Source of the DNA: Deroplatys truncata
Taxonomy: Eukaryota > Arthropoda > Insecta > Mantodea > Mantidae
Reading direction: 5' to 3'
Length of the DNA stretch: 64,000 bases
Assembly: GCA_030765065.1 (NCBI GenBank)
Contig: CM060984.1
Location: 106,993,488-107,057,487, forward strand
Shown here: piece by piece, positions 1 through 64,000 of the stretch
Layout of the letters: each line of letters starts with the position of its first letter
Numbering within the stretch: position 1 is the stretch's first letter
The notes under the pieces: generated by a model
The model's input: only the letters and a program-made list of their open reading frames with translations
Database searches by the model: none
What the model was told of the DNA's origin: nothing
Position numbers and translations under genes: made by a program

Positions 1-8
1 CTGAAATA

Positions 9-496
9 CTGAGTTATTCAAAAGAAGGAACAGACTTTAAATATTTATTTCTAATGATCGATAATAGATGGCGAAAATTGGGATACATCACTATACACAG
101 GAAAATTTAAAATTTTATTTTATGTGTTCAAAATGGCACCATTTTGTTATGCCAGGACGAACAGTGCTTTTCCGTTTGCAACCATATTCTACGAATTTAT
201 TGTATCAATTGTAAATGTTTTATGACCTGGCGGCTCGTTGTTGAGTTTACAACGCTGCAATGAAACAATGGATTCACTCTTTGCATACTGCAGCACACAA
301 AATGACTTTTCTTGTGGCGTTGCCATTTTCTCGTAAACAAACCCAGCACCGCTGTAGGCACTGAATGGAATAAATAGATGGGGGCTTAAAACTTTGAAAT
401 TTCCTCGATTCAGTGATGCTATGTATGTGTTACTATCTATCGTCGTTCATTAAAAATGAATATTTAAAATCTGTACCTTATTTTTGAATAACATTG
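9..496. mobile_element. Mariner-type MITE, copy 1
   Basis: The element has inverted ends about 90 bp long. The left end (ctgagttattcaaaag) is mirrored by a right end that reads back as caatgttattcaaaa, and TA sits directly outside both ends (7-8 and 497-498). TA target duplication and this TIR style are typical of Tc1/mariner-derived non-autonomous elements. No coding capacity is seen. A related copy in the same orientation lies near 63.16-63.61 kb. Confidence 0.75.
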
Positions 497-498
497 TA

Positions 499-984
499 CT
501 AGCATAGCTTTCTAAATTTAGATAGAATAACTTAGTGTTTAATATATCTAGAATGTCTCTAAAGGATACAGAATGGATAATTAGCATTAGAAATATCTTG
601 GAATGTAATAGCTTATGTCATATTTGGATAAGAAAGGAAAGAAATACTAAATGGTTTTGGAAAGAGGCACGATAAAACAGAACTTGTTTAGTGGCTTAAC
701 AGAAAAAAGATCCTATGATATGTTGAAATGTTCCTGGGGTAGACAAAAATTGATAAAGCATATAAACAAACAGGAAAGAGAGGACATATAATGGTCAAGA
801 ACTATATTGTAAGTTAAAAGGTCAGAGAAATTGTTTTATACAGCACATTGTGTTTGATTGTAAAGGAAATAAAACTGGAGGAAAGAACTTATTACTCACA
901 AGTGGTTTAAAAAAGATAAAACATAAGTTTTAAACAGAATATTTAGAAAACAAGCAAGGTATGGGGCAATATTTATATAAGTAA
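499..984. other. Unassigned AT-rich spacer
   Basis: I see no gene, RNA or recognisable repeat here. The sequence is AT-rich with stops in all frames. Confidence 0.5.
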
Positions 985-1941
985 AAAATGAAAATCTGAT
1001 GTGTTACACTCACATGACTTTCTCTACTCTTGTACAAATTATTTTTACAAGATCATATTCTCCATCTATTTCATCTTAATCGAGATAAACACTTGCAGAA
1101 ACCATCTCTTGACATGCAAAGAGAATTACATTTTACACATAGCGACCAGTTCTTAAAATATTGGACTATCGCTTAAGGCGTACTTCCCCTTGTTTTGTAT
1201 TTGCAAGGGCAATATAGAAATACAGTAGCCTTTAAGCACATACATATCTCTTAATAGCTGGTTGCTAGGTGCAGCACCATTTTCTTTGCCACAGATTAAT
1301 GCTCTTTGCATATCCAAGACAAAAAAATCAATAACGAATTCCCATTTGAGAAAATAAGTATTGTAAAATTTAAGGGAATAATAAGGGAAAATGGTTCACT
1401 CAACAACAAAAATGTATGTAACATAAATTGTGTATTTTAACGCGGTCTACATTTTTGTGTAATAGAATTTTGTCTATCTCTTATGGTTTACCAGTTATGC
1501 AAAAGTCGTTCACATGAAGAATACTTTTAGAGACATTCCCAGGAAATTCAAGATATACATTTTATTTGTCATGAAAATATCTTAAATATATGATATTTTA
1601 ATCAAAATCATTAGAGCCATTTTTGAGAAAATTAAACTTTTCGAAAAATCTTCCATGTAAAGGGTAATCTGGGGTGGGGGGATTTTCTTGAAAACCTTTG
1701 TGTCGCATCTCTGGAAGATACTGAACCTAAATACCAAGTTTGGTTTTTTATCTGACTGTTCGTTTCTGAGTTATGCTGTTCACATACACACACAGACACG
1801 CACACGGACATGTTTTCAAAACTGCTTCTTTTGGATTCAGGAGGTCTCAAAACATATATTTCCGGTGAAATCTCGGGATCAATTTTTGGGTGAAATACAA
1901 TACTTCCCCTACTTATTATACGTAGTAGAGAAAGTAAAAAT
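985..1941 (+). repeat. Rep-A interspersed repeat, near full length
   Basis: This is one of about twenty Rep-A copies in the window. It starts aaaatctgatgtgttacac, followed by tgactttctctactcttg, and ends tacgtagtagagaaagta. The block ACTTTCTCTACT near the 5' end and its reverse complement at the 3' end form short inverted termini. Internal landmarks are a (CA)n tract followed by cggacatgtt, a T-run, and ggtgaaatctcggtatcgaa. No transposase or RT is encoded. The class is unknown; it is probably a non-autonomous element. Confidence 0.7.
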
Positions 1942-2655
1942 AAGTGGAAATGGACTGTGAAAGAAAGAAAGATAAGTTAACTGTGGTAATATTTAGGTGT
2001 TAAATTTGCATGATTGTAAAAGTGAATTTAGTGTCTACTAATGCTGGCCAGGGCCAAATTTCAGCAGACGAAGCTGAAACTTTTTCTAACCACTTTACAA
2101 AATTAATAAATTTATTGAATAACATATAAAATTAATTGTTATTTATTTTCATTGAATGCAAATACATTAATTTGAGTGTAGATCTCATTTGTTGCAATAT
2201 GTTAAATGTTACAGATAAACAGGCTGATTAAATTTTCATTTGAATAGCAATCCTACCTCTGAATAAGAGGTGTCAAGAGCAACAAGAGTGATCTCACTCC
2301 AAACAGAAGTGTGTCTGCACAGGTCCGGTAAACTAGTCCAGACTGTAGAGCCAGGAATAACATGAGAAAGGTCAATAAAGGGATGTCCCCAGATCTCCAA
2401 ACAGACGGACTGGAGCTCCTCTGTAGCATGCATACAACAGTATCAGCAGTAATATTTCAGAACAGGCAACTGAGTTACCTTACAGTCCTGTGAGGGCAAG
2501 TTATTTATCTTATATATATGGTTATATATAACTGCGTGAGTCTTCTCATCCTGCTGATTGGTAACTAGACAACCCTGAATTTTACAGACGATGGGAAATG
2601 ATGGAGCTGACACCGCATTCACCAGCCCGTGAATAGGACTACGGTCGTGATCGTT
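1942..2655. other. Unassigned spacer
   Basis: No gene or known repeat was recognised. Short open frames on the minus strand (2236-2433, 2443-2688) have no recognisable motif, and their composition gives no coding signal. Confidence 0.4.
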
Positions 2656-2735
2656 GCTAACGTGCTCTAGTAGCGCAATGGTTATCATGCTGGAAAGTCA
2701 TGGTGAATGTAGGTAATTCAAATCACGCCTGCGAA
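2656..2735 (+). repeat. tRNA-like SINE head
   Basis: An A-box-like stretch (agtagcgcaatggttatc) and a B-box-like stretch (gtaattcaaatcacgcc) are spaced as in a tRNA gene. The stems do not pair well, so I read it as a decayed tRNA-derived SINE rather than a tRNA gene. Confidence 0.45.
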
Positions 2736-2883
2736 TAACTGATCTTTTTATTCAGTTCTTGCATTTATTTATGATCATTAAAACTTGTTCTAACAAGTAA
2801 CAATTTGTTTTTTAAGAAATTCACGTAATTAAACAAATTAAGGAAAACGACACTTCCACGACAAACTATCAGTTCTCGTTAAA

Positions 2884-2962
2884 TTTATTAAAGTGGCACT
2901 ATTTGAACCTGGGACATTCAACACTGAAGGCCAACGCGCACACTGTTCGCTACTAGTGCAAG
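2884..2962 (-). repeat. tRNA-like SINE head (minus)
   Basis: On the minus strand an A-box-like tagcgaacagtgtgcgcg precedes a B-box-like ccaggttcaaatagtg at tRNA spacing. It lies about 150 bp from the plus-strand tRNA-like head at 2.66-2.73 kb, in opposite orientation. No usable acceptor stem is seen. Confidence 0.4.
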
Positions 2963-3108
2963 TCGCTGCACGCACAGCGGTGCAAAGCAGTCATTTCGGA
3001 CGAAATTGATACAACTCGATGCAGTGGAACAGGCTTTACAGCATAGCCTGTACAACCGAGACTGCATAACTTCTCAATCCGCAGGCTGAGAAGACTCACC
3101 CGGTGTGT

Positions 3109-3130
3109 GTATATATATATATATATATAT
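3109..3130. repeat. (TA)n microsatellite
   Basis: An uninterrupted alternating TA tract of about 22 bp follows a short GT run. Confidence 0.9.
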
Positions 3131-3139
3131 CTGACAAAC

Positions 3140-4285
3140 ACAAAGACGTTCTCAGTTGACATTGGGACGGCGTCATGTGTAGCTCGTTGGCTTTCTTTCC
3201 TCGTTAACCTTCAGATTTTTATTTTGTGTATACTGATTTTGTTTCATCGTTCTTTATTTATGGTGTTCTCAGAAGAAAAGTTACTGAAACTGACTGCTAT
3301 TTATGCGACCAAATCTTTAAATATACGGACTGTTTAAGAAACAATTAAATTAAGATTCTTGGAGTAAAATAGGTGCGTACCAAAAAATAAGATTATATAT
3401 TTGTTTGCTTCTAACCCGCGCACGCGAATACAAAAACTAAGACAATCTCCGTTTGGAAATGTGGAGTCCAGTCTTCTGCAATAGACCCTCGAAATCAGAA
3501 GGCGTTCATTCGCTTGAAATCCTTATACTAGCCACTTACTTCTTATGATTTCATATCCATCATTATCTCCGTGGTGCAAAAAAGTCGTTCTTTGCAGTTT
3601 TATGTTTCCCGTATAGATGCAAAAGAAGTTGTCGCATCATTGCTGTTCAAAAGGGTAGTGCAGGTACAAAGCAAAAGGTCATTAAGGTAGTGCTGCTTTC
3701 TGCATGTGTTTACTTGGTAGTTTTGCACTGATAAGCGTCATGTGGTCGCCTGCATGCAGTACCAGCCAGATCATTCAGACAAAAAGGCAACTTTCACCAA
3801 TAACGAACACGCGGATATAGTTACGATCTATGCGGAGACGCACCAAAATACATCTGAGACTTGAAGGGTGTGTTCTGAACATCTTGAGACGTAGCATCTG
3901 TCTTCTGAACATGTTTCTTTTTACGTGCAGAAATAATATTAATAAATGATGGATCATTCCAGATAGAACGTCGGCCTGAGAGGATCCTTACACCAAGGCG
4001 GATATTTTTTTTTTTTGCACATGCTTGTTTTGAAGAATGTACTAATAGAAAACAATTTAATTCTAATGCACCTTTAAGCGCACATAAATGTAGTAAAATC
4101 GAATTTGCTTAATCTTGTTAACTTTGCGACACCAGTTGATATACTACTGATTGTAGTTTAATTGTCGTGAAACTAGAAATCGCTCAAGTTTGCGTTAAGT
4201 GGAATCCTGAATTCTTGTTAATGAGCGATTGCTCTCACATTCAAACATCAGATTCTGGGCATACCGTGAAATGTTTTTGTTTAAA
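3140..4285. other. Unassigned spacer
   Basis: No gene, RNA or repeat family was recognised, apart from a 14-base T-run near 4,003. Short open frames (3107-3337 plus, 3775-3957 minus) lack motifs. Confidence 0.4.
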
Positions 4286-4375
4286 GGCAACTTTCTGAAG
4301 CCTAGCCGGGAATCGAACCCGGAACACCTCATATAGCAGGCAGTTTCTCTACCGAATGAGCTCTGGGACCAGTGA
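4195..4375 (-). repeat. tRNA-derived SINE
   Basis: On the minus strand there is an excellent A box (agctcattcggtagag) and a perfect B box with paired T stem (ccgggttcgattcccgg). The acceptor ends do not pair and the anticodon stem is poor, so this is a tRNA-derived SINE head, not a tRNA gene. The remaining ~90 bases would be the SINE body, whose end is unclear. Confidence 0.6.
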
Positions 4376-4499
4376 TAGCAGTTAAAGTGTTCGTTTACAA
4401 GCATTGGTCTTTCATTTAGCACTCTCCTCTCCGTCGGTATGGAGTCCCCTTTGCATTCCTGCTTAGGCAAACCTTTTGGCATCTGCGCTATCGGTATAA

Positions 4500-4860
4500 A
4501 CTAATTTCATCTAAGGACGGCTTGTGTGTGCCACCTGGTATATACATCAACGTCGTTGTTTCCTCTTTCTTGCACAAACTAGTCATCGCTAAAGTCGAGT
4601 CACTCATCATCATTATCGTGTAATCTTACGCAAAGCCGTAAACGCAATGGATGGCTGACAAATGTCTGCTGGCCAGCTGGTAGTTTGCAGTGGTTTCCTG
4701 CGTCTCCCATCGATCGCTAGAAGTTCGTTGTGAAAATAATTTCACGAATCGTTCAAGAGCTAACTGATCGGCACGCGCACCTTTAAAAGCCCTTGCCCAA
4801 GTTAACTAACTTAACTTTTAATATCATATATTGCAGTTGTTTACTCTACAAAAAAATATA
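4500..4860. other. Unassigned spacer
   Basis: Nothing recognisable is present between the SINE and the next Rep-A copy. Confidence 0.4.
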
Positions 4861-4861
4861 T

Positions 4862-5684
4862 AAATTGACGTGCGACACTCACATAGCTTCCTCTCTTGTA
4901 CAAACTATTTTTACACACGCTTATGCGCCATCTACTTCATGTTAATCGAGATATCGAGATGTTAATCTTATTGCTAGTTTTCGTGAAAGTGCAAGGGAAA
5001 TATGGTAGGCTTTAAGCGATAGTCAAATATTTTAAGAGCAGGTTGCTATGTGGAGGATGTCCAGGACATAAAAAAGCGAATAACGAATTCCCATTTGAGA
5101 AAAAGTATAAGTATTGGAAAATTCAAACAAATAATAAGGAATATATCGGAAATGGTTCACTCGACAAAAAAAAATGTATATGACATAGATTGTGTATTTT
5201 AACGAGATTTACGTGTTTTGTGTAGAAAAACGTTGTCTATCTGTTGCGGTTTACCACTTATAGAAGAGTTATTCAGAAAGAACAGGAATTTTGGGGACAT
5301 TCCCAGAAAATTCAAGTTACACATTTTATTTGACATAAAATATCTTAAATGTATGATATTTTAACCAAAATCGTTATAGCCATTTTTGAGAAAATAAAAA
5401 GTTTCGAAAAATGTTTCATGTAAAGGGTAGTCTGGGATGGGGGAATTTTTTTGAAAATTCTTCGTGTCGCATTTTTTAGAGATACTGAACCTAAATACCA
5501 AGTTTGGTGTTTATTTGACTTTTGAATTTGCTGTTCGAAGACACACAGACGTTTTTCTAAAAATGCTTTTTTTTAATTCAGGAGGCCTCAAAACATGCTT
5601 TTTTCGGTGAAATCTCGGTATCGAATTTTTTGGGTGGAAGGCAATACTTCCCCTACTTACTGTTCGTAGAAGAGAAAGTAACAA
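4862..5684 (+). repeat. Rep-A copy, diverged
   Basis: It begins with cgacactcacatagcttcc and ends gtagaagagaaagtaac. All internal Rep-A landmarks are in order (atcgagatatcgagatg, cggttcac-like block, aaagggtagtctggg, ctaaataccaagtttggtg), but with many substitutions and a shortened CA tract, so it is an older copy than that at 0.99-1.94 kb. Confidence 0.7.
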
Positions 5685-5689
5685 GTATC

Positions 5690-6638
5690 CACCATCTAAT
5701 AATAATGTTTGCTGAAGTTCAATAGGTAATATTTAAATTCACGATTGTATTACAAGCTGACAAGTTCCAACTTGGTTATGGAGAGGATTTAAAGACCTGG
5801 GAATCTACGCTAAATGATAGTTAATAAAGGTGAGTTCGGTGATGGGAGATAGATTCGAAATTGTATGCAACATACACCTCAGAGACGATATAAAGAGAAA
5901 TTGAGATATGAAATTCTTTGAGAGAAAAATAAAGTTTTAGATATTTTACATTAAGAAGTGAACTAAAAATAGCATTATTATTTTCAAGTCTGCAAAATGG
6001 GTTTTACTAATAATTGAAGTCTAATCAAATACAAAAAACAAGTGCTTTCAGACACATTGCAACATCATGCCTGTCGTACTGCCTATGCCATATAAGAAAT
6101 TATCTTAGATAATGTTTTCTGGTTTCTTTTTAAAATTTACACAAGGTAGCATCAAACCAGAATAATTCCTTAGCGCTACACGTACCATATCATCAGCTTA
6201 TTCATTTATCTTCGCCAGAGAGAAAACTTAGTTTGAAATATTGTTTTTGCACAAGAGCCGTGTTAGGCTTATTATTACCGGTTTGAACAAATAGTCAGAA
6301 TTGTACTTATGCTCTCTTGCTACAATAACCTACTAACGTGTGATGATTAAAGTTAGCAAACAAAACAGCTATATATTTTGGATTATCAAAACTGATGTTA
6401 AAAAGGCACTGGAATTGTCTGACAAACGGAAATAAACTCGAGCATAATGGAAGTTTGTTCCATCATGGGTAATACATATCAATATACATCGGATTTATAT
6501 GCACTAAAAATATGTAAAATCTGCATGCACTTATCAATGTATATTCATTCTTAGACATCATTCTGGTCGTCGTAATTTGATTTCCAGCAGTCATTTTCTC
6601 CAAACCTTCAGGAGTAAGCTTATGAAGTTTATTAGTTT
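5690..6638. other. Unassigned AT-rich spacer
   Basis: No coding potential or repeat family was recognised. Confidence 0.4.
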
Positions 6639-6640
6639 AA

Positions 6641-7470
6641 AAATCTGATGTGTTACACTCACATAACTTTCTCCACTCTTATACAAAACATTTTTACAAA
6701 CGCTTATTCTCCATATGCTTCATGCTAATCGAGATATCGAGATGTCAATCTTATTGCTAATTTTCTTGTAGATGCAAGGGGAATACGGTAGGTTATAAAC
6801 GAAAGTCAAATCCTTTAAGAGCCGGTCTTTGCATGTCCAGGACATAAAAAAATGAATAACGAATTTGAGAAAAAGTATAAGTATTGGAAAATTTAAGGGA
6901 GCAACAAGCAATATCTCGAAAATGGTTCACTCAACAAAAAAAGTGTATATGACCTAAATTGTGTATTTTAACGAGATCTACATTTGTTCTGTAGTAAACT
7001 TTTGTCTATCTCTTATGGTTTAGCAGTTATGCAAAAGTCGTTCACAATGAAGAATACTTTTGGAAACATTCCCAGAAAATTCGAGATATACATTTCATTT
7101 GTCATAAATATATCTTAAACATATGATATTTTAATAAAAATTGTTACACCCATTTATGATAAAATTAAAATTTTCGAAAAATGTTCCATGTAAAGGGTAA
7201 TCTGGGGTGGGGGGAGTTTCTTGAAAACCTTCGTGTCGCATCTCTGGAAGATACTGAACCTAAATACCAAGTTTGGCGTTTATCCGACTGTTCGTTTCTG
7301 AGTTATGCTGTTCACATACACACAGACACACACACGGACATGTTCCTAAAAATGCTTTATTGGGATTCAGGGGGTCTCAAAACATGTATTTCCGGTGAAA
7401 TCTTGGTATCGAATTTTTGGTTTGAATACAATACTTCCTCTACTTACTATACGTAGTAGAGAAAGTAAAA
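6641..7470 (+). repeat. Rep-A copy
   Basis: It starts aaaaatctgatgtgttacac and ends cgtagtagagaaagtaaaa. A 91-codon open frame (7181-7456) runs through the conserved 3' half and recurs in other copies, but I see no motif in it and do not call it a gene. Confidence 0.75.
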
Positions 7471-7810
7471 AACTGTATACTTATACGGATCTTTCCATGT
7501 ATACAGAATATGTTAACTAGCAAAACTTGAAATCACGGAATATCTTCAGGAAGTACCTGTTTCCACCTTTAAGATATTTATCCACAGAATACAAACCTTT
7601 AATGTCAATTTCTCCTTAAACATTGCACAGTATGGAACTTAATTTACTGCATACTTGTAAAGTGCACTCTCAGGTTTTCTCTGAACTTCAATAGGGGTAT
7701 CTCCATAGTAACGACTTATTATTTGTCACTGTGTTTAAATATTAATCTTTTAAAACTATAAAATACGTATGTTATGTGCTCGATACATAGAAATATTATG
7801 CAACAACATC

Positions 7811-8692
7811 TGAGGCAATATTTTTAACGCATAAATGATTTTAGTCAAATTATATAATATAAAAATATAATAACAGCCCGCCTTAAAGCAATATGTGTAT
7901 GTAACAATATATAAACGGTGTGTATTACAGTCATTGTAAATGTTTATATTATTGTATACATGTGTAACAATGTTATGTTAATGTATTACATAATTTAATA
8001 GTGTGGGAGCTGTGAGAATAATAGGTTAAGGTTGCTAACAATGAGGTAACCTTGAGGCAATAATGAGTAAGAATATTTAATAATGCTACTAGTCATTATT
8101 GGAGCAACAATACTGTAAATTTTGTGACAGTTTATAAAATAGCCAATCAACAACCAGAAAAAAACTTAAGTTAAATAAAAGTATTCTATTGGACTAGGAT
8201 TAGCCAATCAGACACTTGAAATATAGAAATTTACAAATTTAGTCAGTTGCTTGTAGACAGTGCTCATAACTGGACGCGTTGGTTGAAGACAGTGTTCCTG
8301 ACGCGAGGAATTTAATATGTATTTTGTGTGAGATAAAAATGGTTTACGTGTTAAAAGTGCAAGTAATTAACAAAAGAATCTCTTAGCTCTCTATATCAGT
8401 GAAGTGTTATTTAAATCGTGTCAATAATTAATAAAAAGGAGTGAATTAAAAATTATAATCTGTGTAAGCCTACATTCTTCAGCCGTATCACATCCTGTTA
8501 GGAAATTCATGTCTCTAAAAATAATACTGACGCAACCGAGGCAAACATAAATATATAATATTTAAATAAACAGTCAATATACAAAGTTAATATTTTTAAA
8601 ATTTTTTGAGACAAAGGCTACCAGGTAGCCATACGTTCGGTTGCAACTACTTAAAGTTGGCTCCCCAACAGTCGAAATATAATACATCTTCA
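7811..8692 (+). mobile_element. LTR of an LTR retrotransposon (LTR-1 family), solo
   Basis: About 880 bp beginning TGAGGCA and ending CTTCA. It matches the copies at 41.9-43.4 and 61.3-62.2 kb over its length. It contains a CCAAT-like stretch (agccaatcaacaacc), a TTTAAATA-like promoter element and AATAAA. No clear target duplication is seen at this copy. It is an old fossil LTR with no coding region attached. Confidence 0.6.
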
Positions 8693-9149
8693 AACTGATT
8701 TTCCATACCTAGCAGCAACAAAACTAACTTCTTCACATCAGAAATATTCAATTATTTTCACTATAAAACTTTAAATACAAACACTGAAGAACATAAAAGA
8801 TATTGCAAAACTACGTTCAATATTAGAGATAAAAACTAGATAGATATGCATTTACAAATCCGAGTCTACTAATAAATCTGCTCACAGGGTTACATCCACC
8901 ACGCATTTTTCCCATTAATCTTTTAACATTACCATTACTATTATTATTGTTAGTAGTAGTATTAATTATTAACTATTTATTTCATCCTTTTCATGTCATT
9001 TTTTCACCGCAGTCAAAGAAAACTCACTCTTATCTCCGTGTAAACAAAAAATATTAAAACATTTTAATTTTAACGTCGGCAACATTTTTATTTGTAATCA
9101 GGGAAGAAACAAAAGGTGTATATCATATGTGAGGATTTTCTTAGTCGCA
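8693..9149. other. Unassigned spacer
   Basis: No gene or repeat was recognised. A short imperfect trinucleotide stretch (attattattgttag) lies near 8,940. Confidence 0.4.
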
Positions 9150-9700
9150 ATACCAATTAAAATACCATATATTAAAGATATTCACATGATTAAATTTATA
9201 TCTTGAATTTTCAGGTAGATAGCCTTTGAAGTCCTCTTCATTCGGAAGGAATTTTGTTTAATTATATATATAACTCGTAAACGTTAAGCGAGAGACAAAA
9301 TCTTACTACACAAAAATGTAGAACTCTTTAACACACACAATTTATTTCCAATAACGTTTTTGTCGTATCAGCCATTTCCGAGATATCTGTTATTAATGAT
9401 TCAAATTGTTCAATATTTAGCCATTCTTTTAAGTCTTATCAATTTTCAGCCTGTTTCTCGCGACGTCATGGAAAGCATATGGAATTTTAAGGCCGGTGTA
9501 TAACGTCCAGTTCTTAAACATTTGACTATCCCTATTCCCTTTGTACCTATAACGAAACGTGTAGTGCAGCTTTATCCCGAATGATAAAGTGAAGTAAATA
9601 AGAAAATAAACTTTCCTTACAATAATTTGTATACCTCTAATAAACGATGGAGGATAGAGAAAGTCATGCGAATGTAAAACATCCGATTTTTATATTTAAC
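9150..9700 (-). repeat. Rep-A copy, divergent subfamily (minus)
   Basis: The minus-strand landmarks are tatcttgaattttc, agtcctcttcattcgg, acacaaaaatgtagaact, gatagagaaagtcatgcg and gtaaaacatccga. It groups with the copies at 46.2 and 60.8-62.4 kb, which share tagcctttgaagtcctcttc-type sequence. The CA-rich half is missing. Confidence 0.6.
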
Positions 9701-10038
9701 TCTTTACGGTGTTTCCGACAGACCCGATTAAGATGGACTTCCTTTATTGTTCGTTGTTATGAATTTATATTTGTTATTCACTGCTTCTTTAGTTTTTATT
9801 TCGTACTTTTATAGTGTTCTTATAAGCCTGTATAATGCTGTATGCTGAGCGAACGAAATCTTGAGTGTTGCAATCACATGACTTTCTCTACACACTCTTC
9901 CACAAAGTATGCATTATGTTTGATGCTAGAGGAACTATTACAATTCTGTTATTTTCTTTTTTTTTGTAAATGGCACATAAAATACGCAATAGAAAAAAGT
10001 ATCCAAGAACAAATCACAATAACAGGATTTATATAATA

Positions 10039-10070
<32 letters not shown>

Positions 10071-10316
10071 CAATATGTTCTGTCGTTTATAAATATCATC
10101 TGCATTATTAATTTTGTATTTTTTTGTAAACAAATCTAATTCTAAACACTATATTTTAAAACAACGTCTGTGAAGATAAGTAGCTTATTACACATTGTTT
10201 ATATACGTATTTTTTCTGTTAAATTAATATTAAGGCATTCTGTTCGCCATGGCAAGCTTTATCGAAGTCAGAAATTTTAAATAACTAAATACAAAACGTT
10301 AGTCTTCTATCTACTT
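9701..10316. other. Spacer with (AAT)n tract
   Basis: It contains a Rep-A 5' scrap near 9,868-9,895 (caatcacatgactttctcta) and an (AAT)n microsatellite at about 10,034-10,067. Nothing coding is recognised; the 64-codon frame at 9842 has no motif. Confidence 0.5.
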
Positions 10317-10422
10317 CTTGTTATTACAAATAAACCTTCATTATCCATGTCATTGTACTTATAAGAAGAATACAGTAGGCTACAGCGATAGCCAAATCTT
10401 TTCAAAGCCGGTCACTATGTGA
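10317..10422 (+). repeat. Flank duplication A, left copy (Rep-A piece)
   Basis: This 106-bp stretch (cttgttattac to cactatgtga) recurs in direct orientation at 28,551-28,656 with about two substitutions. It is part of a diverged Rep-A copy whose remainder continues after the right copy (to ~29,140). The two copies therefore look like a 106-bp target duplication made when the palindromic element and its extra flank arrived. Confidence 0.8.
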
Positions 10423-10425
10423 ATG

Positions 10426-10431
10426 CACGAT
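10426..10431. repeat. 6-bp target duplication, left copy (CACGAT)
   Basis: CACGAT touches the left tip of the palindrome. The identical hexamer touches the right tip at 28,379-28,384. A paralogous stretch at 29,932 has a single CACGAT followed by the same flank. Confidence 0.8.
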
Positions 10432-10440
10432 AGTAGTATT

Positions 10441-10591
10441 AGTCCCGGATGAGCCAATTGATTTAACGATAATCCTGCCGCTAGGGGCGCTGGTGTCGCT
10501 AGTGTCGGTGCGTGCGACGGCGGCGGCGGTGTGTTTGAAAAGCGCCCTGAGCGGTAGGATTATCGTTAAATCGGTTGGCTCATCCGGGACG
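10441..10591. repeat. Subterminal 150-bp hairpin, left tip
   Basis: gtcccggatgagccaa...ctaggggcgct pairs with agcgccctgag...ttggctcatccgggac across a GC-rich loop with a cggcggcgg run; each stem is ~48 bp with a few mismatches. It could be a MITE trapped at the arm tip or the true terminal structure. The palindrome extends nine bases beyond it. Confidence 0.8.
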
Positions 10592-10599
10592 AGTTGAAA

Positions 10600-13200
10600 G
10601 AATTGAGGAAGTGACGTGGAGTGTTTTTGATTGGTTCGTTAATTTGGGGTGGGAGATGGAGGAAGGGAGATGGAGGAGTATGGAGGTCGCGTGATGGAGA
10701 GGAGCTGGGTGGCGAGGTGTTGTCTGTGCGGAGGTCGGTACTGAAAGAGGGGTAAAGATGGGGAGCGAGGGATAAAAAGTGTAACAGAAAGTGACGTGTG
10801 AAGTTGTGATTGGTGGGAATAAGAAGTGATTTTATTGGTGGAAAGGAGCAAATGAAGGTTGTTGATTGGTAAGAATAAGAGGGATTATGATTGGTGGAAA
10901 AGAAAAAGTTGTGGGAGTGGGGTATGTTGGAGGTGATGGGAAAGGTGAGTTTTGCTAGCAGCAAGATTTGCAAAAGCCTGTCTTGAACTGATCAGCAATT
11001 TTTGAACGTCGGATGGTAGTTTTCTTGAGTGGATAGAGAGATGGGGGCGATATGAGATGCGGTGGCGAAAATGGGAACTAGATAAGGTTGTTGAGACAAG
11101 AGGTTTAAGGACGAGGAAATTTGGAGGTTAGTGGTGAACACGGCGGTCGCAAGAGGTGGGGGTAAGGAGACGCAGTGGTGAGAATGGGAACTAAAAGAAG
11201 ATGGGGGTAGCAAGAGTTTTAGAAGAGTAGATTTTGAGGTTAAAATAGTGGGAACTAAAAATGGCGGAGGGTCTGCGACAAGGAGATGCGGTGAGAACTA
11301 AACAAGATGGCGGTCGCAAGAGGAGGGTAAGGAGATTTGAGGTTACAGTACGAAAACACGAAAGGATATATTCCTACGCCAAGCAGGTGCGAAAAATAAT
11401 TATGCGTGTGGTACTTACCTGTTACCGGTGTGGATGCGTCACCAAAAGCGCGGCACGCGAGGCGGAAAAATAAAAGCAAACTGTTTTTGAAAATGCTTAA
11501 CCAGCTTTAAGATCAACCAACATCACTACGCACTGATATACCTAGGTTTTTAAAGCGGTACAGACACCCTTTGCAGAGGCGTAATTTAACTATACCAAAA
11601 ACCTGGTACTGGACCATCGTGATGGTCGCTAGCGTACGTAGGAGCAGGGTTCTCATAGCCGGTCGAAAGCGGTCAAAAACGTGTACGACGTAGGTGTTGA
11701 CAGTAGCTGCTGTCGAGTCAACGGTCGAGGTGTGAATAAACAAGATCTGTTCTCGCCGGCAATTTGGTTCGGAGATGTGAGCAGCGGCGAGGTGTTGTCT
11801 GTGCGGAGGTCGGGACTGAAAGAGGGAAAAGATGGGGAGCGAGGGATAAAAAGTGTAACAGAAAGTGACGTGTGAAGTTGTGATTGGTGGGAATAAGAAG
11901 TGATTTTATTGGTGGAAAGGAGCAAATGAAAGTTGTTGATTGGTAAGAATAAGAGAGGTTATGATTGGTGGAAAGAAAAAGGAGTGGGGTATGTTGGAGG
12001 TGATGGGAAAGGTAAGTTTTGCTAGCAACAAGATTTGCAAAAGCCTGTCGTGAACTGATCAGCAATTTTTTGAACGTTGGATGGTAGTTTTCTTGAGTGG
12101 ATAGAGAGATGGGGCGATATGAGATGCGGTGGCGAAAATGGGAACTAAACAAGGTGGTTGAGACAAGAGGTTTAAGGACGAGGAAATTTGGAGGTTAGTG
12201 GTGAACATGGCGGTCGCAAGAGGTGGGGGTAAGGAGACGCGGTGGTGAGAATGGGAACTAAAAGAAGATGGCGGTAGCAAGAGGTTAGAAGAGTAGATTT
12301 TGAGGTTAAAATAGCGGGAACTAAAAATGGCGGAGGGTCTGCGACAAGGAGATGCGGTGAGAACTAAACAAGATGGCGGACGCAAGAGGTGGGTAAGGAG
12401 GTTTGAGGTTACAGTACCAAAACACGAAAGGATATATTCCTACGCCAAGCAGGTCCGAAAAATAATTATGCGTGTGTTACTTACCTGTTACCGGTGTGGA
12501 TGCGTCACCAAAAGCGCGGCACGCGAGACGGAAAAATAAAAGCAAACTGTTTTTGAAAATGCTTAACCAGCTTTAAGATCAACCAACATCACTACGCACT
12601 GATATACCTAGGTTTTTAAAGCGGTACAGACACCCTTTGCAGAGGCGTAATTTAACTATACCAAAAACCTGGTACTGGACCATCGTGATGGTCGCTAGCG
12701 TACGTAGGAGCAGGGTTCTCATAGCCGGTCGAAAGCGGTCAAAAACGTGTACGACGTAGGTGTTGGCAGTAGCTGCTGCCGAGGCAACCGTCGAGGTGCG
12801 AATGAACCAGATCTGTTCTTGCAGGCAATCTGGTTGAGAGATGAGAGGCGCGGTGGTAAAAATGTGAACTAAATAAGATGGCGGAGGCACGAAGTTGAGG
12901 TTAAGGAGCGGCGAGGTGTTGACTGTGCGGCGGTTGGGGTCTGAAAGAGGGGGAAAGATGGCGAACGAGGGATAAAAAGTATAACAGAAAGTGACGTGTG
13001 AAGTTGTCATTGGTGGGAATAAGAAGTGATGTTATTGGTGGAAAGGAACAAATGAAAGTTGCTGATTGGCGAGAATAAGAGAGATTATGATTGGTGGAAA
13101 GAAAAAAAGGTGTGGGAGTGGGGTATGTTGGAGGTGATGGAAAAGGCAAGTTTTGCTACCAACAACATTTGCAAAAGCCTATCCAGAACTCATCAGCAAT
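10600..13200 (-). repeat. Three tandem ~1.1-kb promoter-like units, left arm
   Basis: Direct repeats spaced about 1,066-1,125 bp, read on the minus strand so that they point to the left tip. Each unit contains four CCAAT boxes, CACGTCACTT, CTTTTTATCCCTCG and a pyrimidine run ending in CAG. Next come a block with several GCCATCTT or GCCAT sites and, in the two inner units, CAG|GTAAGTA. Exon-like blocks bounded by these signals are 11,419-11,815 and 12,485-12,940. The outermost unit lacks the donor before the tip hairpin. The open frames here (such as 143 codons at 12579-13010) show no known domain. Confidence 0.7.
12579..13010 (-). CDS. Hypothetical 143-codon frame in tandem unit (left arm)
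   Basis: The frame starts inside the promoter-like block, overlapping CACGTCAC, and ends GISVRSDVG. The last ~60 residues (from TYVVHVFDRFRPAMR to the stop) recur identically in the neighbouring unit at 11,513-11,743, where the upstream frame is different. No domain, signal peptide or membrane segment stands out. The DNA is equally conserved outside the frame, so there is no proof of translation. I would treat it as a repeat-borne open frame unless transcripts are found. Confidence 0.2.
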   Translation of the reverse strand: MTTSHVTFCYTFYPSFAIFPPLSDPNRRTVNTSPLLNLNFVPPPSYLVHIFTTAPLISQPDCLQEQIWFIRTSTVASAAATANTYVVHVFDRFRPAMRTLLLRTLATITMVQYQVFGIVKLRLCKGCLYRFKNLGISVRSDVG

Positions 13201-13964
13201 TTTAAATAACTAGTGTTTCGGGGGTTTTCTCTGGCTGGTAGACGAATGCAAGCTGTTTCTACCATACTTATATTATTCGTCTTTTTCCTTTTTTTTTTTT
13301 AAAATGACTAGTTTTTTTTTTTTTTTTTTTTTTGGGGAGTTTTCTGCGGATGGTAAACAAATGCAAGCTCTTTCTGCTTTTTCATAGGTTTTCCCTGGTT
13401 GGTAGGCGTTTTCTGTACTGGTTGACGAAGGCGTTTCTAATTTTGGAGGTTTTCTCAGGTTTTTAGCGGTTGTCCCTGCCCGGTAGGCAAATGATGAAGT
13501 TTTACCTTGTCGGCGCACGGATACTAGGCACGTACTGGCGCGCACACACACACACACACACACACAGAGACAGACAGACACACAGACAGGCACACACACA
13601 CGGACATGTTTCCAAAAATGCTTTTTTTTTTTTTTTTTTTTTTTTTGATTCAGGAGGTCTCAAAACGTGTATTTCCGGTGAAATCTCGGTATCGAATTTT
13701 TGGGCGGAATGCAATACTTCCCCTACTTACTATACGTAGTAGAGAAAGTAAAAAAGTATTGAAAAATTTAAGGAAATAACAAGCAATATCTCAAAAGTGT
13801 ACTATCTTGTTTTCAAGGGTTTTCCAGATCGGTAAGCGTTAGAATACTCTTAGAGCTTTTTTCAGGTTTTTTAGCGGTTGTCCCTGGCCGGTAGGCAATT
13901 GATAAAGTTTTTCTATAACGTCGTCGTTTTGGCTTGTGGCGCACGGTTCCTAGGCACGTACTCG

Positions 13965-14003
<39 letters not shown>

Positions 14004-14030
14004 ATAGTAGCGTATAAAAAAAACTGATTT
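13201..14030. repeat. Mixed repeat block with CA and T tracts, left arm
   Basis: The block has SINE-body-like pieces (ggttttccctggttggtagg recurs, resembling the SINE at 53.1 kb), T-runs of ~24 bp near 13,313 and 13,621, and CA microsatellites near 13,546 and 13,972 with a CG-alternating start. A Rep-A 3' end lies at about 13,595-13,756. The mirror block in the right arm is 25,010-25,610, with different microsatellite lengths. Confidence 0.7.
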
Positions 14031-14032
14031 GT

Positions 14033-16868
14033 TACACTCACATGACTTTCTCTACTCTTGTACAATCTAATTGGTAGCTTTTAAGCGATAGTCAAATATT
14101 TTAACGCTGGTTGCTATGTGGCGAATTCCATTCTGTTTGCATGTTCAGGACATAAAAAAATGAATAAACGAATTTGAGAAAAAGTATAAGTATTGGAAAA
14201 TTTAAGGAAATAACAAGCAATATCTCGAAAACGGTTCACTCAACAAAAGAAACGTATATGACATAAGTTGTGTATTTTAACGCGATCTACATTTTTTGTG
14301 TAGTAAAATTTTGTCTATCTCTTATGGTTTACCAGTTATGCAAAAAAGTCGTTCACAATGAAGAATATTTTTGGAGACATTCCCAGAAAATTCGAGATAT
14401 ACATTTTATTTGACATGACAATATCTTAAACATATGATGTTTTAATCAAAATCGTTAGAGCCGTTTTTGAGAAAATTAAAATTTTCGAAAAATGTTCCAT
14501 GTAAAGGGTAGTCTGGGGTGGGGGGATTTTCTTGAAAACCTTCGTGTCGCATCTCTGGAAGATACTGAACCTAAATACCAAGTTTGGTGTTTATCCGACT
14601 GTTCGTTTTTGAGTTATGCTGTTCACAGACACACAGACACACAGACAGACACACACACGGACATGTTTCCAAAAATGCTTTTTTTTTTTGGATTCAGAGA
14701 TTCTCAAAACATGTATTTCCAGTGAAATCTCGGTAACGAATTTTTGGGTGGAATGCAATACTTCCCCTACTTACTATACGTAGTAGAGAAAGTAAAAATG
14801 AATAACGCATTTGAGAAAAAGTATAAGTATTGGAAAATTTAAGGAAATAACAAGCAATATCTCGAAAATGGTTCACTCAACTAAAAAAAAATGTATATGA
14901 CATAAATTGTGTATTTTAACGCGATCTACATTTTTTGTGTAGTAAAATTTTGGCTATCTCTTATGGTTTACCAGTTATGCATACTGAACCTAAATACCAA
15001 GTTTGGTGTTTATCCGACTGTTCGTTTTTGAGTTATGCTGTTCACAGACACACAGACGCACAGACAGACAGACACACAGACACACAGACACACAGACAGA
15101 CACACACACGGACATGTTTCCAAAAATGCTTTTTTTTTTCTGGATTCAGTGATTCTCAAAACATGTATTTCCAGTGAAATCTCGGTATCGAATTTTTGGG
15201 TGGAATGCAATACTTCCCCTACTTACTATACGTAGTAGAGAAAGTAAAAATGAATAACGCATTTGAGAAAAAGTATAAGTATTGGAAAATTTAAAGGAAA
15301 TAACAAGCAATATCTCGAAAAACGGTTCACTCAACAAAATAAATGTATATGGCATAAGTTGTGTATTTTAACGTGATCTACATTTTTTGTGTAGCAAACT
15401 TTTGTCTATCTCTTACGGTTTATCAGTTATGAAAAAGTCGTTCACAATGAAGAATTCTTTTGGAGACATTCCCAGAAAATTCGAGATATACATTTCATTT
15501 CTCTCGACATTATCTTAAATATATGATATTTTCATCAAAATCGTTAGAGCCATTTTTTAATACAAAGAGAACGGGATTTCACAAGTGAAACAGTACTGTG
15601 ATAACGATACCACTGAAACAAAAAAAAAAATCTGATGTGTAACACTCACATGACTTTCTCAACTCTTGTACAAAGTATTTTTACAAACGCTTATTCCCCA
15701 TCTAGTTCATGTTAATCGAGATAAACATTTGCAAAATCTATTTTATTGCTAATTTTCTTGTATAAAAAAAAAATCTGATGTGTAACACTCACATGACGTT
15801 TTCTACTCTTGTACAAAGTATTTTTACAAACGCTTATGCTCCATCTAGTTCATGTTAATCGAGATAAACATTTGCAAACTCTATTTTATTGCTAATTTTC
15901 TTGTAGATGTAGGGGAAAATATATTTACAAGGGGAATATAGAAAAACAGTAGCCTTTAAGCACATACATATCTCTTAATAGCTGGTTGCTATGTGCAACA
16001 CCATTCTTTTTGCCACAGATTAATACTGTTTGCATATCAAAGACAAAAAAAAATGAATAACGAAGTCCCATTTGAGAAAATAAATATTGGAAAATTAACA
16101 AACAATATCTCGAAAACGGTTCACTCAACAACAAAAATGTATATTACATAAGATGTGTATTTTAACGCGATCTACATTTTTTGAGTAGTAAAATTTTGTC
16201 TATCTCTTACGGTTTTTCAGTTATGAAAAAGACGTTCACAATGAAGAATACTTTTGGAGACATTCCCAGAAAATTCGAGATATACATTTCATTTCTCACG
16301 ACATTATATTAAACATACGATATTTTTCATCAAAATCGTTAGAGCCATTTTTTTTAATACAAAGAGAACGGGATTTCACAAGTGAAACAGTACTGTGATA
16401 ACGATACCAACAAAACTAATTATTATTCACCCACTGAAACACATAAAAAAAATCTGATGTGTAACACTCACATGACTTTTCTCATCTCTTGTACAAAGTA
16501 TTTTTACAAACGCTTATTCCCCATCTAGTTCATGTTAATCGAGATAAACATTTGCAAACTCTGTTTTATTGCTAATTTTGTTGTAGATGTAGGGAAAATA
16601 TATTTACAAGGGGAATATAGAAAAACAGTAGCCTTTAAGCACATACATATCTCTTAATAGCTGGTTGCTATGTGCAGTACCATTCTTTTTGCCACAGATT
16701 AATACTCTTTGCATATCAAAGACAAAAAAAAAAATGAATAACGAATTCCCATTTGAGAAAATAACTATTGGAAAATTTAAGTAAATAACAAGCAATATCT
16801 CGAAAACGGTTCACTCAACAATAAAGATGTATATGACATAAGTTGTGTATTTTAACGCGATCTACATA
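14033..16868 (+). repeat. Stack of Rep-A pieces, left arm
   Basis: Successive Rep-A pieces lie head to tail: 14,033-14,787 (near complete), 14,788-15,250, 15,251-15,558 (truncated), 15,618-15,765, 15,766-16,350 and 16,448-16,868 (truncated). Junctions fall in A-runs, where the 3' end agtaaaaa meets an internal aaaatgaataacg. A 60-bp non-Rep-A stretch (aagagaacgggatttcacaa onward) follows two of the truncated pieces, at 15,565 and 16,369, suggesting that this part spread by segmental duplication. Confidence 0.75.
15618..15905 (+). repeat. Arm-specific ~142-bp tandem duplication
   Basis: The Rep-A 5' piece beginning aaaatctgatgtgtaacac occurs twice in tandem here but once at the mirror position (~23,020-23,165). 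The right arm's single copy carries the variants of the second left copy (gacgttttctactc, cttatgctcc). This is the largest structural difference between the arms. Confidence 0.75.
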
Positions 16869-17327
16869 CTTTCGTACTCACCTATAAGATATAGAGGGTA
16901 GAGGTCGTACGAACGTAGCACTTTGAGAATCTATATTCAACAGTTGGTGTTACTCCTTAGAAAGGAAGTATCTGCTGATTTTTATTTAATTCTTTACATT
17001 TTACATAACACGTATGCACTGGCACAACACAAAAGCACTACACACGATACTCAGTTTTAATATTTGCACTAATAACATCAGGAATAACTGAAGTCTGCAA
17101 ACAGTCATTTCCCATGTGCAGCCTTACGTACAGAGAACGTGTGTGGCTGATCTATGTGTAAAAAGAGCCTGAGAGCGGATGTACGTCAGCGGTAAAATCT
17201 TTTAAATGCATTTTTATTGGCGATGGTAGAAATCGTGCAGTGGTGGATCGTGAAAATTCATATAAATGGATGTATCACCTCATAATAAGCCTCTATATAC
17301 CAAGAATATTGAGTTTTTAAAAAGTCA
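16869..17327 (-). other. Single-copy segment between Rep-A stack and 76-bp array (left)
   Basis: About 460 bp with no repeat elsewhere except its mirror at 21,603-22,061. On the minus strand it has a CCAAT (cgccaataaaaatgc), a polyadenylation-like AATAAA and, at its outer edge, tatag|gtgagtacg, a good donor consensus. It has no long open frame. It may be a promoter-to-first-exon-like block pointing outward. Confidence 0.4.
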
Positions 17328-18890
17328 GCAACTGTACCTGTGTTTCTATACGTGAACGTCAGATGGCAGCTTCGATACGTGTCCACGGAGACCTTAGTGC
17401 TAGGCAACTGTACCTCTGTTTCTATACGTGAACGGCAGATTGCAGCTTCGATACGTGTCCACAGAGACCTTAGTGCTAGGCAACTGTACCTCTGTTTCTA
17501 TACGTGAACGGCAGATTGCAGCTTCGATACGTGTCCACGGAGACCTTAGTGCTAGGCAACTGCACCTCTGTTTCTATACGTGAACGGCAGATTGCAGCTT
17601 CGATACGTGTCCACGGAGACCTTAGCGCTAGGCAACTGCACCTCTGTTTCTATACGTGAACGGCAGATTGCAGCTTCGATACGTGTCCACGGAGACCTTA
17701 GTGCTAGGCAACTGTACCTCTGTTTCTATACGTGAACGGCAGATTGCAGCTTCGATACGTGTCCACGGAGACCTTAGTGCTAGGCAACTGTACCTCTGTT
17801 TCTATACGTGAACGGCAGATTACAGCTTCGATACGTGTCCACGGAGACCTTAGTGCTAGGCAACTGCAACTCTGTTTCTATACGTGAACGGCAGATTGCA
17901 GCTTCGATACGTATCCACGGAGACCTTAGTGCTAGGCAACTGCACCTCTGTTTCTATACGTGAACGGCAGATTGCAGCTTCAATACGTGTCCACGGAGAC
18001 CTTAGTGCTAGGCAACTGTACCTCTGTTTCTATACGTGAACGGGAGATTGCAGCTTCGATACGTGTCCACGGAGACCTTAGTGCTAGGCAACTGCACCTC
18101 TGTTTCTATACGTGAACGTCAGATTGCAGCTTCGATACGTGTCCACGGAGACCTTAGTGCTAGGCAACTGCACCTCTGTTTCTATACGTGAACGGCAGAT
18201 TGCAGCTTCGATACGTATCCACGGGGACCTTAGTGCTAGGGAACTGCACCTCTGTTTCTATACGTGAACGGCAGATTGCAGCTTCAATACGTGTCCACGG
18301 AGACCTTAGTGCTAGGCAGCTGTACCTCTGTTTCTATACGTGAACGGCAGATTGCAGCTTCGATACGTGTCCACGGAGATCTTAGTGCTAGGCAGCTATA
18401 CCTGTTTCTATACGTCAACGGCAGATTGCAGCTTCGATACGTGTTCACGGAGACCTTAGTGCTAGGCAACTGTACCTGTGTTTCTATACGTGTCCACGGA
18501 GACCTTAGTGCTAGACAACTGTACCTCTGTTTCTATACGTGAACGGCAGATTGCAGCTTCAATACGTGTCCACGGAGACCTTAGTGCTAGTGCTAGGCAA
18601 CTATACCTCTGTTTCTATACGTGAACGGCAGATTGCAGGTTCGATACGTGTCCACGGAGATCTTAGTGCTAGGCAACTATACCTGTTTCTATACGTGAAC
18701 GGCAGATTGCAGCTTCGATACGTGTCCACGGAGACCTTAGTGCTAGGCAACTGTACCTGTGTTTCTATACGTGAACGTCAGATGGCAGCTTCGATACGTG
18801 TCCACGGAGACCTTAGTGTTAGGCAACTGTACCTCTGTTTCTATACGTGAACGGCAGATTGCAGCTTCGATACGTGTCCACGGAGACCTT
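17328..18890 (+). repeat. 76-bp tandem array, left arm
   Basis: About 20 copies of a 76-bp unit (tatacgtgaacggcagattg, then cagcttcgatacgtgtccac, then ggagaccttagtgctagg and a short tail). Each unit holds two related ACGTG cores. Variant units, including shortened ones near 18,395 and 18,480-18,545, occur in the same order in the right arm, so the array formed before the arms were duplicated. Open frames here (e.g. 18264-18542) are translations of the repeat, not genes. Confidence 0.95.
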
Positions 18891-19450
18891 TCGCTTCAGG
18901 TGACAAAATAACACTAGGCACTTGTGTGCCGTGGTGTAAGCCGCAATCACGGTATTGGTAGCGTGGATCTCCTTGGGGCTCTCCTCGGAGTTACCTCAAC
19001 ACCACGTACATGACCTGGTTCGTCACGGGTACGCAGGTCTGCACTACCACTTCCTCGGCGTTGAGCAGGCCCAGGAGGCGATCGTACCGGTACACCAGCT
19101 AGCACGTGGACATGTTATCGCGCTGTGGTGTTGCGTGTGCGAGGTATGGAAACTCAAGGACGCAAAACATGCACGACCGAGGGTTAAAAAGCAGAACAAG
19201 TAGTGACGTGGAGCGTTGTGATTGGTGTAAATAAGACGATCTCTGATAGGTGGACAAATTGAAATAACGTGATGTGATAGGCGAAAATAAAATCAAAGGT
19301 GATTGGATGAAAAATGACGAGAAGGAATTAGCGGTGAATTTGTGAACTAAGATGGCGACGATTTTTTTTTTTTAAAAAAAAGGATAATATAAGTACGGCA
19401 ACTGTAACGGTTTACGGCAAACGCGCGCCGCGCAATGCGTCACGCCGGGC
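18891..19450 (-). other. GC-rich central block, left copy
   Basis: Mirror of 19,480-20,039. It contains the GC-ended 35-codon frame (18,994-19,098, minus), two CCAAT boxes (near 19,221 and 19,302), CACGTCAC and CTTTTTAA. It is thus a diverged fourth copy of the promoter-like module. Next to the loop lies a GC-rich terminus (gcgcgccgcgcaatgcgtc). Confidence 0.6.
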
Positions 19451-19479
19451 ATCTTGCTCAATATGATTTTTGTTTTATT
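19451..19479. other. Loop of the palindrome
   Basis: About 29 AT-rich bases (atcttgctcaatatg...) are the only unpaired sequence between the arms. The first arm bases on either side are cacgccgggc and gcccgggcgtg, which differ by one base in length. Confidence 0.85.
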
Positions 19480-19614
19480 GCCCGGGCGTGACGCATTGCG
19501 CGGCGCGCGTTTGCCGTAAACCGTTACAGTTGCCGTACTTATATTATCCTTTTTTTTAAAAAAAAAAATCTTCGCCATCTTAGTTCACAAATTCACCGCT
19601 AATTCCTTCTCGTC

Positions 19615-19760
19615 ATTTTTCATCCAATCACCTTTGATTTTATTTTCGCCTATCACATCACGTTATTTCAATTTGTCCACCTATCAGAGATCGTCTTATT
19701 TACACCAATCACAACGCTCCACGTCACTACTTGTTCTGCTTTTTAACCCTCGGTCGTGCA
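19615..19760 (+). promoter_or_regulatory. Central promoter-like module (right copy)
   Basis: CCAAT boxes at 19,624 and 19,705, CACGTCAC at 19,720-19,727 and CTTTTTAA at 19,739-19,746 occur in the same order and spacing as in the outer tandem units. It points toward the GC-ended frame and outward toward the right tip. The order is seen directly; promoter activity is inferred. Confidence 0.4.
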
Positions 19761-19831
19761 TGTTTTGCGTCCTTGAGTTTCCATACCTCGCACACGCAAC
19801 ACCACAGCGCGATAACATGTCCACGTGCTAG

Positions 19832-19936
19832 CTGGTGTACCGGTACGATCGCCTCCTGGGCCTGCTCAACGCCGAGGAAGTGGTAGTGCAGACCTGCGTA
19901 CCCGTGACGAACCAGGTCATGTACGTGGTGTTGAGG
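19832..19936 (+). CDS. GC-ended 35-codon frame, exon-like (right copy)
   Basis: The frame reads LVYRYDRLLGLLNAEEVV and goes on to TNQVMYVVLR. Nearly every codon ends in G or C (CTG GTG TAC CGG TAC), unlike the surrounding AT-rich DNA. It is preceded in frame by TAG (as ...gtgctag|ctg) and ends ...ttgag|gtaact, so its edges coincide with an acceptor-like AG and a donor-like GT. This looks like one captured internal exon. The upstream frame on the same strand, MFCVLEFPYLAHATPQRDN (from 19,760), ends at that TAG. I do not recognise the protein. The left-arm copy is 18,994-19,098 (minus). Confidence 0.35.
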
Positions 19937-20039
19937 TAACTCCGAGGAGAGCCCCAAGGAGATCCACGCTACCAATACCGTGATTGCGGCTTACACCACG
20001 GCACACAAGTGCCTAGTGTTATTTTGTCACCTGAAGCGA

Positions 20040-21602
20040 AAGGTCTCCGTGGACACGTATCGAAGCTGCAATCTGCCGTTCACGTATAGAAACAGAGGTA
20101 CAGTTGCCTAACACTAAGGTCTCCGTGGACACGTATCGAAGCTGCCATCTGACGTTCACGTATAGAAACACAGGTACAGTTGCCTAGCACTAAGGTCTCC
20201 GTGGACACGTATCGAAGCTGCAATCTGCCGTTCACGTATAGAAACAGGTATAGTTGCCTAGCACTAAGATCTCCGTGGACACGTATCGAACCTGCAATCT
20301 GCCGTTCACGTATAGAAACAGAGGTATAGTTGCCTAGCACTAGCACTAAGGTCTCCGTGGACACGTATTGAAGCTGCAATCTGCCGTTCACGTATAGAAA
20401 CAGAGGTACAGTTGTCTAGCACTAAGGTCTCCGTGGACACGTATAGAAACACAGGTACAGTTGCCTAGCACTAAGGTCTCCGTGAACACGTATCGAAGCT
20501 GCAATCTGCCGTTGACGTATAGAAACAGGTATAGCTGCCTAGCACTAAGATCTCCGTGGACACGTATCGAAGCTGCAATCTGCCGTTCACGTATAGAAAC
20601 AGAGGTACAGCTGCCTAGCACTAAGGTCTCCGTGGACACGTATTGAAGCTGCAATCTGCCGTTCACGTATAGAAACAGAGGTGCAGTTCCCTAGCACTAA
20701 GGTCCCCGTGGATACGTATCGAAGCTGCAATCTGCCGTTCACGTATAGAAACAGAGGTGCAGTTGCCTAGCACTAAGGTCTCCGTGGACACGTATCGAAG
20801 CTGCAATCTGACGTTCACGTATAGAAACAGAGGTGCAGTTGCCTAGCACTAAGGTCTCCGTGGACACGTATCGAAGCTGCAATCTCCCGTTCACGTATAG
20901 AAACAGAGGTACAGTTGCCTAGCACTAAGGTCTCCGTGGACACGTATTGAAGCTGCAATCTGCCGTTCACGTATAGAAACAGAGGTGCAGTTGCCTAGCA
21001 CTAAGGTCTCCGTGGATACGTATCGAAGCTGCAATCTGCCGTTCACGTATAGAAACAGAGGTGCAGTTGCCTAGCACTAAGGTCTCCGTGGACACGTATC
21101 GAAGCTGCAATCTGCCGTTCACGTATAGAAACAGAGGTACAGTTGCCTAGCACTAAGGTCTCCGTGGACACGTATCGAAGCTGCAATCTGCCGTTCACGT
21201 ATAGAAACAGAGGTACAGTTGCCTAGCACTAAGGTCTCCGTGGACACGTATCGAAGCTGCAATCTGCCGTTCACGTATAGAAACAGAGGTGCAGTTGCCT
21301 AGCGCTAAGGTCTCCGTGGACACGTATCGAAGCTGCAATCTGCCGTTCACGTATAGAAACAGAGGTGCAGTTGCCTAGCACTAAGGTCTCCGTGGACACG
21401 TATCGAAGCTGCAATCTGCCGTTCACGTATAGAAACAGAGGTACAGTTGCCTAGCACTAAGGTCTCCGTGGACACGTATCGAAGCTGCAATCTGCCGTTC
21501 ACGTATAGAAACAGAGGTACAGTTGCCTAGCACTAAGGTCTCCGTGGACACGTATCGAAGCTGCCATCTGACGTTCACGTATAGAAACACAGGTACAGTT
21601 GC
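20040..21602 (-). repeat. 76-bp tandem array, right arm
   Basis: Mirror image of the left array with the same variant units in the same order. Confidence 0.95.
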
Positions 21603-22061
21603 TGACTTTTTAAAAACTCAATATTCTTGGTATATAGAGGCTTATTATGAGGTGATACATCCATTTATATGAATTTTCACGATCCACCACTGCACGATTT
21701 CTACCATCGCCAATAAAAATGCATTTAAAAGATTTTACCGCTGACGTACATCCGCTCTCAGGCTCTTTTTACACATAGATCAGCCACACACGTTCTCTGT
21801 ACGTAAGGCTGCACATGGGAAATGACTGTTTGCAGACTTCAGTTATTCCTGATGTTATTAGTGCAAATATTAAAACTGAGTATCGTGTGTAGTGCTTTTG
21901 TGTTGTGCCAGTGCATACGTGTTATGTAAAATGTAAAGAATTAAATAAAAATCAGCAGATACTTCCTTTCTAAGGAGTAACACCAACTGTTGAATATAGA
22001 TTCTCAAAGTGCTACGTTCGTACGACCTCTACCCTCTATATCTTATAGGTGAGTACGAAAG
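21603..22061 (+). other. Single-copy segment, right copy
   Basis: Mirror of 16,869-17,327. On the plus strand it carries CCAAT at ~21,709, AATAAA near 21,944 and a donor-like tatag|gtgagtacg with the exon edge at 22,048. It has no long open frame. Confidence 0.4.
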
Positions 22062-24793
22062 TATGTAGATCGCGTTAAAATACACAACTTATGTCATATA
22101 CATCTTTATTGTTGAGTGAACCGTTTTCGAGATATTGCTTGTTATTTACTTAAATTTTCCAATAGTTATTTTCTCAAATGGGAATTCGTTATTCATTTTT
22201 TTTTTGTCTTTGATATGCAAAGAGTATTAATCTGTGGCAAAAAGAATGGTACTGCACATAGCAACCAGCTATTAAGAGATATGTATGTGCTTAAAGGCTA
22301 CTGTTTTTCTATATTCCCCTTGTAAATATATTTTCCCTACATCTACAACAAAATTAGCAATAAAACAGAGTTTGCAAATGTTTATCTCGATTAACATGAA
22401 CTAGATGGGGAATAAGCGTTTGTAAAAATACTTTGTACAAGAGATGAGAAAAGTCATGTGAGTGTTACACATCAGATTTTTTTTATGTGTTTCAGTGGGT
22501 GAATAATAATTAGTTTTGTTGGTATCGTTATCACAGTACTGTTTCACTTGTGAAATCCCGTTCTCTTTGTATTAAAAAAAATGGCTCTAACGATTTTGAT
22601 GAAAAATATCGTATGTTTAATATAATGTCGTGAGAAATGAAATGTATATCTCGAATTTTCTGGGAATGTCTCCAAAAGTATTCTTCATTGTGAACGTCTT
22701 TTTCATAACTGAAAAACCGTAAGAGATAGACAAAATTTTACTACACAAAAAATGTAGATCGCGTTAAAATACACATCTTATGTAATATACATTTTTGTTG
22801 TTGAGTGAACCGTTTTCGAGATATTGTTTGTTAATTTTCCAATATTTATTTTCTCAAATGGGACTTCGTTATTCATTTTTTTTTTGTCTTTGATATGCAA
22901 ACAGTATTAATCTGTGGCAAAAAGAATGGTGTTGCACATAGCAACCAGCTATTAAGAGATATGTATGTGCTTAAAGGCTACTGTTTTTCTATATTCCCCT
23001 TGTAAATATATTTTCCCCTACATCTACAAGAAAATTAGCAATAAAATAGAGTTTGCAAATGTTTATCTCGATTAACATGAACTAGATGGAGCATAAGCGT
23101 TTGTAAAAATACTTTGTACAAGAGTAGAAAACGTCATGTGAGTGTTACACATCAGATTTTTTTTTTTGTTTCAGTGGTATCGTTATCACAGTACTGTTTC
23201 ACTTGTGAAATCCCGTTCTCTTTGTATTAAAAAATGGCTCTAACGATTTTGATGAAAATATCATATATTTAAGATAATGTCGAGAGAAATGAAATGTATA
23301 TCTCGAATTTTCTGGGAATGTCTCCAAAAGAATTCTTCATTGTGAACGACTTTTTCATAACTGATAAACCGTAAGAGATAGACAAAAGTTTGCTACACAA
23401 AAAATGTAGATCACGTTAAAATACACAACTTATGCCATATACATTTATTTTGTTGAGTGAACCGTTTTTCGAGATATTGCTTGTTATTTCCTTTAAATTT
23501 TCCAATACTTATACTTTTTCTCAAATGCGTTATTCATTTTTACTTTCTCTACTACGTATAGTAAGTAGGGGAAGTATTGCATTCCACCCAAAAATTCGAT
23601 ACCGAGATTTCACTGGAAATACATGTTTTGAGAATCACTGAATCCAGAAAAAAAAAAGCATTTTTGGAAACATGTCCGTGTGTGTGTCTGTCTGTGTGTC
23701 TGTGTGTCTGTGTGTCTGTCTGTCTGTGCGTCTGTGTGTCTGTGAACAGCATAACTCAAAAACGAACAGTCGGATAAACACCAAACTTGGTATTTAGGTT
23801 CAGTATGCATAACTGGTAAACCATAAGAGATAGCCAAAATTTTACTACACAAAAAATGTAGATCGCGTTAAAATACACAATTTATGTCATATACATTTTT
23901 TTTTTAGTTGAGTGAACCATTTTCGAGATATTGCTTGTTATTTCCTTAAATTTTCCAATACTTATACTTTTTCTCAAATGCGTTATTCATTTTTACTTTC
24001 TCTACTACGTATAGTAAGTAGGGGAAGTATTGCATTCCACCCAAAAATTCGTTACCGAGATTTCACTGGAAATACATGTTTTGAGAATCTCTGAATCCAA
24101 AAAAAAAAAAGCATTTTTGGAAACATGTCCGTGTGTGTGTCTGTCTGTGTGTCTGTGTGTCTGTGTGTCTGTGAACAGCATAACTCAAAAACGAACAGTC
24201 GGATAAACACCAAACTTGGTATTTAGGTTCAGTATCTTCCAGAGATGCGACACGAAGGTTTTCAAGAAAATCCCCCCACCCCAGACTACCCTTTACATGG
24301 AACATTTTTTGAAAATTTTAATTTTCTCAAAAACGGCTCTAACGATTTTGATTAAAACATCATATGTTTAAGATATTGTCATGTCAAATAAAATGTATAT
24401 CTCGAATTTTCTGGGAATGTCTCCAAAAATATTCTTCATTGTGAACGACTTTTTTGCATAACTGGTAAACCATAAGAGATAGACAAAATTTTACTACACA
24501 AAAAATGTAGATCGCGTTAAAATACACAACTTATGTCATATACGTTTCTTTTGTTGAGTGAACCGTTTTCGAGATATTGCTTGTTATTTCCTTAAATTTT
24601 CCAATACTTATACTTTTTCTCAAATTCGTTTATTCATTTTTTTTATGTCCTGAACATGCAAACAGAATGGAATTCGCCACATAGCAACCAGCGTTAAAAT
24701 ATTTGACTATCGCTTAAAAGCTACCAATTAGATTGTACAAGAGTAGAGAAAGTCATGTGAGTGTAACAAATCAGTTTTTTTATACGCTACTAT

Positions 24794-24842
<49 letters not shown>

Positions 24843-25009
24843 CGAGTACGTGCCTAGGAACCGTGCGCCACAAGCCAAAACGACGACGTTATAGAAAAAC
24901 TTTATCAATTGCCTACCGGCCAGGGACAACCGCTAAAAAACCTGAAAAAAGCTCTAAGAGTATTCTAACGCTTACCGATCTGGAAAACCCTTGAAAACAA
25001 GATAGTACA
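22062..25009 (-). repeat. Stack of Rep-A pieces, right arm
   Basis: Mirror of the left-arm stack, minus one ~142-bp duplicate. The (GT)n tract at 24,798-24,833 followed by alternating GC is longer than in the left arm. Confidence 0.75.
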
Positions 25010-25241
25010 CTTTTGAGATATTGCTTGTTATTTCCTTAAATTTTTCAATACTTTTTTACTTTCTCTACTACGTATAGTAAGTAGGGGAAGTATTGCATTC
25101 CGCCCAAAAATTCAATACCGAGATTTCACCGGAAATACACGTTTTGAGACCTCCTGAATCAAAAAAAAAAAAAAAAAAAAAAAAAAGCATTTTTGGAAAC
25201 ATGTCCGTGTGTGTGTGCCTGTCTGTGTGTCTGTTTGTCTC

Positions 25242-25272
<31 letters not shown>

Positions 25273-25610
25273 CAGTACGTGCCTAGTATCCGTGCGCCGA
25301 CAAGGTAAAACTTCATCATTTGCCTACCGGGCAGGGACAACCGCTAAAAACCTGAGAAAACCTCCAAAATTAGAAACGCCTTCGTCAACCAGTACAGAAA
25401 ACGCCTACCAACCAGGGAAAACCTATGAAAAAGCAGAAAGAGCTTGCATTTGTTTACCATCCGCAGAAAACTCCCAAAAAAAAAAAAAAAAAAAAAAACT
25501 AGTCATTTTAAAAAAAAAAAAGGAAAAAGACGAATAATATAAGTATGGTAGAAACAGCTTGCATTCGTCTACCAACCAGAGAAAACCCCCGAAACACTAG
25601 TTATTTAAAA
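25010..25610. repeat. Mixed repeat block, right arm
   Basis: Mirror of 13,201-13,800, with A-runs (~25,160-25,186; 25,475-25,498), (GT)n at ~25,244-25,267 and SINE-body-like pieces. Confidence 0.7.
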
Positions 25611-25715
25611 TTGCTGATGAGTTCTGGATAGGCTTTTGCAAATGTTGTTGGTAGCAAAACTTGCCTTTTCCATCACCTCCAACATACCCCACTCCCACAC
25701 CTTTTTTTCTTTCCA

Positions 25716-25869
25716 CCAATCATAATCTCTCTTATTCTCGCCAATCAGCAACTTTCATTTGTTCCTTTCCACCAATAACATCACTTCTTATTCCCACCAA
25801 TGACAACTTCACACGTCACTTTCTGTTATACTTTTTATCCCTCGTTCGCCATCTTTCCCCCTCTTTCAG
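25716..25869 (+). promoter_or_regulatory. CCAAT x4 / CACGTCAC / CTTTTTAT module (right arm, unit 1)
   Basis: Four CCAAT boxes are followed by CACGTCACTT, ACTTTTTATCCCTCG, GCCATCTT and a pyrimidine run ending in CAG. The order is the same as in units 2 and 3. CCAAT boxes are bound by NF-Y and TGACGTG-like sites by CREB/ATF-type bZIP factors in animals; use as a promoter here is inference. Confidence 0.4.
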
Positions 25870-26841
25870 ATCCCAACCGCCGCACAGTCAACACCTCGCC
25901 GCTCCTTAACCTCAACTTCGTGCCTCCGCCATCTTATTTAGTTCACATTTTTACCACCGCGCCTCTCATCTCTCAACCAGATTGCCTGCAAGAACAGATC
26001 TCGTTCATTCGCACCTCGACGGTTGCCTCGGCAGCAGCTACTGCCAACACCTACGTCGTACACGTTTTTGACCGCTTTCGACCGGCTATGAGAACCCTGC
26101 TCCTACGTACGCTAGCGACCATCACGATGGTCCAGTACCAGGTTTTTGGTATAGTTAAATTACGCCTCTGCAAAGGGTGTCTGTACCGCTTTAAAAACCT
26201 AGGTATATCAGTGCGTAGTGATGTTGGTTGATCTTAAAGCTGGTTAAGCATTTTCAAAAACAGTTTGCTTTTATTTTTCCGTCTCGCGTGCCGCGCTTTT
26301 GGTGACGCATCCACACCGGTAACAGGTAAGTAACACACGCATAATTATTTTTCGGACCTGCTTGGCGTAGGAATATATCCTTTCGTGTTTTGGTACTGTA
26401 ACCTCAAACCTCCTTACCCACCTCTTGCGTCCGCCATCTTGTTTAGTTCTCACCGCATCTCCTTGTCGCAGACCCTCCGCCATTTTTAGTTCCCGCTATT
26501 TTAACCTCAAAATCTACTCTTCTAACCTCTTGCTACCGCCATCTTCTTTTAGTTCCCATTCTCACCACCGCGTCTCCTTACCCCCACCTCTTGCGACCGC
26601 CATGTTCACCACTAACCTCCAAATTTCCTCGTCCTTAAACCTCTTGTCTCAACCACCTTGTTTAGTTCCCATTTTCGCCACCGCATCTCATATCGCCCCA
26701 TCTCTCTATCCACTCAAGAAAACTACCATCCAACGTTCAAAAAATTGCTGATCAGTTCACGACAGGCTTTTGCAAATCTTGTTGCTAGCAAAACTTACCT
26801 TTCCCATCACCTCCAACATACCCCACTCCTTTTTCTTTCCA

Positions 26842-26994
26842 CCAATCATAACCTCTCTTATTCTTACCAATCAACAACTTTCATTTGCTCCTTTCCACCA
26901 ATAAAATCACTTCTTATTCCCACCAATCACAACTTCACACGTCACTTTCTGTTACACTTTTTATCCCTCGCTCCCCATCTTTTCCCTCTTTCAG
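26842..26994 (+). promoter_or_regulatory. CCAAT x4 module (right arm, unit 2)
   Basis: Same order and the same 25/31/25 spacing as unit 1. It ends in cccctctttcag-type pyrimidine-CAG, which opens an exon-like block to 27,391. Confidence 0.4.
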
Positions 26995-27915
26995 TCCCGA
27001 CCTCCGCACAGACAACACCTCGCCGCTGCTCACATCTCCGAACCAAATTGCCGGCGAGAACAGATCTTGTTTATTCACACCTCGACCGTTGACTCGACAG
27101 CAGCTACTGTCAACACCTACGTCGTACACGTTTTTGACCGCTTTCGACCGGCTATGAGAACCCTGCTCCTACGTACGCTAGCGACCATCACGATGGTCCA
27201 GTACCAGGTTTTTGGTATAGTTAAATTACGCCTCTGCAAAGGGTGTCTGTACCGCTTTAAAAACCTAGGTATATCAGTGCGTAGTGATGTTGGTTGATCT
27301 TAAAGCTGGTTAAGCATTTTCAAAAACAGTTTGCTTTTATTTTTCCGCCTCGCGTGCCGCGCTTTTGGTGACGCATCCACACCGGTAACAGGTAAGTACC
27401 ACACGCATAATTATTTTTCGCACCTGCTTGGCGTAGGAATATATCCTTTCGTGTTTTCGTACTGTAACCTCAAATCTCCTTACCCTCCTCTTGCGACCGC
27501 CATCTTGTTTAGTTCTCACCGCATCTCCTTGTCGCAGACCCTCCGCCATTTTTAGTTCCCACTATTTTAACCTCAAAATCTACTCTTCTAAAACTCTTGC
27601 TACCCCCATCTTCTTTTAGTTCCCATTCTCACCACTGCGTCTCCTTACCCCCACCTCTTGCGACCGCCGTGTTCACCACTAACCTCCAAATTTCCTCGTC
27701 CTTAAACCTCTTGTCTCAACAACCTTGTCTAGTTCCCATTTTCGCCACCGCATCTCATATCGCCCCCATCTCTCTATCCACTCAAGAAAACTACCATCCG
27801 ACGTTCAAAAATTGCTGATCAGTTCAAGACAGGCTTTTGCAAATCTTGCTGCTAGCAAAACTCACCTTTCCCATCACCTCCAACATACCCCACTCCCACA
27901 ACTTTTTCTTTTCCA

Positions 27916-28069
27916 CCAATCATAATCCCTCTTATTCTTACCAATCAACAACCTTCATTTGCTCCTTTCCACCAATAAAATCACTTCTTATTCCCACCAA
28001 TCACAACTTCACACGTCACTTTCTGTTACACTTTTTATCCCTCGCTCCCCATCTTTACCCCTCTTTCAG
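27916..28069 (+). promoter_or_regulatory. CCAAT x4 module (right arm, unit 3)
   Basis: This is the outermost module, with CACGTCAC at 28,013-28,020 and CTTTTTAT at 28,031-28,038. No donor follows before the tip; an extra CCAAT-like box (aaccaatcaaaaac) lies near 28,175. Confidence 0.4.
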
Positions 28070-28218
28070 TACCGACCTCCGCACAGACAACACCTCGCCA
28101 CCCAGCTCCTCTCCATCACGCGACCTCCATACTCCTCCATCTCCCTTCCTCCATCTCCCACCCCAAATTAACGAACCAATCAAAAACACTCCACGTCACT
28201 TCCTCAATTCTTTCAACT

Positions 28219-28369
28219 CGTCCCGGATGAGCCAACCGATTTAACGATAATCCTACCGCTCAGGGCGCTTTTCAAACACACCGCCGCCGCCGTCGCACGC
28301 ACCGACACTAGCGACACCAGCGCCCCTAGCGGCAGGATTATCGTTAAATCAATTGGCTCATCCGGGACT
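28219..28369. repeat. Subterminal 150-bp hairpin, right tip
   Basis: Mirror of the left tip hairpin; stems run gtcccggatgagccaacc... and ...ggctcatccgggac. Confidence 0.8.
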
Positions 28370-28378
28370 AATACTACT

Positions 28379-28546
28379 CACGATGTTGTGAATGTTTACC
28401 TCTGCATAAACCGTGGTGTGACAACAAATCAATTCAAAACCATGATTATCTGTTAACATCCTCAAAATATCCCCTGTCTTTTTGTACTGGCATTTACCTG
28501 GCAGTACGGTTAGTGAGTTTATGCTTGGTATACGTGCATGACAGTA
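28379..28546. repeat. Flank segment B (copy of 29,932-30,099)
   Basis: 168 bp, starting with the right CACGAT, match 29,932-30,099 with about two substitutions and end exactly at gacagta. On the other side of the element only nine bases (atgcacgat) of the same locus are kept. B therefore travelled with the element. Confidence 0.85.
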
Positions 28547-28550
28547 TATA

Positions 28551-29140
28551 CTTGTTATTACAAATAAACTTTTATTATCCATGTCATTGTACTTATAAGA
28601 AGAATACAGTAGGCTACAGCGATAGCCAAATCTTTTCAAAGCCGGTCACTATGTGATGGCTTTGAAATTTTTTTCTCTTTGCAAGAACACGAAAAAGAAA
28701 GAGCGTAAAAGAGGAAGCGATTTGGAGTTGGGAGACGCATAAAGTACTTAAATATTCAGATTAATAACAGACAATAATTCGAAAATGATTAACTCCATAA
28801 AAATATTATTTTACATAAGTTGTGTGCTTTAACGTATCTATACTTTTCTGAGGTGAGATTTTTTCTTTGTGTTACCGTTTAGTAATTATAAAAAGGACTT
28901 GCAGCATATTCCCAGAACATTCAAGATATACATTTTTTCATGAAAATAACTTGATCGTATAGTATTTCAATCAATGGTTCTATTTTGAGTTGTGCTGTTC
29001 ACAGACGCACACACACGGACCGTTTTATAAAATGACATTTTGGGTACAGGTCCTCAAACCAGATATTTCTGGTGAAATCTTGACATCGAATTTTTGTGTG
29101 GATTACGATACTTCCTCTACTGCAAGTACTAGTAAGTAAA
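28551..29140 (+). repeat. Flank duplication A (right copy) and rest of split Rep-A
   Basis: 28,551-28,656 repeats 10,317-10,422. The Rep-A sequence then continues (cataagttgtgtgctttaac, tgctgttcacagacgcacac, ggtgaaatcttgacatcgaa) to its 3' end near 29,140. It is an old, diverged Rep-A copy that was the landing site of the palindrome. Confidence 0.7.
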
Positions 29141-29297
29141 AGTATCCCTCGGCTTCGTCGGTCTGTCGGCTTTACATATGAAGTGTCCAACTTTCCTCTA
29201 ACCGAGTGTCCATCTTGAGCAGTATTCATGCTCCAAGCAATTTTGTTCCTTCCAGACAGCACTTCTTTTACACTCACGTAGGTTTTCTCTCAATGTA

Positions 29298-29920
29298 CAG
29301 GGTCATCGGTATAAAATCTGACCGCTCGCACGAGTTCTGCGTCTGGGTAGCACGACATGAAACAGACGGCCGTGCCAGCACTCTGTCTTCGCTTCTTAAA
29401 TTGTATTCCTGTAAACCTGCACATAAAATATAACAAAATTAACTCTTTCTTCATAGCAAATGCCCTATGTGCAAATGTCACTGAAACCCTAACTTGTGCT
29501 AACTTCGATAGTGATTTTCCTAGCGAACGTTCATCATTTTCTGCAGTTTTTTTCTAAAATTTCTTTTCCTAACACTACACGTCTTCCCACGTGTTTCTTG
29601 TTTGCGCTGAACCATTGGTCTCAAATTTATGCACATGATCGTGAATTGAAGTTCTGTAAGGAGTAAATTGTACAGAAAACTTCAGGATGAATTCTTCATA
29701 AACGTGACGAGCCGATTCGCATTTAAAATAACATTTACATACAAATATACGTTGTTCTAAAGATATAGCCTACCCATCTTTGCCAATGAAACTACAGACG
29801 CTAATGAATACGTGGTAACTGAAGGACAGAAAACCTGTCGCCAGTGCGGGTGTGGGGAGTGGGGGAAGCCAGCTGACATTGGTTCTGTGCGATCGGTCAG
29901 GTTTTATAGCAAAGACTCAG
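29298..29920. mobile_element. Tc1/mariner-type MITE
   Basis: TIRs: cagggtcatcggtataaaat at the left, and a right end that reads back ctgagtctttgctataaaac; both continue with ctgaccg. TA lies outside each end (29,296-29,297; 29,921-29,922). Length is 623 bp. No transposase is seen. Confidence 0.65.
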
Positions 29921-29931
29921 TAAATAAGATG

Positions 29932-30099
29932 CACGATGTTGTGAATGTTTACCTCTGCATAAACCGTGGTGTGACAACAAATCAATTCAAAACCATGATT
30001 ATCTGTTAACATCCTCAAAATATCTCCTGCCTTTTTGTACTGGCATTTACCTGGCAGTACGGTTAGTGAGTTTATGCTTGGTATACGTGCATGACAGTA
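29932..30099. repeat. Segment B original, with single CACGAT (empty site)
   Basis: aagatgCACGATgttgtgaatg reads straight through with one CACGAT. It lies just right of the MITE at 29,298-29,920. It is the likely source of segment B at 28,379-28,546 and defines the uninterrupted target. Confidence 0.8.
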
Positions 30100-30576
30100 C
30101 TTCCTTCTCTGTCGCTACTAGCCTGTGTTTTCATTTGGCCCCGCAATATGGAAGACAAACACCACCCTTCCTGGATAATACAGACGCTGTGTTTCCCATC
30201 GCGTAAAGTGTTCAGCTCGTCGCCATATACTCACCTACTGTGCTCGCAAGTGCTAACAAAACATTGGCCAGTAAGCAGCTTGACTACTTAACTACAAATG
30301 CTTTAATACAGGAACTCAAATTACAAGAGCAACCACTGAAAAGTGGAGAATTCCTCAAAATCGCAAAAGCAAAGCAAATTACGATTTTTAGAGCTGCGAT
30401 ATTCCGTTTTGATTTATTGAATGAAACAAATTTTACATTCACGTTACTTTATCTAATCACTCTTCTACACACTATTCTTACAAAAATCTATTATTCTACC
30501 TACAATCTTGTTAATCCAAATAAACTTTCAATTCCCATTTACACATGTTGCTCTACTACACAGTAGGTAAACCAGT
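30100..30576. other. Unassigned spacer
   Basis: A 108-codon frame (30240-30566) is AT-rich, without motifs, and not called as a gene. Confidence 0.4.
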
Positions 30577-30975
30577 TATCAGATTATTAAAGGTATTTGA
30601 AACTTCAAACCAATAATAAGGAATATCTCGGGAATGGTGAACTCCACAAAAAGGAGCATTTGACATAATTTCTGTGCTTTTAACAAGATCTACAGTCTTG
30701 GTATCGTAAGCTTTTGTCTATCTCCTACGGTTTTCGAATTATGCAACGGACATTCACAATGAAGAGGACTTCAAGGCTATTCTCAGAAAATTCAAGATAC
30801 ACATTTCATTTGCCAGAAAAATATATTAAACATATGGCATTTCAATCAAAATCGTTAGTAAAGAGTAATTTATTGTGGAGGGATTTTCCTCGTAATCTTC
30901 GTTGTCTTATAAATGGAAATTCGTGAATGTAAATACCAAGTATGGTATTTAACCGAATTTTCGTTTTGAGTGTCT
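30577..30975 (+). repeat. Rep-A fragment
   Basis: It carries the middle of Rep-A (aataaggaatatctcggga, tgtctatctcctacggtttt, gtaaataccaagtatggtat). Both ends are missing and divergence is high. Confidence 0.6.
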
Positions 30976-32086
30976 ATTAGATTAAAGATTTCATATTGAT
31001 TTAATAAATAATTCTGATCATTTGGTAAAAGATTCGGGCCCTAGCTTAAAACCAAGCAGAGATATTCCCTTTCAAAAGTCACCCAAAACATTTCCCAATG
31101 ACTTTTACTACCCTTAATTTTGAGCCGATTTCAACCAATTTTGAATTGCCTCGAGCCTAAAAGTGTAATAAACTGAGCATCTAAACCATCTTCAAACAAA
31201 TTTGAACTATTTCAACATATTTTCTTTAAGCTCCTATATGAAAAAGCTATACTAATATATTCTTTTGAAACGAAGAAAAAGTATAGTGGTTCGGAAATAC
31301 TTGCAATACAAGTCATTTTAATAAAATGTTTATTTATCAGCTATGCTGTATGTTTTTCGAACTATCATTTTCATGAGAACAAAATAGCCTACACAAGGAC
31401 TGCAACATGCTTATGAACTGTGGAAGAGATGTAAGTTGTATTTATCGCGCTTATAAGGTTTCTGTATACAAAGAAATGCATAAAATTATCACAAGGTGTC
31501 TTTAAAAAGTCGCTGCAGACTTTAAAGGGCCATAAATTTAATGCTTAGTGCAAAAACGAATTAAATGATTTTCCATGGTTAATAGCTTTCCCAGCATGGG
31601 CATGTGTGTTTGTGTGTGTGTGTGTGTGTTGTATGTGTAATTGCGGTAATAAGCGACCGAGTAAATAGTAAAACACAAATTAAAAAGAATAGCTCTCACA
31701 GAACATTAAAATTAACTGTGTCTCAGAATTCCTTTTATCCCCGGTGCACTATTCCTTCCACAGCGCTATACACAATCGCTCTTAGAAACATTAATCTCTC
31801 GTTGATTCGGTTAGTGCAGGGTTTTTGGGTAAATCACTTAACTCGTTCTTTAATGCAACCAGCAACCCTAAGTCCAGTATGTTGAAAAGTGTAGATTATA
31901 AGGTCAGGCTGATGTAACATGTCTTGTGACGACAGCATTTACAATTGTTTTAAAGCTCTAAATGTTGCTAATTGTCTCAGTGTAAGCATCATATCACTCC
32001 TTTTACTCTATATCGTTGTAATAGATGTATTCTCGCATTTTGTGCTAACAGCAGGCTGTCTTAACCGGCGATCAGATGGCTTAGCT
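30976..32086. other. Unassigned spacer with (TG)n
   Basis: It contains a (TG)n tract at about 31,605-31,629. No gene is recognised; the frames at 31604-31885 and 31919-32215 have no motif. Confidence 0.45.
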
Positions 32087-32916
32087 CAGGGGTGGCCAAT
32101 TGTAGGACCAAGTAATGGCCTTCAAGACATTTTGAATGGCCCGCCACTAGCTCAAAATCCAACAAGTACCTGTTTATCATTAAAAACTCTACCTCTTTCG
32201 AATTTGAAAATTTAACATAGAGTTGTTCATAAACCCATTTTGCATTTCAATACTTTCCATCCTTGCAAATGGAACTAGGAGAAATCCAAAGCCACTCAGA
32301 ATTTTTACTAAATATAAAGAGCATTGTGGATCATCCACTCCGAATTTGACTGAAATTTGGAAATATGTCCCTTTAGACCGGTTTCCTAAACTTCCGATCT
32401 TACTCTAAGGCTCGTGTGCAGATTTGGCTACACATACACTTATGGGCAATATTTTTCTAGTATTAACCTTATTAAGAATAAACTATGTGCAACTATTACA
32501 GATGCATATCTTTCGAATATGATTGTGTGTGCACATAAAAAAACTACATATAATATTGAGAAGATGCTAAATAAAAAGCAAGTTCAAAACTCACATTAAC
32601 ATTTAAAGGTCTTTAAAAGTCACTGAAATGTTCTTATTAAATAGTTTCATAAGGAGTATTTCTATTATAATTCAATTGTTTTATTTTATGATAATTTTAA
32701 AAGATGTGTAAAATGATATGATGTTGTTTCAGAATAAAACGTTAATGATAAGAATAGGTAAACATCGTTTAAAACAAATGTTTTAAATATAGTCCTACAG
32801 TTTACTTACTTGAATACTTAACTAATACTGTTAATACTTTTAATTTAATTAGCTTGCCCGTTCAAAAAGTTATATGAATTTATTGGTCTAAGCTCAAAAT
32901 AGGTTGGCTACCCCTG
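32087..32916. mobile_element. Non-autonomous hAT element
   Basis: TIRs caggggtggccaa and, inverted, caggggtagccaa (12 of 13 match). The 8-bp flanks gcttagct and gcttgggc match at 5 of 8 positions, as expected for an old hAT target duplication. The 830-bp interior is AT-rich with no transposase. Confidence 0.75.
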
Positions 32917-33245
32917 GCTTGGGCGGTAGTGTCCTAGTCTCTCATTCAGGAATTCCCGGCTTCCATTCCCGTCCTTCGGTTTCGTGGTTTTTGATAATGA
33001 ATGGCCAGGTGACAGGTCCAGACGTGGTGAACGTAATGTGTTTCTTCTCTTGCACAGAACCTGTCCAAATCTTTCCGAGAGGATGGGATTCATCGAAGGG
33101 GCGGCCGGGAATGTTCAAACTGCATCTGCCATCATCAGATTTGGCCACCCTTCGTACTCTCTCGCCTCATTCCTTCCTCCAGCAGATCTATTAGGCACAA
33201 TAGTCCTATATCTTCCTCCATTTCCTTTTATTTGTGCTACATAAC
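32917..33245 (+). repeat. SINE-like GC-rich repeat
   Basis: gggcggtagtgtcctagtct and cggcttccattcccg resemble A and B boxes. The body has ttcggtttcgtggttt and tcgcctcattccttcc, shared in style with the SINE at 53.1 kb. It abuts the hAT 3' end exactly. Confidence 0.45.
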
Positions 33246-33329
33246 GGAGATGTGTTTTACAGGTAGACTGTAATGTATTTTTAAATTTTAAAATGGCTTT
33301 TTAAATGTGTTATTTAAAGCCTGGGAATA

Positions 33330-33805
33330 CTCAGACAGAGGGTCCTCCAGTAACTGGAGCACAGCACCGCATGTAGGCCATAGCGGGCCCTTTGTGCTTC
33401 CTGGGAGGAAGGTATGAAGGGGAGACCGGATGAACACGAGTATGTGCTCTAGCAAGCTCTAACGATTCCAGCATGTCATCAATCCTGACTCCGGGTACCC
33501 TTCCTTAGACAGCTCCCAGGAACGAACGGACCCTTGGGTAACCACTAAGGAGAAATGTTTCCATTGTGCAAATTCCGCTGCTCTGCCGAAACATACCAAC
33601 CGACATCGTCTGCTCCTATAACAACAGATGAGGCGGAATAAATGAAAGGAAATTAGATTAGGAAATTCGTGGTAGAAGAGGAACCACCGTAGTATTCGCC
33701 TACCGACCCGGGGAAATTACGAAAAGGAAACATGGTAAAAACAGCGTCCAACGGGAATCGAACTCGGGATCTTCCGAATGAGAGCCTCACACTTTATCGC
33801 GGATC
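33330..33805 (-). repeat. tRNA-derived SINE (family 2, minus)
   Basis: On the minus strand the head has gatcccgagttcgattcccg (B box) and gtgaggctctcattcgg. The body has ccccgggtcggtaggcgaat and tggttcctcttctaccacga, matching the plus-strand copy at 53,070. The part left of ~33,560 is less certain. Confidence 0.55.
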
Positions 33806-35598
33806 CATCTCCTCAGTATTGTATATATATTGTTTATACAAATATTTTAAGACAGTGCGTTTTAAAATATTAAAATGAAATATGCGTTTTCTAACAAATC
33901 TCTTCATTAAGACACCCAGTAATTTTTCTTTACTTTTAGTTTGGAACATTATGAACGTTTTTAATTTTGGTAGCATTAGCTATTTTGCAGAAAAAAATTA
34001 ACAAAGGTGCTAGTAAGGGTTGAAATGAATATTGTTTTCTTTCTATCCATTAACACAGAATTTGCTTAAGATAAAAGGCGATGCCATTTTAGTACTCAAC
34101 GTAGAGTCAATCTTAAAGTCGGATTGACCCAGTTTTGTGCGCGTCATCTGCGAGCCAGACATTCAATCAAGCCAGACCCTTCCTCCAAGCACTTCAGAAA
34201 ATAACATTAAAAGGGGTTTCGTTGTTTTTAGCAGAGTAACTTGCTTGCTTCTCCCGCAGATAGCGTTGCTGTCGGAAACGTCAAAGCTGGAAACGCGTCG
34301 CGTCAGCAGCCGGAAGCGATGTAGCCGTCCTTCCAGTCTGCTGTGCAACCAATGATATTCTGTTCCAGCCACCTGTACACCAAGTTCAAGGACTGTGATG
34401 ATATTGATTATTAGCAGAATAGATACCAGGTGCTACAACCAGGGCTTGAGGTTTCCCCCTCCCCTTGTCTTTCTTCTTTCTGAAGAAGAGAAATCCTTTA
34501 CAGCATTACTCACATCACCGCATTTCATCCTTCACTGAACTAGCATGTACCCGTGGCACTGATCCTACTTTGTGACGTCTATACAAGTGATGAACAACTG
34601 CTAACCATGCGTATCCAGTCTTCTTGTTCTTCTTCCTCTGCATGCTTTAGCTTGTTAAGACTGTTGCGGCTCCATTTGATCCAGCCTTGCTGGTCCTCCA
34701 ACGGATCTTTATGCGTTCCTTGAACAGCACAAACAGAGAAAGGTGGCCCATATAGAAGCCAGGGGATTTAATTTCGTGCTGATAAGTTTAATTTTAGAGA
34801 ATGCTTGAGCATGATCTTACTACCTCCCCTCGTGTTTAATTCCAGACATTTGATTGACAAATTGCTTGTTCATGAAGCCAATGAGTTGACTGTCAGCTGA
34901 GTATTGATACCATCAAGAAATAACAATAACTAAATGCTAATGGAGCAAAGAATTTCTTAAAATGACTAAAACATCGAAATAATATCGTATTGGCTGAATA
35001 GTTCGATTACAACAATAATAATTTTACTCATTGTCTACTTTGGAAGAAGTCTGAGACGAAATGATCGTGGATTCTAATGTTGGTTAGATAAATGTTGAAT
35101 CATTAGGAAGGATAAAATGTTATTGCATTTAGAGAATGAGCTATTTTTCTGCTGCTAAGTGTACGTGGTCTCACATCTATTATGGTATTTACGAATTACA
35201 TGTACGATATATGCGTAACTTCACTTATTGTCTTATTATTTCATTTTATACGGAGTGCAATTATCACCTCAGCTATACTAGGGGAATCTCATGCTTGTCG
35301 CCTTTAAAATACTTGTTATTTCCTATTTTAATCTGCTACCATGCAGATCAATAGGACAGATCAGACACTAAGGTGAAAAGAAGGTAACTGATGTAAGGGA
35401 GCCTACCCTAAACAAAGCATGCAATTTGGGGGGTTAAAATGTGTCAGCCCCACCACCCAAATATATTTGCACAGCCCTCGTAAGGCGGTCAGACGAATTT
35501 TGAATTATTGAAAATTTTCACATACAGCCAGACGGATCCAAAATTAGACGACCAAGACTATATAAGGACAAACGATTTGGGATTATAGATACTCTTAA
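33806..35598. other. Unassigned spacer
   Basis: No recognised gene. Minus-strand codons near 34,590-34,740 give a short charged frame (KLKHAEEEEQEDWIRM), possibly an old element remnant. Sequence just left of 35,595 may be the start of the LINE region that resumes at 36,541. Confidence 0.35.
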
Positions 35599-36536
35599 GG
35601 GGACAAGGTACTCTGAAATGATAAAAAAATCACATTTTTTTGTTTTAGGCACTAATAAAATCACTATTATTTTCAGTTTCAGAAAATAATGGTGGTTAAG
35701 AGGCTTTTAAGACATGCAAATACCATTTAACTGCTAGTCTGCATTCCTTTAAAGCTGCCATGCAACCCCCTTTTTAGAACATGTTTGTATCTTTCAACAA
35801 CGAATGACTATCTCATGCCCAGCGAGCAGTTCAGCAATTAACAAAAGAGGCCAGGACCAAGAAAATGCAATGAAAAAAACTGAAACAATCCAGGAATGAA
35901 GGTGCAGATGATTATGACCCTAGAATGTATTGAAGTGTGTCAGAATTTGAATGTTACAACTTTAAATTCAGTTTTCTCAAAACAACATTTTTTGATACTT
36001 ATGCAACTTTTTCTCAGAAAGTATGGGAGATAGAGAGCTGAAATTTCCAGTACATGTATACAACACATAGTTAAACTTTCTGAACCACAATAATATTTTT
36101 ATAATATATATTGGTGATATTAAGAAAGCAACAACATTGCAAATTTTCCACATTTTTACTTTTTTGACTTTGCAAATAATTTTTTTAATTTCTATTGAAG
36201 TGATATACATAACTAAATAATTGAGGCTCGGAAGATTGCTGATTATACTAAGAACAAGCATACAAAAGTGTGATTCTGCCTTGCAAGTAGTATCAGAGGA
36301 AAGTTACATGAATTCACATGTTTTAAGAGTAAATTTTATTATATTTCTGCTGAATGAATTAATTTTTATGAACTCAACTACATAAGCTATCAATGCAAAC
36401 AACCACTTGAAATAATTTTCCTCGTTTATAGAATAACTAATAAAAATTTCAGTAAAAACCATTGAGAACTTTAAGAGGAGTGGTAACTTAGCACACTTAA
36501 GGTGTAATTTCCATGTGTTCAGACTACCTTGTCCCC
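35599..36536. mobile_element. TTAA-flanked MITE (piggyBac-like)
   Basis: The ends are ggggacaaggtactctgaa and, inverted, ggggacaaggtagtctgaa, with TTAA on both sides (35,595-35,598; 36,537-36,540). TTAA duplication is the hallmark of piggyBac elements. The 938-bp interior is AT-rich and non-coding. It interrupts a LINE remnant. Confidence 0.75.
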
Positions 36537-36540
36537 TTAA

Positions 36541-36798
36541 AGTAGTTAACTACAAGGATTAGGAATGAAAGAAACCCAATTAAGTGATAAACTAAAAGCG
36601 AGAGATACTGATATTGCTGTATTAACTAAAACAAAAAAGAAACAAAAGGAACGAAAGAATTAAGTGATTACATAATGGTTTATAGTGGAGTAGAACTAAA
36701 TACAAGAGCAATTTTAGTGCATAACAAATGGAGAAATAGAATTCAAAGCTATACTTATGTCGATTAAAGAATCCTTACAATACGAACAGATTTTCAAT
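36541..36798 (+). pseudogene. LINE endonuclease domain remnant, part 1
   Basis: Translated pieces LGMKETQLSDKLKARD, TDIAVLTKTKKKQKE, SDYIMVYSGVELNTRA and ILVHNKWRNRIQSYTY match the N-terminal half of the apurinic-like endonuclease of non-LTR retrotransposons (the NVRGL...DI..LTET...G..Y...G pattern). There is at least one frameshift (near 36,660) and a TAA (near 36,767). It continues after the inserted LTR. Confidence 0.7.
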
Positions 36799-37282
36799 TG
36801 ACACTGCTCTAGATTCTCACTATCACTCTTCTAAGTTCTTATCTAGCCAGCTTCACTGGGAGTTCGCTTCGTTCTGATATAGCCTCTTCACGCTGCACGG
36901 TTCACTTCACTCGGGAGTTGAACACAATACCTCCACAACTCTTAGCTCCGCAGTAGCACTCGCTGCGCATCACAACAGTCGTCGCCAACTCGCTCGCCGA
37001 ATCGCTTTTGATGTTGCACCAGAAACGCTAACTCACTGACTGAGTCAACAACTCTTGACTGCTCTCGCAAGAATGCTCGCTTTTAAGGTTCTCGAACCTT
37101 CTATAGGTATTTCAACACACTTTCGGTAGGAGGCGGGGAGAAGGAGCTTCCATAAGGTTCCAGTTATCTCCCGATAGCCCGCCCGCTGTTTACGCTGGCG
37201 CAGTTATCTTGTTTACTCTGACCGCCCGGCGCCGACCTCCGGATAATTTTGGACCATAGCTGCTGAGTCAAAATATCTAACA
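36799..37282 (-). mobile_element. Solo LTR inserted in LINE (LTR-3)
   Basis: 484 bp, GC- and CpG-rich against AT-rich surroundings. On the minus strand it begins TGTTAGATATTTTGACTCAG and ends GCAGTGTCA (TG...CA). The flanks tcaat and ataat match imperfectly. It splits the LINE endonuclease remnant, so it is younger than that insertion. There is no coding region. Confidence 0.5.
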
Positions 37283-37560
37283 ATAATAGGAGTATATGCA
37301 TCCTAAGAAGGCAAAATAGAAGAGAGACAGATATTCCATGACAAACTACAAAAGGAAATTAATAAAATTATAAGAAAATACTATTTAATAATAAGCGGAT
37401 ACCTCAAGGCAAGAATTGGTGAATGCCAATACAAGGAGTAGTAGGAATATGTGGAGAGGAAATTATAAACAGAAAAGGACAGGAATTACAGCATTTTACT
37501 ACTTTTTACTACACTGTACTTTATATGGACGCTTTTCGTTATTTTAGAGCTTCCCAAAAG
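37283..37560 (+). pseudogene. LINE endonuclease domain remnant, part 2
   Basis: Translated pieces IGVYAS, EGKIEERQIFHDKLQKE and YYLIISGYLKARIG correspond to the IGVYAPEEG...F...L......YLIIAGDLNARIG segment of LINE endonucleases. The D and N of GDLNAR are changed (GYLKAR), so the catalytic centre is lost, and a stop follows the VYAS. It fades before the Rep-A copy at 37.57 kb. Confidence 0.7.
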
Positions 37561-37569
37561 AGACTAACG

Positions 37570-38520
37570 ACTTGTATTAAAGTGTCATATGTTTAAGATA
37601 TTTTCTTGGCAAATAAAATGTACGTCTTGAATTTGTTGGGAACCACCTGTGAAGGCATCTTCATTTTGAATGCATATTTCATAGTTGGAAAACCGTAAGA
37701 GAAAGACAAAATCATACTGTACAAAAAAATGTAGATGTCGTTAAAGTACAAAGTTTATGCGTATTTTTTTTAGAAATATTCTGTTATATAGGTTTGAATT
37801 TACAAATACTTATGATTTTCTTATGTGGCATATCGTTATTCTTCCTTTTTCCCCTTGGTTATGCAAAGAAAATGGAATTTCAAAAGCCATCACATAGGGA
37901 TGCGCTCTTAAAGCATTTAACTATTGCTTAAGTCTATTGTGGGATGTAGGATGTGTTTGTTGAAGGGGGACATCTAGCCACTGCGACCAGTTTGATCTAT
38001 TGGCTAAACCCCCGGTAGACAAGGATGAAGTGAAGGAGCCGCAGGAGGTCCCAGGTTTGCAGGCAAGCCCACAGAGACGCGCAGTAGTTCCTAATATTTC
38101 CAGTTGGAACACCCGCGCACCCGTAGAAGCAAAGAATACCAAGAGAGGGCAATGAAGTGACCCTAATGGGCGGGACAATGCACTCGGGCGGAGAAATCTT
38201 TACAATGTGCAAGCAAATGCAACATCCACTCTACAGCGCCAGTACCCCAGGATCCAAAGATTTGCCTGAAACGTGAAAGGGAGAGATGAAATGAGAGTAG
38301 ATAGGGGAAGGAGAAATCGTGCCCACCCCGTCTAGTCGACCAGGGAAAACCATGGTCAGAGTGGGCAGTCATCCCTAATCTGCTTATTCCTACAAGAAGA
38401 TAATACATTTCTGCAAATGTTTATCTTTATTAAAATGAAGTAGTTATAGGAGTAAGCTTTAGTAATAATGATTTTTTGAAGAATGTGTAGAGAAAGTCGC
38501 GTGAAGTAACACCATAGGTT
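37570..38520 (-). repeat. Rep-A copy (minus), interrupted by a SINE
   Basis: Rep-A sequence at 37,570-37,931 (atatgtttaagatattttc, aaaaaatgtagat) resumes at 38,401-38,520 (gcaaatgtttatctttatta, gtagagaaagtcgcgtgaag). The ~470-bp insert between them is described separately. Confidence 0.65.
37932..38400 (-). repeat. SINE-related insert in Rep-A
   Basis: On the minus strand ggttttccctggtcgactag and a C/T-rich body resemble SINE family 2 (53.1 kb). The rest is GC-richer than its surroundings. No clear tRNA head is seen. Confidence 0.45.
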
Positions 38521-40190
38521 TTAGTAGGAGTTACGCTACTCTGATAGAACACATGAAGTTACAGATTGCCTCTACCTATAAAAGAACATAGGTCACAGAT
38601 CCAATTGCCTGTCCAATTTGGTTTTTGCCTGACCTTGTAACTAACGCCAGTGAAGATTGCTGTTTTGGAGCCTGTGTATTATTCTATCTCCCACTTCAAA
38701 TTGTTAACGGATTGTGACAGGCAATTGTTTCTCCATCTCGTTTCCTCCAAGCTTTATTTGTCTCATTGGCCTGGAAGAAGTTGAGCGCCAGGGCGGCGCC
38801 GATCTCATGTTTTTCCAAAATAAAAAGAATGGGAAGAAAGGACGGAAACTTTTGCCGCCACATACCTCCGCCAGATGTCGGGGCATGCCCAAGCCTTGTT
38901 CACATCACAACGTTAATTCGATCCTTTACCTGGAGACGAACTGGAACATTGAATCTTTGATCATAACATTTTGGCTTGCAACAATCAGCAATAAACACGC
39001 TCAGTATTTCCATAAAGGTAATGCTGGAAAATATTCCAAATGCTACAAATTAAAGACTTGTAACGACATTCCTTGCAGTTAGAGAGGTGTATGTTCGAAC
39101 TCTCACTTCAATATTTCAATATGTTTAACGTTAACTTATATACATTTTATTGATTAAAATCAAAGTGAATTTCTCCCATTGATATCGAACTACAAGTGTC
39201 ATTATTTTACAATGAAATCTTTATAACAAAACAATGCGATGTAACATTTCTTAAAAATATTACGTTTTAATAAAAATTCTGAAGTGGGAAAATCACCTAT
39301 GATATATATTTCATTTATTAGCATCGCAATGTATTCTTTCCATTGATATCGATCTACATGAAACCTCTGCAACAAAAACAAACCCAGTGTAAAATGTTTA
39401 AATGTTTAATTTATTTTAAGAAAACCTGTAAACTGAGAAAATCAATAAAATGTTCGTATAATTAACTACACAAATGAAGAATCACATCAATTTTCCATTA
39501 GAACATTTTACTACTAATATTGTGAAGCGCATTGTGACAATATTTTTTATTTATTTCACTACTTTAGTGGAAGAACATAGATTTTGAAAATGGGGAAATA
39601 ACTAGAGAATTAGACGTCTCGCCACACTGTAAGTCAACCTATCACTGGGAGCATACGAGAAAAATGGTCATAAGTTTTGTCTTCAGAGTTATTTGGACTA
39701 TTCTGTTCTATAAAACATCCAAAACATGAATTGCAACTCTCCTAGGGAAATAAAATTTCGCAGAAGCACATCACATTAATTTAGTTAGAATGGGACATTA
39801 TTAACAGTGAAGTAGCAAATTGATTTAATTTTGAGTTGACATAATATAAAAAGCCTCACTTACATTATGATGGTCTAGAAGGATGAACGATCGTTTCGAG
39901 CCATCATAGATGGCTTTTAATATTATGTTTACAAAAAAAATTAAAATGCCTTTTAACAAAAACTGTTAGAACAGAACTTTATTCCTCTCTATGAGGGAAC
40001 TCTATGCGACTAACTGCTCAATATTGTTGCAGGGCCGTGAATACCGTATTCAAAACTGAACTACGTGCCAGTTGATGATTCCGGATTTAAGGTGCGGTAT
40101 TTGAAACCTGTGTCCTTCGCCGTGGAGCTGTGAACTAGAGCGTGGAGCTCTGGTTCCCGGCTACGGAATACGCCCGGGTTTAATCTCACC
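38521..40190. other. Spacer with a diverged ~165-bp tandem repeat
   Basis: Two diverged units share cccattgatatcgaactaca (39,178) and tccattgatatcgatctaca (39,338), with similar AT-rich tails. The 122-codon frame at 38714-39082 has no recognised domain, and I do not call it a gene. Confidence 0.4.
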
Positions 40191-40194
40191 CTTG

Positions 40195-40545
40195 GGGTAT
40201 AGGACACGTAGGCGGCGCAAGGTCGAGTGGTTCGACCGCTCGCCTCTCACCAAGGCCCGGATTCAATCCCTGGGAAGCGCATGTGGAATTTGTGGTGGAG
40301 TAAGCGGCATCTGGGTTTCTCCCGCCATTCATTCCACCAATTGCTCCATCATCACTTTTCCTTTCATTTATCTCACCGCCATTTCATATCATCTCCTTTC
40401 TCGCTCTCATACCAGGTTTCGGGCTGATCACCCATCCTGACTGCTCTCTCTAATCCATAGTCTGTGCTCCCCTACAGGCGTTTGACCCCTGCCGCTCACT
40501 GTAAAACCTGGGGTGGTGTAAGCCCTGATACGGGTAGGGTAAACA
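40195..40545 (+). repeat. tRNA-derived SINE (family 1)
   Basis: The head has ggtcgagtggttcgaccgct and the B box ggattcaatccc. The body has gccattcattccaccaattg, catttcatatcatctccttt and gtttcgggctgatcaccca, shared with the copy at 45,219. Confidence 0.7.
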
Positions 40546-41898
40546 GAGAAAGGAGAAGGATATAGGACCGGTGCCCACTCAGTATCGTGAGGAAAGTAAG
40601 GAGCCGCGATAGGCAGCGGTACTGGTCTCGTGAGCCAACTTTCTGGCTACTGGACGTGTGATGCTGGCCACATCGCTTTTATGATCGCCCAACTTTGCCG
40701 TACGTAAGTGGACGTGGGGCCAACAAGCGCCGCGAGGATTGTAGGATTTAATTTTAAAGCTGTATCAGCTTTCCGTTTATCTTTTGAGTTTCTCTTCGTA
40801 ACGTGTATTCAATAATAGTATATTGCAATGCAAGTGCAGTAAGTGCATCTTTGGAAAACGAGGAAGAGCTTGAAAATACGAGACCGGATCGAGTATTTTT
40901 ACTTCCAAGATTCTCCAGTGTGCTTAAAGTATGTGTATTGTATACTGTTTTTCACACGATAGTGAGTAATAGAAGTAGTACTTACTTAAAAATAAAACTA
41001 AGTATTACTAGCTGTTGAACATTGTGGTTCCAGGTCGCCAACACTAATATTCGCGGCGAAATAATAATCGATTATCCACGACTGGTTGTTGAACTTAAAA
41101 TATCAATAACTCGCAACTCATTCTTAGCTGTTGTCTGCATTAAATCGTAAGTTAATATTATAAAGAAAAACAAAGTAAATACTAACGTAAGGTTTAAATG
41201 GTAGAATTCAAATATCAAATTAGTAAAATTCAACTTGTTAGATGACTAGTTAGATGATTTAATATATTTAATGCAAATACGTGCATAAAATAGAAAAACA
41301 CGCAGATAGTTTAGGTGCCAGCACTGAATGTGGTAAATTCAGCATCATGAACGGGAAGTAAATCGAAAAATACTATCGTCGAAAAAAAATACTCTGTTCT
41401 AAACACCAACTTCGCGCGCCTTTTTAGCAATTCAAAGCCAAAAGTTGTGGAAATAATTCAGAGAGCATTTTCTTCCTTCAGAGGAGTTTAGTGTGTCGTT
41501 TAAATATTACATCATAAAGCACAAGTACTTACTACTCATGACTCCTGTGTCTAATTCTCCATATTTTAATATTAAAACAGAAATATTCTTTGTAATAAGT
41601 TAATTTTATATAAGGGAATAGGGTTAATTTTAATCGCTACAAATTTTGTAAAGAACTGACTTTTTCATAAGTATGGATTTGAAGTCAGTCCAGTAAATAA
41701 AGGATATCAAGTCAATATAGGATTATAACTCATCAATTAATTAAAGAAACGGAGAAGGTAAGGCAATGAAGATTCAGTAAAGCGTACTTGGAAGTTATAT
41801 CTAACACAGAAATTTCGTGTGTTTAAAGTGTGTTTCTTGTTACAAACGAAGCAAATAAACTTAGAAGAATTTTTAAATATTTCTAAAAGGGGGCAATT
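40546..41898. other. Unassigned spacer
   Basis: No recognised gene or repeat. A 71-codon frame at 40803-41018 has no motif. Confidence 0.4.
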
Positions 41899-43374
41899 TG
41901 AGGCAGTATTTTTAACACTTAAATAATTTCAGTCTAGTTATATAATATGTAAATTCAATAACAGCTCGCCTTGAAGCAATATATGTATGTAATAATTTGT
42001 AAAATGTATGTAACAGTCATTGCATATGCTTATATTAGTGTATCCATGTGTAATAATGTTATGTGAATATATTACGTAATTTAATAATGTAGGATCTGTG
42101 AGAATAATAAGTTAAACGTTGCTGACAATGAGGTAACAATGAGGTTGTATAGTATTGTATAATACTATAGTGTTAGTGTGTTGTATAGTATAAGTATTGG
42201 AAAATTTAAGCAAATAACAAGCAATATCTCGAACACGGTTCACTCAACAAAAGAAATGTATATGACATAAGTTGTGTATTTTAATGCGATCTACATTTTT
42301 TGTGTAGTAAAATTTTGTCTATCTCTTATGGTTTACCAGTTATGCAAAAGTCGCTCACAATGAAGAATACTTTTGGAGACATTCCCAGAAAATTCGGGAT
42401 ATACATTTCATTTCTCATGACATTATCTTAAACATATGATATTTTCATCAAAATCGTTAGAGCCATTTTTGAGAAAATTAAAATTTTCGAAAAATCTTCC
42501 ATGTAAAGGGTAGCCTGGGGTGGGGGGGGTTTTCTTGAAAACCTTCGTGTCGCATCTGTGGAAGATACTGAACCTAAATACCAAGTTTGGTGCTTATCCG
42601 ACTGTTCGTTTTTGAGTTATGCTGTTCACAGACACACACACAGACACACACACGGACATGTTTCCAAAAATGCTTTTTTTGGATTCAGGAGGTCTCAAAA
42701 CATGTATTTCCGGCGAAATCTCGGTATCGAATTTTTGGGTGGAATGCAATACTTCCCCTACTTACTATACGTAGTAGAGAAAGTAAAAATAGCCAATCAA
42801 CAACCACAAAAAGCTTTAGTTAAGTGAAGGTATTCTATTGGACTAGGATTAGCCAATCAGAGACTTTAAATACAGAAATTTACAAGCTTAGACGGTTGAA
42901 ATCTATTCAGTTGCCTGCAGACTGGATGCTTGTGCGTCCTCGAGAGATTTGATACGCATTCGTGTGAAACGAAAAATAGTATATGTGTTAAAAAGTGCAA
43001 GTATTAAATAAAAGAATCTCACAGCTCTCGATATCAGTGAGTGCTATTTAATTTGTGTCAGGGATTAATAAAAATGAGTGAATTAAAACTTAAAATCTGT
43101 GTAAGCCTACATTCTTGTCGCATCACGCCCTGCCAAGATATTCATGTCTCTAAAATAATACTTACGCACCCGATGCAAAAATAACTATTAAATATTTAAA
43201 GAAACAGCTTAATTACAAAGTTAATATATTTTTTAAACTTTGGGCAAAGGCCACCTGAAAATACATTTGGGGCGAAGGCTGCCGGAAGCAGGTTACTATA
43301 CGTGCGGTTGTAAAAACTACAAGTTCGGCTCCCCAACAGTTGAAATAAAATACACCTTCAATACAACTTCTTCA
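41899..43374 (+). mobile_element. 5' LTR (LTR-1 family) with a Rep-A insertion
   Basis: Starts TGAGGCAG and ends CTTCTTCA. It matches the 7.8 and 61.3 kb LTRs on both sides of a Rep-A piece (42,187-42,790), which replaced or displaced part of its middle. A primer-binding-site-like motif follows directly. No gag or pol is visible downstream, so the element is an old truncated fossil. Confidence 0.6.
42187..42790 (+). repeat. Rep-A 3' half inserted in the LTR
   Basis: Runs from agtataagtattggaaaatt to cgtagtagagaaagtaaaaa and is well preserved. It is bordered on the left by a TA-rich scrambled stretch (gttgtatagtattgtataat). Confidence 0.7.
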
Positions 43375-43575
43375 AATTGGCGCCCAGCGTGGGGCTAATA
43401 AATAACATAACGTAACAAACCTTCTAAAATACACTAGCTTCAAATTGGCGCCCAACGTGGGGCGTAAAGAAACTATTTTCTTCAAATTGGCGCCCAACGT
43501 GGGGCTAGATAAATAAACAACTCCAACAAAACACCTTCAAATTGACGTCCATACGTGGAGCGTAAAGAAACTATC
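43371..43575 (+). repeat. Reiterated primer-binding-site leader
   Basis: TTGGCGCCCAGCGTGGGGC directly behind the LTR is followed by two more copies (TTGGCGCCCAACGTGGGGC) and a diverged fourth, about 60-75 bp apart, each preceded by cttcaaa. A single site is usual for LTR elements. Confidence 0.6.
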
Positions 43576-45084
43576 TTCTTCAATATGAAGTTACATAAGT
43601 CTAGAAACTAATTCCCCCTTATAAATATACTCAGATACCTACTAAAGCCACGTTTTTTCGAAACTTTTTTTCGAAATGAGAGCTGGAATACATACATTTT
43701 AAATTTTTGTTAGTCATTTCTGAATTACATAAAATCAGTGATTAAGGTGTTAGAGGTATGCACACTTATTACTCTTAAGCTATCAAATTTGTATCGGTGT
43801 TTCAGATCTTTTATTTGGAATTCGTAACATTATATTTTAACGAGACCTCGCATGTAGTTTTGTAATAGAAATTTTGTAGCTGTGTATTTAATAGTCTCAG
43901 ATATTTGCTGATAGAATATGCATACTTTCCAACATATGGGAAGCCTTTCCACTGATGTAAAGGAATCCATTTTCTCTAATGTTATATTCTGATCGACGTT
44001 CTTCGAGTATGACTGTACCTTTTCTATCGTGTTAATTTTATATAAGACATTACAAGGTGCTTGTCTCTTGAGTTTGTTTTCCGACTTATTTTCCGAGGAC
44101 TTTCCGCAGGCCGCTCTTGTAAGCTCCAACAGGATGAGAAAACACAACTCCAGGCTTTTTTGTTTTATCCCTTTTCACCTCGTTCTCACTTTGGACTCTT
44201 CACTCCAAGGCACACCATGTTTTTGTTGTCAGAGAAAACGGAAAGTTCTTGAGAAATGTAGCAGCTTCTCGCCTTCGCCAACTTCTTGCGTTAGGCGTTA
44301 TCGTTCTACAAGACTCTTCATTTTGCTAAAATGGTTTATGTTTACTTAACAATGTCCTAGTTATCTGTATGAAATCTCAGCTAAACTGGTTAAAACCTCG
44401 AAATTTATGGACCTTCGTAAAATTTGAAATCTGCATTCTAGCAGTTAAATGAAATTGCAGGCTTCCACGGTCGTTGGCCATGATAACATGGCCTTCGGTG
44501 ACGGTCCGTCACATTTGACATAACTACCGGCGTTTCGCCCTTCATGTTGAGGGAAAGAATAGGCAGATTTTTAAAGTTTTAAAATGGAAAGAAAAATTAT
44601 GCTTTGTGAGCTAGATTGAGATTAATTTCCTACAGCACCGATTAGGTTGTTTACATTTTGGGATATGGAACCGATTTAGAATTCGAAAGCTGAATGTGGG
44701 AGATGGTTTTCACCGAATTTAGAATATTTTAAGTCTCCACATTTGTAACCCTTTAACTCGAAGTCGTTAAAACTTTACCATACTTGTAATAATGCGCCAA
44801 GTAATGTAATATCCATAATCAACGAAACAGAACTTAAATTTTGTGACATAAATAAAACAAAGAAACTCCTGACCTCCAAGTGTTAAATTTTTTTAAAACA
44901 TTCTATAGCCTGTGACCATCTGAAAGAATTGTGTTTTTCAATGGTGACAGAGTTATCAGAGTTTTGGGATTACCTACACTCACTCACATCTGTACGCATG
45001 TACACACACACATAATAATATTAGTGCAAATCATCCCTATCATGACCACGAGAGAAGAAAAATGAGTAGCTACTTAGCGTGGTT
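43576..45084. other. Unassigned spacer
   Basis: No gene is recognised. Frames at 43830-44147 (minus) and 44029-44349 (plus) overlap each other without motifs. A fragment at 44,460-44,550 (acggtccgtcacatttgaca, cggcgtttcgcccttcatgt) looks like an unidentified dispersed repeat. Confidence 0.35.
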
Positions 45085-45840
45085 TAAAAAGGTACGAATT
45101 GTCAAATAATTCAAATCAATAATAAAGAATATCACGATCGCGTTAATGCTATAAAAATATGTTAATATAAATATCAACATTAGCTAGATCTACGTTTTTA
45201 TGTAGTAAATTTTTATCTAATGGTGGCGCCGTCGCCTCTCAGAACCGGATCCCAGGAACGGTGTGTGGCATTTATGGTGAACAAAGCGGCATGTAGGAGG
45301 GTTTATTCCGGGTTCTTCGGTTTCCTCCGCTATTCATTCCACCAACTGATCCATTATCACCTTTCCTTTCATCCATTTCACCATCTTTTCATATCATCTC
45401 CTTCACTGCCATAAGAGGCTTCGGGCTGTTCACCCAACCTGGTTCTTCTATCCGATCCAATAGTATGTCTGCTCCCCGACAGACGCCTGACTCCAAGCAT
45501 TGGCTTGTCAGTCCTGGGGGTGTAATCCACCAAACAGGAGGATAAACCAAGAAAGAAAACCGAGAAGAAGATTTTGTCTATCCATATAAGTTTATAAGTT
45601 ACACAAAAAGCATTCAGAATCAAGAGGACTTCACGGGCTATTTCTAGAAAATTCAAGGTATACATTTTATTTGTCATTAAAATATGTTAAACGTGAAGCA
45701 TTTTAATCAAAAGCAGTAAGAGGTATCATTGAGAAATTAAAAAGTAATGAACAGTTTTTACAAAAAGTGTAGTTCAGAGTGTTGGCGATTTTTTTTAAAA
45801 TATGTGTATCGCATCGTTAGAAGACCTGCTTCTTTAACTG
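45085..45840 (+). repeat. Rep-A copy split by a SINE
   Basis: Rep-A at 45,085-45,218 and 45,566-45,840 is interrupted by SINE family 1. The flanks ttttatcta and ttttgtcta look like a diverged target duplication. Confidence 0.65.
45219..45565 (+). repeat. tRNA-derived SINE (family 1)
   Basis: Begins ggtggcgccgtcgcctctca and contains gctattcattccaccaactg, ttcatatcatctccttcact and cttcgggctgttcaccca. The head is shorter than in the 40.2 kb copy. Confidence 0.65.
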
Positions 45841-46001
45841 ATTGCCCTCCTCTTTGTAGGCCCACCTCAGGACTTACCAGTCAATGCCTTGGTTGAGTAT
45901 CCTGTCGATTGTCGAGAAGCAAGCAAATTCTAAATGTAGCATAGCCAGGTTGGGTGATCAGTCCAATGCCTGGTATAGCGATGAAGAAGAAAATGAAATG
46001 C

Positions 46002-46046
46002 AGTTATAACTGGGACGATAAGGGTATTATCGTCCCAGTTATAACT
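46002..46046. repeat. Perfect 20-bp hairpin
   Basis: agttataactgggacgataa, five-base loop gggta, then its exact complement. It sits at a junction between unrelated sequence and a Rep-A 3' scrap (46,047-46,105). Confidence 0.9.
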
Positions 46047-46169
46047 ACAAGGGTCCTCAAAACATGTGTTTACGGTGAAATCTAGGTATAGAATTTTAAG
46101 GTGGAACCCTGTAAAAACGGAGTGAGTGCACACAAATCAGATGATTCTCCACGCCTTTTCTGTCTTATT

Positions 46170-46837
46170 ACTTTCTCTATCACATAGTTAATAGGTAGAG
46201 AAGATATTGAATTCCACCCAAAAATTCGATACTGAGAATTCTCCGGAAATACATATCTTGGGGTCCCCTGAATGCAGAATAATCATTTTTAGAAAAATGT
46301 CCGTGTGTGTATCTGTATGTCTGTGTTTGTGAACAGCATAACCCAAAAACGAAAAGTCGAATAAATACAAAACTTGGTATTTAAGTTCAGTCAGTACCTT
46401 GCAAAGACGCGACATGAGGATTTTCAATAAAAAGCCCCCATCACTAACTACTCTTTACATCGAAAGTTTTCTAAAAAAATTTATTTTCTAAAGATTGGCC
46501 CTAACGATTTCGATTAAAATACCTATATTAAAATTATTTACATGACAAATAAAAAGCTGTACATCTTGAATTTTCTGGGTATAGCCTTTGAAGTCCTCTT
46601 CATTCGGAAGGAATTAGGTCTAAACGTTAAGGATAGACGAAAACTTGCTACACAAAAATATAGATTTCTTTAAAATAAACTATTTATTTCAAAAAACTTT
46701 TTTGTGGCGTCAGACATTTCACAGATTTCGTTAATAATGGTTCGAATTTTCAAATACTTTCACTCTCTTAAAGTCCTGTCGATTTTCAGATGTTTCTCGC
46801 TATTCCATGGAAAGTATATAGAATTCAAAGGCCAGTG
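46170..46837 (-). repeat. Rep-A copy (minus), divergent subfamily
   Basis: Starts ttactttctctatcacatag on the plus strand and carries the tagcctttgaagtcctcttc variant shared with the 9.2 and 61.1 kb copies. Confidence 0.65.
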
Positions 46838-47005
46838 GTAAGTAAAGGCGGAGGTCCTTTGTCGCAGATATACGCACATAAAAGAACCTCAAGCCTGATA
46901 AAGAGGCCTCTGAGCAAAATTTCCGATCTTTCACACCCTATACGAGTAAAAAGGGATACTAAGGACCACAGCAGTTAAAGAGCCTTCATAAATAAAACTC
47001 AATTT
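46838..47005 (+). repeat. SINE-like family 3
   Basis: cataaaagaacctcaagcct ... ctaaggaccacagcagttaa ... cataaataaaactcaattta. The same repeat occurs at 62,555-62,765 (minus) and as a fragment at 49,617-49,676. Confidence 0.6.
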
Positions 47006-47034
47006 AATTTTTACAACTTTCCAGAAACTACTTT

Positions 47035-47655
47035 GTTGCTAATTTTCTTGTGGGTGCAAAGGGAATGTTGAAAATACAGTAGGCTTTAAGCGATAGTCAA
47101 ATCTTTTAAGAGCTGGTTGCTATGTGGATCATTCTATTCTCTTTGCATATCCAGGACATAAAAAAACGAATAACGATTTCCCATTTGAGAAGAAGTATTA
47201 AAAATTGTAAAATTCAATCATTTAGCAAGGAACATCTTAGAAATGGTTCACTCGACAAAAAAATGTATATGACAAACTGTCTGTTTTAACGAGATCTACA
47301 TTTTATGTGTACTAAAATTTTGACTATCTCTTATGGTTTAGCAGTTTTGCAAAAGTCATTCAGAATGAAGAGCACTTTTGGGGACATTCCCAGAAAATTC
47401 GTGATATGCGGTTCATTTGATATGCATTTTTATCTTAACCATATGATATTTTAATCAAAATTGCTAGAACCATTGTTTGAGAAAATAAAAGTTTTCGACA
47501 AATGCTCCATGTAAAGGGTAGTCTGGGTTGGGGATTTTCTTAAAATTCTTCGTGTCGCATCGTTGAAAGATACTGAACCGAAATGCCAAGTTTGGTATTT
47601 ATTCCACTTTTCGTTTTTGAGTTATAATGTTCAAAGACACGAACAGTTATTCAAA
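47035..47655 (+). repeat. Rep-A copy, 3'-truncated
   Basis: Runs from ttgctaattttcttgtggg to caaagacacgaacagtta, where the next Rep-A begins at an A-run. Confidence 0.7.
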
Positions 47656-48582
47656 AAATCTGATGTGTTACACTCACATGACTTTCTCTACTCTTGTACA
47701 AACTATTATACAAATCTTATTCTCCATCTATTTCATATTAATCGAGATAAACATTTGCAGAAACGATCTTTTGACATGCCAAGAGAATTACATTTTACAC
47801 ATAGCGACCAGTTCAAAAATATTTGACAATAGCTTAAGGCGTTCCCCTTGTTTTGCATTTGCAAGAAATACAGTATCCTTTAAGCATATACATATATCTT
47901 AATAGCTGGTTGCTAGGTGCAGCACCGTTCTCTTTTCCACAGATTAATACTCTTTGTATATCCTAGACAAAAAATTAATAACGAGAGAAAATAAGTATTG
48001 AAAAATTTAAGGGAGTAACAAGCAATATCTCGAAAATGGTTCATTCAATAAAAAAATGTATATGATAAATTGTGTGTTTTATCGCGACCTACATTTTTTG
48101 TGTAGTAAAAGTTTGTCTATCTCTTATGGTTTACCAAGTATGCAAAAGTTGTTCACAATGAAGAATACTTTTGGAGAAATTCTCAGAAAATTCAAGATAT
48201 ACATTTTATTTGTCATGAAAATATCTTAAACATATGATACTTTATTCAAAAACGTTAGAGCCATTTTTGAGAAAATTAAAATTTTCTAGAAATGTTCCAT
48301 GTACAGGGTAATCTGGGGTGGGGGGATTTTCTTGAAAACCTTCGTGTCGCATCTCTGGAAGATACTGAACCTAAATATCAAGTTGGGTGTTTATCCGACT
48401 GTTCGTTTCTGAGTTATGCTGTTCATATACACACACACACACACACGGACATGTTTCCAAAAATGCTTTTTTTTTTATTCAGGGGATATCAAAACATATA
48501 TTTCCGGTGAAATCTCGGTATCGAATTTTTGGGTGGGATGCAATACTTCCCCTACTTACCATACGTAGAAGAGAAAGTAAAA
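47656..48582 (+). repeat. Rep-A copy, near full length
   Basis: Starts aaaaaatctgatgtgttaca and ends gtagaagagaaagtaaaaa; all landmarks are present. Confidence 0.75.
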
Positions 48583-49034
48583 AAGACGAAAGCTGAGGAA
48601 TGTTTTCATACCGTGAGAAAAGGTTTAAAGAGGAAACACTGCTAAAACAGAACGCTGAACGTCCAATTCAAGCACGCAGGAATTTGCTAGAGGGCTCAGC
48701 ATTTTCTCCCTTGTGTTTTTAATAAAATCACGCTATGGATTTCTCTCTATCGTAGCGAATTCATATACGCGGAGCAACACATGTTCACAACTTTGAGGGA
48801 ATTGTTAGCCGCCATTGTATTTCTCTGGCATGCAAAATAAACAGCGTGGCAGTCTGTCGTGCACAGAAATTCAAGTCTAAAATGGAAAGTGATTCTCTCT
48901 CTCTCTCTCACTCTTTTACGCATATTACTTGCATGGGCCGCATATATTTCTGCGCATGGTTTACAATTGGAAAGAAAGCGATGCAAAAATATGTTCTGCT
49001 TTTTATTAGTGTTGCAAATTTCTTTTTATTTCTA
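48583..49034. other. Unassigned spacer
   Basis: No gene recognised. A short (CT)n stretch lies near 48,895. Confidence 0.4.
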
Positions 49035-49850
49035 TCTACAGTAAGTAGAGGAAGTATTGCATTCCAGCCAAAAATTCGATACCCAGATTCACCGCTTCGA
49101 AACTCCTTGAATCCAAAAAAAGCATTTTTAGAAAAAGGTCCATGTGCGTATAAGTGAAAAGTATAACTCAAAAATAAAATGTTGGCTAAACACCAAACTT
49201 AGTATTTAGATTCAGCATCTTCTAAGGACACGACATAAAGATCTTGAAGAAAATCCACTCTCCCCAAACTATCCTTTACAGGCACAATTTTTCCAAATAT
49301 TTGATTTTCTGAAAAATGAATACAATGATTTTGATTAAATTGCCACATTTTTTAAAACATTTTCATGCAAATCAAATGCATATCTTGAATTTTCTGATAA
49401 TAGCCGCTGAAGTCCTGTTTGTATAATTGCTAAATTGCAACAGATACTACAAACAAAACGTAGATCTCGTTAAAGAACATAGTTAGGCCTTATAAACTTT
49501 TTCTGTGGATTTAACCATTTCCGAGATATGTGCTATTATTGGTTTGAATTTTTAACTTTATTAAAATGTTAAGAATATTTCTCTCAACTGAGAAGCCGTT
49601 ATTCTTTTTTTTCCCTTGTGGTCACCATAGTAGTTAAGGAGCGTCCATAAATAAAACTCAATTTAATTTACATAGCTACAGGCTCTTTAAAAATCTATTG
49701 CTTTACTTACTGTATCCTACAACAAAATGTGTAAATATGATTGAAATTTTATCTGAGTTATCAAGAAGTAGATAGAAGAATAGGTTTTTCTAAGAATAGT
49801 TTCTAGAAGAGTGAGTAGAGAAAGTCATGTGAATGCCACGCACAAGATTT
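49035..49850 (-). repeat. Rep-A copy (minus) with family-3 scrap
   Basis: Rep-A runs from gtaagtagaggaagtattgc to gagtagagaaagtcatgtga. A piece of SINE-like family 3 (49,617-49,676) interrupts it. Confidence 0.6.
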
Positions 49851-50653
49851 TCTTTCATTGTTAGAGTTTTTCCTGTTCCTTTGCAACTTTCTTCTGCCCG
49901 TCTCTCTCCTATATTGCCAGTATCTGTCTACTTTCATGTTTAATACCACCCAGTAAGAAAATCTTCCATTCCGCTTCTAAACATTATATGTATAATTTTA
50001 CTTGCAGTATGCAGTCGATTTCCAAGCCATTGTTTTCTTTAGAAGATGAACGAGTTGTAAAACAAGCAAAGAGGTGTGCTTAAGCTTGGATTTACGTTCC
50101 TACTACGTCGCTAAAATTCTGATACCACTCGATGGTATTCTTTACGATCGACGGGATGCGAAGGCATGCCTTTCAAGGGGTATGGCCATTTTTATTATTT
50201 ATGAGGCTGTATAAAACACGGAGTGTAAAAAGTGTTTCTTAATATAAGATTTTTTTATATAATCGAGGTGAAAGTGAACCTTCGAAGAGCCACAATCAAT
50301 GTTTATTTGTTTAAATCCGTTGATCTATTTGCGTTGAAGAGGTTAACGTGGTTGTATTTTATGTGAGCCACATAGGAACGAGGAGATTTAAGTTGATATT
50401 GAAATGTGCAACTCCGTCCCGTCCCATAGCGTTTACCTTTCTTTCTCCCTTTTTGCATAATGCTAGTCACTTAATTGACATGCGGATTATGTATTTCTAA
50501 AAATAGGCCTAAATCCGCCAATTAACTATGTTCTGGCTAGTTGAGTACCGTTATAAATCGTTACCAGTCAAGAGCGGTATATGCACAGATGAATCCAGAC
50601 AGCAGGACCAGTTTTAACATCTTAAAGTCGGAACGGACCGGATGACCTAATCC

Positions 50654-50719
<66 letters not shown>

Positions 50720-51039
50720 TAATACTGCTTTATTGTCTTTGAGAATGTATTCGACTTTATGAAGAGAACTGTTTTATGGAATAATGGACCAACGCGGATA
50801 TCCTGGCACGTTTTAAAGATAAAAGTATAGAGACTGTACCATTTAAGTTGAGACTGTACAATATCTTCAAAACTAAGCGTTGTGGAGAGAAATGCCCTGA
50901 ATAAAAGTTGCTTGGTATTGTAGGAAACGTAAATGCCATTAGCCGTGTTTTGTTTGGAGGACATTATGATAGTCATTTTAAGGTCAGTGTTATAGTCACT
51001 TTATTCCCTATGCTCCCCAGAGTCTGAATGAGAGTATGA

Positions 51040-51093
<54 letters not shown>

Positions 51094-51245
51094 TCGGTCT
51101 AAAGATTAAAACACAAAAATGGCACGAAACCCAACAACAAGAGAATATGAGTTAAGATCGTTGCTAATAGGCAATAAGTTCCAAAGGAAAGGCAGCCGAT
51201 AAGACCAATGTAGTTAAAGGCGGAGTATATATGGAACTAAAAAAT
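49851..51245. other. Spacer with two microsatellites
   Basis: (TTA)n at about 50,656-50,719 and (TG)n at 51,040-51,092. No gene recognised. Confidence 0.5.
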
Positions 51246-51385
51246 GTAGCTATTTCTGCAAAGGTTTATTTAGATTAAAATGAAGTAGATAGGAAAATAA
51301 GCTTTAGTAAGAATAGTTTTTATCACATAATAAATGATAGAGGGTAGAGAAAGTCTGTAAATGTATCTCATAAGATTTTTCAAAA
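51246..51385 (-). repeat. Rep-A 5' fragment (minus)
   Basis: atttctgcaaaggtttattt ... gggtagagaaagtctgtaaa ... tctcataagattttt. Confidence 0.55.
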
Positions 51386-52253
51386 TACAAATGTGCATCA
51401 TGTATCATGGAGAAAATGTCTTAATGTCTTACTTCATCCACCAGTATTTCTAATCTAATCGTAAATGTGACACACAAAGACATTTTGATAACAGTAGTAT
51501 GATATAGATAGGGCAAATATCCACTGAGCGAGGATTCAACATAACTACAGTTATCTGTGGCATCCCCTTCCCCTTAACGCACTGTCGATACAAACTCTCA
51601 GCGTGCAAGCATTGTAAGCCAAAGGATATTTGAAGAGCCAATGGGAAAAATGATGGACATTATTTGAAACAGTTTTTCAGGAGAAGCAATTGAACGTTTG
51701 AAATGCTTTGTGATCAACGCTGGCAACGCAGTGCGAAACTATGTGCACTAGTAGTTGGATTGTTTATTGTCTACTATTTTAATGCATTTCTAAATTTTTT
51801 TAATATTATGGTCATTGTATACATTTTCTTCATAACCTCAAACATTCTGCGATAGCTTCTTCTCTTCTGAGAAGACTTCTCTGTGTTAGAAGCGTTTTGA
51901 ATGTCATCTACTTCACCATTCCAACTTTTCCAAATCACCGTCTTACAAATAAGCAACATAGAAACACAATTGCAACGAATAGAACCTATAACTTACAAAT
52001 TTCATCCACAAAATAATAATTATGTAAAACAAGAGAAGACTGAGAACATAAACGCAGGGTTGCCAACAGAGTTTGCAAAGAATGCAGAATAAAAGAAACA
52101 GGCTGTGAAGCATGCGGGTATGAGAGTCATCATTTTTTCTATGCCACAACTGACATCCAGCATTGTTTCCGTTCATGGGTAATTTTCTGATCGTTACTAC
52201 ACACTGGTTGTCAGCGTTCTTGCCTTATACCTCTGTATGTGCATTCTACATGT
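51386..52253. other. Unassigned spacer
   Basis: No gene or repeat recognised. Confidence 0.35.
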
Positions 52254-52991
52254 CTTAAGCTCCTTGTACACGATATTTTTCAATATGTGAAAAGATTGGG
52301 CAAGACTTGACAAGACCTGGCAAGACTTGATGATGTCATAAATGTGTATTTACAAGTTACGTCTTTGCTAAACTGATACATTTCAGAACACGCTGATAAT
52401 AATTCATCACGCGCAAAGCAATTTACTACTTGTGTTCACGTTATAAAAATTGTCAACGAAATATTATTTGCTAATATTATGTAGCATTTTCGCATATTAT
52501 ATCCACTGAAATCATATTGCGATTATGGAATACAATAGAAACACCACCAACTGATAGGTTAACACACTGAATGACATTGCATTAATATATAATTAGTTCG
52601 GAAATCTACCTGACAATTATTTCTTCATATGTCTTCATCTTGTTGTGGTAATCCACGGAGCCCTCGACGTACAAAAATGGTCAGCTTATGTATAACCTAT
52701 TCAGTTCTCGTACCTTGGCCGGGTAGCCATTTTTGTTTACTTTTCGCTTTCAGCCATGCTGCAGATTTCGTGATGTAGTGTAAATACTCGTATTTGATTG
52801 GCAAAAGCCAAAAGCGTTGTCAAATCTTTGACCGTTTAGAGCATATCATTTGCTTTCAAGACGTTCAAAGAGTTTAAAAGCATTGGAAGCAATTTGACAA
52901 GAAAAGTTACGAAGTTGTGACAACTCTTGAGAAGTCTTGTAAAGTATTGAATTTGACAAACATTTGATCCTGTACAAGAAGCTATTAAGCT
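52254..52991. mobile_element. Possible TTAA-type MITE
   Basis: The left end cttaagctccttgtacacga is partly mirrored by a right end that reads back cttaatagcttcttgtacag; both are followed inward by caagacttg-like words. TTAA lies near each end. The match is weak. Confidence 0.3.
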
Positions 52992-53064
52992 ATACTTTGC
53001 CATTCTCAGTTCATTTTCGACAAAAAAGTGACTCATTTGTCCTAGCTCTGGCAATAATATTACT

Positions 53065-53530
53065 ATTGTTTTAGAGCGAGGTGGCTCCAAGGTAACATAT
53101 GAGGCTCAAAGTTCGATTCCCGTTGACCGCCCAATCTGACAGATATTTCGTGGGTTTCCCTGGTCGGTAGGCAAATGCTGGGATGGTTTCTCGTCTACCA
53201 CGATTTTCTTTCCATCATTTCCCTTTCATTCCGTTTCCTTCTCATCTTTCAGATATGTTTAAAGATTTCGTGGTGTGTGGCGATACCGGGCAGATGGCAC
53301 GGACGCTTGCCCGAAAGACACTGTGGACACTGGTGGACTGTTTTATTGGACAGTTCGTTTATTGCCCTCTAGAGGCAGCTCCATTTCTTCGAGCTATAAC
53401 TGTTAGGGACCTCCACGCCTCTCTGTGGCCGGTCTGCAGCCTGTAACCTCACCTCATTCCTTCCTTCTGGGGGTGCTAGCCGCAATAGATCTTGCATAGG
53501 TCGTAGTGCACGTGGTGTCCCCCTCCGTTG
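53065..53530 (+). repeat. tRNA-derived SINE (family 2)
   Basis: The head has gagcgaggtggctccaagg and the B box agttcgattcccg. The body has gtgggtttccctggtcggta and a T/C-rich stretch, then a GC-richer tail. Confidence 0.65.
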
Positions 53531-53659
53531 TATACTCTATTATTATTGTCATTATTAATTTATCCACTCCCAGCCGATACTGTTTATTTCAGGATATGAA
53601 AACAATTTTTCGAAAAACATTGTTTTCGTGAAGTTATTGTATAACAACTATGTTTGTAA

Positions 53660-54967
53660 TACTTGTTGACGGACACACACTTTGAAACGTTATTTCTCAG
53701 CAACAAAATGATACAGAAATAAAATGTTTGTTGTGTACGATCCAGAAGGCAATGGAAAAGCGTAGCAACACGTTCATCGTTCTTCGTGTGTTTATAAACA
53801 AACAAAATGCCGGTGACATTATCATTCATTGAACGTAAGCGGTTACTGAAGTGTTATTGGAAAATGGAGAATGTTATAGAAGTTCAACGACGTTGGAGGG
53901 TTGCATTTGGGACACCACCACCAACAAGGGTAACAATAACAAGAATTCGAGACAAGTTTGAAGTTGATGGAACGGTGTAAGATGTGTTGAAAGGTCGGTG
54001 CGGAAGAAAGAGAAGTGCCACTGATAACGAGAGTGCTGATGCAGTCATGAGGGTTTTTGCACGATCCCCAAAGAAGTCAGTGAGGCAATGTGCTCGTGAG
54101 ATTGGTATCAAGAAAAACAGTGTTCATCGAATTGTGCGAGGTCAAAAATGGAAGGCTTATATTCCCAGACTTCTCCGCACACTAAATGAGGACGACCCAG
54201 ATAGGCTACTGCAATTTTGTGAGTGGTTCCCAAACAAGTGTGATGAAACGGAAATTTTCAAGGATCAATTGTTTGGTCAGATGAAGCCTCATTCAAACTT
54301 AATGACACATCGTCATAATTGTGTGTACTGGGCTAAGGAAAACCCACACATCATTAAAGTAAAGGCAGTCAATCTTCCAGGAGTAACGGTATAGCGTGGT
54401 CTGTCTTCCAGAGGAGTAATTGGGCCCTACTGCTTCGAAGAGACTGTCACGGATCAGACTTACCTGTAAATGTTAGAAATCATGATTCCACGCCTTAATC
54501 ATCTCTTTGAGAATGAAAATGAGATTTACATCCCACAAGATGGGACTCCACCTCACTTTCATGTCGTTGTGAGAAATTTCCTCAGTCACACATTCAATCA
54601 GAGATGAATAAGACGAAGAGGAAGTGCTATGGAGTTCCCGCCCCGATTTCCCAATTTAAACTCTCTAGACTTCTACCTTTGTGGAACTTTAGAACATGGT
54701 GTACGCCACAAAACCACAAACACTGGAGGATCTAAGAGATCTGATTCAACATACCATCAATGATATTCCATTACCAACAATCCAGACAGTATGTTGCACT
54801 GTTCGACGTCGTTGCTGGGAGTGTACTGTGGCAGAAGTTGGGCATTTTGAAGATGTATGGGCTTAAGGAAGTTTATAGAAAAATACACAAAAAAGTATTT
54901 CTGTCTCATTCTGTTGCTGAACAATAACGTTTCAAAGTGTGTATACATTAATTTGGAACACTCTGTA
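53660..54967 (+). mobile_element. Decayed mariner/Tc1-family transposon
   Basis: Inner TIRs: acacactttgaaacgttatt at 53,675 and, inverted, at the right end (54,925-54,944), followed by matching cagcaaca words. The right tip ends ggaacactctgta; the left outer tip is diverged or lost. It encloses one transposase pseudogene. Confidence 0.8.
53807..54866 (+). pseudogene. Mariner/Tc1-superfamily transposase pseudogene
   Basis: Starts MPVTLSFIERKRLLKC; the N-terminal helix-turn-helix is followed by RSPKKSVRQCAREIGI and KKNSVHRIV. Then come CEWFPNKCDE, RHNCVYWAKENPHI, VNLPGVTV, LSSRGVIGPYCFEETV, PQDGTPPHFHVVVRNF and PPRFPNLNSLDFYL, ending HFEDVWA. The second catalytic D is kept (QDG) and the third is changed (PDL to PNL). 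In-frame stops occur at 53,978 and 54,392 and later. One base is missing before the WSDEASFKLN motif (near 54,276), shifting the frame. It is certainly dead; length near 350 codons is normal for the family. Confidence 0.85.
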
Positions 54968-55354
54968 TATGTTTACGACATTTTTTCTATGATTTATTTA
55001 AATATTGTTTTTTACCTAAGCGATTCCTGTTAATTAAACTTTGTTAATATAATTTTCTTAACAATATATTTATATCATTTCCTAAATTTCTAGCTTTTGG
55101 TTACTCGCAGCAAGTGTTGGAACAAACAAGATGAAGAGAAATGTTAGTAAGAGGCTTAGTCTTTTACATTTGAGAAAATGAAATAGTTCGAGTTCAGTAA
55201 ATATCTTATGTAGATTTCTTGGAATCTTTGTACTTGTCCGACATTTCGATTTTAATATTATGACATACTGAATGTTCTCTTTTACACTCTGATTCACTCT
55301 CAAACTCGCAACCACAACCCCTGTACTACGTCTGGCACTGTGACACGGGACTCG

Positions 55355-55410
<56 letters not shown>

Positions 55411-55589
55411 TTGTGTTAAAATGTCGATATCCAATACTTTATGGAAATTTATATATCCTATACACTTATCATAAATAAAGCAGAAAGATAACTTGCAAAT
55501 GCATCAAGGTGAGTTTAGTTGCAACGTTATAACTGCATGTATGCAGTAATACGCGCACACTAATAAATTACAATTTTAAAATTTACTGG
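54968..55589. other. Spacer with (CT)n
   Basis: A (CT)n microsatellite of about 55 bp at 55,351-55,406. No gene recognised. Confidence 0.5.
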
Positions 55590-56834
55590 ATTTATCTTTT
55601 TACCACGGTTTACCAGTCATACAAAAGTTATTCAGAATGAATAGGACTTCACAGGTTTTTCGTAGAAAATTCAGTACATACATTTTATTTATCATGAAAA
55701 TATGTTAAAACATATGATATTTTAATAAAAAATACTAAAACATTTTCCATATTTGGCGAAGTATATTTTCTTGGAAAAATATTCGTGTCGAATAGTTGGA
55801 GGATACATAATAATACAAAGTTCAATTTGGTGTTTATCGGACTCTTCGGTTTTGAGTTTGCTGTTCACAGACACAAACACACACATGGATCTTTTCCTAA
55901 AAATGTTAGTAAGTAGGGGAAGTATTCCATTCCACCCAAACATTCGATATTAGATTTCGCCTGAAATATATGTTTTGAGGCCCACTGAATCCAATAAAAG
56001 CATTTTTAGAAAAGTCCGTCTGTCTGTCTGTGTCTATGAACAGCATAGCTGAACAACGAAAAGTCGGATAAATACCAAACTTGGTATTTAGGTTCAGTAT
56101 GCTTCAAAGATGCGACACCAAGATTTTCGAGAAAATCCCCACCCCATACTACCATTTACATGGAACATTTTTCGAAAATTTTGGTTTTCTCCTAAATGGC
56201 TCTAACAATTTGGATTAAAGTATCATATGTTTAAGATACTTTTATGGCAAATGAAATGTATATCTTGAATTTTCCGGGAATGTCTCCAAAAGTTGTCTTC
56301 ATTCTGAATGAATTTTGCATAGCTGGTAAACCGTAAGAGATAGACAAACTTCTGCTAGACAAAAAATGTAGATCTCGTTAAAAAACACAATTGTCGAGTG
56401 AACTATTTCCGAGATATTACTTAATATTTGTTTGAATTTTCCAATACTTATACTTTTTCTCAAATGGGAATTCGTTATTCTTTTTTTAATATCTTGGACA
56501 TGCAAAGAGAATGGAATGCTCCACATAGCAACCAGTTCTCAAAAGATTTGACTATCGCTTAAAGCCTACCACATTTCCCTTGCATCTGCAAGAAAATTAG
56601 CAGTACGATAGTTTTTGAAAAATTTTATATTGTTTAATATGAAGTATATGGAGAATAAGCGTTCATAAAAATAGTTTGTACAATAGTTTCTCTTAAAGAG
56701 TCATGTGAATGTAACACATCAAATTTTTTTATTCAGGGAGTCTCAAAATGTATATTTCTAGTGAAAACTCGGTATCGAATTTTTGGATGGAATGCAATAC
56801 TTTCTCTTCTTACTATAAGTAGAGAAAGTAAAAA
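55590..56834. repeat. Rep-A copy (plus) with a nested Rep-A (minus)
   Basis: A plus-strand Rep-A (55,590-55,906 and 56,733-56,834) is split by a minus-strand Rep-A (55,907-56,732) that entered the T-run before gattcagg. The insert runs from tagtaagtaggggaagta to gtaacacatcaaattttt, giving a direct view of what inserts. Confidence 0.75.
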
Positions 56835-57134
56835 TTATAAGAGGGAGGGACTGGAATTGCTCTTCTGGAAATAAACGCAGTGGAATTCTAAAATTAAGTA
56901 CCAGAGTTTGCTTGTGCGCCTTCACTGAGGCCTCTGCGGTCAGTTTAGTTCCCAAGGTGAGGTAACCGAAGGAATTCAGACCACAGTCTTCCCTCGGGGG
57001 AAATGTCTACCAAAGGGAACATCTTTTGCCTTAAGGAATGTGATTCTGCGACTATGTCGTAAGGGTTATACATCTGAAAACAACAGTAGTAGCTTGATCT
57101 GCAGATATTGCCACAGTAATTAGAAGAGCATCAA

Positions 57135-58489
57135 TTCAAAATATGCTTAATATAATAAATAAACATTTTCTCCAATATTTCAGTTGTGATGGAGTTTGAG
57201 TTGCTTTAAGTAACTTGATTTCATGGCCTAACTCATGGTTTTATGTCCAAAAGTGGCTAGCAAACATCTTTAATTTCAGAAATCTATGAATACACCTTTA
57301 AATGTCACTGTAGAGAATTTAAACATGGAATCTACTCAGATTGTGATGGCAATTACATTGACAGAACTGAAAGAAATTTTTAAACACGTTTAAGTGATCA
57401 AAGATAATGTGATAATTTAATACCAAAGAAATATTAAACTAAAACAAACAGAAAATATAGCAAAAGCGTTAGGACAGTACCTACACAAAGTGGGGAAAAA
57501 GTGGAATTGATGTGTCAAAAGAGTAGTAATACAAACGTAACATAATTGTAGTTTCTTCTAAAATTTTGTAATTTAGGAATTATTAAAATGGTGATGAGAG
57601 ATGATTATAGTTAATAGTTTTTATATTTTATATATACTGTTCTCCTATATCTCATCAACATGGCATACTTCCTAGCTTAATTCATAAATTATTTAATACA
57701 TCTCTTGGAAAAGAAAAGGTTAATAGTGAATTACAATACATCAAGAATGTAGCCATAAAATGGATTCCGGTCACGGCTGATTAATGATTAAGAAGTATAA
57801 AAAAACACGGCTTACAAAAACTTTGAGTACTTTGCAGGACCTTGATACAAAAGATATGGTTTATAAAAAATTCACATACCACCCAGCTATGTTCAAACAA
57901 TTTGAGAAGGTTTTTAAGAGATAAAATATTGAACTTGCACCTCAAAACATCTCGTAATCTGAATGAGAGAAATGCGTAGCAGAAAGTTGATTTGTAATGA
58001 GAAGAAGCAGTATTTAGAGTGATGCCAAGTGGACTGTAGTAATTTGCTTAGTCCACTTCTTCACTGCGAATTCACATCGCTGGTTCCAATATGTGGTTAC
58101 ACGTAACGTTTTCAGAAAGACATGCATTCCATCCTCAGCAGTTGGTCAACTGCAAGCTGAACTCTCCCCTGTCCTCCAGATATAAAACCAAAGGCAAAAC
58201 TACTGTCATCTGCTGTATTGGTTAATACTAGGATCTATTTCTTCTATTTCTTTCTGAAGTAGAACCACTGTCCTCTGAGGAGTAGATGGAGAAATCTTCT
58301 GACTCTTCTCCCGTCTCCTATTAACTGGATAAATTACGTCATGGCATCAGATGGTGGAATTTCAAACTTTAAAATATGCTTAATGTTATAATGAATAAAC
58401 ATTTTCTCCGATATTTACAATTGTGATGGGGTTTGAATTGCTTTAAGTAGCTTGATTTCACGGCCTCATGGTTTGATGTCCAAAAGTGG
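57135..58489. repeat. Element bracketed by ~120-bp direct repeats
   Basis: 57,135-57,257 and 58,369-58,489 match (aaaatatgcttaat, aataaacattttctcc, ttgctttaagta, tgtccaaaagtgg) in direct orientation. Between them lies a Penelope/LINE-like reverse transcriptase remnant. Penelope-like elements carry such terminal direct repeats; this is the inferred affiliation. Confidence 0.5.
57650..57935 (+). pseudogene. Penelope-like (or LINE) RT C-terminal remnant
   Basis: Translated pieces PSLIHKLFNTSLGKEKVN, SELQYIKNVA, KYKKTRLTKTLSTLQ, VYKKFTYHPAMFKQFEKV and NIELAPQN resemble the stretch between RT and endonuclease in Penelope-like elements (L..I...A..NGY...LI, then Y......F.....I...P.N). Frames change at least twice and stops occur near 57,782. 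Confidence 0.4.
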
Positions 58490-58589
58490 TTATTACAAGT
58501 AAAGTTTATTTAAGTTAAAGAAGTTTTCGGTCCAGGTTATTTTTCCACCTAATTTAAACCGTTTCTGATGTATTAGCTACTTTTTCCAC

Positions 58590-59700
58590 TCCCTTTACAT
58601 TAAAATATTATATATTTAACGTCTTCATTCCCGCCACAATTATGGCACTGCGGGACATCCATTCTTACTCCTTTTAATCCCCACACACTTGCTCTTGCCA
58701 AGCCAATACCTTCTCTTTGTTCTTTATTTGTTCATTTATACATGTTTCCCTTTCACAAGTTTTCTTCATTAAAATATAAAATAATAAAGACCTTTTTAAT
58801 ATAGAGTCAACTTGCCTAAGATCAGGCTAAAGTCTATTAAAAGTATAATTAATTTATATAATAACAACAAAAATTAATTAAAAACCCATAATAAATACTT
58901 TTTATCGGTTTATTCACTAAATGATTTTTAATCTCCTCCATGCCTACTTTCCAGAAGCGTTATAGTTGTTTTCTTTTCTCCAAAATGTTCCTAACCCATC
59001 ATTTTCGAAATTATTTCAAAGGCTCTCTCTTGATATTCTAAACATTGTCTTAGTATGTTACTTCCTTCTACATTCGAGGACCTAAACCAATATTTAAGAG
59101 CCTTTTCTATAATCATGCCCTCCCTTGACACTCTTTTTCTATATGGTCTTTTCTTTCGCAGTTGCACCTGGCAGATCTAAGATTTCCCTACAAAAAGTCC
59201 TATACGTAATATCTACGATTTCCTCTCCTCTACCCATCCCTATATATATATAACATATAACATATAAGTTTTTTGGGTTCAACGACCATATTGTGAGGTT
59301 CCTCTAGCCTTATGTTAGGTACTCCGTATTTGAAACTTCTAGGTGACACTGTTCCTTTTCCTTTTATTAATGATAGTTTCTTTTGTTTCTCCCATTTTCC
59401 GTCCCCAAACTTATAGTAAGCAGTCAATCGCAGCTTTCAAACTTTATTGTTACCTCAATATTTATTCCTTCATCCTCTGGGCTTTGCTCCTCTTCTCTTT
59501 AAGTTAATTTTTTTCTACCCTTTTCACCATTTATTCTAATGCGACTCTTAGCAAGCACTTTTTTTTCTCGTTCAATGTTCCAGCCAAAATGTTTTCTTCT
59601 TCCTGGCCTTTTAAGTACTGTTCTTCCTAGGCCCACTTTTTATTTTCTCCTCCACTTGCCTGCAATTGTGCAGCATGTTAGACTTTAATTTTACAGCAGT
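58590..59700 (-). pseudogene. LINE-like remnant (minus)
   Basis: Minus-strand pieces KALKYWFRSSNVEGSNI, LRQCLEYQERAFEII, MTAYYKFGDGKWEKQKK and a knuckle-like CHNCGGNE suggest the end of a non-LTR element ORF. Many stops and frame changes. The assignment is by general look only. Confidence 0.35.
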
Positions 59701-59837
59701 GCAATTTTTACTTTCACTACTACGTACATAGTAGGTAGAGAAGGTATTTCGTTCCACCCAAAAATTCTGTACCGAGATTTCACCATAAATACATGCTTTG
59801 AGGTCCTCTATATAAAATATCCCTTTTAGAAAAACCT

Positions 59838-60793
59838 TGCGACGGTATTACTTATAATGTTATTTGTGTATGTGTTTACTTCACGCGTTGAAGCCATATT
59901 GTGACGTCATTCATTTGTTAGGTTTGTTAGCTCCATCTGGTGTTAGCAATTTGCGGCAGTATTAGTTTTTTTGTTTAAAAAACTAAAAATTGCTAGTTAT
60001 TTTATTTAATTTTGGTTCTTTGTCCTCCGGCTAGCTTTTGGGTCGAGCACTTCTCTTTATACAGGTTGTGTAAACGGAAAGGAATCTTTTATCCAAAGAT
60101 AACACTGATGAAGAAATTTGTTTTACACTTTTATTGTCGAACACGTTAACTATCACATTTACACATTGATCTTAACACTCGCCAAACTGAAACTGTTATA
60201 ATAACTTCTTTACTGATAATTCTTAATTCGCGTACTTCAACTTTTTGTATAATTAACTTTATAACACTTGAGATTTTTCATAACTCTGTTACGCGTAACC
60301 TGCAAATTGATATTCGAAGTCTGCCGTACAAATACTTTCGACGAACTGACTGACTGAAGGCGACGTGTACTTTACAAATACTTTCGATGAACTGACGGGG
60401 TCTACCTCTAACCTACTCTTTTTATACTCATTCACCCAGATATGCCTAAAGATTATAACTGAACTGCAATTGGCTAATAAAACGCGCCAACATTAGCGTC
60501 TATTTTAATATCCAATGAAAATTATGAATACATATGCTCTAGGGAAATGTTCCAGAAGATTCTAAACGCGCCAACATTACGTAACTTCCTCGTTTCCAAT
60601 AATGATAAACAGCTCACCCCCTCGCTGCATTATTGCACGCTATTATTGTCAGTTTCAGTAAGGCAGTATAAACTTACTTCTCAACAATAATTACAATCAA
60701 TAAACATCTCAAATCAATGTCACATAAAAATACATATTCATATTACAATCATTATTTACATTTAAGTAATTTGTGATACAAATTACTGCATCA
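59838..60793 (-). mobile_element. Solo LTR (LTR-2)
   Basis: 956 bp, TG...CA ends (TGCGACGG ... CTGCATCA on the plus strand), flanked by ACCT on both sides (59,834-59,837; 60,794-60,797), a 4-bp target duplication as in Ty3-like elements. On the minus strand it has a clear TATA box (gagtataaaaagag) and AATAAA, and a repeated ~22-bp word with gaaagtatttgta. It is a fossil with no coding part. Confidence 0.7.
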
Positions 60794-61260
60794 ACCTCCC
60801 TGTGTGTGTGTATGTGTCTGTATGTGTGTGTGAACCTGTGTGTGTGTGTCTATGAACAGCATAAGTCAAAAACGAAAAGTCGGATAAATACCAAAGTTTG
60901 GTATTTAAGTTAAATAACTTCTAAGGATACGATACGAAGAATTTCAAGGAAATCCCACATCTCAAACTACCCCTTACATGTAGAATGTTTCGAAATTTTT
61001 TATTTTCTAAAAAATGGCGCTAATAATTTTGATTAAAATGCCACATATTAAAGATATTTACGTGACAAATAAAGTGTTTATCTTGAATTTTCTGGGAATA
61101 GCCTGCGAAGTTCTCTTCATTCCTAATTTTGTATAATCTTGTATAACTGGTTAACGTTAAGCGATAGACGAAAACTTACTACACAGAAAATGTACATCTC
61201 TTTAAAACACACAATGTATTTCAAATAACTTTTGTGTGGCATCAGCCATTTCTGAGATAT

Positions 61261-62163
61261 TGAGGCAGTATTTTTAACATTTAAAATGATTTCAGTCTAA
61301 TTATATAATATATAAAATATAATAACAGCCCGCCTTAAAGCAATATGTGTATGTAACAATATATAAAAAGTTATATTACAGTCATCTTATATGTTTATAT
61401 TATTGTATAGTGTAATAATGTTATCTGAATGTATTACATGATTTAATAATGTAGGAACTGTGAGAATAATAGGTTAAAATTCGCTAACAATAAGGTAACC
61501 TTGAGGCAATAATGAGTAAGAAAGTGTAATAATGCTACTAATTATTCTTGGAGCAACAATAATGTAATTTTTGAGACTGTTTATAAAATAGCGAATCAAC
61601 GACCAGAAAAAAGCTTAAGTTAAATAAAAGTATACTATTGGAGTAGGAATGGCCAATCCTAAGCTGAAATAGGGCAAATTGTACAAATTCAGAATTCAGT
61701 TGCTTGTAGACAGCGTTCCTAACTGGACGCGAGACGTGACCTCGAGAAGTTTAATACGTATTCAGTGTGAGACAAAAATTGTTTACGTGTTAAAAAGTGC
61801 AAGTAATTAATAAATAATCTCACAGCTCTCTATATCAGTGAAGTGTTATTTAAATCGTGTCAAGGATTAATAAAAGGAGTGAAGTAAAAATTATAATCTG
61901 TGTAAGCCTACATTCTTCAACCGCATCACGCCCTGCTAAGAAATTCATGTCTCTAAAAATTAATACTAACGCAGCCGAGGCAAACATAAATATATAATAT
62001 TTAAAGAAACAGTCAAATTACAAAGTTAATATTTTTAAAACTTGGGGCGAAGGCTACCGGAAACATTTTGTTTTACCATATGTACGGTTGCAACTATTTC
62101 AAGTTCGGCTTCCCAACATAAGAACTACAACATAACTCCTCCTCCTAAAAATAACCTATTTCA
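61261..62163 (+). mobile_element. Solo LTR (LTR-1 family)
   Basis: 903 bp, TGAGGCAG ... TTTCA; flanks ATAT and AAAT (3 of 4 match). The host Rep-A resumes immediately (ccgttattaatgg). The interruption of Rep-A fixes both ends of the LTR-1 family. Confidence 0.7.
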
Positions 62164-62554
62164 AAATCCGTTATTAATGGTTCGAATTGTTCAATTTGAA
62201 GTTCTGTCAACATTCAGTTGAAAGAGTATGGAATTTTAAGGCAGCGTATTATAGCGACAGTTCTTAACCATTTGACTATCGTTATTCCCTTTGTATATAT
62301 AATGAAATGTGGATGAAGTCTTTCCGCAAAGGATTATTTGGATTGAAATGAAGTAAATAGGAAACAAACTTTCGTAATGATTTTTATACCCACTAGTAAG
62401 ATATAGAGGGTTGAGGAAGTCATGTGAATGTAACATATCGATTTTTTCAATATTAAACATACTGACAAAAATGCAATGTGGCTTCCCCATTACCTTCTTT
62501 ACTCACTCATCTACAAACTCTCTCTTATCTATTCTAAAGTTGATAAATTAAAAA

Positions 62555-62765
62555 TTGAGTTTTATTTATGGACGCTCTTTAGCTACTATGGTCCTTAGCG
62601 TCCCATTCTATATTGGACCTCAGGCTTGAGGTTCTTTTGCGTGCCGTAAATCTACAACACGGGACCACCGGCTTTACTTCCCTTCCAAAGGAAGCCATGC
62701 TAAGGATTTTTATGCCCGTACAAATCCATGGCCCTCCGCCGGGTCCTAAAGTTGATGGGCAAATA
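62555..62765 (-). repeat. SINE-like family 3 (minus)
   Basis: On the minus strand: gtaaagccggtggtcccgtg, acggcacgcaaaagaacctc, ctaaggaccatagtagctaa, cataaataaaactcaattt. It is the most complete copy here. Confidence 0.6.
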
Positions 62766-63157
62766 TGTCAAATTCTTAAATAACCGAGGTGATTATGTGG
62801 AGAAATAAAATAACTATGTAACAAGGTTTTTAATATATTTTTTTATTTATTAAAGCCAAACGGTCGCTACTTCCTGAATTACCAAGACTTAAAGATGAAT
62901 TATTTTATTTATAACCTTGAAGGATATAAGTTTAATTTAACTTAAAATATTAATAGATTATTAAGATTAGAGTGCATATTGATATCCGAAAAATAAATTT
63001 AAGCAGAAAAAGACATATAAAGTAAATTTAGTACTATGTACTTTTCTCTCGCTGATTTACAATAGTCAATACTTCAGAATGAAGTTGTTGAAATACGTTA
63101 TATTTAACGAGATGTACAGCTTAATTAAAAAAGGAGCAAAGTTTAAAAAGGTATCTC
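62766..63157. other. Unassigned AT-rich spacer
   Basis: Nothing recognised. Confidence 0.4.
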
Positions 63158-63610
63158 TAATTAACGGCAATAGATAGAGACGTATATGATACATCACTGA
63201 AAAGAATAAACTTCTAAGTTTTATTTTACGTATTCAACATGAGCATCATTTGTTATACGAGGACGGCTAATGCTTTTCCCTTTGCATATGCAACTAACTT
63301 CACGAATTTCTTGTACCCATAAAGAGTATGTTTATGATGAGGGGTTATTTGTTGAACTTATAACGAAATGCACACTGCACTGAAACAATGGATTCACTAT
63401 TTGTATACTCCAGCACATTATTTTTCTGTAGCGCCACCATTTTCTCGTAAACAAACCACAGCGCCGCTATATGCACCGAATGGAACTAATAGATGAGGCT
63501 TAAAACTATGAACTTGCCTCGTTCCACTCATGTATAGTATGTGTCGCTATCTATTGTGTTTAATTAGAAATTAATATTTGAAATCTGTTCCTTCTTTTTG
63601 AATAACCCTG
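63158..63610. mobile_element. Mariner-type MITE, copy 2
   Basis: Same family and orientation as the copy at 9-496. The right end reads tttttgaataaccctg then TA. The left tip is eroded. Confidence 0.65.
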
Positions 63611-63612
63611 TA

Positions 63613-64000
63613 CATTCTAGATATATAAAATTCAGTACGTACAATGTAAAGATTTAGCAGGTATTTTAGAGAAAATTAGCCATGTGAATCTTTATTAGTC
63701 ATGTCGTTATGCCCTTTAATACAGAAACAAACTGTTTATACAAGTGATGCTTATGCAGTTTAATGGAAAGATGCAACAGACAGAGATAGCATCTTCACCG
63801 TTATCTTCTGCAGAAAGACTTTCCACAGCTAGTACTTAAAGTACATGCAGTGGATGGTGGAAACATTTTTATTGGAGAATGTCGAGTCAGTGCGCAAATA
63901 CATTCATGCTTTCAGTGAATCGAAAGTCTTTTGTTCCATTACGCTCATCATAAGTAGCTGGAATCCAGAGAGCATCAGGAAAATAGAAACTTTCAGTAAC
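63613..64000. other. Unassigned spacer
   Basis: Nothing recognised up to the window edge. Confidence 0.4.

What the first reader, a model, noticed from the sequence alone, without database searches (positions are those of the whole stretch)
10432..28378. A ~17.9 kb near-perfect palindromic element with ~9 kb arms
Seen directly: the arms are reverse complements base for base over about 9 kb, with a 29-base loop. Arms are mosaics of tandem units, a 76-bp array and embedded interspersed repeats. Long inverted repeats built of tandem repeats are known for Foldback/Galileo elements, but this size, content and 6-bp target duplication do not fit a family I know. It may be an undescribed giant foldback class.
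Basis: partly seen in the sequence, partly recalled or inferred. Interest (0 to 1): 0.9.

Follow-up and report, generated by a model that had tools for sequence, protein, structure and literature searches.

The report
Giant palindromes derived from Maverick elements
This 18,000-base near-perfect palindrome belongs to a large, young family of mobile elements that look like folded-back, gene-stripped passengers of a virus-like Maverick (Polinton) transposon, and whose two halves are kept matching from copy to copy.

Summary
The palindrome is real: arms 10432-19450 and 19480-28378, 29-base loop, 6-bp target duplication CACGAT. It is not an artefact or a one-off. Eight further elements fetched from the same 4.29 Gb genome are palindromes of 16.4-19.4 kb; 9 of 9 have perfect, different 6-bp duplications. 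Two arm markers occur 1173 and 1166 times; of the first 100 places listed for each, 94 form inverted pairs. The ends, AGTAGT...ACTACT, are the published Maverick end motif (PMC8097293). The same tips bound 18.9-19.9 kb elements holding protein-primed PolB; one examined also has an rve-chromodomain integrase. One palindrome holds PolB in both arms. Two palindromes turn back at different points of the Maverick map (copy-back topology). The window element keeps PolB relics. In 7 of 7 elements compared, the two arms are sisters; of 103 biallelic columns 74 are arm-concordant, 28 one-arm only, 1 other. So arms are probably re-made or homogenised before insertion. Lengths near Maverick genome size despite gene loss hint at, but do not prove, packaging as satellite or defective genomes.

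The parts
10426..10431 (+). Target-site duplication, left copy: CACGAT
   Evidence: Direct reading. A tandem copy of the flank reads ATGCACGATGTTG uninterrupted at about 29929-29941, i.e. an empty-site paralogue.
10432..19450 (+). Left arm of the palindrome, 9019 bp
   Evidence: blastn self-comparison, reading of the centre
10432..10437 (+). Terminal AGTAGT, the (AGT)2 Maverick end motif; the right end reads ACTACT
   Evidence: Sequence; motif from passages of PMC8097293
10432..14003 (+). Maverick-type terminal region, with a 1.07-kb direct duplication (10711-11785, 11786-12853) and a third partial copy 12904-13203; 11786-14003 aligns at 96.8% to the end region of the tip-bearing Maverick piece L057
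13543..16867 (+). Block of interspersed and simple repeats, several also found elsewhere in the window (e.g. 14183-14799 vs 42187-42790, 93.5%)
16868..17095 (+). Segment shared at 93.9% with the sequence upstream of PolB in L057 and L039, and with L041
17328..18890 (+). 76-bp tandem array, left arm
   Evidence: Tandem Repeats Finder
18891..19125 (-). Relic of the 3' part of a protein-primed PolB gene, left arm, reading towards the left tip
   Evidence: tblastn with PolB frames of this genome, best E 2.7e-12 with L048; 38 aa at 71% to L057
19108..19312 (+). Diverged (about 67%) copy of part of the Maverick terminal module next to the centre
   Evidence: blastn
19451..19479 (.). 29-base loop at the centre
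19480..28378 (-). Right arm of the palindrome, 8899 bp
19805..20039 (+). PolB relic, right arm
   Evidence: tblastn best E 2.3e-12 with L048
20040..21602 (-). 76-bp tandem array, right arm
28379..28384 (+). Target-site duplication, right copy: CACGAT

Best explanation
The element is a non-autonomous, gene-free palindromic derivative of a Maverick/Polinton, a virus-like DNA element thought to copy itself with a protein-primed DNA polymerase and to insert with a retrovirus-like integrase. Shown here: the same tips as PolB-bearing elements (one examined also bears an integrase), 6-bp duplications, PolB relics inside it, two sister palindromes that are turn-back copies of one side of that Maverick, and arms that agree within an element at nearly all variants shared between insertions. 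Inferred: palindromes arise when a nascent strand on displaced Maverick DNA switches template and copies back to the tip it started from. The product has a Maverick origin at both ends, is replicated by the Maverick polymerase in trans, folds into a full-length hairpin as single strand so that its arms are corrected or re-copied against each other, and is inserted by the Maverick integrase. The arms then drift apart after insertion, like the LTRs of a retrovirus.
For: 6-bp duplications in 9 of 9 elements: the window and the eight fetched (L033, whose last 10 bases were not in the stretch, from loci L006/L007). AGTAGT/ACTACT ends, the published (AGT)2//(ACT)2 motif. The tip 32-mer occurs 377 times, reversed control 0. 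The first 100 places listed hold 41 convergent pairs; 11 enclose one exact copy of a 1-kb PolB stretch (18.9-19.9 kb), one (L039/L040) two inverted copies, 29 none. PolB by Pfam E 7e-37; integrase rve E 1.5e-14 plus chromodomain 1e-6 (PDB retroviral integrases E 1.6e-11) in piece L058 of one of the 11. Turn-back points differ: L039/L040 follows the Maverick map to 8976 then runs back from 8237; L041/L042 follows it to about 5990 then back from about 5188. PolB relics in both window arms. Arm tree without the array: 7 of 7 elements have sister arms, ultrafast bootstrap 96-100; 103 biallelic columns: 74 arm-concordant, 28 in one arm only, 1 other. Genome-wide, 46 of 47 and 47 of 47 listed marker pairs carry the same allele in both arms, against about 23 discordant expected if arms were dealt at random.
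Against: No protein was shown to act on the palindromes. Copy-back is read from two junctions only (one blunt, one with 1 bp of microhomology), and the window's own type has no simple parent: its centre is built of diverged, rearranged Maverick fragments. Changes in array length are not paired between arms: 13 even against 12 odd non-zero multiples of 76, and 12 further pairs off by other amounts (rows). With the array included, one arm of L045 is nearer to arms of other elements than to its partner. 6 of 100 listed sites of each marker have no partner. The marker pairs fall into few lineages, so they do not count independent events. No capsid or protease gene was recognised and the ATPase evidence is weak.
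Confidence: 0.78

Rival explanations
1. Arms are kept alike after insertion by gene conversion between the two arms in the chromosome, not by re-making during replication.
For: Close inverted repeats are known to convert (recalled). Arms differ by only 0.06-0.29% in the 7 elements compared.
Against: The one both-arm variant searched from the window and the one from L031 occur at 441 and 224 sites genome-wide, mostly in inverted pairs where listed, so they predate these insertions. One-arm-only mutations remain unconverted: 28 columns over 7 elements.
Confidence: 0.15
2. An independent giant foldback class with its own cut-and-paste transposase, sharing tips with Mavericks by capture.
For: Foldback-like anatomy: long arms built of tandem units.
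Against: Maverick end motif, 6-bp duplications, PolB relics inside the element and a palindrome carrying PolB in both arms.
Confidence: 0.04
3. Assembly or library artefact (fold-back reads) or a one-off inverted duplication.
For: Fold-back chimeras do occur in long-read data (recalled).
Against: Nine loci with different flanks and perfect 6-bp duplications, inverted marker pairs at many loci, private mutations in single arms.
Confidence: 0.01

Closest known systems
Maverick/Polinton elements (polintoviruses)
   Same: (AGT)2//(ACT)2 ends, 6-bp target duplication, protein-primed PolB and rve-chromodomain integrase in tip-sharing relatives, length near 17-19 kb.
   Different: This element has no intact gene that I could recognise, and its inverted repeats run almost the whole length (about 9 kb per arm) against 46-1,447 bp TIRs in intact vertebrate Mavericks (passage of PMC8097293).
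Copy-back / inverted-dimer defective genomes of protein-primed replicons (hairpin derivatives of the yeast linear killer plasmid, defective adenovirus genomes; both recalled, no paper on them seen in the listings)
   Same: One genome end copied in both orientations around a short unique centre.
   Different: Those are, as recalled, extrachromosomal; here many integrated, lineage-forming copies exist.
Foldback / Galileo elements
   Same: Long inverted arms made of internal repeats.
   Different: Galileo: 7-bp duplications, P-superfamily transposase (passages of PMC4168063); here 6-bp duplications and Maverick-type genes in relatives.

Membership tests
Maverick/Polinton | 6-bp target-site duplication | tested here: met
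   9 of 9 elements with both ends read
Maverick/Polinton | End motif (AGT)2//(ACT)2 | tested here: met
   Window tips against passages of PMC8097293, where it is the commonest motif of vertebrate Mavericks
Maverick/Polinton | Protein-primed DNA polymerase B | tested here: met
   In relatives with the same tips; only a relic in the window element
Maverick/Polinton | Retrovirus-like integrase (rve), here with chromodomain | tested here: met
   In one relative, piece L058: frame 3526-4581 minus, Pfam E 1.5e-14 and 1e-6, PDB integrases E 1.6e-11; none recognised in the window element
Maverick/Polinton | DNA-packaging ATPase | tested here: inconclusive
   P-loop frame L057:9567-9998 after PolB, only sub-threshold Pfam hits, FtsK_SpoIIIE and Adeno_IVa2 among 18
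Maverick/Polinton | Capsid proteins and adenain-like protease | tested here: inconclusive
   Unassigned frames in L058: no significant Pfam or PHROGs family, two of them no PDB match; no fold prediction was run
Maverick/Polinton | Total length about 15-20 kb | tested here: met
   17,947 bp; intact vertebrate elements average 16,862 bp (passage)
Foldback/Galileo | 7-bp target duplication of Galileo | tested here: not met
   6 bp in 9 of 9; Galileo mostly 7 bp in passages of PMC4168063
Foldback/Galileo | P-superfamily transposase in autonomous relatives | tested here: not met
   The two pieces of tip-bearing relatives read (10 kb and 6 kb) carry PolB and an rve integrase; no P-type hit among their 15 frames sent to Pfam

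The most novel reading that the evidence does not exclude
These palindromes are satellite or defective-interfering genomes of a Maverick virus that have become a transposon lineage of their own. They replicate as self-complementary hairpins, are filled up with tandem and host repeats to the length the Maverick capsid accepts, and are spread in Maverick particles. Their length constancy would then be a genomic footprint of Maverick virions, which have not been observed. Support: of 41 tip pairs in the first 100 listed tips, 11 with one exact PolB copy have a median of 19.4 kb; of the other 30, 27 are 15.0-19.1 kb (median of all 30: 17.9 kb). L039 and L041 have different turn-back points yet measure 16,591 and 16,585 bp, because L041's terminal region is longer by about 2.4 kb per arm. 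Caveats: shared descent can explain much of the 18.0-kb cluster; three pairs are short (5.2, 7.1, 10.4 kb); only 6 of the 30 were fetched and read as palindromes.
Probability: 0.3. Interest if true: 0.93.

Novelty: new variant of a known kind. Interest (0 to 1): 0.82.

Why it matters
Mavericks encode capsid genes but no particle has been observed (PMC8097293, passages), and how they replicate is, to my knowledge, inferred from their polymerase. A large family of gene-free, genome-length palindromes would make both questions testable. Turn-back junctions would record replication errors, arm homogenisation would record a hairpin or re-copying stage, and conserved length would be a sign of packaging. 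It would also show that a virus-like DNA element can spawn integrated satellites in large numbers in one host genome. I saw no paper on palindromic or non-autonomous Mavericks in the listings (10 of 10 papers listed; 20 of 36; 7 of 7; 3 of 3; 25 of 41); these are listings of an open-licence library, not a full search of the literature.

Tried and rejected
Rfam scan of the window: no match at gathering scores. Frames of 150 aa or more from a start codon: none in the window; stop-to-stop frames in the element reach 158 aa. Searching the 76-bp unit genome-wide returned nothing, though the window itself holds it; the tool skips very common words. A minus-strand 536-aa frame opposite PolB in L057 has no family and looks like a shadow frame. 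PolB against phage records: no match. The idea that array-length changes would come in pairs was tested and not supported. A search for an L035 variant failed. Considered and rejected: assembly artefact, one-off inverted duplication, Foldback/Galileo membership.
Full report
Observation. A self-comparison of the window gives minus-strand matches from 10432 to 28378 at 99.3% and 99.5%. The centre is a 29-base loop, 19451-19479, between arms of 9019 and 8899 bp. The arms differ at 14 of 8590 aligned positions and by indels, several in the arrays, and a 143-bp unit is doubled in the left arm only. CACGAT abuts both tips. The flank is itself locally duplicated, and its second copy, near 29929-29941, reads ATGCACGATGTTG without an insertion, which acts as an empty-site paralogue.

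It is a family. The window lies in a 4.29 Gb assembly. Searching the first 301 bases gave 40 scored copies, all 100% identical, out of 1061 candidates. I fetched eight elements whose tips face each other. All eight are palindromes, 16.4-19.4 kb long, and with the window 9 of 9 have perfect 6-bp duplications, each of a different sequence (for L033, whose last 10 bases fell outside the stretch, from loci L006 and L007). The exact 32-base tip occurs 377 times and its reversed control 0 times. Two markers from one arm occur 1173 and 1166 times. In the first 100 places listed for each, 47 convergent pairs and 6 single sites are seen. That implies several hundred palindromic elements if the unlisted places are like the listed ones.

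What it is. The ends read AGTAGT...ACTACT. Passages of PMC8097293 give (AGT)2//(ACT)2 as the commonest end motif of vertebrate Mavericks, with 6-bp duplications, a mean size of 16,862 bp and TIRs of 46-1,447 bp in intact elements. One palindrome, L039/L040, carries a long frame in both arms; Pfam names it DNA_pol_B_2 (E 7e-37). One thousand bases of that gene have at least 40 exact copies (1553 candidates, 40 scored). Of 41 convergent tip pairs among the first 100 listed tips, 11 enclose a single exact copy of this stretch (18.9-19.9 kb), one is L039/L040, and 29 enclose none; the latter may still hold diverged copies, since only 40 polymerase places were scored. On the part of the tip list covered by the listed places of the second marker, 6 of 9 tip pairs without the exact polymerase hold an inverted marker pair and 0 of 4 with it do. 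A 6-kb piece of one polymerase-bearing element (L058) encodes an integrase with rve (E 1.5e-14) and chromodomain (E 1e-6) (PDB integrases). A P-loop frame follows the polymerase in L057, with sub-threshold family hits only. Other L058 frames matched no family significantly. The window element itself keeps relics of the 3' part of PolB at 18891-19125 (minus) and 19805-20039 (plus), best E about 2e-12, and its outer arm aligns to the terminal region of L057 at 96.8% over 2.2 kb. So it is a non-autonomous Maverick derivative, as far as sequence can show.

How palindromes arise. L039/L040 follows the tip-bearing Maverick piece L057 to position 8976 and then runs backwards from 8237 to the same tip, leaving a single-copy centre of about 740 bases. 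L041/L042 follows it to about 5990 and returns from about 5188. One junction is blunt, the other shares one base. Two different turn-back points argue for two independent events with copy-back topology. That replication, and not another rearrangement, produced them is inference from general knowledge of protein-primed strand-displacement replication. The window's own type has no such simple parent: its centre holds a diverged (about 67%) copy of part of the terminal module and the PolB relic in rearranged order.

How the arms stay alike. I aligned both arms of seven elements of the window's type, the window included; the two with different interiors (L039, L041) were left out. With the 76-bp array left out (6227 columns), in 7 of 7 elements the two arms are each other's nearest relative, ultrafast bootstrap 96-100. 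Of 103 biallelic columns 74 are concordant between arms, 28 are confined to one arm, and 1 is otherwise discordant. In the whole-arm comparison with the array, L045's left arm was closer to arms of other elements than to its partner. Genome-wide, both arms carry the same allele in 46 of 47 listed pairs at one site and 47 of 47 at another, against about 23 discordant expected under random pairing; these pairs belong to few lineages, so they are not independent. Of the both-arm variants of the window and of L031 I searched one each on its own: they occur at 441 and 224 sites, and of the first 100 listed 86 and 94 lie in convergent pairs. So these two were in both arms before the insertions examined. 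The pattern, concordant at shared variants and private to one arm otherwise, is that of LTRs, and it points to re-making or correcting one arm from the other in the mobile stage. Against a simple version of this, array-length changes are not paired: 13 even and 12 odd non-zero multiples of 76, and 12 pairs off by other amounts (rows).

Length. The 30 tip pairs other than the 11 with one exact PolB copy (L039/L040 included in the 30) have a median of 17.9 kb, and 27 of 30 lie between 15.0 and 19.1 kb; three are 5.2, 7.1 and 10.4 kb. Six of the 30 were fetched and read as palindromes (L035, L037, L039, L041, L043, L045). L039 and L041 measure 16,591 and 16,585 bp, though their turn-back points differ by about 3 kb, because the terminal region of L041 is longer by about 2.4 kb per arm. 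Gene-free transposons usually shrink (recalled); keeping Maverick genome length, partly by piling up tandem units, is what packaging would demand. PMC8097293 infers a constrained genome size for intact Mavericks (passages). Shared descent of the 18.0-kb group is a sufficient alternative for much of it, so I hold this at 0.3.

Comparison. It works like a copy-back defective genome of a protein-primed replicon; such derivatives are known to me by recall only, and I saw no paper on them in the listings. By membership it is a derivative of Maverick/Polinton: ends, duplication, size and relatives' polymerase and integrase tested and met, capsid, protease and ATPase inconclusive. It is not Foldback/Galileo: duplication length and enzymes tested and not met. 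Listings showed no paper that I recognised as describing palindromic or non-autonomous Mavericks; two of these listings were cut (20 of 36, 25 of 41). I saw passages of PMC2836005, PMC6431247, PMC8097293, PMC10045372 and PMC4168063, and no other full text.

Noticed in passing
10317-10422 vs 28551-28656 and 28379-28546 vs 29932-30099: The insertion site lies in a local tandem duplication of roughly 280 bp whose second copy is interrupted by a 1275-bp stretch about 10 bp from the equivalent of the insertion point.
   Followed up: partly
10432-13200: The terminal region is rich in TGATTGG (9, shuffle mean 0.45, max 3) and AAGATGGCGG (4, mean 0.00, max 1); TGACGT (4, mean 1.03, max 5) is within the shuffles. 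They resemble CCAAT-box, YY1 and CRE sites (names recalled) on a strongly G-skewed strand (single-base shuffles, and the region holds a 1.07-kb duplication).
   Followed up: partly
10443-10483 and 10551-10592: The tip itself contains a smaller inverted repeat of about 41 bases, so each end could form its own hairpin (read; 72% self-matches).
   Followed up: no
6828-7471, 14136-14798, 42187-42790, 47983-48583 and others: A 0.6-kb interspersed repeat family recurs across the window and inside the palindrome arms; it was not classified.
   Followed up: no
G000 as a whole: Protein-primed PolB appears very abundant in this genome (11,882 first-look candidates, 76 scored), so several Maverick lineages may be present; one contig (C16) exceeds 706 Mb. 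The species was not identified.
   Followed up: no
C2:228111622-228116771, C3:34936574-34943639, C5:142443162-142453588: Three much shorter tip pairs (5.2, 7.1, 10.4 kb) that could be deletion derivatives; not fetched (places, lengths).
   Followed up: no
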